This document shows, in pieces, positions 1-55,047 of a stretch of 55,047 nucleotides of DNA. Position 1 is the first letter of the stretch, and each line of letters opens with the position of its first letter. Source of the stretch: Flavobacteriales bacterium. GTDB taxonomy: Bacteria > Bacteroidota > Bacteroidia > Flavobacteriales_C > GCA-002722245. The stretch is taken from the NCBI GenBank assembly GCA_023251075.1, contig JAHEZM010000023.1:1-55047 (forward strand), in the 5' to 3' direction. The position numbers were made by a program, and so were the translations under genes. The notes under the pieces were generated by a model that had not been told where the DNA came from, ran no database searches, and was given only the letters and a program-made list of their open reading frames with translations.

Positions 1-1042
1 TTACGGTATAAGAAGTAGTAGTTACAGTTGTAATTAAAGTAGCTCCGTTGTAAACATCATAACCGCTTACCGCTACATTATCGGTGGAGGCTGTCCACGA
101 TAAATTAGTGCTAACAGAAGTAGTACCTGAAGCAGCTAAATTTGTAGGTATAGTTGGTGCTTGTGTATCGGGAGCTGAATTCCAGCAATAATTGATAGTA
201 GTGGCGGTAGCAGCTGCTCCTGCGTGAGCACTTAAACCATTGGCATCTTCCAATGTTCTTAATACATTAAAATGGTTTATTGTTTGAGTATAAACACCAG
301 TTACTACTTTTGCTCCATAAAATACGGTAGCAATTTTATTAGTAGAAGTGAAATCATCTTCATCGTAAGTAACGATCAAAAGAGAGTTATTATTTACACA
401 CCATTGTTTGTAAGCATCGAGCTTGGTTTGAATCCAAGTATCGTATTGTTTCACAGAATTATTCAGAGGTGGACAAATATCATGTCCATCATTACACTGA
501 TTAGGCACAACAAACGAAACGCTGGGCAGATTATTAAAGTCGCTTGGAAAAGCAGTAAAAGGTTGATTGGTGGTGGTTGGAATTTGATTGGTACCAGTGC
601 CCATCCAGTTGGCAGCAGGATTATGCTTACGCGCATAATTACCACTGCTCGACCCATCATAACCAACAGAAGGCAGATCTTCCGAATAGGTGATGTAAGT
701 TTTTCCTGCATTGATTAATTCACGACCTAAGTTTGCTGTTGTAAATTTTGTGCTGGGCGTACCATCATCCGTTATTCCCTGATTCGACCCTGCATATAAA
801 TCGAGATAATTAGGTTGACTGGGATGCTCAATGGCAAAAGAATTGGTGAATTTTGCCCCCTGTGCAGCGAGCGCATTAATGTAAGGTGCATCAGTACTTC
901 CAAACACAGAAGAAGAACTGGTATTTTCGCCAATCACAACTACAATGTGACTGAAAACAGGAACTGTCTGCGCTTGAACGGCAGAGTGCGATAGCATTAG
1001 AATGCCGGCACTGACGAATAAAGAGGTGACTTTTTTTTTCAT
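1..1042 (-). CDS. Exported AcpA-like phosphatase/phosphoesterase with fibronectin III tail (3' end outside window)
   Basis: I translated this frame from ATG 1042-1040; it stays open to the window edge, about 347 residues, so the C-terminus is missing. Residues 1-25 form a signal peptide ending in AQA/T. The body resembles the phosphoesterase/acid phosphatase family (AcpA, phospholipase C-like): an early VVVIGENTS metal-site motif, [13 protein letters not shown] containing the likely nucleophile Ser, a TYDEDDF metal-binding motif, and the family's closing [10 protein letters not shown] segment. After about residue 300 a fibronectin type III domain begins ([10 protein letters not shown], then [18 protein letters not shown]). 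Such proteins in Bacteroidota usually end in a T9SS sorting domain, which would lie outside the window. The likely role is hydrolysis of phosphomonoesters or phosphodiesters outside the cell. The family is well supported; the substrate is not. Confidence 0.85.
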
Positions 1043-1409
1043 ATATATATTGATTAGGTGATTACTTACTACCGCTAATTTCTGATTGATGCTGCACAAA
1101 TCTGTTGAAGCATTAAACCTGAAAGAGGCATTTCATTAGTAGTAGAATTGTAGTTAGTGACTTTAAGGTATTACTATTTTGGTGGGGACACTTAACATTG
1201 AAAAAAATCATAATGGACATTGCGCAGACATTTTCTGAAAGGGTGAATTTTATATGAGTTTGTACTTAGTACATTACAAACCCCCGATCATAAAATAAAC
1301 GACTGATATACCTATTAATACGTACACATTTCTTTATAAAATAGAGCGCAGACAATCCCAATAATTAACCGTACAAAAACATAACAAAATCCTTTCTTAT
1401 CTTTGCCTC
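1043..1409. other. Divergent intergenic region between the phosphatase gene and mgtE
   Basis: There are 367 bases with no convincing coding frame. The only clear element is the -7 type promoter box next to mgtE. A weak 6-base inverted repeat (GTTTGT at 1258-1263, ACAAAC at 1276-1281) is present, but it has no T-run and I assign it no function. Confidence 0.5.
1398..1405 (+). promoter_or_regulatory. Candidate -7 box (TATCTTTG) of mgtE
   Basis: TATCTTTG matches the Bacteroidota -7 consensus TAnnTTTG exactly. It ends four bases before the mgtE ATG, so transcription would begin at or within a few bases of the start codon, giving a leaderless or nearly leaderless message. No clear -33 TTG is visible at the expected spacing, so this is a moderate call. 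Confidence 0.45.
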
Positions 1410-2753
1410 ATGAATTTCGAAATCAACGAACAATACATTAAAGACCTAAAGCTGGCTTTGGAAGAAGAATCGGCCTTGAAGGTTAATGAATTGATTGAAG
1501 ATATTCACCCTGCCGATATTGCCGAAATCACCAAAAGATTAAACCTCGACGAAATCAAAATGTTTTTTGATGTAGTTCCAGGCGACCTGATTTCAGAAAC
1601 TATTGCCGAATTAGAAGAAGATGAACGAGAGGGTTTATTGCATAGCTTAACTCCTGAACAAATTGCAAAAAAAGCAATTGATTATATGGAGTCGGATGAT
1701 GCTGCCGATTTAATTATGGAGCTTCCTCTTGAAAAAAGAGCACAAGTGGTGAAGCTGATCGACGATGTTAAAAAAGCAAGTAACATTGTTGACCTTTTAA
1801 ATTATCCGGAGGATTCTGCTGGTGGTTTAATGGCAAAGGAATTATTTAAAGTAGATATCAATTGGGATGTTCTCGATTGTGTTAAAGAATTACGAAAACA
1901 AGCCGAACATATCGAAACCATTCACACCGTTTATGTGGTGGATGAAAACAATAAATTGATTGGTACTGTTTCTTTAAAAAGTTTAATCTTAACTTCTTCC
2001 AGCACCAAAATTGAAGATGTAGTAAACAGAGATATTATTTCTGTAAAAGCTTACACGGAAAGTTCTGAAGTGGCCCAAATCATGGAGAAATACGACTTGG
2101 TGGTTTTACCAGTGGTAGATGATTTGGGAAGATTGAAAGGAAGAATTACCATCGATGATGTGGTAGACGTAATTAAAGAAGAAGCAGAAAAAGATTATCA
2201 GTTGGCATCCGGACTTTCAGATACCGTTGAATCGCATGACTCCATGTGGCAAGTTACCAAAGCTCGTTTACCTTGGCTGTTGGTGGGTATGATGGGTGGA
2301 ATGGGAAGCGCAAAAGTATTGGGTGTTTTCGATATTACTAAACATCCGGAAATGGCTGTTTTTATTCCTCTCATTGCAGCGATGGGTGGAAATGTAGGAG
2401 TTCAATCTTCAGCAATCGTAGTACAGGGAATTGCCAATAATTCTTTAAGAGGTACCATTGCCGATAGATTATTAAAAGAAACAGGTGTTGCTTTAGTAAA
2501 TGGATTGGCTTGCGCAGCAATTTTACTGGGATTGAATTTGTTTTTAGATTACAATCCTATGGTGAGCATCACTGTTAGCATTGCCCTATTAAGCGTAATT
2601 ATTTTTGCCGCTATTTTCGGAACCTATTTTCCTTTATTGTTATATAGATTTAAAATCAACCCTGCTTTAGCAACGGGTCCGTTTATTACTACCACCAATG
2701 ATATCTTTGGATTGTTCCTGTATTTCTACATCGGGAAGATAATTATGGGATAA
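1410..2753 (+). CDS. mgtE: Magnesium channel/transporter MgtE
   Basis: 447 residues, the normal length for MgtE. Residues about 10-130 form the helical MgtE N domain (HPADIAEI, then a run of acidic helices). Residues about 135-255 hold the tandem CBS domains that sense cytoplasmic Mg2+ (VYVVDENNKLIGTVSL and LPVVDDLGRLKGRITI). From about residue 270 come five membrane helices with the family signatures PLIAAMGGNVGVQSS and ATGPFITTTNDIFG. The Asp in the second motif corresponds to the pore-binding Asp of characterised MgtE channels. The protein imports Mg2+ across the inner membrane as a homodimer and closes when internal Mg2+ is high. It is monocistronic. The ATG is chosen because the usual N-domain start follows directly and the next in-frame Met lies inside that domain. 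Confidence 0.96.
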   Translation: MNFEINEQYIKDLKLALEEESALKVNELIEDIHPADIAEITKRLNLDEIKMFFDVVPGDLISETIAELEEDEREGLLHSLTPEQIAKKAIDYMESDDAADLIMELPLEKRAQVVKLIDDVKKASNIVDLLNYPEDSAGGLMAKELFKVDINWDVLDCVKELRKQAEHIETIHTVYVVDENNKLIGTVSLKSLILTSSSTKIEDVVNRDIISVKAYTESSEVAQIMEKYDLVVLPVVDDLGRLKGRITIDDVVDVIKEEAEKDYQLASGLSDTVESHDSMWQVTKARLPWLLVGMMGGMGSAKVLGVFDITKHPEMAVFIPLIAAMGGNVGVQSSAIVVQGIANNSLRGTIADRLLKETGVALVNGLACAAILLGLNLFLDYNPMVSITVSIALLSVIIFAAIFGTYFPLLLYRFKINPALATGPFITTTNDIFGLFLYFYIGKIIMG

Positions 2754-2840
2754 TTTGAATCTGAAGTTTCGCTTTTTTTTGTTCCCACACACATTCAGTT
2801 AATAATCATTTTTGTTTCACCTGAAATAAAAATTAAAATT

Positions 2841-5297
2841 ATGAAACTGAAAAAAACTTTACTCGGATTACTTTTTTTACCCAACCTATTGCTGGCTCAA
2901 TCGTGGATGAGTCCCGTAAAAATTACCGACAACGAAGGAAATGGAAATGTTGGCAAATATCAAGATATGATAGTGGGCGCAGACGGATATGCGATGATTG
3001 CCTATCTCGATGTAAGCCATCAAAGCTTGTGCTTCATGAAAGCCAATAACATTTCTGCAAGCTCCTTTTCTACACCCTCAGTAATAAGCTCACAAGTAAA
3101 TACAAATACTGTTGATTTGGAAATCATCAACGGAAAACCAGCCATTGCTTTTGAAAATTTAGCCGGACAAATTATTTATGTACAAGCCAATGATGCTTCA
3201 GGTACAAGCTGGAGAAACCCTGTAAATACAGGAATAAATTCCAACGATCCTTTTGCATTAGCAGAAGTAAGTGGTTACGCTGCTCTGGCCTATGTAGATG
3301 GAACTGGTATTGCATATTTTAAAATGGCAACAGATGTTGCAGGAACACAATGGGGAACTGCAACTCCCACAAATATTGCTGCTCAATACCTCAATTTGAA
3401 AATGGTAAATGGAGTTCCCGCACTGTGTTTCACCGACCCTAATACCAACAAATTAAACTTCATATCAGCAAAAAATTCCTTGGGTACCTCATGGAATGGC
3501 GCAGTTGTAATAGATAATATAGACAATTCGGGTTTACCCAATTTCGCCTCAGTACATAGTATGGCAATAGTGAGTGGTAATCCGGCAATTGCATATAAAG
3601 ACAATACCAACAATAGCCTGCGATATGTGCGGGCTACTAATGCAAGTGGTAGTGCGTGGGGAACTCCCGTGATTATTGAAAGCAACATTACATTCCCTGG
3701 TTTTTCTCCTTCTCTCACCACCATTGCAGGAAAACCTGCAGTAAGTTATTTCAACTCATACATGCAATTAAGATATTCTGGAAGTAATGATGCTACAGGA
3801 AATACTTGGTCAAGTGCGATAACAGTGGGTGATAATTACGATATAAGTAATGGTAGTGTCTTATTAGAAGTTAATGGAAAACCCGCAATTAGTTCCTCAA
3901 CATTTTTAAAAAATGGTGACTTACGTATTGATCTGGCAACAAATACAACTGGCAATACATGGAGCGCAACTCAAGAATTTGATGGAATTAGTGCTTATGG
4001 TTATGTATCTGAATTGGAATTTGTAAACGGAAATCCAGCCATTGTTTATTACGATGACAACAATTATAATATTAAGTATGTAAGAGGAAATACCAGCGAC
4101 GGAAGCTCATGGGGAAATTCTGTATTGATAGATTATCCTCAAAGCATCGACACAAAAGTAGGCAGCGATTTATCATTTGAAATTGTAAGTGGAATTCCGT
4201 CAACATCTTATTTATATTCTGATCTATACTCAGGAGAAACAAAACTAAAATATGCTCCTGCAGCAGATGCAAATGGTAGTGTATGGAATGGTGGTTACTT
4301 TGTGAATTCAAATCAAAGTAATCATAATGGCGATAGAAGTCAACTTATTAGTACTAACTCAAAACCCTTGATTTTACATGTTGACAACGACAACTACAAA
4401 ATAAAGATGGAACAAGGCTTAGACAACAGCGGATATAATTTTACATTACCTCAAGAAATTTCAGATAATTACAATAATGCTTTCGCGTTTAAAACGGTGA
4501 ATGGAATTCCTGCTATTGTTTATGTTGATAACAGCAATGGTAACAATGCAATTTATTATATGACGGCAACCAGTGCCGCTGCAACTTCCTGGAATACTCC
4601 CATAGCAATTTACAACTACCTTGGGATTGATATAGCAAATATTTCACTAGCAGCAATAAACGGAAAACCCGCCATTGCTTTCGCTGAATTAGAAAACTTC
4701 TTTTCTAACGTAATTAAAGTAAAATATATCCTTGCAAGCAACGCAAGTGGAACAATATGGGGAAGCACGAAAACAATTGGTGATGGATATATCAATAGCG
4801 AAAATAGTTTGCAAATACTGGAAGGAAAACCAGCCATCGTTTATTTCAACAATATCGATTCAACCCTAAATGTGGTTCAAGCCAACGATGCCAGCGGAAC
4901 CACATGGGGAAGTCCTACTATTCTTGCTACAAATTCAGATGATACGTACGATTTCAAGTCCACAACAAACACTGCCGGGGTGTGTTTCAAAAGCACAGAT
5001 AATTATTTATACTATCTCTCCTACTGCGGTACTAGCTGTACCACCGGCACCCAAGAAGAAAAAATATCGAATGTGCATTTTTATCCCAATCCGGTTTCAG
5101 ATGTATTGAATATCTCTTTGCAAAATGCAATACCAAGTAATATTACCATTACAGATATGGCAGGAAAAGAATTAATGAAAATACAAGAAAACAAAAGCAA
5201 TATTCAATTGAATCTTTCTTCGCTTGATGCAGGAATTTATTTTATCAATATTCAAAATTCCGAAGGCATTCAAAGTAGCAAAGTGATAAAAAATTAA
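2841..5297 (+). CDS. Exported repeat protein with T9SS type A sorting domain
   Basis: 818 residues. Residues 1-19 are a signal peptide ending LLLAQ. The mature part is about 13 imperfect repeats of roughly 50 residues. Each has a VNGKPAI-like core, a short loop with D/N, a YVRA-like strand and an NASGSAWGTPV-like end, suggesting a beta-propeller or similar all-beta solenoid. A GTSCTTGTQEE linker leads to a type A T9SS sorting domain from about residue 745 (FYPNPVSDVLNIS, then GIYFINIQN, ending in Lys/Asn). The protein is therefore sent to the cell surface or secreted through SprA. No catalytic motif is visible; adhesion or binding is only a guess. It is the first of three same-strand exported repeat proteins, with an 85-base gap to the next. 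Confidence 0.85.
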   Translation: MKLKKTLLGLLFLPNLLLAQSWMSPVKITDNEGNGNVGKYQDMIVGADGYAMIAYLDVSHQSLCFMKANNISASSFSTPSVISSQVNTNTVDLEIINGKPAIAFENLAGQIIYVQANDASGTSWRNPVNTGINSNDPFALAEVSGYAALAYVDGTGIAYFKMATDVAGTQWGTATPTNIAAQYLNLKMVNGVPALCFTDPNTNKLNFISAKNSLGTSWNGAVVIDNIDNSGLPNFASVHSMAIVSGNPAIAYKDNTNNSLRYVRATNASGSAWGTPVIIESNITFPGFSPSLTTIAGKPAVSYFNSYMQLRYSGSNDATGNTWSSAITVGDNYDISNGSVLLEVNGKPAISSSTFLKNGDLRIDLATNTTGNTWSATQEFDGISAYGYVSELEFVNGNPAIVYYDDNNYNIKYVRGNTSDGSSWGNSVLIDYPQSIDTKVGSDLSFEIVSGIPSTSYLYSDLYSGETKLKYAPAADANGSVWNGGYFVNSNQSNHNGDRSQLISTNSKPLILHVDNDNYKIKMEQGLDNSGYNFTLPQEISDNYNNAFAFKTVNGIPAIVYVDNSNGNNAIYYMTATSAAATSWNTPIAIYNYLGIDIANISLAAINGKPAIAFAELENFFSNVIKVKYILASNASGTIWGSTKTIGDGYINSENSLQILEGKPAIVYFNNIDSTLNVVQANDASGTTWGSPTILATNSDDTYDFKSTTNTAGVCFKSTDNYLYYLSYCGTSCTTGTQEEKISNVHFYPNPVSDVLNISLQNAIPSNITITDMAGKELMKIQENKSNIQLNLSSLDAGIYFINIQNSEGIQSSKVIKN

Positions 5298-5382
5298 TGA
5301 ACCATAAGTTTCACTCTTTTTTGTTAGGCAAAAAAACACTTGTGGCAAAGTCTATGAAACCAGGAACAAAAAATATATAACT

Positions 5383-6660
5383 ATGAATTACAACAACTTT
5401 ATTCAAACGGGATTATTAGCTATCTCCCTGCTAAGTGTATCACTTAATGCAAAAGCTACCGACTTCATTGTAGATGAAGCAGGAACGTACACCACCATTC
5501 AATCGGCCATTGATGCCGCAAGTGATGGCGACCGTATCTTCATTAAAAACAGAAGCAATGCCACCCCTTACTTACAAAATCTTACGCTCAACAAAGCGGT
5601 AAGTTTGTATAGCAATCAAAATGATGTACAGTTTGACATGACAGGAAATATTACTATTGCTCCTGTAAATGGTGGAACAATAATCATACAGGGAATGCAT
5701 AATACTTCTTCTGCTATTGCTTTAGGTACAATAACACAAAACACCAAAATTCAATTTATCGATTCTAAATTTGACGCTACCTCAATCAATGTAGACCATG
5801 CAAAAGTTATTGCAGATTTTCTGGGAAATACAATTAATACCAATACTTCTGTGCGACTTTCGTTTGGTGATTTCATTGGGAATGAATTATTAAGTACGGC
5901 TACCAGCACCGGATTACTCGCATATAGCAATTTATATGCTGCCGACCCAAATACCCAAACAGCGAGAATTGTAGGTAATAGAATTATATACAACTCGTCT
6001 ACAAACAGTACTTATGGTATTTACTACCTTGGAAAAGGTTTGCCATATATCGCAAACAATTATATAAAATATAATGCCAGCAGTAACAGTGGTCTTTATG
6101 TTAGTCTCACCAATGTGACACTGACCAACAAACCGGTTATTATTGAAAATAATACTATTCATAACAACAACAACAACACGGGAGGGGGTTATGTAATTTC
6201 GTTTCTGGCATTAAGTACTGCTCAAGCATTTATTATTCAAAATAATATCCTCAATGGCTACAATGGCAATGTGTATTCTATTAATATGACTGCCGCCACC
6301 TACACCAACACCGCTAGTTCTATCAATAGTAATGTATCCAATTCCACTATAGCAATTTTTGATCCTTCAGTTATTGTAGCAAGCAATTTTGGAAACACCA
6401 TTAACGCTCCTATTACTATAGACAATTCTGCCACAGGTGCCGTATCTTCAACAAACGCTATCGATAAAGGAAATCCAAATTCTCCATACGATATTGACTT
6501 AACAAGAAACGACAGAGGATGTTTTGGCGGACCATTTTCACACAACAATTTCTTTCCACTACATACTGGTGCTGCAAAAGTATATTACATGCAATTGAGT
6601 TCTTATACTTTACATCAGGGAGATAATTTAACCATCAATGGCGAAGGTCTCGACCGTTAG
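5383..6660 (+). CDS. Exported right-handed beta-helix protein without a sorting domain
   Basis: 425 residues with a signal peptide (residues 1-25, ending NAKA/T). Right after it comes DFIVDEAGTYTTIQSAIDAA, the entry typical of pectin-lyase-like parallel beta-helix proteins. Beta-helix coils with Asn ladders follow (IIENNTIHNNNN, IIQNNILNGYNG). Near the end, GNPNSPYDIDLTRNDRG is the usual closing segment of such helices. No lyase catalytic residues can be assigned, so substrate and activity are unknown. The protein stops at a short strand ending GEGLDR, with no T9SS type A domain, unlike both neighbours. It may be periplasmic, use another signal, or have lost a C-terminal domain; downstream frames show no continuation. 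The next gene begins 25 bases later, so they are probably co-transcribed. Confidence 0.75.
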   Translation: MNYNNFIQTGLLAISLLSVSLNAKATDFIVDEAGTYTTIQSAIDAASDGDRIFIKNRSNATPYLQNLTLNKAVSLYSNQNDVQFDMTGNITIAPVNGGTIIIQGMHNTSSAIALGTITQNTKIQFIDSKFDATSINVDHAKVIADFLGNTINTNTSVRLSFGDFIGNELLSTATSTGLLAYSNLYAADPNTQTARIVGNRIIYNSSTNSTYGIYYLGKGLPYIANNYIKYNASSNSGLYVSLTNVTLTNKPVIIENNTIHNNNNNTGGGYVISFLALSTAQAFIIQNNILNGYNGNVYSINMTAATYTNTASSINSNVSNSTIAIFDPSVIVASNFGNTINAPITIDNSATGAVSSTNAIDKGNPNSPYDIDLTRNDRGCFGGPFSHNNFFPLHTGAAKVYYMQLSSYTLHQGDNLTINGEGLDR

Positions 6661-6685
6661 TAAAATCAATTAAAATGATTTTCTT

Positions 6686-8419
6686 ATGTTAAAAAAAATC
6701 AACCTGGTATTTATTTTTCTTTTGTTGCTGAATGTTACTCAGGCGCAGTTGCTAAATGGAGAATATTACTTTGATACCGATCCTGGTGCGGGCAATGCCA
6801 CAGCGCTTTCGGCTACCGATGGTTCATACAACCAATGGATGGAAATGATAAATACAAGTGCCAATAATCTTTCTTTATCACCCGGCATACACCTTTTAGG
6901 AATTCGGGTAAAATCGAAAGATGGAAATTGGTCGCCTGCATTCAAATCGGCAATAAAAATTACCGATGCTACAACACAAAAAAGTATTCAGATTGCTGCT
7001 GCGGAATACTACATTGATAACGATCCCGGAACAGGTGCAGCAACGCCAATGCTCGCTATTGATGGTAATTTCAACCAGATGATAGAAACAGTAAGCGCCA
7101 ACTTTAATAGTAATTTAAGCGTTGGATATCACTTACTGGGTATGCGTGTAAAATCACAAGATGGCAGCTGGTCGCCTACTTTCAAATCGGCGCTGCACAT
7201 CACCACGCAAAGTGCTGTGCGCAACATTCAAATAACAGCCGGTGAGTATTACATTGATTCCGATCCAGGAACTGGCAGTGCTACACCGATGTTGGTGATC
7301 GATGGGAATTTTGATGAAGTGCTGGAAGCATTGAGCGATACTATTAAAAATAATCAGCTGAGTGTGGGTTATCATAAAATGGGATTGCGTGTAAAGTCTG
7401 CCGATGGTTCATGGTCACCTGATTTCAAAACAGTATTTCTTACCACCACCCCAGGCACAATTAGAAATATGCAAATTCAAAATGCCGAATATTATATCGA
7501 TAATGATCCTGGTGTTGGAAGTGGAATACTAGTACTTGCTGCAGATGGAAATTTTGATCAGTTTATAGAAAATTTAATTTATAACGCACAAAATCAGCCT
7601 ACACTTTCTTTTGGTTATCATTTGATTGGTTTGCGTGTACAAAGCAAAGACGGTTCGTGGAGCAGCACTTTCAAACAAACAGTAAAAGTGGATAACAGCA
7701 TTTATCTTGCCGATGTAAACAATAGTGATACTGTTTGTGAAAGTAACGGTTTAAATGGATACCAATACGAATTAAAAACACAACTCAGCGGTACATGTAC
7801 CTGGAATGTTACGGGCGGAAGTATTGCCAGCGGACAAAATCAAAAAATAGTTACTGTAAATTGGGCATTGAATGGAACACACAAAATATCGCTCGATTAT
7901 ATTTCAGGTAACACCACTACCACAGTAAGTATTCCTGTGAGTATTTTTGCCGCGGCCGATGCTTCTATTTCCCAATCGGGTGATGAATTGATTGCCAACG
8001 CTGATAATGTACAGTATCAATGGCTGGATTGCGACAACGGTTATACACCGATAACAGGTGCAACGCAAAAAAATTACCTGCCCAGTACTACAGGAAACTA
8101 TGCAGTAAGAATCACACAAAACAATTGCAACACTACATCGAATTGTGTTTTTGTTTTGCTCACCACCAAAAGTGAAAGTGTACAAAAAAGCCACTTTACA
8201 TTGTATCCTAATCCAACCAATTCTTCAGTGAATTTATTACGTGATAACAATGCATTGGTACAAATTTTTGTATATGATAATCTTGGAAATGAATTACAAC
8301 ATTTCAACAGCAACAACAATAATCAGAATATTGATTTGAGTGCTTACACAGAAGGAATTTATTTCATTTGCATACAACACAATGAACAAAAAGAATATTT
8401 GAAAGTTGTAAAACAATAA
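6686..8419 (+). CDS. Exported protein with four ~75-residue repeats, Ig/PKD-like domain and T9SS sorting domain
   Basis: 577 residues with a signal peptide (residues 1-20, ending TQAQ). Four clear repeats fill residues about 23-340. Each starts AEYYIDNDPG or a variant, has a DGNFDQ-type middle and ends GYHLLGLRVKSKDGSWSP with a short strand. An Ig/PKD-like region follows from about residue 345, with SGTCTWNVTGG and YQWLDCDNG segments. From about residue 505 there is a type A T9SS sorting domain (FTLYPNPTNSSVNL, then GIYFICIQHN, ending VVKQ). The repeat is of a type seen in many Bacteroidota surface proteins with no assigned biochemistry. The protein is most likely anchored at or released from the cell surface. 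It ends the three-gene block and is followed at once by a strong hairpin. Confidence 0.82.
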   Translation: MLKKINLVFIFLLLLNVTQAQLLNGEYYFDTDPGAGNATALSATDGSYNQWMEMINTSANNLSLSPGIHLLGIRVKSKDGNWSPAFKSAIKITDATTQKSIQIAAAEYYIDNDPGTGAATPMLAIDGNFNQMIETVSANFNSNLSVGYHLLGMRVKSQDGSWSPTFKSALHITTQSAVRNIQITAGEYYIDSDPGTGSATPMLVIDGNFDEVLEALSDTIKNNQLSVGYHKMGLRVKSADGSWSPDFKTVFLTTTPGTIRNMQIQNAEYYIDNDPGVGSGILVLAADGNFDQFIENLIYNAQNQPTLSFGYHLIGLRVQSKDGSWSSTFKQTVKVDNSIYLADVNNSDTVCESNGLNGYQYELKTQLSGTCTWNVTGGSIASGQNQKIVTVNWALNGTHKISLDYISGNTTTTVSIPVSIFAAADASISQSGDELIANADNVQYQWLDCDNGYTPITGATQKNYLPSTTGNYAVRITQNNCNTTSNCVFVLLTTKSESVQKSHFTLYPNPTNSSVNLLRDNNALVQIFVYDNLGNELQHFNSNNNNQNIDLSAYTEGIYFICIQHNEQKEYLKVVKQ

Positions 8420-8423
8420 AAAA

Positions 8424-8451
8424 ATAGGGGCTGTTAAAAGACAGCCCCTAT
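8424..8451. terminator. Bidirectional hairpin terminator between convergent genes
   Basis: A perfect 11-bp stem (8424-8434 with 8441-8451; core GGGGCTGT/ACAGCCCC) closes a 6-base loop. It sits between the convergent genes ending at 8419 and 8474, with A-rich sequence before it and T/A-rich sequence after it, so it can serve both strands. Confidence 0.85.
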
Positions 8452-8473
8452 AAAATAACTTGAAGAGCTAAAA

Positions 8474-10618
8474 TTATTTCACAACTATACTTTCCGATTT
8501 TGAAAGAGGTGATGTTGTTCCATCAGGTAATTGAACTTTTAGAGCGTACTCATATTTACCTGCACCATTTAATTGCACATCAGAAAAAATTCCTTTTTTA
8601 GCCTCCACACTTTTATACAACAACAATCCCTGACCATTAAAATTTCTGTAAATAAGTATCTCACCAGAATACGTTGATGACTTCCAGGTAACATCTATTT
8701 TTTTCATTTCGCTATTGTAAGTTAACACTGGTTTTTCTTTTATCTCTAAGGCTTTTCCATAAGCTCTGGCTTTCAAAGGATATGATTTAGCAGAACTGTT
8801 TCCTGCTTCATCAATAGCAGCAATAGCATACTCATACTCTATTTTTGTTTTAACAGAATCATCGAGATACATGCTAATATTTTTTTCTAAGCGACGAAAT
8901 TCTTTCCATTCGCCATCGGCTTCTTTTTTGAATAAAATTTGTTTTACCACATCAGAACTACTTGATTTATTCCAAAATATTTTAATACTTGTTTCTGTTA
9001 CTTTAAAATCATTAAACACAGGTTGAACCGGTGCAATAGTATCGGGACGCGTTATGCCAATATAATTAGATGCAATACTTACATTTTTGTGTTTATCTAA
9101 GGCCACCACTTTATAATATCTTCTTTCTGTTAGCGAGTGAAGAGTGATAGTATCTAAATAAGCATTAACGGGTACGATTTCCTTTGAAAGTGCTGTAAAA
9201 GCATGACTGGAATCATTGGCTGCATAAACCAAGTATCCGGCTATATCGGGCTCGGAAGCGATAGTCCAGGTGAGTTGAACCACTCCCTTTTCATTTACAA
9301 ATGCTTTTAATCCTTTAGGTTGCAAAGGAGCTATAGTATCTGTCATCAAAGCATAAGCTGCATTCGATGCAATAGTATTTCCGGCAGTGTCTATTGCTGC
9401 AACAATGTAATAATTGAGCACTACAGAGGATGCATTTTTATCTATGTAAGAGGTTGTATTGGCAGAAATTTTTTCGTTAGAAAGTGGAATGAAAGGACCT
9501 TCCAATCTAGATGATTTTCCAATAAAATATCCACTCAAATCTCCATCTGTTTGATTTTTATCCCAGGTAATTTCAACAGTAGTGCCTGTAGTATTAATTG
9601 CCCTTACATTTTGTGGCTGCATGGGTGGTGTTCTATCACGCCCCATGCAAACAAACACTGCCGATTTTCCATTGATACCAAAAGGAGTAACTCCGGTTAC
9701 ACGATAGTAATATGCCTTATAATTATGAGGCACACTATCGCTCCAGATAATTTCATTTTGTTGTTGTTCATCGAACAAAGGAGTAAAAATAGGATGAGTG
9801 CGTGGAGTATAAGTTTTTCCACCATCTTCAGAGCGTTCAATAATATACGATGTGAAATATGCAGCCGCTATATGTTTGTCCCATCCAATAGTTATTTTAT
9901 GATCATTCTCTTGTTTTGTAAACGAAAGGATTTGTGGTAACTCGCTGGGTTTAAAAGTTTGTATGATAGTACCTGCTGAATCGAATTTCATTTTTGAGTT
10001 TTCACTTCGGATATACACTTTATAGAAATAGCTTTTGTTTTTATCGATGCTTTTATCAACAAAAGAGAGTCCCATTCCTTTTGCTAAACTGGCTGATCTA
10101 TCAGCTGTTAAAAGTACCAATGCGTATAAATTTCGTTGCTCATTTAAAGCATCTAAAACAGCTCCTGGCTTAACGTCTTTCGTACCCACAACATCTTGTA
10201 CTTGTCCGTAAATTAAATGTGCTGCCATAGCAGAGGTGGTATCACCTTGATCAAATTTACTTTTCCAAACTTCAGAGGGGTAAGGTTTTATTGGATCTTT
10301 CGTTAGCGTTATTTTTGATTTTCTGTTGAGAACCGGAACTTGTCTTTTAGCCAGATTTTTTTCGGTGAAATAATCCGGCGATAAATCCATTTCATATCTC
10401 TCCACCACATAACCTCCATCTACACCTGCTTTCCACGATTGCCAGGAAGAAGGTGCCCAACGCAGAATTACTGAATCGCCATAATAAACGGCAATCATTT
10501 TAATAGATGGAATTCTGGTTTTTGTAATCACAGAATCCTTCTTCGTCTCTTTTTGAGCAAAAGAAAAAACAGCTATAAAACAAAAAATTATAAGTAGAGA
10601 GGAGGACTTTATTTTCAT
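8474..10618 (-). CDS. Exported fibronectin type III repeat protein
   Basis: 714 residues with a signal peptide (residues 1-21, ending SFAQ). After an N-terminal region of about 200 residues there are at least three, probably four, fibronectin type III domains. Their starts are marked by PPMQPQNVRA, APLQPKGLKA and APVQPVFNDF, each followed by an ITW/LTW/IFW strand and a YxVxAxD strand. The C-terminus ends SESIVVK with no recognisable T9SS sorting domain. Its ATG overlaps the stop of the 191-residue gene upstream in an ATGA, so translation is probably coupled. It is the last gene of a four-gene minus-strand cluster reading from 18484. It is probably a structural or partner-binding component at the periplasmic or outer face; no enzyme motif is visible. 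Confidence 0.82.
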   Translation of the reverse strand: MKIKSSSLLIIFCFIAVFSFAQKETKKDSVITKTRIPSIKMIAVYYGDSVILRWAPSSWQSWKAGVDGGYVVERYEMDLSPDYFTEKNLAKRQVPVLNRKSKITLTKDPIKPYPSEVWKSKFDQGDTTSAMAAHLIYGQVQDVVGTKDVKPGAVLDALNEQRNLYALVLLTADRSASLAKGMGLSFVDKSIDKNKSYFYKVYIRSENSKMKFDSAGTIIQTFKPSELPQILSFTKQENDHKITIGWDKHIAAAYFTSYIIERSEDGGKTYTPRTHPIFTPLFDEQQQNEIIWSDSVPHNYKAYYYRVTGVTPFGINGKSAVFVCMGRDRTPPMQPQNVRAINTTGTTVEITWDKNQTDGDLSGYFIGKSSRLEGPFIPLSNEKISANTTSYIDKNASSVVLNYYIVAAIDTAGNTIASNAAYALMTDTIAPLQPKGLKAFVNEKGVVQLTWTIASEPDIAGYLVYAANDSSHAFTALSKEIVPVNAYLDTITLHSLTERRYYKVVALDKHKNVSIASNYIGITRPDTIAPVQPVFNDFKVTETSIKIFWNKSSSSDVVKQILFKKEADGEWKEFRRLEKNISMYLDDSVKTKIEYEYAIAAIDEAGNSSAKSYPLKARAYGKALEIKEKPVLTYNSEMKKIDVTWKSSTYSGEILIYRNFNGQGLLLYKSVEAKKGIFSDVQLNGAGKYEYALKVQLPDGTTSPLSKSESIVVK

Positions 10619-11190
10619 GGAGCGCTAAATATTTTAGTGGCTAAAATAGGGTTATAATTCAATCGAACAGGAAGGAAGGATCCTGAATAAGGATAAGAAT
10701 CCCGGAGACCTGCTCTGAATTCTAATTTTTGTTGAACTCCACTATAATGTGAGTAAGCATAGAAATCATTATTGGCCAAACAAATTAAACGAGTTTGAAG
10801 GTTGTCATCGTTATAGATATAATTATTTATCATTAAATATTGTGCACGATCATGCACATATTTCCAATCCCAATAAACATAAGTTGGAACAGCATAAGTT
10901 AAATGAAGTTTATAGGGGAAAAGAGATACTACAGCAGTTCTATCGCCCACCGCCAAATTACTGGCTGTCATTTCTTCTTCACTTGCTTTTTTTACAAACA
11001 GGGTCCCTCCCGAAAAATTACTTGCAGTAGTAGTGGATTGTTCCATAACAGTAACTGCCGGAACTACATTCACTTTATTCACAGCGCTAAAGGCTGTGGT
11101 AGCAGCAAAAAACTGTGCTTGCGTAAATAGAGGTAAGGCAAACCACAACGAGAAAAAATATGCCCAACGATTTTTCTTTTTATTTTCCAT
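10615..11190 (-). CDS. Small exported protein of unknown function in the surface cluster
   Basis: 191 residues. MENKKKNRWAYFFSLWFALP and the following residues to about 25 (ending TQAQ) form a signal peptide. The mature part is rich in Ser/Thr/Val and aromatic residues (YAVPTYVYWDWKYVHDR, DFYAYSHYSG). I recognise no family. It overlaps the fibronectin III gene by four bases (ATGA) and lies 31 bases after the 1823-residue gene, so it appears to be an integral member of the same operon. Its size and export signal suggest an accessory subunit or chaperone-like partner, but this is inference from position only. Confidence 0.65.
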   Translation of the reverse strand: MENKKKNRWAYFFSLWFALPLFTQAQFFAATTAFSAVNKVNVVPAVTVMEQSTTTASNFSGGTLFVKKASEEEMTASNLAVGDRTAVVSLFPYKLHLTYAVPTYVYWDWKYVHDRAQYLMINNYIYNDDNLQTRLICLANNDFYAYSHYSGVQQKLEFRAGLRDSYPYSGSFLPVRLNYNPILATKIFSAP

Positions 11191-11221
11191 ATGAATTCAT
11201 TTAATAAAAATACAATTAATA

Positions 11222-14200
11222 TTACTTGGTCATCAATACCCCTACGATATCTGCATCGTAATTAGGAGGAGGTAACTCAGCAATAGCTTCCTCGAATGTT
11301 AAAGCAGGTTCTGTGGGAGTTTTATCGGAAATTCCAACTGGATTTAAAAAACAATTCGAAATATTATCGCCATAATAATGATTGAAATCGTAATTCGCCA
11401 AATCGCAAAAATCCTCACTTCCCCATCCTAACCCTAAGTGTAGTGTCTCGCGAGAATTGGCCAAAACAAAATAATCTTGAAAATATCCTTTTATAAAATT
11501 TCCTCTCCACCCTTCAAAGGAATCTGCTTCACGAATATCGACAATGGGAGGACTACAAAAATTTGCTTTACCTAAAGGATAAGTTCGTCCTTGTAAATCA
11601 AATATATCAAACCCTTCGCCTGAGCCGAAAGTAATTTCCATAGTTTGTACATCTGTGCCAGGATAATACATAGTGGTGTTGGTGGATTTTGAACTAATTG
11701 CATTTACTTTCTCACTCAAATTATTGTACTTGCTTGTACGGAAATAATAATCGTACAATGTAATATTGGTGGGCGTTCTTTTATTTCCTTCTACTGCTGT
11801 TTTAACCATGTACACCTTACTCGATCCTAATCCTGCATCGGCAGCTTTTAGCATATCAACATTTCCAAAACGATTAAAATCAAAGTTCACCATTGTCATG
11901 TTGTCGTATGGTCCTGACTTCAACTTTTTTAGTAGGATGAAATGCACTACTGCTTCATTAGGTAATACAGGAATTGGAAACTCAACAACCAATCCATTCG
12001 CTACAGCATTGACCTCTTGTGTTCCTATTTGTTCTTGATTTTTGTAGGAAATAAATTGCACTTTGAGTTCATACTTATCGTCGTTCAAACAATCATAATC
12101 CACCGGCAAATCTAAATGTCCTTTTCTTGAATTTTCTTCCTGTAAAAAATATCGCTGTCCAACAAAAGGATAGGAATTCAATACTTTTCCGGCCAATGAT
12201 TTCGGACAACCACCCGCTTTGAAATATGTTTTTCCAATCTCTGATACCTCAGCACCCTTGAATGTTGTTTGCTCAAACCTGCTCGTATTTTTATTCCATT
12301 CCAAAACCTTTACTTTAATTTCAATTTCATGATTCCCCTGAGGTGTATAACATTTTTTTGGGTACAACATCATCGATTTGTGATCATCATCCCAGGTAAT
12401 CATTCTGTTATCGAATTTCGATAACACCACGGCATTGGTTGTTAAATCAATCACATTGAAATAATCAATTTCAATTTTAAAAGTTCTATCGATAGGATTA
12501 CCCATATCGTTTTTATCACTGATAGTAAACTGTTGCTCCACCGGATAATTAAAAGCCACTTCAATAATTTTATCTACTTCAACATCGGGTTTTACTTCTG
12601 TTGAATTTAATGTACCTGGAGCTATCTGACTTATAATAGGTAATCCATCACCAAAAGGTCTTTTCTCGGCAATACATTTATTTTCTTTACCTATTTCCAA
12701 ATGGAAATTCATGTTACCTTCCACTACTCCACCCAACACACTGAAATGTCCATTTACCCAACCTTCAAACCATGTTGGGTTTGGCATACCGGCGAGCAAA
12801 GCTGTTCCCACCGACAAACTTCCGGCCGATACTCTTCCTTTGTAAAACCACACATCAACATCTAATCCGAAATCATATTCTAAAAATGCATGAAAACTTC
12901 CGTTGGCATAATACCCGTTAAAACCAGGGGCTCCCACCACTCCTGCACATTCAGTAGTTAACTTATCTAAGGAAAAATCGAAACCAATACCACTATTAAA
13001 TTTTATATAAAAACAAAGAAAATTTTCATCCACTTTTGGTAATGCTAAACCGGCACCAAATACAATGGCTTCGCCCATTCGTAAATCGTGCGTATTTCTC
13101 ATTGCATCCGGAATAGAAGTAATATGACACACTCTCACCACATCATCGTTCAACACAATGGAAGGATCGATAGCGCTACCTGTCATGAAATAACCCATAC
13201 CAGTAATAGCACTATTGAAAGCTAAATAAGGTGGTGGAAAAACAGCGAAGGGATGTATTTTTATAGGGGCATTAGGTTCTCCCATTTTTAAATACCAATC
13301 GCCCGAACCTCCATCTACATGCAAAGCTAAACTTGCCGATACCGATTGCAGTTTTAAGGAGCCAAATTTAGCTTCCATTTCATAAGCACATTGTAAATCA
13401 AAAATAGTATGGGCCACATCAAAGTTGATTACACCTGCTCCTTTCCCCACCGATTTATCTAATTCTCCTAAAGGGCACATCATGTAAAAGCTTCCATCGA
13501 AACGAATATTTTGTAAAGAAAATTTTCCACCACCCACATTCACAGTAGCATTCAATCCACAAATTCCTTGTAAAGTAGATCCATCAGATAATCCTAAAAC
13601 AATATTTCCAAGAAAACCTGCTGTGTTGGCGTTAGGTGTATAGTTGTTGGCTAGGCCCGTTGGTTTATGTAATAAATCTAAAGGGTTGTTCGATAATTTC
13701 GCTGGTTCCAAATGATAATACAATCCTGCACCCATACCAAAAACACTCACCGGCGGCGCAGGTAAAGTGGTAATTGGAATTCCTGTTTCCAGCTTAACAT
13801 TCGCATCGATATAGAAATAAGTGTAATTGTCTTTGTGTCCAAATAATCCTTGCGATTTCACCGATAAAGCACCGATTACGGTCATCGTTAATTCCCCTCT
13901 TATTCCATCCTGAAATACTGGATCATTCTCATAAAATTCTAACTCGCCTTTTATTTTTGCCGGACCCAAATCTCCATCCACCATTATTTTTTTAAGATCT
14001 AATTTTTCGAAATGCCAACTAGGTCTTCCTGCCATTAATTCAGGTTTTCCCAAAATACTAAACGCAACACTGGCTTTAGGTAATGCTCCTAAATCGGCAA
14101 GATTTAAACCCATTTCGAAACTAGGCCCTACTAATCCTCCTTGTGAAACAAGTTTAAATTTATCGAGTGTAACATCGAAACCACTGATGTCTTTTTGCGG

Positions 14201-16693
14201 ACTGGCAAAGCCACCCACAAAACTTCCAATGGAATAATAAGGATCATACGACATCAATTTCAAATGTTCAAACTCCATTAATTTATAGGTTACATGAATA
14301 CTTTCAATATCGGCTACAATATCCATTTTACCTGACAAATCAGTGCTCGCTCTAAATTCATCTCCTTCATATTCTACAGTAATATTTGAAGTGTTATACA
14401 ACTCAAACTTTGAATACCACAAAGGAACATCGATGTTGTTTTTAGGTTGAATAACAAATTGAAAACCTAATTTACCTGTTGACGAAGAAGAAAGAGTACT
14501 GGTATAATCGAGCTGATTTTGTGCAGTATTCGGACTCACGGGCAACACCATTTTACCTTTCATTCCTGCTTCTGAAAAACTATTTTTGATGATAGATCCA
14601 TATATTTTATCAACAGAATAATACCATCCATCCAAACTACCATCACCAATTCCTAAAATATTTTCTGCATTCAAATTACCACTCACTCCTTCTCCATCAA
14701 TAATAAATCCGGTACAAGAAAAATGAATGGGATCAGTACTATTTACTTTATGAATGGCATTGGGTAAAGCAACATTTAAAAGAGGTAAATAAAAACCAGT
14801 CCATGTTACATCACTTACCAACGCAGCAGGTATACCCGCCGGATTGCTTAAAGACGAATGATCGTAATAAGCACTATCTGCCATAGAAAAAGTTAAATCC
14901 TCAATGCCTTTAATAATAAATGGATCTATCATCACCGATGCTTTCCAATCACTCCAGTTTTTTCCTTCTCCAAATAAAGTGGCAATTACTTTTTCGCCAG
15001 GCATTTTTTTAGAAGAAAGTATTTGTGTAGAAAAAGTATATTCTGCTTTCAATTTTAATTTTTCGAAACCTGAATCTTTGAATCTCACATGAGTGGCAGG
15101 ATCTGTTGTAGTTCCTCCTCCTATTAATTTCAAATTCAGAGATGGTAAATTAACATCTGCCCCTAAAAACAATACGCCATCACCACATATACCATTGGGT
15201 TTAATACAAATATTTCTTGCACCCAAAGAAATTTTTGTTGCACCATCTGTTATATCCACTACCGTTGCGGCATCGAATGCTCCTGCTGTAGGCGACAATC
15301 GTAAATCAACCACAGCAATCACCGTTTTTACACCCAACACATTTTGATCCACACCAAATGGCAAATCAAAACCACTTGCTGCCATAGCTGCCATCATATT
15401 TGATTTTAAATGTGCTGCATTATCGCTGGCAAATTGATCAACATAAACGAATTGATCGTGTGTTAAAGTCATTGGTCCTAAATCAGGAGAAACCATAGTA
15501 GGTGTAAAACTCACACCGGCGCGCTTAACTGCTGATGCTTGTCCGGCCATTACCACGTTAGAACTATTCACTGTTACATCAGAAAATTCCATTCGAATAG
15601 GAAGATCCATGAAAGTTAAAATACCTGTTCCGCTGGCCTTATTATCGGTAATATTTAAAGTCGAAATTTTTATAGATTGATTACCAAATTTAAGATTATC
15701 CCCCACATCCAACTTACTAAAATTCACAGGATCCATTGGTATTTCAGCATTACACGAAGCACAACTCACATTAATTGCATCTACAACTACCGGAAGTGTA
15801 ACGACATCATTTTTATATTCAAAAGAACAAACCGGACTCAACCCTTGATTGGCAAATTGTAAAATTCCCATAGGATCGTAAGCTTTCACTTGAATAGCAT
15901 AAGTGCCTTCTTCCAAAGGAAGAAATCCCGATCCATATATAAATTGATTTTCTGAAATATCTGTTTGATGAAATACAAAAGTACCTGCACCACTTTGCAC
16001 CGCAGTATTCATAGCATCATACGGACTAATATTTTCAGGCACACCCACCATATATAAATCGTATTTGATTGCAGCACCTGTAATATTTCCTGTAGCAGGC
16101 ATCCAATTAATTACCAATTGCTGAGGATCGGTTTTTTGAATAATACCATTGCACATCGGTTGAAGCACTATAGGGGGTTGAATATTTGAAATGGGAACAA
16201 TAGCACAACCCACCTCGGCCTGAGATAATTCTACTGTTATATCATCATATTTAAAAGCCTGAACACAATATTGATAATTCCCCTCTGGTAATATTCCTGA
16301 AAGTAAAAGATTGGTTTTTTCATCTTCACTGGCATTCGTTTCATAATCCTGAATATCTAAACTAACATATTCTTTTTGCTCCACTCCCGTAACAGTTCTA
16401 AACTCCAGGGGTTGCAACACAAAAGGAATAACCGAAAAATCTTTTTTCGATCGAAAATAAACCCCGGTATTTAAATTGGTAATAACAAATTGAAAACGAA
16501 GATTACGCACGCTATTGGTATTGTTCTGAAGCGATACCACCGATTGATTTAAAAAATTAGCATACTCATGAATATTGGCACTATAGGGCGGTAATGTTTG
16601 CACCGTAATAGCAATATCTGTATTGGTAAACTGCGCGTAAACAGGTAACCAATAACATAAATAAAAAAACAGAAATGCTTTTACCTTTTTCAT
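11222..16693 (-). CDS. Giant exported protein (1823 residues), resembling TANFOR-domain proteins
   Basis: A signal peptide (residues 1-20, ending VYAQ) is followed by FTNTDIAITVQTLPPYSANI. An N-terminal region of about 290 residues holds two or three all-beta modules (LSGILPEGNYQYCVQAFKYD; QQLVINWMPATG; EEGTYAIQVKAYDPMG). From memory this N-terminal pattern resembles Bacteroidota proteins annotated with the TANFOR domain, but I could not search to confirm. The very long middle is rich in alternating beta strands (repeated GxLxF, KLKGELEF-type segments), possibly a large beta-structure. Two cysteine pairs (ISCASCNAE; later single Cys) may form disulfides. The end (IVGVLMTK) is not a T9SS sorting domain. 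It is second in the minus-strand cluster, 12 bases after the outer-membrane barrel gene. Export and all-beta character are well supported; function is unknown. Confidence 0.75.
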   Translation of the reverse strand: MKKVKAFLFFYLCYWLPVYAQFTNTDIAITVQTLPPYSANIHEYANFLNQSVVSLQNNTNSVRNLRFQFVITNLNTGVYFRSKKDFSVIPFVLQPLEFRTVTGVEQKEYVSLDIQDYETNASEDEKTNLLLSGILPEGNYQYCVQAFKYDDITVELSQAEVGCAIVPISNIQPPIVLQPMCNGIIQKTDPQQLVINWMPATGNITGAAIKYDLYMVGVPENISPYDAMNTAVQSGAGTFVFHQTDISENQFIYGSGFLPLEEGTYAIQVKAYDPMGILQFANQGLSPVCSFEYKNDVVTLPVVVDAINVSCASCNAEIPMDPVNFSKLDVGDNLKFGNQSIKISTLNITDNKASGTGILTFMDLPIRMEFSDVTVNSSNVVMAGQASAVKRAGVSFTPTMVSPDLGPMTLTHDQFVYVDQFASDNAAHLKSNMMAAMAASGFDLPFGVDQNVLGVKTVIAVVDLRLSPTAGAFDAATVVDITDGATKISLGARNICIKPNGICGDGVLFLGADVNLPSLNLKLIGGGTTTDPATHVRFKDSGFEKLKLKAEYTFSTQILSSKKMPGEKVIATLFGEGKNWSDWKASVMIDPFIIKGIEDLTFSMADSAYYDHSSLSNPAGIPAALVSDVTWTGFYLPLLNVALPNAIHKVNSTDPIHFSCTGFIIDGEGVSGNLNAENILGIGDGSLDGWYYSVDKIYGSIIKNSFSEAGMKGKMVLPVSPNTAQNQLDYTSTLSSSSTGKLGFQFVIQPKNNIDVPLWYSKFELYNTSNITVEYEGDEFRASTDLSGKMDIVADIESIHVTYKLMEFEHLKLMSYDPYYSIGSFVGGFASPQKDISGFDVTLDKFKLVSQGGLVGPSFEMGLNLADLGALPKASVAFSILGKPELMAGRPSWHFEKLDLKKIMVDGDLGPAKIKGELEFYENDPVFQDGIRGELTMTVIGALSVKSQGLFGHKDNYTYFYIDANVKLETGIPITTLPAPPVSVFGMGAGLYYHLEPAKLSNNPLDLLHKPTGLANNYTPNANTAGFLGNIVLGLSDGSTLQGICGLNATVNVGGGKFSLQNIRFDGSFYMMCPLGELDKSVGKGAGVINFDVAHTIFDLQCAYEMEAKFGSLKLQSVSASLALHVDGGSGDWYLKMGEPNAPIKIHPFAVFPPPYLAFNSAITGMGYFMTGSAIDPSIVLNDDVVRVCHITSIPDAMRNTHDLRMGEAIVFGAGLALPKVDENFLCFYIKFNSGIGFDFSLDKLTTECAGVVGAPGFNGYYANGSFHAFLEYDFGLDVDVWFYKGRVSAGSLSVGTALLAGMPNPTWFEGWVNGHFSVLGGVVEGNMNFHLEIGKENKCIAEKRPFGDGLPIISQIAPGTLNSTEVKPDVEVDKIIEVAFNYPVEQQFTISDKNDMGNPIDRTFKIEIDYFNVIDLTTNAVVLSKFDNRMITWDDDHKSMMLYPKKCYTPQGNHEIEIKVKVLEWNKNTSRFEQTTFKGAEVSEIGKTYFKAGGCPKSLAGKVLNSYPFVGQRYFLQEENSRKGHLDLPVDYDCLNDDKYELKVQFISYKNQEQIGTQEVNAVANGLVVEFPIPVLPNEAVVHFILLKKLKSGPYDNMTMVNFDFNRFGNVDMLKAADAGLGSSKVYMVKTAVEGNKRTPTNITLYDYYFRTSKYNNLSEKVNAISSKSTNTTMYYPGTDVQTMEITFGSGEGFDIFDLQGRTYPLGKANFCSPPIVDIREADSFEGWRGNFIKGYFQDYFVLANSRETLHLGLGWGSEDFCDLANYDFNHYYGDNISNCFLNPVGISDKTPTEPALTFEEAIAELPPPNYDADIVGVLMTK

Positions 16694-16705
16694 ATGCAGA
16701 TATTT

Positions 16706-18484
16706 TTATCTTTTTGTTTCATTCGAATTTTCTTTATTCTCCGCTTTAGCACTAGATGGATCAACAAACGTTAAAGTGTATCGGATGTTGAAGGAAGAAA
16801 ACCAAACACCATTACCAAATAACACATTATTTTGAATACTTCCGTTTAAAGCCAAAGTATTGTTTTTATTTGGCTTGTAAGAAATACCCACCTTACCATT
16901 GATAGAACTTTTAGCATTTGAAGAACTTACCATTGAATAGATATAATTAACAGACACCGTAGTATTTAATTTGTCTTTCAAAAAAGTTTTTCCCACACTT
17001 TCTCCCAAGGATAACGATTGAGTACTTATTGTTCCGTAACTGTTTTTGTACACTGCGATCTGCTCGGTAAAAGAAGTTTTATTTCTTTTGACCGTAGTTT
17101 TATGCGAAGTATTAACACTTAAATTACTGGAAGAAAAATCATATAAATAGGCAGGATTTATATTTTGCAATGAGTTGTAAGAAGCCGTAAAAGCAATCAC
17201 CTGATTCGTTGATATTTTATCATTGGTATAATTGCATCCTCCCGAAATCATTCTATTCAAAAGATTCATTCTCATTGAATCTCCAAGCTCTTCCTTTATA
17301 AAACTTTGCGACATATTGGCGTACAGCAAACTAACATTCATCATTAATTTTTTAGTAACTCTTAAATTGGCATTCAATGTTCCGTTCAATCTATTGGTTA
17401 CTGTATTTCGAACCCGGTAAATATTATCTTGCGATGATAATAAATTACCATTTACAGAAAGTTTGCTTTTGAAAAAAGAGCGATTGTAGATTAAAGAATA
17501 TTCCGATAAATCGGTTTGCAAATAAAAAATTCCCATCGTTTTAAAATCAGGATCAATCCGTCGGTATTTAAAAGTAATTCCTCCTTTATTTCCTGTGTAT
17601 CTTAAGGAAGATTCTCCGGCAGTTAAAAACTGACTGCTTAAATTTATTCCAACCACAGCGTTGTTAGTGAGTTGATTGCTCAACACCGAATCGTAATTTA
17701 AAGCACTCCTATCACGCGTATATATACTTAAAACAGCAGAAGTTTGCCAAACAATTCTTTTTGAAAATGCAATAGAAAACGAAATACCCGTTGCAGCATT
17801 TTCAGCTGCTTTTACATTTGATTTTACAGGCTGACTTATAGATTGCAAAACATCTGATCCTTTGAAAAACAAAAAATCGAAATACGATTTAGAAGTTCCA
17901 AATCCTATTTTACCACCAAATCCATATCGTTCATAAGTGGTTGGAATAAGTTGAGCAGAAAGCGTATCCTCTCTTTGTGCTTTCGATAATTGTCCGCCCA
18001 TAAACGCAAACCTGAATTTTTTTGGAGTCATTTCTATCCCACCTCCTAACACCATTCTTCCACTAAACAAATAAGGTGATACATTTAAAGTGCGATATCC
18101 GGCATGCAATTTTAACCACTTCCATGTAGGACTCACACCTATACGATTAAAAGGATGATTGATTCCCTTACTATTATTGGTAACATAAAAAGTGAAAGGA
18201 AAACTCATATTGTAAATTTTTATAACAGGAGAAAAATTCAGGTTGTAAGCATTTTGATTGTAAGGATTTGATGTTGCCGACGATAAATTCAATCCCGATC
18301 CTAAAGTAAGCGAACCCGAAAAACTGAAAGGTTTGCTCTTTTTAATTTGTGATAAATCTTGAGCAAAAATACCGCCATGAAGAAAAACAAAAAAAGACAA
18401 TGCAAGTGATCGAACAGTTACTGCTAACCATTTATACCTACAGAATCTTTGAAAAAAAAGAAACCATTCCCTGATCAAACTCAT
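16706..18484 (-). CDS. Outer-membrane beta-barrel protein, first gene of the surface cluster
   Basis: 592 residues. An unusually long N-terminal signal region (about 42 residues: Arg-rich start, then SLALSFFVFLHGGIFAQ) precedes DLSQIKKSKPFSFSGSLTLGSG, the beginning of a beta-barrel. The rest alternates polar and aromatic/hydrophobic residues in about 10-residue strands with Tyr/Phe girdles (YNLNFSPVIKIYNM, FRFAFMGGQLS, GITFKYRRID, FNIRYTLTF). The last strand is followed by a charged tail of about 20 residues. A later Met could be the true start, but the ATG at 18484 gives the only good signal peptide. It leads the cluster of barrel, giant protein, 191-residue protein and fibronectin III protein. 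The barrel may form the outer-membrane anchor for those three. Confidence 0.75.
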   Translation of the reverse strand: MSLIREWFLFFQRFCRYKWLAVTVRSLALSFFVFLHGGIFAQDLSQIKKSKPFSFSGSLTLGSGLNLSSATSNPYNQNAYNLNFSPVIKIYNMSFPFTFYVTNNSKGINHPFNRIGVSPTWKWLKLHAGYRTLNVSPYLFSGRMVLGGGIEMTPKKFRFAFMGGQLSKAQREDTLSAQLIPTTYERYGFGGKIGFGTSKSYFDFLFFKGSDVLQSISQPVKSNVKAAENAATGISFSIAFSKRIVWQTSAVLSIYTRDRSALNYDSVLSNQLTNNAVVGINLSSQFLTAGESSLRYTGNKGGITFKYRRIDPDFKTMGIFYLQTDLSEYSLIYNRSFFKSKLSVNGNLLSSQDNIYRVRNTVTNRLNGTLNANLRVTKKLMMNVSLLYANMSQSFIKEELGDSMRMNLLNRMISGGCNYTNDKISTNQVIAFTASYNSLQNINPAYLYDFSSSNLSVNTSHKTTVKRNKTSFTEQIAVYKNSYGTISTQSLSLGESVGKTFLKDKLNTTVSVNYIYSMVSSSNAKSSINGKVGISYKPNKNNTLALNGSIQNNVLFGNGVWFSSFNIRYTLTFVDPSSAKAENKENSNETKR

Positions 18485-18773
18485 TAAAAACCAAACAATT
18501 ATTTATGCTTTGCTCTATTACAATAGCACTTGAAACGGAAACGAAATCAAAAAGGTTTCATAAAATGAAGATCAACAAAAACAAGCGTTACAAAGGGAAC
18601 GTTTGTAGTAATTTTTATTGGTGAGTTTCTGAAGTACTATATGAAATGTAGGACATTAATTCCTTCGGGTACTTTCTTCGAAACATCATACCTCCCGAAC
18701 ACACACAGTGCGTCCTTGCGAAAATTTTGTACCCAAAATTGAAGCAATCTTATAATGTTTTTAATTTCAATTG

Positions 18774-18793
18774 CCGTCGGTTTTAACCGACGG
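18774..18793. repeat. Palindrome copy 1, CCGTCGGTT-TT-AACCGACGG
   Basis: A perfect 9-bp inverted repeat around a TT centre. The arm pair is the same as at 18861-18880, where the centre is AA. Together with the central hairpin it forms a symmetrical three-hairpin unit like a REP/BIME-type or miniature mobile element. It is not followed by a T-run on either strand, so a simple terminator role is unlikely. Confidence 0.85.
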
Positions 18794-18813
18794 ATTTGAT
18801 TGTTTTTATAATA

Positions 18814-18844
18814 GGCTTTAGCCAAATATTTTTTGGCTAAAGCC
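18814..18844. repeat. Central 13-bp inverted repeat of the composite element
   Basis: Arms GGCTTTAGCCAAA (18814-18826) and TTTGGCTAAAGCC (18832-18844) flank a 5-base loop. Each arm itself contains a short GGCTttAGCC palindrome. It sits about midway between the two CCGTCGG palindromes, giving the element mirror symmetry. Confidence 0.85.
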
Positions 18845-18860
18845 CTATCTGTATTTTTTT

Positions 18861-18880
18861 CCGTCGGTTAAAACCGACGG
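18861..18880. repeat. Palindrome copy 2, CCGTCGGTT-AA-AACCGACGG
   Basis: A perfect 9-bp inverted repeat around an AA centre, the inverted-orientation partner of the copy at 18774-18793. It begins 33 bases beyond the stop of the gene at 18914-19741 (transcribed leftwards), so it could stabilise that gene's mRNA 3' end. Confidence 0.85.
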
Positions 18881-18913
18881 TAATTTACTGGAAGTGTAAA
18901 TACCGACTTTTGT

Positions 18914-19741
18914 TTATTGAACTACCAATTTTTGAATATTATTTACTGCTCCACTTTCAGAGCTTACTTTCAAAATATAGCTACCCGTTGAAATTCCCTC
19001 TGTAGAAAATGTTTGGGAATAAGCACCGGTAAAAATCATATCACTAAACATCTTCTTTACCAACTTCCCTTCTGTGCTGTACAATGCAACCGTTACATTC
19101 TCCTTCGACAAAAGATTCATTTGCAATGTAAAATAATCTGTTACCGGATTAGGAAAAACTTTGGTACAAATATTTGAAACCGTATGAATAGCCGTTCCAT
19201 CGGAAGAAAGCTGCATACTGGAAGTATATACATCATCTCCACCTCCATCAGATTGATTTCCATTACCCGCTACACCCGATGCATAAAAATTCACCGCACC
19301 AGAAGCCGGAGCAGTCCAATCGAAAGTAAAACTCGCAGAATTCGTAGAAGCCCCGCCATCTTTTTTATGCACAATATTATTCCTGTTAGAAGTTACTGAC
19401 GTTTGTGTTTTATTTGCATCTGTTACAGCAATGGTTCCCACAGTAGTATTGGAATTGTTTAAGGCCTCAAAATCAAAACCAAAAATACTCTTCCCTGTTC
19501 CGTTGATAGTAACAGTAATGTGGTAAGTAGAGTTAGGAGTATAAGTATTATTCACAAAAGTTGGAGAAGCAGTAATATTAATACTTCCACCATTTGAATT
19601 CAATCCTCCTGAATGACAAGCTGCACAGGTATTTTCTCCCGGACTTCCGGTATAACCCACAATACCTGTTGACATCTCTGTGCCCGATGAAAATAAAACT
19701 ACCAATACAATTACGGATGCCAAAACAGTAATTTTTTTCAT
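18914..19741 (-). CDS. T9SS-exported protein with one CxxCH motif (choice-of-anchor V/Reeler-like)
   Basis: 275 residues. Residues 1-22 are a signal peptide. Just after it come GYTGSPGENTCAACHSGG, a single CxxCH that could bind a c-type heme, and a beta-sandwich domain (about residues 45-185) with a GFDFEALN strand and FDWTAPASGAVNFYASG. From memory this matches Bacteroidota proteins described as choice-of-anchor V, related to Reeler domains. A type A T9SS sorting domain follows (VFPNPVTDYFTLQ near residue 200, then GSYILKVSSES, ending VVQ). The protein would be a surface or released protein carrying at most one heme. If the motif is really hemylated, heme must be attached in the periplasm before SprA transport. 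It is monocistronic, with the composite repeat just downstream. Confidence 0.8.
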   Translation of the reverse strand: MKKITVLASVIVLVVLFSSGTEMSTGIVGYTGSPGENTCAACHSGGLNSNGGSINITASPTFVNNTYTPNSTYHITVTINGTGKSIFGFDFEALNNSNTTVGTIAVTDANKTQTSVTSNRNNIVHKKDGGASTNSASFTFDWTAPASGAVNFYASGVAGNGNQSDGGGDDVYTSSMQLSSDGTAIHTVSNICTKVFPNPVTDYFTLQMNLLSKENVTVALYSTEGKLVKKMFSDMIFTGAYSQTFSTEGISTGSYILKVSSESGAVNNIQKLVVQ

Positions 19742-19843
19742 ACAATATTTTTTTGAATTGAATCTACTTATACAAAAAAAGAAGAATAATGTTACTGCGG
19801 AGATCAGCCGATAAAATAGAGAACTTATTTTTATTTCAAAATC

Positions 19844-20191
19844 CTATACAACAAATCTTCTTCGCTCTATTAAACAATACTTTTCTCTTGTAATATCTAT
19901 CAGCACGGGAACCAGATGAAGATGTGTGCCTTTTCGAAATAGCCAAGACAATAAAATATAGTTTTTACTTTCTAAAAAAAGATGAAAATTTCTGGAGCCA
20001 CTTCCGATATTAGCAAAAGCCAGATCACCAAAGTTCATATAAAAGTCACCTCGTTTGTTAGTAATTGCAGCAAATACATATTCTTCCCCAAGAATAAATT
20101 CTCCTATCAATCTTACGCCTAAATAATATCCTGTTGGCAATTTAACCCAGTGACCAATTTCAAATTCATGTAATAATCTTCCTCTTGCCAT
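19844..20191 (-). CDS. Hypothetical protein (115 aa) in accessory island
   Basis: A small, probably cytoplasmic protein with no signal peptide. It is rich in beta-forming and aromatic residues (GHWVKLPTGYYLGVRLIGEF, YVFAAITNKRGDFYMNFG) and ends basic (IERRRFVV). I do not recognise a family. It follows the 177-residue gene by 21 bases in the same direction, so the two are probably co-transcribed. Together with the EF-Tu-like gene they form an island between the T9SS cargo gene and vanZ. The size, pairing and lack of relatives known to me would suit an immunity or antitoxin-type gene, but nothing in the sequence proves this. Confidence 0.55.
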   Translation of the reverse strand: MARGRLLHEFEIGHWVKLPTGYYLGVRLIGEFILGEEYVFAAITNKRGDFYMNFGDLAFANIGSGSRNFHLFLESKNYILLSWLFRKGTHLHLVPVLIDITREKYCLIERRRFVV

Positions 20192-20212
20192 TAAAATTAA
20201 ATTTTACCCAAC

Positions 20213-20746
20213 TTACCACCAAAATCCTCCAAACGCCTCATCTACATCTTTTCTTCGTTTTATATTTTCCTGACTACATACATCCATAACAAATACTTGA
20301 GCTGCACTATACGATTTTTGTTCAAATAAGAGTCTTTCGAGTTCAGCAACACCCTCATACCTTTCATATTGAATAAATTTTTCCTTATAAGTGTTGTAAT
20401 AAATATCAACAATCCCTGGATCTTGGCTGTCTAATTTATCATAACTTGACTTTTTGTCGTACATAAATTCATAATCAATAGGCCACAACACTTTAGAAAC
20501 TTCTTCCAAATATTCTCTTGTTGATTCGTTTTCAAAATGCTCTTTTAATAAATTATTTATATGTACAGTCCAAGACTTTGTGGCAACGCCTGCTCGTATT
20601 TCTTTTAATGATTTTATCATATTAACGATAAACGCCCATTCACCTCGAGCATTTATATTAGTTTGTGTTTTTATTTTTTCATTGTAAAACTTATCATAGT
20701 TTCCTCTATAACCCTCAAATTCTTTGAGCTTATCTATAGTGATCAT
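20213..20746 (-). CDS. Hypothetical protein (177 aa) in accessory island
   Basis: A soluble, mostly helical and highly charged protein starting MITIDKLKEFEGYRGNYDKF, ending DVDEAFGGFWW. No signal peptide, membrane segment or catalytic motif is visible. The N-terminal style (short 'lead' helix, Glu/Lys/Tyr rich) is reminiscent of small Bacteroidota proteins found beside polymorphic-toxin loci, but I cannot name a family. It lies 21 bases upstream of the 115-residue gene and 176 bases downstream of the EF-Tu-like gene. That 176-base gap contains a GTGTTACAG/GTGTTACAC near-repeat and only short, stop-rich frames. Confidence 0.55.
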   Translation of the reverse strand: MITIDKLKEFEGYRGNYDKFYNEKIKTQTNINARGEWAFIVNMIKSLKEIRAGVATKSWTVHINNLLKEHFENESTREYLEEVSKVLWPIDYEFMYDKKSSYDKLDSQDPGIVDIYYNTYKEKFIQYERYEGVAELERLLFEQKSYSAAQVFVMDVCSQENIKRRKDVDEAFGGFWW

Positions 20747-20922
20747 TCTTTATCTTTTATTCAAAAACATTTGTTTTTATTTTCTTAATTTTATTTAAAC
20801 CTATTAATTCCAGATTCTGAAAACGAGGGTGTTACAGGTGTTACACTGAAACTTATGATTTTAGTAAATGTAACGGTTCTTTATTATACTCAGTGAAATT
20901 TAGCCCACTTTATGCTCAAGAG

Positions 20923-21216
20923 TTACAAATTTAGAATTTCTAAAACTTCTCCTTCTCCTAAAATTTCATGGCCCTCACTAAAGGCAAATTTTTTCCCCAC
21001 AGCAAAGTCATTTCCTAAGTATTCTATGTGAAGAAAATTTATTTTTACAATTCCTTCTTCACCTGGAAAAAACTCATGTTGATTAATTAAAGAAATTTGT
21101 CCTGAAGTTTTAGTTTCCGGAATGAAATAAAACAAAGGTCTATATCCAGTTTGGAAGGCTGTTTTTCGCGTATTCTTCCCTTTATATAATTTTATCTTCG
21201 CTTTTATTGTTATCAT
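20923..21216 (-). CDS. Stand-alone EF-Tu domain-III-like protein
   Basis: 97 residues. The sequence follows the C-terminal beta-barrel (domain III) of elongation factor Tu closely in order. A first strand ITIKAKIKLYK is followed by RKTAFQTGYRPLFYF, matching EF-Tu's RkTPFfsGYRPQFYF, then TSGQISL, FPGEEGIVKINF, and FAVGKKFAFSEGHEILGEGEVLEI matching the FAIREGGRTVGAGVV segment. The GTPase domain and domain II are absent. In EF-Tu this domain contacts tRNA and EF-Ts and is a target of several toxins and antibiotics. A free copy could be a decoy or immunity factor, or simply a reused fold. It starts 3 bases after the stop of the gene remnant at 21220-21483, so it was once coupled to that gene. Confidence 0.65.
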   Translation of the reverse strand: MITIKAKIKLYKGKNTRKTAFQTGYRPLFYFIPETKTSGQISLINQHEFFPGEEGIVKINFLHIEYLGNDFAVGKKFAFSEGHEILGEGEVLEILNL

Positions 21217-21219
21217 AAT

Positions 21220-21483
21220 TTACTTCATTAATATCACATTATTTGTTGTAAGAGGACTATATGGTATAGAAGTAGCTTTTAAAGATGAAAACTGAGTTGT
21301 CGGTATTGCTACAGCATTCATGCCATCAGCACTAAACTTGTAACTCACATCCATAATGTTATTTGGAACATCAACTTTAATAATTGTATTTGGAATACCA
21401 TCAAATTTAAAATTATTCTTACCAAAAGTTGTGGCATCTTCTATAACAAGAACTCGTAGTGGTGAAATAATAATGCTTTCAAT
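21220..21483 (-). pseudogene. 3' remnant of a lost gene, fused to the end of vanZ
   Basis: On the minus strand a frame stays open for 87 codons, from the codon after an in-frame TGA (21486-21484) to TAA at 21222-21220. There is no plausible start at its beginning. It encodes ESIIISPLRVLVIEDATT through KFSADGMNAVAIPTTQFSS to the end TTNNVILMK, which reads like the C-terminal tail of a longer protein. The stop lies 3 bases before the EF-Tu-like gene, typical coupling within an operon, while the frame's other end runs directly into the vanZ stop codon. The simplest reading is that a deletion or recombination removed the 5' part of a larger island gene up to the vanZ 3' end. An internal ATG (near 21358) could still express a short product. 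Confidence 0.5.
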
Positions 21484-21859
21484 TCATCAGGCGATAAATC
21501 AGTATCGAAATTAATATTCCGCCTGAATCCGCCACGATATCCCACACATCAAAGGCTCTATCGAAAGGCATTAGGTCCTGAGTAATTTCAATACAAACAC
21601 CATAAGTAAGCAAAGAAAGTGAAACAAAAAATTGAGTTAAAATAGACGCGTGTTTTTTACTTGCACTGATCAACCAAAAAAATCCTAGTGAAGAAAATAT
21701 TATGATGTGAACTACCTTGTCGAAATAAGGAAAGAGAGCTTCGCCATCTTGACGAAAAGGATACAAAAACAAAAAAGCAGTAAGTAGCGTGAGCAACAAA
21801 CTGCTTTTGTGGTTGATATATTTAAGCATCGTGAAATCGATAAACTTTCGGTTTACCAA
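21479..21859 (-). CDS. VanZ-like membrane protein
   Basis: 126 residues with about four membrane helices. VanZ-like signatures are present: FPYFDKVVHIIIF (DKxxH), VCIEITQDLMP (ExxQ) and RAFDVWDIVADSGG (RxxDxxDxxAnxxG). Biochemical function is unproven; VanZ proteins are linked to glycopeptide tolerance and cell-envelope lipids. The gene begins 3 bases after gcvH and is the last of the maeB-ruvA-sprA-gcvH-vanZ run. The start may be the Met at residue 11 (MLKYIN), which would leave more room after gcvH. Its stop codon coincides with the junction to the accessory island. Confidence 0.8.
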   Translation of the reverse strand: MVNRKFIDFTMLKYINHKSSLLLTLLTAFLFLYPFRQDGEALFPYFDKVVHIIIFSSLGFFWLISASKKHASILTQFFVSLSLLTYGVCIEITQDLMPFDRAFDVWDIVADSGGILISILIYRLMN

Positions 21860-21862
21860 TAC

Positions 21863-22243
21863 TTATTCGCCTATTAATTTTTTGTAATCATCGGCAGAAA
21901 GTAATCCTGCTAATTCAGTTGCATTTGAAACCTCTACTTTAATCATCCAGCCTTCTCCATAAGGATCAGAATTCACCAATTCAGGATTGTTGTTAATGGC
22001 ATCATTCACCGTTACCACTTTTCCGCTAACAGGCATAAACAAGTCAGATACAGTTTTAACTGCTTCAACCGTTCCAAAAACTACTTCCGCAGCAAGTTCT
22101 TCACCTACCGTTTCAATTTCAACATAAACAATATCACCTAATTCTTTTTGCGCAAAATCAGTAATACCAATCGTTGCTACATTTCCTTCAACTTTGATCC
22201 ACTCGTGATCTTTAGTGTATTTTAATTCTGATGGGAAGTTCAT
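21863..22243 (-). CDS. gcvH: Glycine cleavage system H protein
   Basis: 126 residues from the chosen start [15 protein letters not shown] at 22243; a longer frame from 22291 adds 16 residues with no homology and is rejected. It is the lipoyl-carrier H protein, which shuttles the aminomethyl group from glycine between the P, T and L proteins. The lipoylation motif is EAVKTVSDL, with lipoyl Lys63, followed by MPVSGKVV and [12 protein letters not shown]-like closing segments (here NSDPYGEGW). Length and all family blocks are normal. It follows sprA by 78 bases and precedes vanZ by 3. No other glycine-cleavage genes are in the window. Confidence 0.95.
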
Positions 22244-22321
22244 TTCAATAAATTTTAGGAATCGAAGATAAAAAAAATTGGAGGGGAACAATCAAATTAA
22301 AGAAGTATTTTTTCAACTGTT

Positions 22322-25300
22322 TTACAGCGAGTAACGCAACGACAAACCACCATTGGAATTCGATGTTGGAAAAGAGTTGGAAGTATAAGGTTTATTTAAA
22401 GTGATTTCATAGAACAAACGAAGATTTAATTTATCACTCAACACATAATCAGCGCTGGTTTTCAACATAATCACACGAGAACCAATGGTCAATTGCTCCG
22501 ATCCATCGATTTTATGCAACGCTGTTTTATTACTGGTTATCGATAAATCGGCTCTAAGATCCAAATTACTTTTTGGGTGTTTACCCATCACCGGGAATGG
22601 GAATTTCACATCCTTAATTTTATAACCCGTACCGGTAACAATAGTAAAATTAGACATTTCCATCACCGATGTTCCTACAACATTCAAGGAAATGGTTCTC
22701 GTTTTTTTCAACTCGAACTTTGCTATCCAACTGTTTTTTAAAGTAGCATCTACTTTTATTAGCGGACTCAATTGTTCCGTGATGGTTACCAAACCAACAG
22801 AATACAAAGGAATAAAACCAGCAGCAGTAGTATCGGTAGAATTGCCTTGTGCATCACCTTTAAAAAACTGGCTGTGAGTAACGCTTTGACTCATAGTAGA
22901 GGAATACATGTGACTCACCATAAACGACTGGAAATTATTTTTAATCCACGGCATTTGCATAAATCCATCGTAATTCACTTTCCAGTTAGGCATTGGCATT
23001 TTCTTAAATGCTTCCATTTTTGAAAAACTTGCATTCGATCCGGTATAGGCCGAAACAAAAGAATACAATAAAACCTCTTGTTGTAATTTACCATAACCAT
23101 TGTTAAACCCTCCGGTAGTTCCTAGGTTAGCAGAGTTAGGATTGTTGGCCGCTAAACGACTGGAAATTACTGCGCGGTTATTTAAAAATTGATCGTAAGG
23201 ATCAGAATGTGCCGTGGTTCTAAAATCAAAAGCAGAGCCAATAGTAACCACGGTAATGTTATAAGAAGCCGTAAGCATACCCGAATAATCATGCACTACT
23301 CCATCTTTATCAATCCTGTAAATCAAAGAAGAATCACGATTGAACGAACGAGTTGCCGTAATATCAATTTTCAATTTTTTAATAGGTTCAACCGTTGCTT
23401 TTATATTTAAATTGTTGGTGAAATTTCTAGCAAATTTTGTATTCAACGAATCTGATTTTTTGGTAAGCCACCCGGCATTAGAAGCTCTTTGCAAAATATC
23501 CTCTTGTTGTTGTCCGGTTGCAAATTGAAAACCCGGAGACATTTGATCTTTATTGAAACCAAAAAAATCTGTAGTAGGGTCATAACCCGGTAAAAAGGTT
23601 CCGTTGGTTTCGGTATAATTGATAGATACATTTTTTACCATCATCAACATTTTAATGGCCTCTTCTGCTAAATTAATGTCGGGCAATTTCGATTTTTTAG
23701 TGCTGTCATTTTCCACTTTTGGTTTTCTGGCCTCCGTATTTAATTTTTTCAAGTACTTCGATTTGTTGTATAAATTCACAAAATTGAATTGAGAATTCAA
23801 TTGCTTAGAATTACTGTTGGAAATATTATTTCCTGTACTTTGAAAAGCAAGAGGTGCAGCCTGCCAATCCATTTTAGCAGTGTATTTCACGTTGGCAGTG
23901 ATCCAATCGGTAAAAGGAATTTTACGCAAAGGTAAATCGTAATTCACATCAAATGTTTGAGAGAAATTGGTATTTCTGCCGAAGTTTTTCAAGTTGTTTA
24001 AAACGATTTCTTTCTTCCAGCCTGAATCAATTCTTCCTTGTGGTTCATCAATCCTTGCGCGATTGGTGGCAGTGTATTTAAACTTTAAAGCTTTCGATAA
24101 GTCCCAACTCACATCATAGGCTCTATCCCAAAAAAAGTTTTTATTAAAAACGGGTTCTATCAATAAATTTGCACCGGTGTTATTCCTAATCATACTTTCG
24201 CTATACAACCTGTTTAAATCATTTTTAATAGCCACACGAGCAGGCACTAAAAAGAAGTTGAATTCACGCGTTAATTTTAAATAGGGAGTTTGCATTGCAG
24301 CACTTGCTAATTTTGCAAATTTAGCTTTGTTCTCCTGAAGCTCTTTTAGTTCAGCTTCCAGTTTTTTTACCGCCGCACTCTCGGCTTTTATTTTGTTTTC
24401 CTGCGCTATTCTTTCCTGTAAATTTTTCTCCTTTTCTTCATACGATTCCATTCTTACTTTTTTATAGTAACCAATAATTGGAGAGCTGATAAAAGGCTGA
24501 AAATTTTTGGGCTGATGCGTAAAATTATAATTCATAGAACCTTTATAATTCTGCACCACATTATAACTTGTATTCACATCGCTTTTAAATACTTCATTGA
24601 AAGAATAGGTAGCATCGAAATTCTCTACATCATAAGGCATAGGCTTTTTGGTAGATTGCGGATCTCTGTTTTTTCTTACGTTTGAAAAGTTCATACTTCT
24701 CCTTCGCTGATAGGTTTGTGTACTATCAGCCACTTTTTTTCTCGTGACCGGATCGAGATCTTTCATCTTCACATCCTGATCTAAAGGATTGTATTCCTGA
24801 TTTTGAAAAGTTTCTGAAACACCAAAATAAGTAGGAATGGTAACGTGATATTTCGAAGGAACCAATTTACCCAATTCAAAATTTCCGGAAGCATCGTAAG
24901 AAGTATAATATTCTCTTTTTCTCTGACTCACTTTATCGGTAATAGCACCCCAGCCAGGAGTGTACATTTTTCCCGACAAGCTCACCGTTCCAAAATCAGC
25001 CAACTTTAAATTGGTGGTAGCGGTAGCAGCCCATCCATCGCTTTGATTGAAACACGACAAACGCAACTCATTTACCCAAACACCCAGTGATCTAAATTGA
25101 CCAGGAGTACCTAAATTTCGCACACCTATCATCATCACTTTTACCTGAGATAAGGTGGGCGAACCTTTTACATAAACAAAGTTTTTTCCATCGCTCACTT
25201 TATATCTTTGATTTAAAAAATAGGTGGAAGGATCAAGATCAATTTTTCCATTTCTTTCCACTTTCGCATTGGTTAAAACAGAGAAATTAAAATCGAAGGA

Positions 25301-28300
25301 ATTTTGTGATGGCCAAATTGCCGCACGTGCAGCAGTAATATCGTCGTAATCCTTAAAGCCTTTATCGGTAAAGGTTAAAGGAATTTCATACTCATAATAA
25401 TTATCATCAAAATCACTTCCCAAACGCAAAAACACAGTCATGTTTCCATTGTAATCGGTAGCGGGATCTCCTTTGGTTTCGGCATGTACAAACATTTTCA
25501 AACAACCGTAAGAACGTAAATCGGTGTTGGTGTTGTAGTAAGCGGCTCTGCTATCACAACCATCTAAATTATCTACATTCAAATACAAGGCTTGCTCATT
25601 CAAAGTAGATTGTGTTCTTAAATCGGTTACACGATCAACCGGTGGAACATAATGGATGGGTTCTTTCTGACTATCTTCTTCCACGTTGATGGAAGTAACT
25701 GAAAATTTGGTGTTGTCATCCACCGCCACAAATTCACAATCACTCTTTAAAGCACTTTCGTATTTTCTCCAGGTTTCACGAACCAAATCAATTCTTGCAA
25801 ATCTCAAGATTACCGGATCACTCCACCCTTTCATCATCAAACGAATGAAACGCATAGATCTAAAATCCTGAATTCCACCCACTGCTTTTTCTGGCTGACG
25901 AATGGGAATTCTAAAGTGAATCCATTTTGCAGTAGGCGTTGTACCATATGAATTAATAGGGGTTCCTGCTCCATCAATCATATTATTTAAATAGTTGGTT
26001 CCTGATGAAACATCGCTGATTTCCAAATCCTGCGGACGCATAGAAATATGATATTCATAATAACTTTCCCCTTCATTCATTGTGTTATCACGATTGATAT
26101 CTTCGATATCCGGAATGGTGGTTGCCGATGCCACAAAGCTTGAACTATTGTCTACTGGTGAGTTACCATGAACACCATTGAAAGATTTATATCTTTCAAT
26201 TACTTTACTGGAAGTAGAATTAAAATCTTCGTTTCGATAATGTTTAAAATTATCTCCGGCAGGATCGGCATCGATAGATGCTGGAATAGCACCAAAGGTG
26301 CTGTTGTAATAGGCCAGATAATCTTTGAAAAAAACTTTTTCTCTGTCATCACTCAAACCATCTAAACCAACATCCTGATTTTTTCTTCCTGTTGGATCAT
26401 TATCAAAAGCATTTACGATATTCAATTTCGTTGGAACAAAACCCCAAATGGTTGTGTCTACATCAGTCATTGTGGTTCCATCTATCGGCAATCCATTTTC
26501 AAAAGATTTTCTGGAATCTTTCAAAACATCTTCTGATAAATTTCCAATGTGCACTACTAAATCTCCACCTGTTTGCTTACCACCAAAAATATCTTGATCG
26601 TTTTGTGCGCCTCCCTCAAAAGGATTCATCACCCAAAATTCTAAAAACTCAATATTTGAATATTCAAAATCCACCGTTTCAATTTTTCGCATAATACCAC
26701 CCCATCTTGTCTCAGGAGACTTCAGTGTTCCGTCGGCATTTACCCCCTTCGAATAAATTCCTCCTTGCGTATCGAAGTTATACTGCCCTCTTTCTAAAGG
26801 ATAGTAAGCTAAATCTAAGGTTACTAAATTCGGACTAATACCATTTTGTCCGGTTTTCTTAGGAAATACTTCTACCTGATTAATCGGACGAACGTAGTTG
26901 TTGTTTTGTTGTGCTTTATCTTTCGTTAAGTAATCAGGAGTGAATGATCCATTATCGGTAAATAAAGGATCAATATTGTACCATGCTAATTTTGCTCTGT
27001 TGAAATTGGTAGCTCTCGTAGTATCGTATGCTTCCGGATAAACTGTTGGTTGACCTTGTGGCACTGAGGCCAAACTCCAGCTTGATCTTACTGTTAAAGA
27101 AGTATTGGTTTCTGCTCCTTCAAAATTATCGATATACGATTCTCCTTTACCTGATGCATTATTGGCAATGGCCGATGAGGTACCAGGAATGAATTGCGCC
27201 ACCTCACCTGTAAAATCTAAATTCGACATTTCCTTGGTGCTCAACAAAGGCATTTTATCAATCCATTTGGTAAGCAATGGCAAATCTGTTCTGTATTTAG
27301 TGTTGAGTCCCCACAACGTATTCGACATAGGTTCATCTCCCAAATTCACTTTGTAATTCAATGGTTTCTCAGTAAGATTCATGATGGTTGCGCCCACATT
27401 AAAATCTTTCGAGAATTTGTAATCGAGATGCGTACCCAATAAATTTTTCGTTTGTATGGCAAACAAAGAATTACTTTCTAGTGATACTCTTACCGGAGTT
27501 GCCGAATTCAAAATACCTTCGTTGATGATGGTAACCTGACCAGCCATGTAATTCACGGTGTAATCCTGATTTTCCACTAAAGTTTTTCCACCCGCAGTTA
27601 CCAATACCGAACCTTGAGGAACATTAGAGGCGCCCAAATAAATTACGTTGGATTGTGAGGTTTCAAATTTCACCCAGAATTTAAAACGATTTCGCGAAGG
27701 AAATTTTGTTTGAGCGGCAATCGGACTAACAGTATACAACGAGTCAAAACAATATTTATTGGCAACTGCCGGATCGCTAATTTGATTGCGCAAAAATTTT
27801 CCGAAAGGCTCTCGAACCGGAAAATAAATTCTTCCCGTATTGGCACGAACAGTAACACCTTCAATAAAGTCAAAATATCCATCAGGAATTTTATCCTGCT
27901 GAATATTCATTTGATCGGCATGCATTAATTCTACCCATCTTTGCGCATGAGGAACACCTTCATTTAAAAAATTCATATCGGTGTTGGTGGCAGGATCGGT
28001 ATGCAAAATTTGCATTTGAAATGTCTCTGGTTTAATTCCCGATTCACCCAAAGAATAAACGTTCTTCATCATCAAATTCCAGGTGGGTAAATAATTTGCA
28101 TTTACTTTATTCGACTTTAGTAATTTCAAAATCAAAGCCTGCTTTCCCGTTGATCCATCGGTACTGATTTCACCTACCTGATGAACCACTCCATCTTCAC
28201 CAATTACAGTGTACTGAAAAGCAACTGCCAACACCTCATCGGCATTTAACGATTTATTTAAGGAGATATAACCCAACTGTACATTAAAGGTAAATTCATC

Positions 28301-29503
28301 GGCCTTTAATTTTCTGGCATTTTCAATTTTATTGTAATTCACTCCATCCTTGTAAGGCCAGGTTTGAAGCGATGCATCAGCATTCACGAAATTTTTAATT
28401 TGCACATCTGCCTGCGCCATTGCGTAAAGATTGTTGATACTATTATCGGGAACTGAAATGGAAGGTTGAATTAACAAGGTTGGATCGAAAGTGTTTTTTT
28501 CACCAATATCCATGAAGCCAATAATATTTCTCGATTCTTCATTGTTGTTATTTCCCACGTTGGTCATCCACACTTCCACTCTGTTGATTTGGTAAGGAGA
28601 ATTGATATAAGGTAAATTTGCTAATGCGGTATCGTAGCGATTGGCAAAAAATTGCGAAAGAAAAAAGTGACGATTGGCTTCGTATTGATCGGCTTGAATT
28701 TTAAAATCACGAATTTGTGAACCTCCCTGAGTTTCTACTGTTTTCGATTCTCCTTTTTGTTGTGTGGCAATGGCGGTAACCGATAATTTACCAAATTGCA
28801 ATTCTGATTTAACACCGAATAAAGTCTGACTCCCTTGAATCAACTGCGTTTGCAAAGGCATACTCACATAACCCAACTCAATTTTTTTAATAATTTCATC
28901 TTCATCACCCGCATATTCCAACTTCATCTGATTTTCAAAATCGAAAGTTGATTCAGTGTTGTACTGCATCGTTAATTTCAATTTATCACCAATTTTACCC
29001 ACCAAATTCAACTGAATTTTTTGATCAAATTTGAAATTACTGTTGGTTTGATTCCGAACCGGAATGGCCGGATTTCGAATGGTAGAAGAGTTTACTCCGA
29101 AAATTAATTCAGCGGAACCTGTAGGTTTGATATCAATTTTATTACTTCCAAAAATACTCGCCGCTTTACCCGGTACCTTCATAGGAGGCAATAAACCTTT
29201 CTTTTCTGAAAAACTTTCGCTCTCCACTTTTTCTTTGAAATATTTGTCTTCCGATTTCTTGAAACGCTCATCCCAATATTCCTGAAATGATTTAACATCA
29301 GATCCCACCACCTCATCACCAATTTTTTTAATTATCGTGTAATTGTTAGTAGCAGGATTGTAAATCACCTCTTCTTTTACGGCCAAGGGATCGTTGGTGA
29401 ATTTATGCACCGTGCTATCGGATTGCGAATATGCAATTTGAGGAATAGTTGTTATTGCCAACAACAGAAAACACAAAACTATATTTGACTTAATCTTTAA
29501 CAC
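22322..29503 (-). CDS. sprA: T9SS outer-membrane translocon SprA
   Basis: 2393 residues, close to the about 2400 of characterised SprA. A signal peptide (residues 1-26, ending AYSQ) is followed by long stretches of amphipathic beta strands forming the very large barrel. They are punctuated by conserved SprA blocks such as PYINSPYQINRVEVWMTN, YMAGQVTIINEGIL, KGESYIDNFEGAE and RSLGVWVNELRLS. SprA is the outer-membrane pore through which T9SS cargo with C-terminal sorting domains passes. The cargo genes at 2841, 6686 and 18914 in this window are presumed clients. The start is GTG, overlapping the ruvA stop by one base (TAGTG), so translation is probably coupled to ruvA. This gene order is conserved in many Bacteroidota. 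Confidence 0.96.
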   Translation of the reverse strand: MLKIKSNIVLCFLLLAITTIPQIAYSQSDSTVHKFTNDPLAVKEEVIYNPATNNYTIIKKIGDEVVGSDVKSFQEYWDERFKKSEDKYFKEKVESESFSEKKGLLPPMKVPGKAASIFGSNKIDIKPTGSAELIFGVNSSTIRNPAIPVRNQTNSNFKFDQKIQLNLVGKIGDKLKLTMQYNTESTFDFENQMKLEYAGDEDEIIKKIELGYVSMPLQTQLIQGSQTLFGVKSELQFGKLSVTAIATQQKGESKTVETQGGSQIRDFKIQADQYEANRHFFLSQFFANRYDTALANLPYINSPYQINRVEVWMTNVGNNNNEESRNIIGFMDIGEKNTFDPTLLIQPSISVPDNSINNLYAMAQADVQIKNFVNADASLQTWPYKDGVNYNKIENARKLKADEFTFNVQLGYISLNKSLNADEVLAVAFQYTVIGEDGVVHQVGEISTDGSTGKQALILKLLKSNKVNANYLPTWNLMMKNVYSLGESGIKPETFQMQILHTDPATNTDMNFLNEGVPHAQRWVELMHADQMNIQQDKIPDGYFDFIEGVTVRANTGRIYFPVREPFGKFLRNQISDPAVANKYCFDSLYTVSPIAAQTKFPSRNRFKFWVKFETSQSNVIYLGASNVPQGSVLVTAGGKTLVENQDYTVNYMAGQVTIINEGILNSATPVRVSLESNSLFAIQTKNLLGTHLDYKFSKDFNVGATIMNLTEKPLNYKVNLGDEPMSNTLWGLNTKYRTDLPLLTKWIDKMPLLSTKEMSNLDFTGEVAQFIPGTSSAIANNASGKGESYIDNFEGAETNTSLTVRSSWSLASVPQGQPTVYPEAYDTTRATNFNRAKLAWYNIDPLFTDNGSFTPDYLTKDKAQQNNNYVRPINQVEVFPKKTGQNGISPNLVTLDLAYYPLERGQYNFDTQGGIYSKGVNADGTLKSPETRWGGIMRKIETVDFEYSNIEFLEFWVMNPFEGGAQNDQDIFGGKQTGGDLVVHIGNLSEDVLKDSRKSFENGLPIDGTTMTDVDTTIWGFVPTKLNIVNAFDNDPTGRKNQDVGLDGLSDDREKVFFKDYLAYYNSTFGAIPASIDADPAGDNFKHYRNEDFNSTSSKVIERYKSFNGVHGNSPVDNSSSFVASATTIPDIEDINRDNTMNEGESYYEYHISMRPQDLEISDVSSGTNYLNNMIDGAGTPINSYGTTPTAKWIHFRIPIRQPEKAVGGIQDFRSMRFIRLMMKGWSDPVILRFARIDLVRETWRKYESALKSDCEFVAVDDNTKFSVTSINVEEDSQKEPIHYVPPVDRVTDLRTQSTLNEQALYLNVDNLDGCDSRAAYYNTNTDLRSYGCLKMFVHAETKGDPATDYNGNMTVFLRLGSDFDDNYYEYEIPLTFTDKGFKDYDDITAARAAIWPSQNSFDFNFSVLTNAKVERNGKIDLDPSTYFLNQRYKVSDGKNFVYVKGSPTLSQVKVMMIGVRNLGTPGQFRSLGVWVNELRLSCFNQSDGWAATATTNLKLADFGTVSLSGKMYTPGWGAITDKVSQRKREYYTSYDASGNFELGKLVPSKYHVTIPTYFGVSETFQNQEYNPLDQDVKMKDLDPVTRKKVADSTQTYQRRRSMNFSNVRKNRDPQSTKKPMPYDVENFDATYSFNEVFKSDVNTSYNVVQNYKGSMNYNFTHQPKNFQPFISSPIIGYYKKVRMESYEEKEKNLQERIAQENKIKAESAAVKKLEAELKELQENKAKFAKLASAAMQTPYLKLTREFNFFLVPARVAIKNDLNRLYSESMIRNNTGANLLIEPVFNKNFFWDRAYDVSWDLSKALKFKYTATNRARIDEPQGRIDSGWKKEIVLNNLKNFGRNTNFSQTFDVNYDLPLRKIPFTDWITANVKYTAKMDWQAAPLAFQSTGNNISNSNSKQLNSQFNFVNLYNKSKYLKKLNTEARKPKVENDSTKKSKLPDINLAEEAIKMLMMVKNVSINYTETNGTFLPGYDPTTDFFGFNKDQMSPGFQFATGQQQEDILQRASNAGWLTKKSDSLNTKFARNFTNNLNIKATVEPIKKLKIDITATRSFNRDSSLIYRIDKDGVVHDYSGMLTASYNITVVTIGSAFDFRTTAHSDPYDQFLNNRAVISSRLAANNPNSANLGTTGGFNNGYGKLQQEVLLYSFVSAYTGSNASFSKMEAFKKMPMPNWKVNYDGFMQMPWIKNNFQSFMVSHMYSSTMSQSVTHSQFFKGDAQGNSTDTTAAGFIPLYSVGLVTITEQLSPLIKVDATLKNSWIAKFELKKTRTISLNVVGTSVMEMSNFTIVTGTGYKIKDVKFPFPVMGKHPKSNLDLRADLSITSNKTALHKIDGSEQLTIGSRVIMLKTSADYVLSDKLNLRLFYEITLNKPYTSNSFPTSNSNGGLSLRYSL

Positions 29504-30081
29504 TACAAATTTTTAAGAGATAGCTTAACTAGCTCTTCAACGCTTGAGTTTGGATTTTCTGATATTAACTTTTGAAGTACCTTCTCTACTGCCCCTTTAC
29601 TGAACCCTAACATAAGCAGTGCAGATAACGCTTCGTCTCTATTTGTATTGTTCTTAGATGAAAATATAATCCCCTCTGTGGCTTTTGAAACCTTGCCTTT
29701 CAATTCTAATATGATTCTTTGTGCTGTTTTTTCGCCTATTCCTTTAATAGCTTTTAATGATGAAACATCAGAAATAGCAATAGCTCCAGCTATTCCATCA
29801 GGATCCATGGAAGAGAGTATTAACCTGGCCGTATTGGCTCCCACCCCAGAAACAGAAATTAACTGGCGAAAGATCGTTCTTTCCGCTTCATTGATGAAGC
29901 CATAAAGCGTGTGAGCATCTTCTTTAATCGATAAATGGGTGAGTAATTTACATTGCTCATTACTTCCCAATTTATCGTAAGTAAATAATGAAATATGAAT
30001 AAAATAGCCTACTCCGGCACACTCAATCACCACATTGGCAGGTGTTTTTTCTACTAACTTTCCATTGATATGATTGATCAT
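29503..30081 (-). CDS. ruvA: Holliday junction branch migration protein RuvA
   Basis: 192 residues. An N-terminal OB-like domain (MINHINGKLVEKTPANVVIE) is followed by two helix-hairpin-helix motifs (SVSGVGANTARLIL and AIKGIGEKTAQRIILEL). A flexible Lys/Ser/Asn linker leads to the small RuvB-contacting domain III (EALSALLMLGFSKGAVEKVL). RuvA tetramers bind Holliday junctions and recruit RuvB, encoded in this window at 34876-35898 rather than next to ruvA. Its ATG overlaps the maeB stop (ATGA), and its stop overlaps the sprA GTG start, so it sits in a tightly coupled operon. Confidence 0.95.
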   Translation of the reverse strand: MINHINGKLVEKTPANVVIECAGVGYFIHISLFTYDKLGSNEQCKLLTHLSIKEDAHTLYGFINEAERTIFRQLISVSGVGANTARLILSSMDPDGIAGAIAISDVSSLKAIKGIGEKTAQRIILELKGKVSKATEGIIFSSKNNTNRDEALSALLMLGFSKGAVEKVLQKLISENPNSSVEELVKLSLKNL

Positions 30082-32354
30082 ACTCTCGCTTGTTTTAATT
30101 GGGCATCTACCACAGCAATTGTAGCCATATTCACTATTTCACGCACTGATGAACCCAATTGAAGCACGTGTACCGATTTTTTCATCCCCAATAAAATTGG
30201 ACCGATAGCCTCTGTTTCACCAATCTCTTGAATTAACTTATAAGCGATATTACCCGCAGCCAGATTAGGAAAAATCAATGTATTGGTTTGTTGATCTCCC
30301 AACTTGGTAAATGGAAATTTACTCATGCGCAATTGTGTGTTCACTGCAAAATTTCCTTGTACTTCCCCATCTACACAGATATGCGGATATTTTTCATGTA
30401 ATATTTTCACAGCTTCTCTAACCTTCACTGCCTCTGCTCCTGTTGATGCTCCAAAGTTTGAATACGACAACATGGCAATTCTTGGCTCTACGCCAAATTG
30501 TTTAACAGCATCGTAAGTGAGTACTGCAATTTTCACCAAGTCCTCAGCGCTGGGGTCTTGATTGATCGTGGTATCAGAAAGGAAATAAGCCCCTTTTTTA
30601 GTCATAATGATATACATCCCGGCAATCATTTTATGCTGACTATCCATTCCAATTACTTGCAAGGGCGGACGAACGGTATCTTTGTAATTTCTGGTGATAC
30701 CAGTAATTAAGGCATCGGCATCCCCCATTTCTACCATCATAGAACCAAAATGATTTCTATTGCGCATAGCTACTTCTGCTTCGTGCAAGGTATATCCTTT
30801 TCTCTGACGCTTTTCGAATAACTTTTGAGCATAAGTACTTCTCAATGCATCAACACTGTGGTCGCGGGTATCAATCATTTGCACATCACCCAACTCCAAA
30901 TGATTTTCAGCAATAATTTCTTTGATTGTAGCAACATTTCCCAATAAAATAGGAATAGCAATTTTCTCATCGGCTACTAATTGCGCTGCTTTTAAAACAC
31001 TATAGTTATCGGCCTCTGCAAACACCACTCGTTTCGGATTTTTCTTCGCTTGTATGGTAACCTGACGCATAATTTTTTTGTCCATGCCCATCAACATACT
31101 CAAATCGTGCTTGTATTTATCCCAATCGGTAATCGGACTGCGGGCTACTCCCGAATCACATGCAGCCTTAGCTACAGCGGGTGCTACTTCAGTTAACAAA
31201 CGAGGATCTAAAGGTTTTGGAATAATATAATCTCTGCCAAAACTTAAATTCTTAATGCCATAGGCTTGGTTCACTTCATCGGGCACTGCTTCTTTTGCCA
31301 ATGCCGCAATAGAACGAACAGCAGCCAATTTCATTTCTTCATTGATCGTAGTAGCATATACATCTAAAGCTCCTCTGAAAATGAAAGGAAATCCTAATAC
31401 ATTGTTTACCTGATTAGGATGATCAGAACGGCCTGTTGCTACTATCACATCTGGCCTTGCATCGATGGCTTCCTGATACGGAATTTCAGGATCGGGATTG
31501 GCGCAAGCAAAAACAATAGGATCATTTGCCATCGTTTTAATCATGTCGCCATTCACAATATTTCCTCTCGATAAGCCTAAGAAAACATCACTTCCTTTCA
31601 AAGCATCGGCCAATGATGGAAATGATTTTTCATTGGCAAATATCTCTTTGTGAACATCCAAACCGGCTCTCCCTTTGGTAATCATTCCTTTGGAATCGAA
31701 CATATAAATATTTTCCACCTTAGCGCCCAAAGCCAAATACAACTTTGCACAACTGATAGCCGACGGACCCGCACCACTCACCACTACTTTAACTTCTTCA
31801 ATTTTTTTGCCTGTAAGTTCTAATGCATTCAATAAAGCTGCGCCAGTGATGATAGCCGTTCCATGTTGGTCATCATGCATAATAGGAATATTCAATTCCT
31901 TTTTCAAGCGTTGCTCAATCTCAAAACATTCGGGTGCTTTAATATCTTCTAAATTAATTCCTCCAAAAGTGGGAGAAATTGCTTTTACTGTTTCAACAAA
32001 ACGATCAACGTTGGTAGCATCTACCTCAATATCGAACACATCTATATCAGCAAATATTTTAAACAACAAGCCTTTTCCTTCCATCACCGGCTTTGAAGCC
32101 AATGCCCCAATATCGCCCAAACCTAAAACTGCTGTTCCGTTGGAAATTACAGCTACTAAATTTCTTTTGGCAGTGTATTTATAAGCATCTTCCGGATTCG
32201 CCGCTATTTCTAAACAAGGCTCTGCAACACCTGGTGAATAGGCCAAAGATAAATCTCTTTGGGTATGGTATGGTTTTGATGGAATTACTTCAATTTTACC
32301 TGGTCTTCCTTGTGAATGATAATCTAACGCTTCCTGTTTTCTTAATTTGCTCAT
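30078..32354 (-). CDS. maeB: NADP-dependent malic enzyme (MaeB type, with phosphotransacetylase-like domain)
   Basis: 758 residues, the two-domain MaeB length. Residues 1-about 430 form the malic enzyme: SPGVAEPC, AVISNGTAVLGLGDIG, the metal-site EVDATNVD and MHDDQHGTAIITGAALLNA, and the nucleotide fold VVVSGAGPSAISCAKLYLALGA. Residues about 430-758 are a phosphotransacetylase-like domain (RVVFAEADNYSVLKAAQ, AEVAMRNRNHFGSMMVEMGDADALITG) thought to be regulatory, with acetyl-CoA as known effector of the E. coli enzyme. It converts malate to pyruvate and CO2 with NADPH formation. It is first in the operon continuing to ruvA and sprA and is divergent from the sirtuin gene, with 65 bases between them that probably hold both promoters. 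Confidence 0.95.
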   Translation of the reverse strand: MSKLRKQEALDYHSQGRPGKIEVIPSKPYHTQRDLSLAYSPGVAEPCLEIAANPEDAYKYTAKRNLVAVISNGTAVLGLGDIGALASKPVMEGKGLLFKIFADIDVFDIEVDATNVDRFVETVKAISPTFGGINLEDIKAPECFEIEQRLKKELNIPIMHDDQHGTAIITGAALLNALELTGKKIEEVKVVVSGAGPSAISCAKLYLALGAKVENIYMFDSKGMITKGRAGLDVHKEIFANEKSFPSLADALKGSDVFLGLSRGNIVNGDMIKTMANDPIVFACANPDPEIPYQEAIDARPDVIVATGRSDHPNQVNNVLGFPFIFRGALDVYATTINEEMKLAAVRSIAALAKEAVPDEVNQAYGIKNLSFGRDYIIPKPLDPRLLTEVAPAVAKAACDSGVARSPITDWDKYKHDLSMLMGMDKKIMRQVTIQAKKNPKRVVFAEADNYSVLKAAQLVADEKIAIPILLGNVATIKEIIAENHLELGDVQMIDTRDHSVDALRSTYAQKLFEKRQRKGYTLHEAEVAMRNRNHFGSMMVEMGDADALITGITRNYKDTVRPPLQVIGMDSQHKMIAGMYIIMTKKGAYFLSDTTINQDPSAEDLVKIAVLTYDAVKQFGVEPRIAMLSYSNFGASTGAEAVKVREAVKILHEKYPHICVDGEVQGNFAVNTQLRMSKFPFTKLGDQQTNTLIFPNLAAGNIAYKLIQEIGETEAIGPILLGMKKSVHVLQLGSSVREIVNMATIAVVDAQLKQARV

Positions 32355-32419
32355 TTTACCTGCTTTTTTTTAAGCTGTAATAGTACTAATTTTAGAAGAC
32401 TTTTGGAAATCTTAAACCA

Positions 32420-33109
32420 ATGAAAAATATAGTGGTATTAACCGGTGCAGGCATTAGTGCCGAGAGCGGATTGAAGACTTTTAGGGATAATGACGGACTT
32501 TGGGAAAATTACAATGTTTATGATGTTGCTACACCCGAAGCCTGGAGGGCAAACCCTACATTGGTACAAGAATTTTACAACCAACGTAGAAAGCAATGTA
32601 TTGCTGCTCAACCTAATATAGGTCACCTTGCACTAATTGAACTAGAAAAGGATTTTAATGTTCAAATCATCACACAGAATATTGATGATTTACACGAAAA
32701 AGCCGGATCGACTACTATTTTACATCTACATGGTGAAATCACCAAAAGCAGAAGTTCGATAGATCCTCACTTGATTTATGAGGTTGAAGGATGGGAACTA
32801 AAAATGGGTGAAAAATGCGAGAAAGGATCACAACTTCGTCCGCACATCGTTTGGTTCGGTGAAATGGTTCCTGCCATTGAAACTGCACAAAACATGGTGA
32901 AAAAAGCAGATTACTTATTGGTTGTTGGGACCTCTCTGAATGTCTACCCTGCAGCAGGTTTACTCTACTATGCTAATTCAAATTGTAAAATCATTCTCAT
33001 AGATCCCAATCCGGCCGGAATAGAAAGTGCACGAAATTTGACAATAATAGCAGAGAAAGCCGGAACAGGAGTTCCTAAAGCGGTTGAAATAATTTTAAAT
33101 GATCAATAG
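32420..33109 (+). CDS. cobB: Sirtuin NAD-dependent deacylase (CobB type) lacking zinc cysteines
   Basis: 229 residues. Sirtuin motifs are intact: GAGISAESGLKTFR (residues 9-22, NAD binding), TQNIDDLHEKAGS with Q86-N87-D89, catalytic His104 in HLHGEI, VWFGE, and GTSLNVYPAAGL. Tyr53 and Arg56 (EFYNQRR) match the Tyr-x-x-Arg pair of class III sirtuins, which favour succinyl or other acidic acyl groups. The small domain normally has four zinc-binding cysteines; here only Cys133 remains and the loop is shortened, so no structural zinc can bind. It removes acyl groups from lysines using NAD. A weak TAATTTTA box lies about 30 bases before the ATG. Confidence 0.92.
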   Translation: MKNIVVLTGAGISAESGLKTFRDNDGLWENYNVYDVATPEAWRANPTLVQEFYNQRRKQCIAAQPNIGHLALIELEKDFNVQIITQNIDDLHEKAGSTTILHLHGEITKSRSSIDPHLIYEVEGWELKMGEKCEKGSQLRPHIVWFGEMVPAIETAQNMVKKADYLLVVGTSLNVYPAAGLLYYANSNCKIILIDPNPAGIESARNLTIIAEKAGTGVPKAVEIILNDQ

Positions 33110-33140
33110 TAATTTTTTGTACTTTAATACACACTTTACA

Positions 33141-33638
33141 ATGACAAAGAAAAAGAATATGAAAAATATTGTCTGGAGTATTTTTACTTCAATCTTCATC
33201 ACTAGTATAAGCTGGGCTCAAAGCACAAAAGAATTACCAGCAACAGCCCTTGCTACTTTTGATGGTAAAACTACTTCTATTAAAGAGGAAGTAAAAAAAA
33301 ACAAAATTACTGTTCTGGTTTTTTGGGCAATGTGGAATAATCCAAGCGTAAATGAATTGAGTATACTGAATACAAAAACTACTGTTCCTGTGTATGCAGT
33401 TTCAGTAGATGCTAAAGATAAAGAAACTCAAGTTCTTCCCTTTGCTCAAAGCAAAGGATGGAAATTCAAATTTTTATTCGACCCTAATAAAGATTTTTTT
33501 AGAGGAGTGGGTGGCACTTTCCCTCCCATGATTTATATAGTAAATGCTGAAGGTAAAGTTTTGTGGGAAAAACAAGGTTTTGTTGAAGCCGACGAAAGTA
33601 TTATTCTTGCAAAAATTACAGAATTACAAGGAAAATAA
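33141..33638 (+). CDS. Exported thioredoxin-fold (TlpA-like) protein without CxxC
   Basis: 165 residues from ATG 33141; an earlier in-frame start at 33099 overlaps the sirtuin gene and is not needed. A Lys-rich start and hydrophobic segment ending SISWAQ form a signal peptide. The TlpA/thioredoxin pattern follows: VLVFWAMWNNPSVNELSIL, where ordinary members have W-C-x-x-C. Both cysteines are replaced (N and S), so it cannot do thiol-disulfide exchange. The cis-proline region is kept (GGTFPPMIYIVNAEGKVLW). It is probably a periplasmic redox-inactive member that binds rather than reduces partners. It lies 31 bases after the sirtuin stop. Confidence 0.8.
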   Translation: MTKKKNMKNIVWSIFTSIFITSISWAQSTKELPATALATFDGKTTSIKEEVKKNKITVLVFWAMWNNPSVNELSILNTKTTVPVYAVSVDAKDKETQVLPFAQSKGWKFKFLFDPNKDFFRGVGGTFPPMIYIVNAEGKVLWEKQGFVEADESIILAKITELQGK

Positions 33639-33656
33639 TATTTCAAAAAAAATTGT

Positions 33657-33693
33657 AAAAAAGAATCTTTTTCATTGGAAAAGATTCTTTTTT
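33657..33693 (+). terminator. Rho-independent terminator after the thioredoxin-fold gene
   Basis: A 13-bp stem AAAAGAATCTTTT (33659-33671) and AAAAGATTCTTTT (33679-33691) closes a 7-base loop and runs into a T-rich tail, about 20 bases after the stop at 33638. Flanking A/T runs extend the pairing by two bases. The stem is AT-rich, so efficiency may be moderate. Confidence 0.75.
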
Positions 33694-33725
33694 TTCTACC
33701 TTATCTCAACCTAAATTAATTGAAT

Positions 33726-33923
33726 ATGTTTGAGCTGAGCAAGGAGATTTTACAGAAGGTTAGTTTCGACCGTGAATTATTTCAAAAGGAATTAAAAAAA
33801 GCAATAAAATGGCTGCAAAATACTGCAGAAGTTAAAAAACTACGCAGTTGGTGCATTGAGAAATTTGGTCATGTTTACAACGAAATTATCGCTAAAGCTT
33901 TCGAAGAAAATATAGCAATATAA
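33726..33923 (+). CDS. Small conserved Bacteroidota protein of unknown function (65 aa)
   Basis: From ATG 33726 it encodes MFELSKEILQKVSFDRELF to the end AFEENIAI. A TTG two codons earlier is possible but less likely. It is helical and charged, with no signal or membrane segment. I recall near-identical small proteins (MFxxSKEILxKVSFDxxLFxKEL, KWL) annotated as hypothetical in many Bacteroidota, which suggests a conserved housekeeping role rather than a chance frame; this could not be searched. It sits between a terminator and the convergent queG gene, whose stop is only 2 bases away. Confidence 0.7.
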   Translation: MFELSKEILQKVSFDRELFQKELKKAIKWLQNTAEVKKLRSWCIEKFGHVYNEIIAKAFEENIAI

Positions 33924-33925
33924 AG

Positions 33926-34852
33926 CTATTCCAGAAAATCTATGTTGCGACGAAGACCTTCGTATTTAGTACGCTTTACTGCTGAATTCTTAAATAGAAC
34001 ATCAAATTTTTCTTTGGATATATTTTGCCATTGTTGTTTGGTCATTTCCAATAAATCGGGATGAGGTAAAAATGCCGCTTCTTGATGTGGTTTTGAAAAA
34101 CGATTCCAGGGACAAGTATCCTGACAAGCATCGCAACCGAAAGCCCAATTATCAAATTGTCCTTTCATACTTTGAGGCAAGGCATCTTTCAATTCTATAG
34201 TGAAATACGAAATACATTTACTGCCATCAACCACGTATGGTTGAATGATAGCACCTGTTGGACAAACATCTAAACATTTTGTGCAAGAGCCGCAATAATC
34301 AGCAACTTCCGAATCATAATTCAATTCAATATCCAATAAAAGTTCTCCAATAAAAAAAAATGAGCCACTTTGCTTTTGAATTAAATTACTGTTTTTTCCC
34401 ACCCATCCCAATCCCGCTTTTTTAGCCCAAACTTTATCCATCACCGGAGCCGAATCAACAAAAATTCTTCCACTAACTTCTCCCACTTCACTTTGAATGT
34501 ATTGTAATAATTCATTCAATTTTCTTTTGATTACAAAGTGATAGTCTTCACCATAAGCATATTTACTGATCTTTGGAGAATCAATATCGTATTGCGTTTC
34601 AGAAGGAAAATAATTTAACAAAACCGATACCACACTCTTACATCCATCCATCAAAATTCTAGGATCCAACCTTTTATCGAAGTAATTTTCCATATACTTC
34701 ATTTCACCATTTCGATTTTCTTTCAACCACTTTTCTAAGCGCGGAGCTTCGTCTTCCAAAAATTCAGCTTTTGATATACCACAAGACATAAATCCCAAAT
34801 CAAGAGCTTTCTGTTTAATGAGTGGAGTGGTTTTGTTGGCCAGCGAATTCAT
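33926..34852 (-). CDS. queG: Epoxyqueuosine reductase QueG
   Basis: 308 residues, normal for the bacterial short form. The N-terminal domain ([64 protein letters not shown]) binds cobalamin and contains the conserved catalytic Asp region. Two 4Fe-4S cluster motifs follow: [16 protein letters not shown] and [13 protein letters not shown]. The enzyme reduces epoxyqueuosine to queuosine, the last step of queuosine synthesis in certain tRNAs, using cobalamin. It follows ruvB by 23 bases in the same direction. No other que genes are in the window. Confidence 0.95.
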
Positions 34853-34875
34853 AATTCAAGATTAAGAATTCAGCA

Positions 34876-35898
34876 CTAAAATAATTTGCCCTGATTTCCT
34901 CTGAATTCTTTTCCTAATCGGGTATATGCTTGCACTGTTACTTCTCTACCGCGCGGAGTACGGTTTAAATATCCCTGCATGATCAAAAAAGGTTCGTAAA
35001 CCTCTTCTAAAGTACCGGCCTCTTCACTTACCGCCATTGCCAAAGTATTCAGACCTACCGGCCCGCCATTAAATTTTTCAATGATAGTTAAAAGGATTTT
35101 ATTGTCCATTTCATCTAAACCATGTTCATCTACATTTAAAGCCACTAAAGCCATATTTGCAATAGGAACAGTAATTTTACCATCTCCTTTTATTTGAGCA
35201 AAATCGCGAACTCTTCGCAATAAAGCGTTGGCAATTCGAGGTGTTCCTCTGCTTCTTCTTGAAATTTCAAAAGCAGCATCGTAATCTATCGGGATTTTTA
35301 AAATCTGAGCCGATCTTTCTACTATACCGGTAAGTACTTCTGCATCGTAATATTCCAACCTGCAGTTAATTCCAAATCGCGCACGCAAGGGAGAAGTCAA
35401 CGAACCCGCGCGCGTTGTAGCACCAATTAAAGTAAAGGGCTCTAAATTGATTTGTACCGAACGCGCATTGGGCCCCGAATCAATCATGATATCGATGGTA
35501 TAATCTTCCATTGCCGAATACAAATATTCTTCAACAACCGGACTTAATCGATGAATTTCATCGATAAACAAAACATCTCCTTTTTGTAAATTGGTAAGCA
35601 AACCCGCTAAATCGCCCGCTTTTTCAATCATTGGACCTGAAGCGATTTTAATATTTACATTCAATTCCTGAGCAACAATATTTGCTAATGTTGTTTTACC
35701 CAAACCTGGAGGTCCATGCAACAACACATGATCTAGTGCCTCTCCTCTTTGCATTGCCGCTTTTACGAATACATCCAAATTATCTAGTACTTTACGTTGA
35801 CCAGCAAAATCATCGAACTGGCGAGGACGAAGAACTTTTTCAAATTCTTTTTCAGCTGGACTTAAATTTTCGTTATTAGGATCGAGTGCTTCTTTCAT
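34876..35898 (-). CDS. ruvB: Holliday junction branch migration ATPase RuvB
   Basis: 340 residues, normal length. The RuvB N-terminus ([19 protein letters not shown]) precedes Walker [14 protein letters not shown], Walker [13 protein letters not shown], the sensor region [20 protein letters not shown], and the C-terminal winged helix ending TRLGKEFRG. Hexameric RuvB drives branch migration on RuvA-bound Holliday junctions. A matching -7 box lies about 20 bases upstream. It is probably co-transcribed with queG downstream. Confidence 0.96.
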
Positions 35899-35914
35899 TA
35901 TTACATTGAATAAT

Positions 35915-35922
35915 CAAATGTA
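35915..35922 (-). promoter_or_regulatory. Candidate -7 box (TACATTTG) of ruvB-queG
   Basis: Read on the minus strand, TACATTTG matches TAnnTTTG exactly and would place the transcription start about 10 bases before the ruvB ATG. No clear -33 TTG is seen at the expected distance. Confidence 0.4.
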
Positions 35923-35949
35923 CATTTTAGTATCTGTATGTAAAATAAA

Positions 35950-35975
35950 AGCCCCCTTGATTTATCAAGAGGGCT
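35950..35975 (-). terminator. Rho-independent terminator of the act-cox operon
   Basis: The stem AGCCC-x-CTTGAT/ATCAAG-x-GGGCT has one mismatch and a 2-base loop. Read on the minus strand it is followed by a T-rich run (TTTTATTTTA). It lies 23 bases after the coxA stop at 35998 and fits termination of the respiratory operon. Confidence 0.85.
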
Positions 35976-35997
35976 CCATATATTTTTACACTAAATT

Positions 35998-37116
35998 TTA
36001 GTGACTTTCTTCTTCACCTGCTTTTAGAGGTACATTCTGACTAACAAAATCTTCATCATGACCCGGTTTGCTATAGTCGTAAGGCCAACGGTGAACCTCA
36101 GGTAATTTACCTTCCCAGTTACCGTGAATTCTTTCTATTGGAGCAGTCCACTCTAATGTGTTAGAACCCCAAGGATTTTGACTAGATTTTCTTCCTTTGA
36201 AAATGCTATAGAAGAAATTGAAAATAAAAATTAATTGTCCGATTGCCGCCATAATAGCGAAGCAAGTAATAATTACATTGATATTTCCTAAATCTTTAAA
36301 CAACTCATACTCTTCATTAGAAAAATATCTTCTAGGTACACCAGCCAATCCTAAGAAGTGCATTGGGAAGAATACACCATACACTCCAGCGATAGTCATC
36401 CAAAAATGCAAGTATCCCATTTTAGGCAACATAAATCTTCCGTACATTCTAGGAAACCAGTGGTAAACACCAGCGAACATTCCAAAGATAGCACCCGCAC
36501 CCATTACAATGTGGAAGTGACCCACCACGAAATAAGTATCATGGATATTAATATCCAAAGCAGAATCTCCTAAAATCAAACCTGTTAAACCACCAGAGAT
36601 AAATAATGAAACCATCCCCAAAGCGAACATCATTCCTGGAGTCAATCTCAAATTACCTTTCCAAATAGTAGCTAAGTAGTTGAATACTTTAATAGCAGAT
36701 GGAATTGCAATTAATAAAGTAGTAAAAGTAAACACCGTTCCTAAGAAAGGATTCATACCGGTCATAAACATATGGTGACCCCATACGATGAACGATAAGA
36801 AGGCAATTGCCAATACTGATACGATCATTGCTCTGTAACCAAAAATTGGTTTTCTAGAGTTGGTAGAAATAATTTCAGAGATCAATCCTAATGCTGGCAA
36901 TAAGATAATGTAAACCTCTGGGTGACCCAAGAACCAAAATAAGTGTTCAAATAATAATGGAGAACCACCAGTAGCTTCTAAAGGCATACCGCTCACAAAA
37001 ATATCAGATAGATAAAAAGCAGTACCAAAACTTCTATCAAAAATTAGAAGCAATGCACAACTTAATAATACAGGGAAAGACAATACTCCTAAACAGCTGT
37101 GATCAAAAAGCACCAA
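35998..37116 (-). CDS. ctaD: Cytochrome c oxidase subunit I, 3' part of frameshifted gene
   Basis: 372-codon frame; the homologous part starts at LGVLSFPVLLSCALLLIFDRSFG. Upstream residues of this frame (MVLFDHSC) are a frameshift artefact. It carries the catalytic core: FWFLGHPEVYIILLP (CuB His and the His-Tyr crosslink pair), WGHHMFMTGMNP (two more CuB His) and TYFVVGHFHIVMG (heme a3 and heme a His). The last six or seven membrane helices and a charged C-terminal tail follow. It continues the protein encoded at 37089-37811 in the -1 related frame. A single base missing from a T run at 37091-37093 on the minus strand explains the break; adding one T restores ITAV-LGVLSFP. Subunit I reduces oxygen to water and pumps protons. 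Confidence 0.93.
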   Translation of the reverse strand: MVLFDHSCLGVLSFPVLLSCALLLIFDRSFGTAFYLSDIFVSGMPLEATGGSPLLFEHLFWFLGHPEVYIILLPALGLISEIISTNSRKPIFGYRAMIVSVLAIAFLSFIVWGHHMFMTGMNPFLGTVFTFTTLLIAIPSAIKVFNYLATIWKGNLRLTPGMMFALGMVSLFISGGLTGLILGDSALDINIHDTYFVVGHFHIVMGAGAIFGMFAGVYHWFPRMYGRFMLPKMGYLHFWMTIAGVYGVFFPMHFLGLAGVPRRYFSNEEYELFKDLGNINVIITCFAIMAAIGQLIFIFNFFYSIFKGRKSSQNPWGSNTLEWTAPIERIHGNWEGKLPEVHRWPYDYSKPGHDEDFVSQNVPLKAGEEESH

Positions 37117-37811
37117 ATAGTTAATGGCATTTTAGTCATGCTCATTCCTTTAGTTCTTAAGTTGAAAACTGTAACGATATAATTCAAGCTACCCAATAAA
37201 GACGACGCGATAAAGATGGCCATAGAAACCAACCAAAGAGTCATTCCTAATCCTGAACCAGGCATAAAAGCTTCATTAGCACTCAATGGCGGATAAACCG
37301 TCCAACCACCAGAAGCTGGCCCACCTTCCACAAAACAAGAGGCAATCATAATTACACTTGAAAGGAAGAAAAACCAATAAGACAACATGTTCAAGAAACC
37401 GGAGGCCATATCACGAGCACCCAGCTGATACGGAATAAGGAGGTTACTAAAAGTACCACTTAATCCACCTGTTAATACAAAGAATACGATGATTGTACCG
37501 TGAATGGTAACCAAGGCTAAATACATATTTGGATCCAACTGCCCGTCTGGAGCCCATTTATCACCCAAGAAAAAATTTGAGAAAGCAAATTTTTCACCAG
37601 GCCAAGCCAATTGCAAACGGAAGATGATAGACATCCCCATCCCCACTACAGCCATTATAATAGCAGTAATCAAGAATTGTTTTGCGATCATTTTATGATC
37701 CTGAGAAAAAATATACTTTGTAATGAAAGTCTCGTGGTGCTCGTGGTGACCATGGTCGTGCCCGTGATCATCATGCCCGTGTGCTTCATGTCCGTGTTCG
37801 TGTGCTGACAT
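37089..37811 (-). CDS. ctaD: Cytochrome c oxidase subunit I, 5' part of frameshifted gene
   Basis: 240 residues. An unusual His-rich N-terminus (residues 1-27, mostly His/Gly/Asp/Glu) precedes the first helices: IAKQFLITAIIMAVVG, then ALVTIHGTIIVFFVL with a heme a ligand His. Helices follow to SLLGSLNYIVTVFNLRTKGM and PLTIWCFLITAV, where a TAG interrupts. All five or so N-terminal helices are complete. The matching continuation is in the next frame (35998-37116). Together they would give a protein of about 600 residues, normal for Bacteroidota. The gene starts 34 bases after coxB and is the last of the act-cox operon. The break may be a sequencing or assembly error, since loss of subunit I would inactivate the oxidase. 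Confidence 0.93.
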   Translation of the reverse strand: MSAHEHGHEAHGHDDHGHDHGHHEHHETFITKYIFSQDHKMIAKQFLITAIIMAVVGMGMSIIFRLQLAWPGEKFAFSNFFLGDKWAPDGQLDPNMYLALVTIHGTIIVFFVLTGGLSGTFSNLLIPYQLGARDMASGFLNMLSYWFFFLSSVIMIASCFVEGGPASGGWTVYPPLSANEAFMPGSGLGMTLWLVSMAIFIASSLLGSLNYIVTVFNLRTKGMSMTKMPLTIWCFLITAV

Positions 37812-37845
37812 TTTTTATCGTTTTACAAGTTTTAAATCAATTCTA

Positions 37846-39033
37846 TTATTTCAAGCCAATTTCATTAGCAAAAGTTTTTTTAGATGCCATTTTTGCATCA
37901 AATTCTTTTTGCTCTAAAACAACAATTGGTAAGCGCATTTTATAGTGAGATGCACCACAAATCTTGTTACAAATCAACTCATACATTCTAAATGTTTTTC
38001 CTTCTTTAGCCGCTTCAACTTTCATTTCTTCGGCAGTGTAACGAGGTTTGAAAGTAAATACGGTTTTCATTCCCGGTACACAATTCATTTGTGCTCTAAA
38101 ATGAGGAAAGTATGCAGAGTGAATAACGTCTTTAGAACGGAAAGTAAAGTTTACTGTTCTGCCTTTTGGTAACCACAAAGTATCATTCACCAAAACAATA
38201 TCATCTTCAGATGCTTTGAAATTAGCATTTTGTTTAATTAATTTTTTTAATCTTCTTTCGTTTGCTTTCCAAGCAGAAAGTTGAGTTTCAGCATCATCTA
38301 ATTCTTCACACTTACCAATCCAACCAGCTTTATTTACCAAAGAATCCAATTCTTTAACTTTTTTATCTAGTAGCTTAATCGACGCCAGAGTACTGCTCAA
38401 TGCAGAATCTAAAGAAACCTTATGTAATACACCTAAGGTGTTGCTGCTGGTAATTGCAGAGAAATTAGCTTCCCCCAACACATTATCTTTTCCAGAATAT
38501 CTAACCGTCCAATCAAATTGTTTTCCTACCAACTCAACATTAATAGAGTTTTTATCCTCTTTAGGATACATTACTTTGTCCCAAGTAAACAATCCGTAAA
38601 ACACTAACGCAATCAATACAATAGCAGGAATAACAGTCCACAACATCTCTATTTTATTGTTGTGAGGATACCATAAAGCTTTTTGACCTTTCTTTTTGTA
38701 GTATTTAAAAATGAACCCGAAAAGAAATAAGTGAGTAACAAAAAACACAAAAAGAATCAAGTACATCGTAACATAGAAAAGATCATCAATTGCATCACCA
38801 TGTTCAGAAGCAGAAACAGGAAGAATGTATTTTCCCCATCCTACCATTTGCATGATCAAAGTAGCAAATAGAATAAATCCGAAAAGAGCATACAAAAACC
38901 CTTGTGTTTTTATTTCTGAAAGAGAAACATACTCTTCATCTTCTGTAAGTTGTGTTGATAATTCATTTGAGCGCATTACTTTCGCAATCGCTACAATTAC
39001 CAATATTACCGTTATAAGAACCAATAATTCCAT
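37846..39033 (-). CDS. coxB: Cytochrome c oxidase subunit II with an extra helical insertion
   Basis: 395 residues, longer than the usual 300-350. One N-terminal helix, a cytoplasmic stretch, and two membrane helices (GFLYALFGFILFATLIMQ and AIVLIALVFYGLFTW region) precede the periplasmic cupredoxin domain. CuA ligands are present: His in HSAYFPHF, the CNKICGASHYKM block (Cys-x3-Cys, His, Met), and a conserved NCVPGM loop. Between the first cupredoxin strands (DWTVRYSG) and DVIHSAYFPHF lies an insertion of about 75 residues, rich in Lys/Leu/Glu (KLLDKKVKELDSL, ANERRLKKLIKQN), probably a coiled coil. No C-terminal cytochrome c domain is present. It receives electrons from cytochrome c and passes them via CuA to subunit I. 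Confidence 0.93.
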   Translation of the reverse strand: MELLVLITVILVIVAIAKVMRSNELSTQLTEDEEYVSLSEIKTQGFLYALFGFILFATLIMQMVGWGKYILPVSASEHGDAIDDLFYVTMYLILFVFFVTHLFLFGFIFKYYKKKGQKALWYPHNNKIEMLWTVIPAIVLIALVFYGLFTWDKVMYPKEDKNSINVELVGKQFDWTVRYSGKDNVLGEANFSAITSSNTLGVLHKVSLDSALSSTLASIKLLDKKVKELDSLVNKAGWIGKCEELDDAETQLSAWKANERRLKKLIKQNANFKASEDDIVLVNDTLWLPKGRTVNFTFRSKDVIHSAYFPHFRAQMNCVPGMKTVFTFKPRYTAEEMKVEAAKEGKTFRMYELICNKICGASHYKMRLPIVVLEQKEFDAKMASKKTFANEIGLK

Positions 39034-39065
39034 TATCGTATATTTTTAACTTCTACTTTCTTTAA

Positions 39066-40319
39066 TTAATGATATAAATTTTTACTTTCTTCCAAATACG
39101 GGTGATTTTTCACCAATAACGGTCGACCTGCCAATGCTTTCAAAGTAACCAATAAGAAAGCACCCAAGAAGATAAAGAAGAAACCAAATTCAACTAAGCC
39201 AATTTGACCCTCACCTTTCATTGAAGAAGGAATGATTAACAATTGTACATCAATCCAGTGAGTGATGAAAATAATACAACCAATCACCGTGATTAAGCCT
39301 TTTTTCTTCTTAGCATCAGCATCCATTAATCCAACCATTGGAAGAACGAAATTGATCAACATCATACCAAAGAATAAAACTTTATAATCTTGAATTCTTG
39401 CAACGTACGGTGCAACCTCTTCAGGTATATCTGCATACCAGATCAACATGAATTGAGCAAACCACAAGTAAGTCCATAAGAAACTCAATGCAAACATCCA
39501 CTTACTTAAATCGTGTAAATGACCTTTTTTAACCCAAGCCATTTTACCAGTACTTTGTAAATAAACAATTAATACAATGGTAGTAATAATAGAACTTAAC
39601 CAGAAACCGGCAAACACATACCATCCATACAAAGTACTAAACCAATGCACGTCAGTTGACATTAATAAGTCCCAAGCTAAAATCGAAGAACCATAACCAA
39701 ACAACACTAAGAAAATAGCTGCTGAAGTAATATTTTTAAAGTGAATTCTTGTCCCACCTTCTTCATCTTCCAATAAAGAATTCTTTCTGAATTTCGACAT
39801 GAAATAAACGAAGATCAAACCAAAAGCAACTACACGAATCAAGTGAACATAACCATCACCATCACCGAAGTTGAAGTAATTTGATTTGTGAGCAATGATA
39901 TGATCGTAATCCGGATTAACTGTTTTTCCATCAGGTAAAAACTCTTGATAAACCTTAGGATCCATCCAATGGTAAATATGGTGTTGGTGAGCCATTCCTG
40001 CTAAAATAACAATAACAATAATACCCAATCCTATTGGCAACCATTTAGTAACCGCTTCTAAAACCCTTTTGTAAACAATAGTATAAGCAGCTTCAGCAGC
40101 ATACTGAAGAGCCAAGAAAAATAAAGCTCCTAAAGAAATACCAAAGAAAAAGAAACCATTCCCTAATAAATCGGTCCAAATTCTTTGACCTAAACTTAAA
40201 TCTTTATCAATATAAGTGTGGTGACCATCTAGCAATAATCCCAACCCTAAGAAAGCAATACCTGCTACTATTAGAGCGATGATGAATTTTTTTGCGCCTG
40301 ATGAAAATGTATATTCCAT
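39066..40319 (-). CDS. actF: Alternative complex III membrane subunit ActF
   Basis: 417 residues with about ten membrane helices. It belongs with ActC-type NrfD-like quinol-binding subunits, typically annotated as quinol:cytochrome c oxidoreductase quinone-binding subunit 2. Visible features are IIVIVILAGMAHQHHIYHWMDP with several His, VHLIRVVAFGLIF, YGSSILAWDLLMS, WLSSIITTIVLIV and SMKGEGQIGLVEFGFFFIFLGAF. It forms part of the membrane arm of complex III next to ActC. It lies 30 bases after actE and 32 before coxB. Confidence 0.9.
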   Translation of the reverse strand: MEYTFSSGAKKFIIALIVAGIAFLGLGLLLDGHHTYIDKDLSLGQRIWTDLLGNGFFFFGISLGALFFLALQYAAEAAYTIVYKRVLEAVTKWLPIGLGIIVIVILAGMAHQHHIYHWMDPKVYQEFLPDGKTVNPDYDHIIAHKSNYFNFGDGDGYVHLIRVVAFGLIFVYFMSKFRKNSLLEDEEGGTRIHFKNITSAAIFLVLFGYGSSILAWDLLMSTDVHWFSTLYGWYVFAGFWLSSIITTIVLIVYLQSTGKMAWVKKGHLHDLSKWMFALSFLWTYLWFAQFMLIWYADIPEEVAPYVARIQDYKVLFFGMMLINFVLPMVGLMDADAKKKKGLITVIGCIIFITHWIDVQLLIIPSSMKGEGQIGLVEFGFFFIFLGAFLLVTLKALAGRPLLVKNHPYLEESKNLYH

Positions 40320-40349
40320 TTTCTGTTTTTTTTAAAGTCCTAAAATCTA

Positions 40350-41063
40350 TTATTTCACTGGTATTGAATCTACAGGAGCTGCAGAAGAATCTGCAACGGT
40401 CTTGGCAGTCAATTTACCTTGTAATTTTTGTACATAATACACAATCTTCCATCTCTCTGTTTGAGAAATTTGAGATGCATGCGATCCCATATTGCCTTTA
40501 CCATAATGAATAGTATAGAATATTTTCCCTTCCGGAAGATCTTTCAAAGCAGAAGTATAAGAGGGTGGTGCAGGAAACTTATCGTTTTGTACCATTTTAC
40601 CATCACCTTCACCTTTGGCACCATGACAATGGTCACAGAAGATTTCAAATAATTCTTGTCCTTGTTTTACAATACTATCAGAAAAAGGAAGTGGAAGTGG
40701 ATTTTTTAATTCCAATCCAGCTCTTTCATACTCTTCGGTAGATTGACCATAAGGAAAAGGAGTAAAACCAACAGGAACTGTTCCTTTTACAGGCATAAAA
40801 TTAGCATAAGCTTTTTTCAATAAATTAAACTCAGCTATCCTTTCAGTAGAATCCAAATCAGATCTTTCTTCGATTAACCTTTCCATTAAACTTGCCGAAT
40901 CCAAATCACCTTTCTTAATGTAAGTCTCATAAGAAGGAGATCGGTACATGTCGGGCATGTATTCCACACCCGGACTATTCGGGTCGGAAGTACAGGCAAA
41001 TAAAGCAGAAGCAATCATTGTTGCCATACTTAATTTACCAATATATTTAAACATCATATTCAT
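40350..41063 (-). CDS. actE: Alternative complex III monoheme cytochrome c lipoprotein ActE
   Basis: 237 residues from the chosen start MNMMFKYIGK at 41063. The longer frame from 41108 overlaps actD by 32 bases and adds a basic, non-signal tail, so it is rejected. Residues to about 25 form a lipoprotein signal with lipobox ALFAC. An acidic region follows, then a single class I cytochrome c domain with heme site CDHCHGAKGEGDG and a Met-rich NMGSHASQIS segment. It is the peripheral heme subunit expected to take electrons from ActA or pass them to the oxidase. It starts 13 bases after the actD stop. Confidence 0.9.
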   Translation of the reverse strand: MNMMFKYIGKLSMATMIASALFACTSDPNSPGVEYMPDMYRSPSYETYIKKGDLDSASLMERLIEERSDLDSTERIAEFNLLKKAYANFMPVKGTVPVGFTPFPYGQSTEEYERAGLELKNPLPLPFSDSIVKQGQELFEIFCDHCHGAKGEGDGKMVQNDKFPAPPSYTSALKDLPEGKIFYTIHYGKGNMGSHASQISQTERWKIVYYVQKLQGKLTAKTVADSSAAPVDSIPVK

Positions 41064-41076
41064 ATAGTAATGTTCT

Positions 41077-41598
41077 TTACGCCTTTTTCTTATTAATTTC
41101 AATAGCACCAGTTTCTTTCAACAAAGAAATCATTTCCTGTTCTTTGTCTTCATCCACATGAATTTCCATTACAAATTTATCATCTGTAGTTCTAGGATCT
41201 GGATTTTTAGCTTTCATACCTGGAAGCGTTTTATTTCTTAAGAAATAAGTAATTGCCATCCCGTGAGCAGTACAGAATACTGTAAACTCAAACGTTACCG
41301 GAATAAACGCTGGTAAGTTTTGCAATAAATTGAAATTTGGTTTGCCACCAATATTCATAGGCCAATCTACGATCATGAAATACCTCATACCAATTAAGGC
41401 AAGAGACAAACCTGTTAAACCATAAATAAAAGCACAGATAGCCAAACGTGTTTTTCTTACACCAATCACGTCATCAATTCCGTGAATAGGGAAAGGAGAA
41501 AATACATCTTTAACCTGTATTCCTTTTGAAACCACTTTCTTTGCTCCATCGAGCAGAACGTGATCATCATCATACATTGCGTAAATTACAGTACTCAT
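41077..41598 (-). CDS. actD: Alternative complex III membrane subunit ActD (DUF3341)
   Basis: 173 residues. The family start VIYAMYDDDHVLLDGAKKV and PFPIHGIDDVIGVRKTRL are clear, followed by two membrane helices (LAICAFIYGLTGLSLALIG and FIPVTFEFTVFCTAHGMAITYF). The end is acidic and charged with KFVMEIHVDEDKEQEMISLL. ActD is a small structural membrane subunit without cofactors. It lies 32 bases after actC and before actE in the operon. Confidence 0.92.
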   Translation of the reverse strand: MSTVIYAMYDDDHVLLDGAKKVVSKGIQVKDVFSPFPIHGIDDVIGVRKTRLAICAFIYGLTGLSLALIGMRYFMIVDWPMNIGGKPNFNLLQNLPAFIPVTFEFTVFCTAHGMAITYFLRNKTLPGMKAKNPDPRTTDDKFVMEIHVDEDKEQEMISLLKETGAIEINKKKA

Positions 41599-41630
41599 TT
41601 CCTGAATATTTTCTTTTCTTATTAAACTTA

Positions 41631-43052
41631 TTAATGTCCTTTACCGTGTCCTTCAGCAACTGTGATATGCTCTCCAGCACGCAGTTGTTTCAATTGAGCT
41701 TCACCGGTAGTTCTTAAAATTGTTTTCACCTCATTCAATGCCAACACTGGGAATACACGAGCGTACAATAAATACAACACGAAGAAGATACCTAGAGTTC
41801 CCAAGAACAAGCCCATATCTACAATAGTTGGGTGGAATAAATTCCAAGAAGATGGAACATAGTCACGGTGAATTGAAGTAACGATAATTACGAAACGTTC
41901 GAACCACATACCAATATTTACGATAATAGACATGATGAAAGTCAACACTAAATTTCTTCTCCATTTTTTCACCCACATCAACTGTGGAGAAACCACGTTA
42001 CAAGTCATCATTGAAGCGTACGACCACCAGTACCAACCTGTAGCACGGTTCATGAAAGCATAACCTTCATATTCCACACCAGAGTACCAGGAGATGAACA
42101 ACTCCGATAAGTATGCAACACCCACCATTGAACCGGTCAACATGATAATGATGTTCATGTATTCAATATGTTTTACCAAGATATAGTCTTCCAAATGAAG
42201 AACTTTTCTCATCACCAACATCAACGTACAAACCATTGCGAATCCTGAGAATACCGCACCGGCAACGAAGTATGGAGGGAAGATAGTAGTATGCCATCCA
42301 GGAATTACTGAAGTAGCAAAGTCCATAGATACAATAGAGTGAACTGAGAATACCAAAGGAGTAGCTAAACCAGCCAATACCAATGAAACCTCTTCAAAAC
42401 GATTCCAGTGTTTAGCAGAACCCGTCCATCCGAAAGCCAAAATGCTATATGCTTTTTTAGCAGCAGGTTTAACCGCTCTATCTCTGATAGTAGCGAAATC
42501 GGGAATTAAACCAATATACCAGAAAACCAATGATACCGAGAAGTAAGTAGAGATTGCGAATACGTCCCATAACAACGGTGAGTTAAAATTCACCCAAAGA
42601 GAACCGAATTGATTTGGCAAAGGGAAAACCCAGTAAGCCATCCAAATTCTACCCATGTGTAATAAAGGGAACAATGCTGCCATGATAACGGCAAAGATGG
42701 TCATTGCTTCAGCAGAACGGTTAATTGCCATTCTCCAACGTTGACGGAACAATAACAATACGGCAGAGATTAGAGTACCCGCGTGACCGATACCAACCCA
42801 CCAAACGAAGTTAGTAATATCCCAAGCCCAGTCAACCGTTTTGTTCAAACCCCAAACACCGATACCTACACCTACAGTGTAGAAAATACAACCAAGGCCC
42901 CAGGTAGCTAATAAAGCCGCAAGAGTGAACACCGTCCACCACATTTTATTGGCTTTACCTTCTACAGGTGCGCAAACGTCCTCTGTAATCTGGTGATAAG
43001 TTTTATTACCAAGAATTAAGGGCTCTCTGATATCTGCTTCTACGTGATGCAT
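41631..43052 (-). CDS. actC: Alternative complex III quinol-binding subunit ActC (NrfD family)
   Basis: 473 residues with about ten membrane helices, of the NrfD/PsrC type. After a short cytoplasmic N-terminus ([22 protein letters not shown]) come helices with conserved [23 protein letters not shown], the quinol-site region [35 protein letters not shown]-like (here [15 protein letters not shown]), and [19 protein letters not shown]-type (here [11 protein letters not shown]). The C-terminus is His-rich. It binds and oxidises quinol together with the iron-sulfur subunit ActB. It lies 19 bases after actB. Confidence 0.93.
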   Translation of the reverse strand: [473 protein letters not shown]

Positions 43053-43071
43053 TCTTAAAGTATTTTAAAAA

Positions 43072-46000
43072 TTACGCTTCTTTACTATCTAAATTTCTAA
43101 CTTTCGTCATGTAGTAGATATTTGGTTTAACACCAACTTCTTCTAGCATTACATAAGCTCTAGGATCTTTTGACGCATTATGAACATAAGAATTCTTATC
43201 ATTCAAGTCACCGAACTTAATTGCACCAGAAGCACAAGCTTCTGAACAAGCCGTTTCGATAGCACCATCCTGAACAGGAGAACCTGCTTTTTTAGCGTCT
43301 AATTTACCTGATTGAATTCTTTGAACACACATTGAACACTTCTCAATAACCCCTCTTGAACGAACTACCACATCTGGGTTTAATACCATTCTGCCTAAGT
43401 CATCCTGAGCTGGATTTACTTTATTGAAATCTGGATATTGAGTTAAGTTTAATGAGTCGTATTGGAACCAGTTGAAACGACGAACTTTGAAAGGACAGTT
43501 GTTAGCACAGTAACGAGTACCGATACAACGGTTGTAGGCCATTTGGTTCAATCCTTCTTCTGAGTGAGTAGTTGCAGCAACCGGACAAACTGTTTCGCAC
43601 GGAGCGTGGTTACAATGTTGACACATCAATGGTTGGAAAACCACTTGTGGTTCTTCATCTGGAACCTCCGCTTCATGATATTCACCAATTGAGCTTAGTT
43701 GTTCTAGTTGAGTAACTTTTTTATCGGCTACAGTAGAAGAAAAATAACGGTCAATTCTGATCCAGTGCATTTCACGACTTCTGCGAACTTCATCTTTACC
43801 AACGACAGGAATATTGTTTTCACTTTGACAAGCAGTAGCACAAGCACCACAACCAGTACAAGTATTTAAGTCAACCACCATACCCCAACGGTGACCTAAG
43901 TCAATTCCGTGGTCAGCCCATAAATCAAGCTCTTCTGGTTTTCTTTTTTTACCGTATGAATCTTTTAAATATTCTTGTTCGTTGTATCCACCTTCTTCTT
44001 TAGCTTTATCTCCTTGTTTTTTGTATGTTTCCCAAGTGGTTTCATTCACCATCTTTCTACCCATCATAGTATGATGAGTTTGAGTAGTGGCCAAAGGATA
44101 TTTTTTGTCGGTTGCTTTGATGGTCACATCAGCATTATAAATAAAGCTACCATCTTGTTGAACTGTGATTAATTGGAAAGCATTTTCACCGATTTTTTTA
44201 TTCAAATCAAATAAATCGCCACTCCATTCTTCTCTTGAAATACCTTGAGTTACAGATCTTCCGTAACCTAAAGCTATTCCTATTGTTCCTTTTGCCTGGC
44301 CTGGTAAAGGATAAACTGGTAAAGTAAGAGTTACACCATTGGCAGTAACTTCAACCACTTTAGCTGGATATTGCTCACCTAAATACAATTCATTTAAGCC
44401 TTCATATTTAGAACCACCTGCTTTGCTGAATAAATCCAAAGCATCTTGTGGATTCATAGTAACATAGTTGTCCCAGGTTACTTTAGTAATTGGATCTGGT
44501 AATTCATGCAACCAAGGGTTTAAGGCATGACGACCATCACCCATACCTGCCTTCACATATAATTCAACTTCAAATCCTTTAGAGGCTTTGAAAGTTTTAA
44601 TAGCGTCTTCAATATTTACAGAAGAAGAAGCAACCACTGCAGCAGCAGTAATAGCAGCTTCAACTTTTTCAGCTTTTGGAGCTTCTGGTTTTTTAGTATC
44701 AACTACTTCAGCAACTACTGTGCTTAAAGCAGAAGCGCTATAAACACCACTTTCAACTGCAGCATACCATTGAGAAGTAGAAAGGCCCATTGCAGTCCAG
44801 TTCGCCTGAACATAATCAGCATAACTTGTAGCATTTCCTGAAAGAGCCAAGATAGATTCTTGCCATTGACGAGTGCTAAACAACTTATTAATTACTGGTT
44901 GAGCGATATTGTATTGTCCTTTGGTAGGATTGTAATCATTCCAAGATTCCAAATAGTGATTATCGGGTAAAATATAATCAGATACTTCGCCTGTTTCATC
45001 CAATCTGTCACCTAAATAAACTTTCAATTTAACTTTAGAAAGAGCAGCTTTGAAATCACCTTTTCCAGCAATTTTTGAAGGAGAAGAGTAAACAGGATTA
45101 ACACCAGCAATGATAATAGCATCTACAGAACCTGCAGACATTCTATTCACTAAACCAGCGAAATCAGTATCATTTCCTTTACGAATATTCAAAGGATTAT
45201 TGATATCTACAGTAGTACCATAATTTTTTAGTTTTTCATTGATAGCATTCACCACCAATTGAACATTCAAATCATTACTACCTGCGACAACTAATGAACC
45301 ACCATTGCCTGCAGCCAATAACTCAGCAGCAGCTTTTTTCAATTTCTTTTTAGCAGTATCAGTCAATCCAGCAGGAACAGAATTACCACCACCTAATTCT
45401 TTCAATAAGAAAGCAGCGGCGACACCTTGCTCAGAAGGTTTAATAGTACCACGAACATCTGCATTCGATCCCGTTAAAGATAATTTAGATTCAAATTGAA
45501 AATGTTTCGACATCCATTCACCTTCAGGTTTTCTACCTTTAGCGTAATCAGCAGTATATTGATTTGCGTTCAACCAGTTTGCCAAGAAATCGGCACCAAT
45601 TGAAACTATAACTTTAGCTTTATCGAAGTGGTAAGCAGGAACTGCCGATTTACCAAACATTAAATTATTTGCATTTAAAATACCTGCACTAGAGATAGAA
45701 TCGTAAACCACATGCTCAGCACCAGGATATTTAGCAATGAATTCAGCAATAGCTTTTTCAGAAGATGGACTCATTAGAGTACCAGTAAGAACAGCGATTT
45801 TAGAGCTAGTAGCTAATTTTGCAGAGATCTCTCCGTCAACTACCGACCAGTTTAAACCTTTATCCCATTTTCCACCTTTATTTCTTGCAGGAGCTTTAGC
45901 TCTTTTTGCATCGTACAATTCAAGAACAGAAGAGTTTACTCTTGAGTTCAAACCACCTCCCGTAATAGAAGAATTTTTGTTTGACTTGATATGAATCGGA

Positions 46001-46344
46001 CGACCTTCTCTTGTTTTAACCAAGATTCCAGAGAAATCAAAACCATCGAAATAAGTTGAAGCATACCAGTTGGCAATGCCCGGAGTTATTTCTTCCGGTT
46101 TGTTTAAGTAAGGAATAGCCTTAGTTACAGGAGTTTCGCACGCCGCTAAAGTAGCAGCAGTAACGCTAAATCCTAAATATTTAAGGAAATCACGGCGGTG
46201 AGTTTTGTTTTCGGCAACAGCCGTATCATTCAAGAACTCATCTACCGGAATGTGTTCAGCAAATTCTTTCTGACTTTGCTCTACGAAATGGGGAGCAGCC
46301 GTTAGCTCGTCTAGCCCTTTCCAGTATTTTTTAGTTTCAGTCAT
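43072..46344 (-). CDS. actB: Alternative complex III molybdopterin-like/iron-sulfur subunit ActB
   Basis: 1090 residues. A Tat-type signal is seen inside the N-terminus (THRRDFLKYLGFSVTAATLAACE), with a lipobox-like Cys. The first two thirds resemble a molybdopterin oxidoreductase fold but, as known for ActB, serve structurally without cofactor. The last third (about residue 820 on) is a ferredoxin-like domain with four 4Fe-4S/3Fe-4S motif groups: CTGCGACATACQ, CQHCNHAPCETVCP, CIGTRYCANNCPF and CSMCVQRI with CSEACASGAI. It carries electrons from ActC quinol sites to the ActA hemes. It is the largest subunit, 36 bases after actA. Confidence 0.95.
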   Translation of the reverse strand: MTETKKYWKGLDELTAAPHFVEQSQKEFAEHIPVDEFLNDTAVAENKTHRRDFLKYLGFSVTAATLAACETPVTKAIPYLNKPEEITPGIANWYASTYFDGFDFSGILVKTREGRPIHIKSNKNSSITGGGLNSRVNSSVLELYDAKRAKAPARNKGGKWDKGLNWSVVDGEISAKLATSSKIAVLTGTLMSPSSEKAIAEFIAKYPGAEHVVYDSISSAGILNANNLMFGKSAVPAYHFDKAKVIVSIGADFLANWLNANQYTADYAKGRKPEGEWMSKHFQFESKLSLTGSNADVRGTIKPSEQGVAAAFLLKELGGGNSVPAGLTDTAKKKLKKAAAELLAAGNGGSLVVAGSNDLNVQLVVNAINEKLKNYGTTVDINNPLNIRKGNDTDFAGLVNRMSAGSVDAIIIAGVNPVYSSPSKIAGKGDFKAALSKVKLKVYLGDRLDETGEVSDYILPDNHYLESWNDYNPTKGQYNIAQPVINKLFSTRQWQESILALSGNATSYADYVQANWTAMGLSTSQWYAAVESGVYSASALSTVVAEVVDTKKPEAPKAEKVEAAITAAAVVASSSVNIEDAIKTFKASKGFEVELYVKAGMGDGRHALNPWLHELPDPITKVTWDNYVTMNPQDALDLFSKAGGSKYEGLNELYLGEQYPAKVVEVTANGVTLTLPVYPLPGQAKGTIGIALGYGRSVTQGISREEWSGDLFDLNKKIGENAFQLITVQQDGSFIYNADVTIKATDKKYPLATTQTHHTMMGRKMVNETTWETYKKQGDKAKEEGGYNEQEYLKDSYGKKRKPEELDLWADHGIDLGHRWGMVVDLNTCTGCGACATACQSENNIPVVGKDEVRRSREMHWIRIDRYFSSTVADKKVTQLEQLSSIGEYHEAEVPDEEPQVVFQPLMCQHCNHAPCETVCPVAATTHSEEGLNQMAYNRCIGTRYCANNCPFKVRRFNWFQYDSLNLTQYPDFNKVNPAQDDLGRMVLNPDVVVRSRGVIEKCSMCVQRIQSGKLDAKKAGSPVQDGAIETACSEACASGAIKFGDLNDKNSYVHNASKDPRAYVMLEEVGVKPNIYYMTKVRNLDSKEA

Positions 46345-46380
46345 AGTTGCAACTATATATATGAACCTTTTATCTTATTA

Positions 46381-47691
46381 TTAATAGTGACATTTAGCAC
46401 ATTCCAACCCACCAATTTTGTCAACAGTGAATTTGAAGTCTTTTTTGTGTTTGTTTTCCGCTTTCGCGTCTTCGTGAATTTTTTTGTAGTAGTCGTTACC
46501 AGCGAATTGAACTTCTGTTTCACGGTGACAATCAACACACCATCCCATAGTTAATTCAGAGAACTGTTTAACTTCTTCCATTTCTTGTACTTCACCATGA
46601 CATTTCTGACAAGCTACTTTACCTACCTCAACGTGTTGAGAGTGGTTGAAGTAAACGAAGTCTGGAAGATTGTGAACACGTACCCACTCAATAGCAGTAT
46701 CGTTTCTCATTTTTCCATCTTTAGTCATGTATTTAGCAGAATCAGGATTCCAGCCTACATATTGATACAATTTCGCGATTTCAGTTTTTCCGCTTCTGCT
46801 TCCTTCATCAATTGCTTTGTGGCAATTCATACAAACGTTAGCCGAGGGAATACCAGAAGTTTTACTTGTTCTGGCAGAAGAGTGACAGTATTTACAATCA
46901 ATTTCATTTTTACCTGCATGTAAATCGTGAGGGAAAGCGATAGGTTGTTTTGGAGTATAGTTTTGATAGATACCAATTCCTGCTAAGGCATCCCAGCCAA
47001 TTTTACCAAGAGTTAAGAAAACTACAAAACCAATAATACTTGCTAATTTTTTGTGGGTAGTAATCCAGTGGCCCATTGCATCCCACATAGATTTAGGTTC
47101 GTCAGCTTCTTCACCTGCTTTAGTTTTGATTACATTTTTCATTGAGCGGTTAACGCCAGTGAAAATGATAATTACGAGAGCAGAAACAGCAATAATGATT
47201 AATAATAACCAAAGATCAGAACCTTCTTCAGTATTTGTCGAATCTTTTCCTGGAACCTTATCATTTCCTCCTGATGGTGGGGGTGGTGTACTAGGTCCAA
47301 CACGTAAGAAGTTAACAATCTCCCCTAATTCAGCATCAGATAGATTACCGAAGGTACTCATTGGAGTACCATACTTTGCAAAAACGGCATTACCGTAGGC
47401 ATCACCTGATGCTCTAAGTTTAGCGTTATCTTTAATCCAAGCCTTTAGCCAAGAATCAACATCACCGTAACTGCCTGGAGCAATACGATCGACAGCACCT
47501 TTCAATGCCGGTCCGGTACCAGGTTTTTCCCAACTATGACAAGTTGCGCAATTCTTTTTGAATAATTTTTCTCCTGCTGCAGCATCCTGCGCAGCTACAT
47601 TGGTAGACACAAATAATAGAGTGAAAGCCAATAATTTAAGGAGGGAAGAGATGGATGAGATTTGTCTCATTGTTCTTTTATATAAGTTCAT
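46381..47691 (-). CDS. actA: Alternative complex III multiheme cytochrome c ActA with N-terminal monoheme domain
   Basis: 436 residues. A signal peptide precedes an N-terminal class I cytochrome c domain with CATCHSW. A membrane anchor (LWLLLIIIAVSALVIIIFTG, around residue 165) and a second helix near residue 215 follow, then a C-terminal multiheme domain. That domain has five CxxCH motifs: CKYCH, CMNCH, CQKCH, CVDCH and CAKCH. Six heme sites in total. The pentaheme part is the electron wire of complex III; the extra monoheme could be the outlet to the oxidase. Two starts are possible (47691 or the Met eight residues in); both leave a signal peptide. First gene of the act-cox operon. Confidence 0.92.
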   Translation of the reverse strand: MNLYKRTMRQISSISSLLKLLAFTLLFVSTNVAAQDAAAGEKLFKKNCATCHSWEKPGTGPALKGAVDRIAPGSYGDVDSWLKAWIKDNAKLRASGDAYGNAVFAKYGTPMSTFGNLSDAELGEIVNFLRVGPSTPPPPSGGNDKVPGKDSTNTEEGSDLWLLLIIIAVSALVIIIFTGVNRSMKNVIKTKAGEEADEPKSMWDAMGHWITTHKKLASIIGFVVFLTLGKIGWDALAGIGIYQNYTPKQPIAFPHDLHAGKNEIDCKYCHSSARTSKTSGIPSANVCMNCHKAIDEGSRSGKTEIAKLYQYVGWNPDSAKYMTKDGKMRNDTAIEWVRVHNLPDFVYFNHSQHVEVGKVACQKCHGEVQEMEEVKQFSELTMGWCVDCHRETEVQFAGNDYYKKIHEDAKAENKHKKDFKFTVDKIGGLECAKCHY

Positions 47692-47735
47692 TTGATCCTC
47701 TGACCTATTTAAAACTGAGCCATTTTAGCTCTGGG

Positions 47736-47743
47736 CAAATTTA
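47736..47743 (-). promoter_or_regulatory. Candidate -7 box (TAAATTTG) of the act-cox operon
   Basis: Read on the minus strand, TAAATTTG matches TAnnTTTG exactly. It lies about 45 bases before the actA ATG, giving a leader of about 37 bases. A TTG on the same strand at 47770-47768 is a possible -33 element, but the spacer of 24 bases is longer than usual. Confidence 0.5.
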
Positions 47744-48018
47744 TAATATTCCGCATTTTTCGCATTGCAATTCTATGACAATTCATCAGCCCGACACTAA
47801 TTTAAAATGATTCTAAATAAGGAATAATTGTTTTGTGGTATCTTAACATGCTGTAAAACATCAATTTCTGATTTTTTAAAATGATATACGTTTCCCTTTT
47901 TGAAATTTAATTTTTGTTAATTTTTTTTTGAAATAAAGATCAAAAAGACCTCAAAACCGCAATAAGTGATCAAAAAGGTACAATTATGGTCGTCTATTTT
48001 TTTAGTGAGTAATTATTG

Positions 48019-48026
48019 TAATTTTG
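48019..48026 (+). promoter_or_regulatory. Candidate -7 box (TAATTTTG) of the SPOR-domain gene
   Basis: TAATTTTG matches TAnnTTTG and is preceded by a T-run at -33 distance (47997-48003). It overlaps a TTG that would be an upstream start codon, so it argues for the ATG at 48042 as the real start, about 9 bases after the expected transcription start. Confidence 0.5.
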
Positions 48027-48041
48027 AAACAAGAAAAGAAT

Positions 48042-48494
48042 ATGAGAAAATACATTTTATACAGTTTATTATTGATTTCAGGTTTTTTACAAGCGCAAGA
48101 TAGCTTGCCGGTGAAATCAAGCAGAAAACATATTGAAGAAGGTACCATTAATATCTATGGAGATTCAGCCATTGGCAAAGCCGTTAAAACGCATATATCA
48201 TTGAATAAAAAACGTTGTCCGAATTTAGTAAAAGGTTATCGTGTACAAATACATTCCTCTTCCGGTGCGGGTAGCAGAGAGAAAGCCTCTGCCGATAAAA
48301 TAAAATTCCTTTCTTTATTTCCAGATATTACCACACACAGTATTTGGGATCAGCCTAATAATAAAGTAAGAGTGGGAGATTGCAGAACAAAATTTGAAGC
48401 CGAACAGCTTAAAAAATTAATCATGGTAAATTTCCCCAACAGTTTTGTAGTACCCGATTATATAGAAACTTACTACATCAAAGACTGTGATTAA
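48042..48494 (+). CDS. SPOR-domain-containing exported protein
   Basis: 150 residues from ATG 48042; the TTG at 48024 lies inside the -7 box and is rejected. Residues 1-18 form a signal peptide (ending LQAQ). After a short linker (about residues 20-60) comes a SPOR domain: KGYRVQIHSSSGAGSREKA, then DQPNNKVRVGDCRTKFEAEQLKKLI and NSFVVPDYI. SPOR domains bind denuded peptidoglycan strands, often at division sites. Without other domains it is probably a small periplasmic peptidoglycan-binding factor. It lies 5 bases before the glycosyltransferase gene at 48500 and may lead that cassette. Confidence 0.88.
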   Translation: MRKYILYSLLLISGFLQAQDSLPVKSSRKHIEEGTINIYGDSAIGKAVKTHISLNKKRCPNLVKGYRVQIHSSSGAGSREKASADKIKFLSLFPDITTHSIWDQPNNKVRVGDCRTKFEAEQLKKLIMVNFPNSFVVPDYIETYYIKDCD

Positions 48495-48499
48495 TCAAA

Positions 48500-49411
48500 A
48501 TGAATATACCTGTTCTACTCATCACTTTTAACCGTCCGGAAGAATTCAGTCAGGTACTTTCCATTACCCTTCAACAAAATCCATCCACTTTATACATCGC
48601 TGTAGATGGTGCTCGTACAGGCAATCAGGAAGACCTTTCTGCTCAAAATAAAATTTCAGAAATTATAAAAAACATCCCTCCTACTCTAGCACTCAAAACA
48701 AAAATAAGAAGTGAAAATGTGGGGTGTAAAACCAATGTAAGTGAAGCTATATCATGGTTTTTTGAAAATGAAGAGAGAGGAATTATTTTAGAAGACGATT
48801 GCATTCCACAAGCAAGTTTTTTCCCTTTTTGCGAAGAACTGCTGGAAAGATATAAAGACAATGAAACTGTAATGCACATTGCCGGATCGAATTATCATTA
48901 TGGTAAAGAGTATGGTAATAAAAGTTACTATTTTTCTAAATACAATACCGTTTGGGGATGGGCTTCGTGGAGGCGTGCATGGAAAAACTGCGATATGGCA
49001 ATGAAAGGCATTAATGAGTTTTTCAATGATGCTAAAACAGATTCGTATTTTCTAAACCAAGAAGAAAAAAAGTTCTGGCACAAACTCATGCTTCAATGTC
49101 GCGATCAAAACATTAGCACTTTCGATTATCAATGGTTGTTCTCTTGCTGGAAAAAAGGAGGAATGGCCATTCATCCCAATAAAAACCTGGTGAGCAATGT
49201 GGGTATAGGAAATAAGGCTACGAATACATTTTCTATGTCGGATGCGATAAAAAACAGAAAAGTGGAAGAAATGAAATTTCCTTTGCAACATCCAACTAAT
49301 ATTGAAAAAAATAAGAAAGCAGACGCTGCATTATTCTACACTGTTCATCATCCGGGTTATGGTAAAAAAGAAAAAATATTTACCTTCTTGAAGAAACTAT
49401 ATTACGCTTAG
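48500..49411 (+). CDS. GT-A fold glycosyltransferase of the GT/NTase cassette
   Basis: 303 residues. It begins PVLLITFNRPEEFSQVLS, the first strand and helix of a GT-A (family 2-like) fold. VDGAR follows, and the metal-binding motif is ILEDDCIP with E98-D99-D100. Later SKYNTVWGWASWRRAW is the acceptor-side block seen in a group of hexosyltransferases with this entry. No membrane helix or signal is present, so it acts in the cytoplasm on a nucleotide-sugar. The donor cannot be inferred. It starts 5 bases after the SPOR gene and is followed 1 base later by the first nucleotidyltransferase-fold gene. Confidence 0.85.
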   Translation: MNIPVLLITFNRPEEFSQVLSITLQQNPSTLYIAVDGARTGNQEDLSAQNKISEIIKNIPPTLALKTKIRSENVGCKTNVSEAISWFFENEERGIILEDDCIPQASFFPFCEELLERYKDNETVMHIAGSNYHYGKEYGNKSYYFSKYNTVWGWASWRRAWKNCDMAMKGINEFFNDAKTDSYFLNQEEKKFWHKLMLQCRDQNISTFDYQWLFSCWKKGGMAIHPNKNLVSNVGIGNKATNTFSMSDAIKNRKVEEMKFPLQHPTNIEKNKKADAALFYTVHHPGYGKKEKIFTFLKKLYYA

Positions 49412-49412
49412 G

Positions 49413-50519
49413 ATGCAGAAAAATTTAATTAAAATATTTTCGAAAGTAAGCGAGTTTTTATTCAATGGAAATTCGAATAACAGTAAATATTATTTTCTGC
49501 CGATTGATGCTTTTTTGTGCTATCATTTCAATGAAGCTGAATTAAAGATCACCCAAACATTTTACGAAAAAAATTCATTGAATGGGGTTAAAGAGTTTTA
49601 CGAATTTCTAAATATTTTAAAACAGAAAATTGGTGAAGTAAAAACAAACCACGAAGTACAAAGTATTAGTATTAATACAGCAAACGATAAAAGTGAAATT
49701 ATTCATCGTTTAACATCCATAACACACAAAAACAAACTCCATATTTCTTGCAGTATTTTATTGCACGGAAGTTACGCTGATAGAACTACAACAGCAGCCT
49801 CTGATATAGACGATGTTGTTTTCATCAAAAACAAAGTATTAGAATCGTTAGAAAGTTTTGAGAATTGCAAAAAGGGTTTGATGCAATTGAATCATTTTTA
49901 TCAAAAAACCGATTTCACTCAACATCACGGGCATTGGATTTTTGATTTCTACCAGGTGAAAAACTATTCCAATGAAATAATGCCAATCGCTGTGCTTAAA
50001 AATGCTATTTCTATTGGTAATAAAAGTGAAATTAATATTCAATTAGGCACTGAAAAAAAAGATGCTGTAAAAAATATTTTACAACAAATTCTATTGGAAA
50101 TAGAAACAGAAAAAAATAAATTGCTGCAAGGAAAAATAAACTTCTATGATTTAAAAAATTTTATTTCGGGAGTGAGTTTAATTATTCCACTAATCTTTCA
50201 ATATAAAGGAGAAGAAATCGATAAAAAAGAGGCTATTAAAAATGCAAATAAAATATACAGTGATGAGGCTTTAAACTTCATCATTAATATATCCTCACTT
50301 CGCGAAAAATGGAATGAGTTGCCTGAATACAAAAAATATAAAATGAAGTATAAACTCTTGTCTTACTTCATTAAAAACAGATTAGGATTAGAATATCTTG
50401 CCAAAAGAGAAAAGGGACATCTCACCATTGAGAATTTCTCTGCCGATAAAAATATTTTTATTGCAACCCTTAACGCTTTTCATAACCAAACTTTATTGCA
50501 GCTAAACAATGAAAAGTGA
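49413..50519 (+). CDS. Nucleotidyltransferase-fold protein 1 of the cassette
   Basis: 368 residues. The core motif LLHGSYADRTTTAASDIDD contains G119-S120 and the metal-binding D131-x-D133 of the minimal nucleotidyltransferase (Pol beta/MNT-like) fold, with DDVVFI as the following strand. A possible third acidic residue is in HWIFDFYQ. About 110 residues precede the core, and a long helical C-terminus (residues about 220-368) follows, both unrecognised. Such proteins add NMP or similar groups to proteins, RNA, antibiotics or sugar phosphates. Here the setting among glycosyltransferases suggests a glycan or its precursor. It lies 1 base after the GT-A gene and overlaps the next gene by 11 bases. 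Confidence 0.7.
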   Translation: MQKNLIKIFSKVSEFLFNGNSNNSKYYFLPIDAFLCYHFNEAELKITQTFYEKNSLNGVKEFYEFLNILKQKIGEVKTNHEVQSISINTANDKSEIIHRLTSITHKNKLHISCSILLHGSYADRTTTAASDIDDVVFIKNKVLESLESFENCKKGLMQLNHFYQKTDFTQHHGHWIFDFYQVKNYSNEIMPIAVLKNAISIGNKSEINIQLGTEKKDAVKNILQQILLEIETEKNKLLQGKINFYDLKNFISGVSLIIPLIFQYKGEEIDKKEAIKNANKIYSDEALNFIINISSLREKWNELPEYKKYKMKYKLLSYFIKNRLGLEYLAKREKGHLTIENFSADKNIFIATLNAFHNQTLLQLNNEK

Positions 50520-51471
50520 AATCATAGATGATATTAATCGAAGCCTTACTAAAAGCGATTACGATTCGTTTTTAGTAAGTGTGGTAGAGAAATTTGGCAA
50601 ATATGACGAATGCCTTGGCATAGGAAAATTCGGCACCATTAATTCACCCGGAATATCAGATATAGACTTACTTTTTGTATTAAATGATGATCAGGAAAAC
50701 AACCTAGATGCGCTTATTAAAAGCTACGAAGAAGATTTAACAAAAATTCCTCACCACGGTTACCTAATGTGGCATGAAGCGATATTCATTTTACAAAAAG
50801 AATTGCAGTATTTAGATCTTTTTCATTCTGTTTCGAATTTAGAATTCATTTACAAAAAAACTGATTTGTTTAAACACGATTTAAAGGTAGATGAAGTAAG
50901 AACACTAATATGGAATAGTTATTTTTTACAAGCATATTTAGAAACAGAAAAAAGTAAAAAAGTAAGCTTGCGTTATTTGCTTTTAATTCTCAAAAACATA
51001 AGCTATTCTTTAAAATTTAATCATCATATTCAAGCGGCTTCCTTTCTCAACCAAGTAGAAAATATTCGCGCAAAATGTTTAACTAACTCCATTGACAATT
51101 CTTTAAAATTAGAACTAAATAACTTGTTTAATGAAGGGATGCAACTAATCAGAGAAATTGAAAACAAGCAAAAGGAAAATTCATTTTCCTTAAGCATTAT
51201 TAAACAAGAGCATTCATTTTATATCCCCTTCCCGTCAGTGCATTTTTTTCAATTCAGAAATTATAAAATTTTTCTTTTGCCCTCTGTTTATTTTACACTT
51301 AGAAAATCATTAGTAGATAAAAATAAAGCGGAACGAAATCATGCATTCAACCATTATAAAAGTTTACTTTATTCCTTTCTTAAAAACAGTAAGTTCTCTT
51401 ACGAAAACATATTACGAAGAACTTCTTCCGCAGCAATTTTAGACCAGACGAGGATAGAAATAGAAAAATAA
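50509..51471 (+). CDS. Nucleotidyltransferase-fold protein 2 of the cassette
   Basis: 320 residues. IGKFGTINSPGISDIDLLFVL near the N-terminus carries the nucleotidyltransferase signature: G42-T43 in place of the usual Gly-Ser and D51-x-D53. A long region follows with no recognised domain; it is largely helical with a Phe/Tyr-rich end (FYIPFPSVHFFQFRNYKIF). It differs strongly from the neighbouring protein 1 outside the core motif, so it is not a simple duplication. It overlaps protein 1 by 11 bases in another frame, indicating translational coupling and probably a shared complex or pathway. The exact reaction is unknown. Confidence 0.65.
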   Translation: MKSEIIDDINRSLTKSDYDSFLVSVVEKFGKYDECLGIGKFGTINSPGISDIDLLFVLNDDQENNLDALIKSYEEDLTKIPHHGYLMWHEAIFILQKELQYLDLFHSVSNLEFIYKKTDLFKHDLKVDEVRTLIWNSYFLQAYLETEKSKKVSLRYLLLILKNISYSLKFNHHIQAASFLNQVENIRAKCLTNSIDNSLKLELNNLFNEGMQLIREIENKQKENSFSLSIIKQEHSFYIPFPSVHFFQFRNYKIFLLPSVYFTLRKSLVDKNKAERNHAFNHYKSLLYSFLKNSKFSYENILRRTSSAAILDQTRIEIEK

Positions 51472-51572
51472 TAAGAAACAAAATATTCCTAGTTTATACT
51501 CTCCTCATTTGTTAACTTTACACGAAATGTTTGAGAAAGAAGGAGTTAAATTGTACAAACCATTACTTAGAA

Positions 51573-52784
51573 ATGCCCAATATTAGCATATTACAAATTA
51601 ATTACGCAGACTTTGGTGGTGGTGCAGAGCAGTTGTCGGTAGATCTAACCCAAAAAACTCCCAATTCAAATTTACTCGTTGGCCACAAATTTACCACACT
51701 TCCTTTTGTGATTGAATTACCTAAATCAAAAAGGATTAGATTTTTAAACTTAGCCGATAAGATTGCCAGAAAATTAAAACTGGTAAAAACAGATATAAAA
51801 CGACAATTATTCTACGGTGAAGAGTTTAATTACACCATGAATAATTTACAGGATTTACAAAAATATAGAAATGCAAAAATTATTCATTTGCATAACATTC
51901 ATGGGGGGTATTTCGATTTAAAAGCATTACCTGAAATAGCAAAAGATAAAAAAATAGTATGGACATTACATGATATGTGGGCGATTACAGGAGGTGAATC
52001 ACACGTATTTGAGAATGAAAATTACAAAAAAGGAAAGGGAAAAACCCCTTATATCAATATGCCTCCTATTAATAACCCTTCCATCGACAGGAGAAATCAT
52101 TACATTCAAAAAAAAAGAAAAATACTTTCTGAAATAAAAGATCAAATTCATTTGGTTTGTCCTTCAGAATGGTTGGTAACAAAAGTTCGTAACTCCTTTG
52201 TTGCCGCAGATTTACCTCATATTTCAGTAATTCATAATGGAGTAGATACTAGTATTTTTGTGAATGAAGATTCACGCCAATGGAAAAAACCACGTGTATT
52301 GGTATTTAATTTTCCAGATAATAATGCCATTAAAGGGATCGATTTATTTTGGAATATTTATCCTGAAATCACTAATAATATTGATTTAATAATCGTTGGG
52401 GAAAAACCTGAAGGAGTTAAATATTTTCTTCAGTTGGATAAAATCAATGATAGAAAAGGTTTAAATCACCTATACAATTCGGTAGATTGTTTGGTATTTC
52501 CCTCCTTAGCAGAAAACTTTCCGTTGACTACTTTAGAGGCGATGGCGTCAGGATTATGTGTAGTTTGCTCTGATGTTTGTGGAATTCCTGAACAAGTAAA
52601 ACCCGAATTTGGGAAGCTATTTCATTCGGGAAATGCATCACATCTATTAGACAAATTAAAAGAAGTAATTGCCGACTTAGAAAATGCGCGAAGGCTAGGA
52701 GAACTAGCCTCTGCGCATGTTAAAGAAAATTTTGATTTGAAGATAATGGTAGAGAATTACCAAAAACTTTACGAAAGCATTTAA
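51573..52784 (+). CDS. GT4-family (GT-B fold) glycosyltransferase of the cassette
   Basis: 403 residues from ATG 51573 ([21 protein letters not shown], the standard GT-B opening). A TTG at 51531 adds 14 non-homologous residues and is rejected. [10 protein letters not shown] and [12 protein letters not shown] follow in the N-terminal domain. The C-terminal donor domain has [11 protein letters not shown] and the family E-x7-E motif ENFPLTTLE within [20 protein letters not shown]. It transfers a sugar from a nucleotide-sugar with retention. A weak TAACTTTA -7 box is at 51513-51520, about 100 bases after the second NTase gene, so it may have its own promoter. Its 3' end overlaps the convergent infB by 4 bases. 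Confidence 0.88.
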
Positions 52785-55047
52785 GCTAAAGTTTGTTTTA
52801 CTTCCACTTCTTCGTAAGCCTCAATAATATCACCCACCTTAATATCGTTAAAATTCTCCACGTTTAATCCACACTCATAACCATGAGCAACTTCTTTAAC
52901 GTCTTCCTTGAATCGTTTTAACGAACCAAGCTCACCAGAGAATACTACAATACCATCGCGAATTACACGCACTTTATTTTTACGGGTAACTTTACCGTCT
53001 GTAACATAACATCCAGCAACAGAACCTACTTTCGTAATTTTAAATACTTCACGAATTTCAATATTTGCAACTACTTTTTCTTCAATTTTCGGTTTCAACA
53101 TACCTTCCATCGCGTCTTTCAATTCTTCAATTGCTTTGTAGATAATTGAATACTGACGGATTTCAATATCTTCCTGTTCTGCCAATTTACGAGCACCGGC
53201 AGAAGGACGAACCTGGAAACCAATAATAATTGCATTGGAAGCCGAAGCCAACAATACATCAGATTCAGAAACCTGTCCCACAGATTTATGAATAATATTG
53301 ATTTGAATTTGAGAAGTTGATAATTTCAACAATGAATCAGATAATGCCTCAATAGATCCATCCACATCACCTTTAACAATAATGTTCAATTGTTGGAAAT
53401 CACCGATAGCAATACGACGACCAATTTCATCTAATGTAATATGTTTACGTGTTCTGATACCTTGCTCACGTTGTAACTGCAAACGTTTTTGGGCAATATC
53501 TTTAGCTTCACGCTCTTCTTTCATTGCACTGAAATGATCCCCTGCTTGAGGTGCTCCGTTTAAACCTAATAATTGTACAGGTTTAGAAGGACCTGCTTCT
53601 TCTACTCTTACCCCACGCTCATTAAACATGGCCTTAATTTTACCATAGAAAGATCCAGCCAAAACGATATCACCTACTTTCATTGTTCCGTTTTGAACCA
53701 ATACCGTAGCAACATATCCACGACCTTTATCTAGCATAGATTCAATCACAGTACCTTTTGCCAATTTTGACGGATTGGCTTTAAGATCCATCAATTCTGC
53801 CTCTACCAACACTTTATCCAAAAGCTCTTCTATACCTTGTCCTTTTTTAGCAGAAATATGTTGACATTGGAATTTACCACCCCAATCTTCCACTAAAATA
53901 TTCATGTTGGCCAATTGCTCCTTAATTTTTTCGGGATTAGCACCAGGTTTATCAATTTTATTAATTGCAAAAATCATTGAAACACCTGCAGCCTGAGCGT
54001 GATTAATTGCTTCCACTGTTTGTGGCATAATAGCATCATCAGCCGCAATTACAATAATGGCTAAGTCGGTTACTTTAGCACCACGCGCACGCATAGCGGT
54101 AAACGCTTCGTGACCAGGAGTATCTAGGAAAGTAATAATTTGCCCACCTTTCAATTGCACTGAATATGCACCAATATGCTGAGTAATTCCTCCGGCTTCA
54201 CCAGCTACCACATTTTCTTTACGAACATAATCTAATAGGGAAGTTTTACCATGATCAACGTGACCCATTACCGTTACGATAGGAGCTCTGGCAATAGCAT
54301 CATCATCTACTTCTTCCTCTTCTTCCTCTTCCTGATCGGCACCTACAAATTGAACTTTAAATCCAAATTCTTCTGCAACAATAGCAATGGTTTCGGCATC
54401 TAAACGTTGATTAATAGACACAAATAAACCAAGACTCATACAAGCAGAAATAACTTCTGTTACTGTAACATCCATTAAGCTTGCCAATTCATTAGCAGAA
54501 ATAAATTCGGTTACTTTCAGAATTGATTTCTCCAATTCCAAACGATCTTGTTCTTCGGCAATTCTTTGTCCGGCCTCATCTCTCTTAATTCTTCTGAATT
54601 TAGCCGCTTTATTTTTAGGTTTACCTCCACTCAAACGAGCAAGAGTTTCCTTAATTTGTTGTTGGATTGCGTCTTCAGAAATTTCAGGTTTGAATGGTTT
54701 AGCACCACCCCCTTTTTTCTGTCCGCCACCAGTATTGGCTCCTCTATTATTGTTTTGGTTATTATTTCTTTGTTGATTATTAGAAGGAGGTGCTTGTTGT
54801 TGTAACTGCTGACCAGTAACGGGACCCTTTTTAATTCTCTCTCTTTTCTTTTTGTGGAAATCATTTTGAGAATGGCCAGAGGTTTTTTTCTGTTCAACCG
54901 GCAATTCAATTCTACCAACTACTTTCGGACCGTCAATTTTCTCTGTTTTTGCGCGAATCAATTCATCAATCGGTTCAGCAGGAGCAGCAGGAATTTCTGA
55001 TTCAATAGCAGCAGGAGATTCTTCAACAATTTCCTCTTTTTTGGCAA
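52781..55047 (-). CDS. infB: Translation initiation factor IF-2 (5' end outside window)
   Basis: At least 755 codons. The reading frame remains open from the window edge, through an Ala/Pro/Glu-rich stretch (residues read from 55045 on), so a TTG at 54961 is internal and the true start is beyond 55047. An IF-2 N-terminal module ([31 protein letters not shown]) precedes the GTPase: [17 protein letters not shown] (G1), [22 protein letters not shown] (G3) and NKIDKPGA (G4). Domains II, III and IV follow with [10 protein letters not shown] and [15 protein letters not shown]-2 places initiator tRNA on the ribosome. It is essential and is convergent with the GT4 gene, overlapping it by 4 bases. Confidence 0.97.

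What the first reader, a model, noticed from the sequence alone, without database searches (positions are those of the whole stretch)
8474..18484. Four-gene surface cluster: outer-membrane barrel, 1823-aa exported protein, small exported protein, FN3 protein
Seen directly: four minus-strand genes with gaps of 12 and 31 bases and one ATGA overlap. All have signal peptides and none has a T9SS sorting domain. From family knowledge, similar giant proteins (TANFOR-like, from memory) occur in Bacteroidota without a known role. Inference: the barrel anchors or exports the giant protein and the two smaller proteins complete a surface machine independent of T9SS cargo sorting. It is the largest coherent set of unexplained genes in the window.
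Basis: partly seen in the sequence, partly recalled or inferred. Interest (0 to 1): 0.6.

Follow-up and report, generated by a model that had tools for sequence, protein, structure and literature searches.

The report
Barrel partner of TANFOR giant proteins
Four neighbouring genes are one copy of an undescribed, widely conserved gene set in Bacteroidota: a large outer-membrane barrel, a giant exported protein whose front end belongs to the TANFOR family known from bacterial toxins, and an FN3-repeat protein; the barrel is a strong candidate for the missing outer-membrane exit or anchor of that family.

Summary
In detail: four minus-strand genes at 8474-18484 with the stated gaps and a terminator just after the last one. 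Three of the four form a conserved operon. In 80 named loci found with the barrel, the giant follows directly in 79, and 65 of 67 complete giants are followed by the FN3 gene. The 191-aa protein is not conserved; it fills a variable slot used in a few other loci.

The giant is not family-less. Residues 5-324 are a divergent TANFOR domain, the N-terminal module of Bacteroidota polymorphic toxins (Jana et al. 2020), whose route out of the cell is unknown. Strong TANFOR hits and the barrel co-occur (51 of 54 genomes). The middle module (M, ~1000 aa) also occurs as a separate gene beside the barrel; TANFOR proteins encoded elsewhere in such genomes end in toxin domains. On the barrel tree the passenger behind the TANFOR domain changed at least 8 times. 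A plasmid of Emticicia oligotrophica has SprB-adhesin, barrel, TANFOR-WHH nuclease, SUKH immunity.

Best reading: the barrel recognises the TANFOR domain and exports or anchors its carrier. The window's carrier has no recognisable toxin tip. Independence from T9SS is not shown; every barrel genome also has SprA. Export itself is inferred.

The parts
16706..18484 (-). 592-aa outer-membrane beta-barrel (B), predicted 24 long strands; no Pfam family
18116..18214 (-). Barrel residues 91-123: most conserved segment of the family (consensus QPFNQFGxSPxYKW); by loop-length parity it lies on the periplasmic side (loop or plug) - inferred
11222..16693 (-). 1823-aa giant: TANFOR module (T) + M module + C-terminal region, one polypeptide
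15722..16681 (-). T module, giant residues 5-324: divergent TANFOR domain plus a second Ig/FN3-like domain
12659..15778 (-). M module, giant residues ~306-1345: all-beta, long-strand meander; a separate ~977-1100-aa gene in other genomes
11414..12658 (-). C-terminal region, residues ~1346-1760, shared by most T+M giants; no toxin domain found
10615..11190 (-). 191-aa small exported protein in a variable slot between giant and FN3 gene; not conserved, possibly cargo or accessory
8474..10618 (-). 714-aa FN3-repeat protein (F), conserved third gene; no T9SS sorting domain
8424..8451 (-). Terminator-like hairpin plus T-run closing the operon

Best explanation
The cluster is one copy of a Bacteroidota outer-membrane system with four modules: B (barrel of about 24 strands), T (TANFOR domain), M (large all-beta module) and F (FN3 protein). 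B, F and the carrier of T and/or M form an operon. Proposed mechanism (inferred): the proteins enter the periplasm by Sec; the T module docks on the periplasmic face of B, probably at its hyper-conserved loop; B then carries the attached passenger across, or holds it on, the outer membrane, with M and F as structural partners. Passengers are exchangeable: M plus C region here, carboxypeptidase-regulatory-like repeats in others, nuclease/TNT/lipase-like toxins in TANFOR proteins encoded beside the barrel or elsewhere. In the window T and M are fused and no toxin tip was found, so this copy most likely displays a large surface protein rather than a known type of toxin. Shown: the operon, the homologies, the co-occurrence, the module fusions and splits, the passenger swapping. 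Inferred: physical docking, export or anchoring, and direction of transport.
For: Barrel then giant in 79/80 named loci, FN3 gene after 65/67 complete giants, median gap 3 bases. T module homologous to TIGR02542-matching proteins by a profile built without any of them (E 1e-39, 7e-39). Genome-level association: strong T versus strong B 51/3/6/305; TIGR02542 versus B 24 of 25; M versus B 44 of 46 (not corrected for shared descent). G363, which has a strong full-length T hit but no detected barrel, also has a frameshifted M gene. T and M fused in the window, split in L078 and L085, M alone in L011, L049 and L053. At least 8 passenger changes forced by well-supported branches of the barrel tree. 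Distant T' and B' relatives are neighbours (L204, L206, L207, L213-L215) and one polypeptide in L222: T' 151-373, B' 833-1377. TANFOR toxin directly behind the barrel on Emticicia plasmid pEMTOL03: SprB adhesin, barrel (E 1e-110), TANFOR (E 2e-60) with WHH nuclease, SUKH. Orphan TANFOR with TNT tip (E 6e-20) or lipase-like tip in genomes with barrel-M-F. Barrel model pLDDT 87; 24 strands puts the long loops on one side and the most conserved segment on the other.
Against: No experiment and no complex prediction was possible. A T9SS route for TANFOR proteins, as proposed in PMC7073777, is not excluded: SprA is in 383/395 genomes and in all barrel-positive ones. The window giant has no toxin tip and no separate second T protein was found in its genome, so the toxin link is by homology only. 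Structural matches of the barrel are to porins, MtrB and ushers alike, so fold does not fix function. The M model has pTM 0.49 and its role is unclear. Four strong-B genomes showed no T hit (G014, G037, G218, G307), though several are at contig ends; G252 has a partial strong T hit without a barrel hit.
Confidence: 0.58

Rival explanations
1. T9SS cargo with a private anchor: the giant crosses through SprA (encoded 4 kb away) without a standard sorting domain, and the 592-aa barrel is only a surface anchor or adaptor, working like PorP/SprF does for SprB.
For: All 97 barrel-positive sampled genomes have SprA, none of the 12 SprA-negative ones has the barrel; SprB-adhesin neighbour on pEMTOL03; published T9SS hypothesis.
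Against: No T9SS sorting domain in the C-terminal 350 residues of 84 barrel-linked giants or in 66 FN3 proteins; none of 71 barrels matched the PorP/SprF Pfam family. SprA is nearly universal in the sample, so co-occurrence carries little weight.
Confidence: 0.27
2. TamAB-like bridge: the giant is a periplasmic beta-groove and the barrel its outer-membrane end; the pair moves lipid or assembles envelope proteins rather than exporting the giant.
For: M is a continuous long-strand beta meander; top Foldseek matches are LptD, with ApoB100 also listed; the order barrel then giant resembles tamA-tamB (memory).
Against: No POTRA domains in the barrel model; the giant has a cleavable-type signal peptide, not an inner-membrane anchor (by eye); many giants replace M with other modules; toxin tips sit on T proteins.
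Confidence: 0.08
3. The window giant is itself a polymorphic toxin with an unrecognised tip and the 191-aa protein is its immunity protein.
For: TANFOR class membership; a small unique gene directly downstream.
Against: C-terminal region conserved to residue ~1742-1808 in relatives from other families (52% identity in L117); no toxin hit; the 191-aa protein has a signal peptide and lies in a slot filled by unrelated exported proteins elsewhere.
Confidence: 0.05
4. Neighbours by chance: four unrelated surface genes.
For: Same-genus and same-family genomes lack the cluster (0 of 9).
Against: 79/80 and 65/67 adjacency across many families.
Confidence: 0.02

Closest known systems
TANFOR-domain polymorphic toxins (TIGR02542; Jana, Salomon and Bosis 2020, PMC7073777)
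   Same: Homologous N-terminal module, Sec-type start, Bacteroidota, FN3 genes nearby
   Different: Window copy has no toxin tip or immunity gene; scores below the TIGR02542 cut-off; the paper names no barrel or M module
PorP/SprF with SprB (T9SS type B cargo)
   Same: A dedicated outer-membrane barrel encoded next to a giant surface protein
   Different: Barrel is 592 aa with ~24 strands and has no PorP/SprF Pfam match; giants carry no sorting domain
Chaperone-usher (FimD) and two-partner secretion (TpsB)
   Same: Works-like analogy: wide barrel paired with a beta-rich partner carrying an N-terminal recognition module; FimD structural match Z 16.6
   Different: No usher N/C domains, no POTRA domains, no chaperone or TPS domain; fold match shared with many barrels
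MtrB of the Mtr complex
   Same: Best structural match over the whole barrel (Z 19.0, 448 residues, rmsd 6.2)
   Different: 11% identity, porins tie in Z, no haem partner here

Membership tests
TANFOR class (TIGR02542) | Direct match to TIGR02542 above its cut-off (67 bits) | tested here: not met
   No hit for the window giant at E<=1; none of 395 class genomes exceeds the cut-off, including accepted relatives
TANFOR class (TIGR02542) | N-terminal module homologous to TIGR02542-matching proteins | tested here: met
   Profile from window, L013, L014 and L048 hits TIGR-matching L017 (1e-39), L057 (7e-39), L016 (3e-31)
TANFOR class (TIGR02542) | Polymorphic C-terminal toxin domain | tested here: not met
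   No Pfam or NCBIfam hit in the window giant; 1 of 84 barrel-linked giants has one
TANFOR class (TIGR02542) | Known or predicted immunity gene downstream | tested here: inconclusive
   Downstream gene is a unique 191-aa exported protein
TANFOR class (TIGR02542) | Sec signal peptide and T9SS-encoding host | tested here: inconclusive
   SprA present; signal peptide read by eye only
T9SS cargo | C-terminal sorting domain (Por_Secre_tail or type B) | tested here: not met
PorP/SprF barrels | Match to the PorP/SprF Pfam family | tested here: not met
   71 family members scanned, no hit at E<=0.01
Two-partner secretion (TpsB/Omp85) | Periplasmic POTRA domains and 16-strand Omp85 barrel | tested here: not met
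   Model goes from signal peptide into ~24 barrel strands
Chaperone-usher (FimD) | 24-strand barrel with separate plug and N/C periplasmic domains | tested here: not met
   Strand number similar, extra domains absent
MtrB/PioB barrels | Sequence-family match and multihaem partner | tested here: not met
   No Pfam match, no PDB sequence match at E<=1; fold resemblance only
TamAB | TamA POTRA domains and inner-membrane-anchored TamB | tested here: not met
   signal-peptide type by eye

The most novel reading that the evidence does not exclude
The barrel with T (and M, F) is a Bacteroidota two-step secretion system distinct from T9SS: a wide dedicated barrel that recognises an N-terminal TANFOR module and exports interchangeable giant passengers (adhesin-like proteins, TANFOR toxins and, through distant T' and B' relatives, RHS-like giants).
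Probability: 0.3. Interest if true: 0.88.

Novelty: new variant of a known kind. Interest (0 to 1): 0.66.

Why it matters
TANFOR toxins were published without a known way out of the cell; T9SS was only hypothesised. This finding names a specific, nearly always co-occurring outer-membrane barrel, two further conserved partners and a single conserved loop to mutate, so the export question becomes directly testable, for example in Emticicia oligotrophica or Pedobacter. It also shows that most barrel-linked TANFOR giants carry no recognised toxin tip, so the TANFOR domain is better read as a docking or delivery module than as a toxin mark.

Tried and rejected
A single-protein genome-contig scan with the giant gave nothing; a 41-row barrel alignment was too diverse for patterns; an 11-row one worked. 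PDB sequence searches with barrel and M profiles: no hit; with T: only a weak FN3-type hit. Reading M as a true outer-membrane barrel was considered because residues 818-1200 of the model match porins, LptD and SprA walls (Z about 10-11, rmsd 4.4 to 18, pTM 0.49), but stand-alone M proteins end in CxxxxN rather than an aromatic residue and M is internal in fused giants; left open. The giants next to T'/B' could not be assigned to a known RHS or Tc-type family beyond a weak DUF6443 hit. T9SS dependence could not be tested by co-occurrence because SprA is almost universal. PADLOC: no hit. Slot proteins of different loci show no similarity to each other. L140 530-aa and L146 284-aa 'slot' ORFs look by eye like split pieces of giant and FN3 gene and were not counted. 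Weak T-like hits covering only the second Ig/FN3-like half may be unrelated FN3 domains and were kept out of the strong-T counts.

Full report
OBSERVATION. A strong terminator-like hairpin at 8451-8424 closes the unit. Flanking genes on both sides carry T9SS sorting domains; the four do not.

CO-CONSERVATION. With the giant as query, 9 of 40 genomes (the window's own included) had a match, none of the others in the same genus (4) or family (5). A barrel profile found 97 of 395 class genomes (61 of 197 genera). In the neighbourhoods fetched barrel, giant and an FN3 protein sit side by side in most. An independent scan of named genomes returned 349 relatives; in the 80 best, the gene directly after the barrel is a recognisable giant in 79, and 65 of 67 complete giants are followed by the FN3 gene, median gap 3 bases. 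They come from Pedobacter, Mucilaginibacter, Sphingobacterium, Emticicia, Spirosoma, Dyadobacter, Arcicella, Chitinophagaceae, Saprospiraceae and many MAGs.

WHAT THE GIANT IS. A profile from four N-termini (window, L013, L014, L048; window and L013 were scanned and lack a TIGR02542 match) finds the N-termini of TIGR02542-matching giants at E 1e-39 to 3e-31. So residues 5-324 of the window giant are a divergent TANFOR module. TANFOR proteins were described as polymorphic toxins that may be T9SS cargo (PMC7073777); that paper reports FN3 and SprB neighbours but no barrel. The rest of the window giant is a ~1000-aa all-beta module (M) and a C-terminal region, both shared with giants of other families. 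M is a separate gene next to the barrel in L011, L049, L053, L078 and L085, and has two nearly invariant cysteines.

TOXINS. Of 84 barrel-linked giants only one has a toxin domain in its last 350 residues (TNT, weak). But TANFOR proteins encoded away from the barrel, in genomes with a barrel-M-FN3 cluster, end in toxins: TNT at E 6e-20 in L203, with small genes behind it, and a shared ~300-aa domain with a HSMG lipase-type motif in L197, L199, L200, L201, followed in L199-L201 by lipoprotein-like candidate immunity genes. On Emticicia oligotrophica plasmid pEMTOL03 the order is SprB-repeat protein, barrel, 2719-aa TANFOR protein with WHH nuclease tip, SUKH immunity. On a Persicobacter plasmid it is barrel, M protein, FN3 protein, then a 2.1-kaa TANFOR protein.

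ASSOCIATION. Across 365 genomes strong T and strong B coincide (51 both, 3 T only, 6 B only, 305 neither; Fisher 1e-51); TIGR02542 hits fall in barrel genomes in 24 of 25 cases; M in 44 of 46. These tests ignore shared descent. The exception G363 has a strong T, no detected barrel, and an M gene broken by a frameshift.

MODULE EXCHANGE. On a tree of 108 barrels the passenger class (T+M versus T+other) needs 14-15 changes, at least 8 forced by well-supported branches; close relatives such as two Pedobacter species differ. So barrel, T and FN3 stay while the passenger is replaced, as expected if the barrel reads T and not the passenger. Remote T' and B' relatives are adjacent in other families, in L213-L215 and L223 at the head of operons with 2.2-2.8-kaa RHS-like giants (family by memory; weak DUF6443 hit), and are fused in one ORF in L222.

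STRUCTURE. The barrel model (pLDDT 87, 71 sequences) has 24 long strands if residues 91-123 are a non-membrane segment. Then all long variable loops are on one side and the most conserved segment of the family (QPFNQFGxSPxYKW) is on the other, the periplasmic side. Best structural matches are MtrB, OprD-type porins, AlgE and FimD; they show a large barrel, not a function. In the giant model (residues 22-1221, pLDDT 80, pTM 0.49) the first ~275 residues form two Ig/FN3-like domains and M a long beta meander.

MECHANISM. Shown: operon, homologies, co-occurrence, fusions and splits, passenger exchange. Inferred: Sec export, docking of T on the periplasmic face of the barrel, export or anchoring of the passenger, support by M and FN3 protein. 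The window copy has T and M fused, no toxin tip, and one T hit in its genome, so here it most likely displays a large surface protein. The 191-aa protein has no relative; unrelated small exported proteins fill the same slot in L058, L149, L176, L184, which suggests lineage-specific cargo or accessory. T9SS independence cannot be claimed.

LITERATURE LIMIT. In the held library (open-licence PMC papers, no preprints) only PMC7073777 treats TANFOR in substance; four further papers that hold its title phrase were seen as titles and abstracts only, and none of those abstracts mentions a barrel partner. Papers outside the library could.

Noticed in passing
window 22322-29503 and 29503-30081: SprA (T9SS translocon, 2393 aa) whose gene abuts ruvA and a malic enzyme/phosphotransacetylase gene; 4 kb from the cluster.
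   Followed up: partly
L213, L214, L215, L223: Distant barrel (B', 860-906 aa where complete) and T' (363-388 aa) genes head operons with a lipoprotein, in L214 and L215 a small OmpH/Skp-like protein (Pfam hit in L214), and two giants of 2.2-2.8 kaa that look RHS-like.
   Followed up: partly
L222:12572-16762 (-): T'-like domain and barrel fused in one 1396-aa ORF; G176 of the same genus has both hits in a 1391-aa ORF.
   Followed up: partly
L197, L199, L200, L201, L210: TANFOR proteins with a shared ~300-aa C-terminal domain with HSMG lipase-type motif (read in L197-L201), followed in L199-L201 by candidate immunity lipoproteins (two tandem copies in L199); not in the published TANFOR toxin list as far as read.
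   Followed up: partly
L230 (NC_018743.1, Emticicia oligotrophica pEMTOL03): SprB-repeat protein, barrel, TANFOR-WHH toxin and SUKH immunity gene in a row on a 59-kb plasmid of a cultured type strain: a good experimental model.
   Followed up: yes
upstream of the barrel in 19 of 73 named loci, e.g. L155, L153, L136: Sensor kinase and response regulator genes lie just upstream of the barrel; the window copy has none.
   Followed up: partly
G363 contig C47 near 106872: M gene split by a frameshift in a genome with an orphan TANFOR protein but no detected barrel: possible decay of the system.
   Followed up: no
L146 (PWWP01000325.1): The full cluster on a contig labelled Gemmatimonadetes MAG: transfer or mis-binning.
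   Followed up: no
window 5383-6660: A 425-aa exported protein that ends in '...LHQGDNLTINGEGLDR' without a sorting domain, directly before another exported gene; might be a truncated cargo gene.
   Followed up: no
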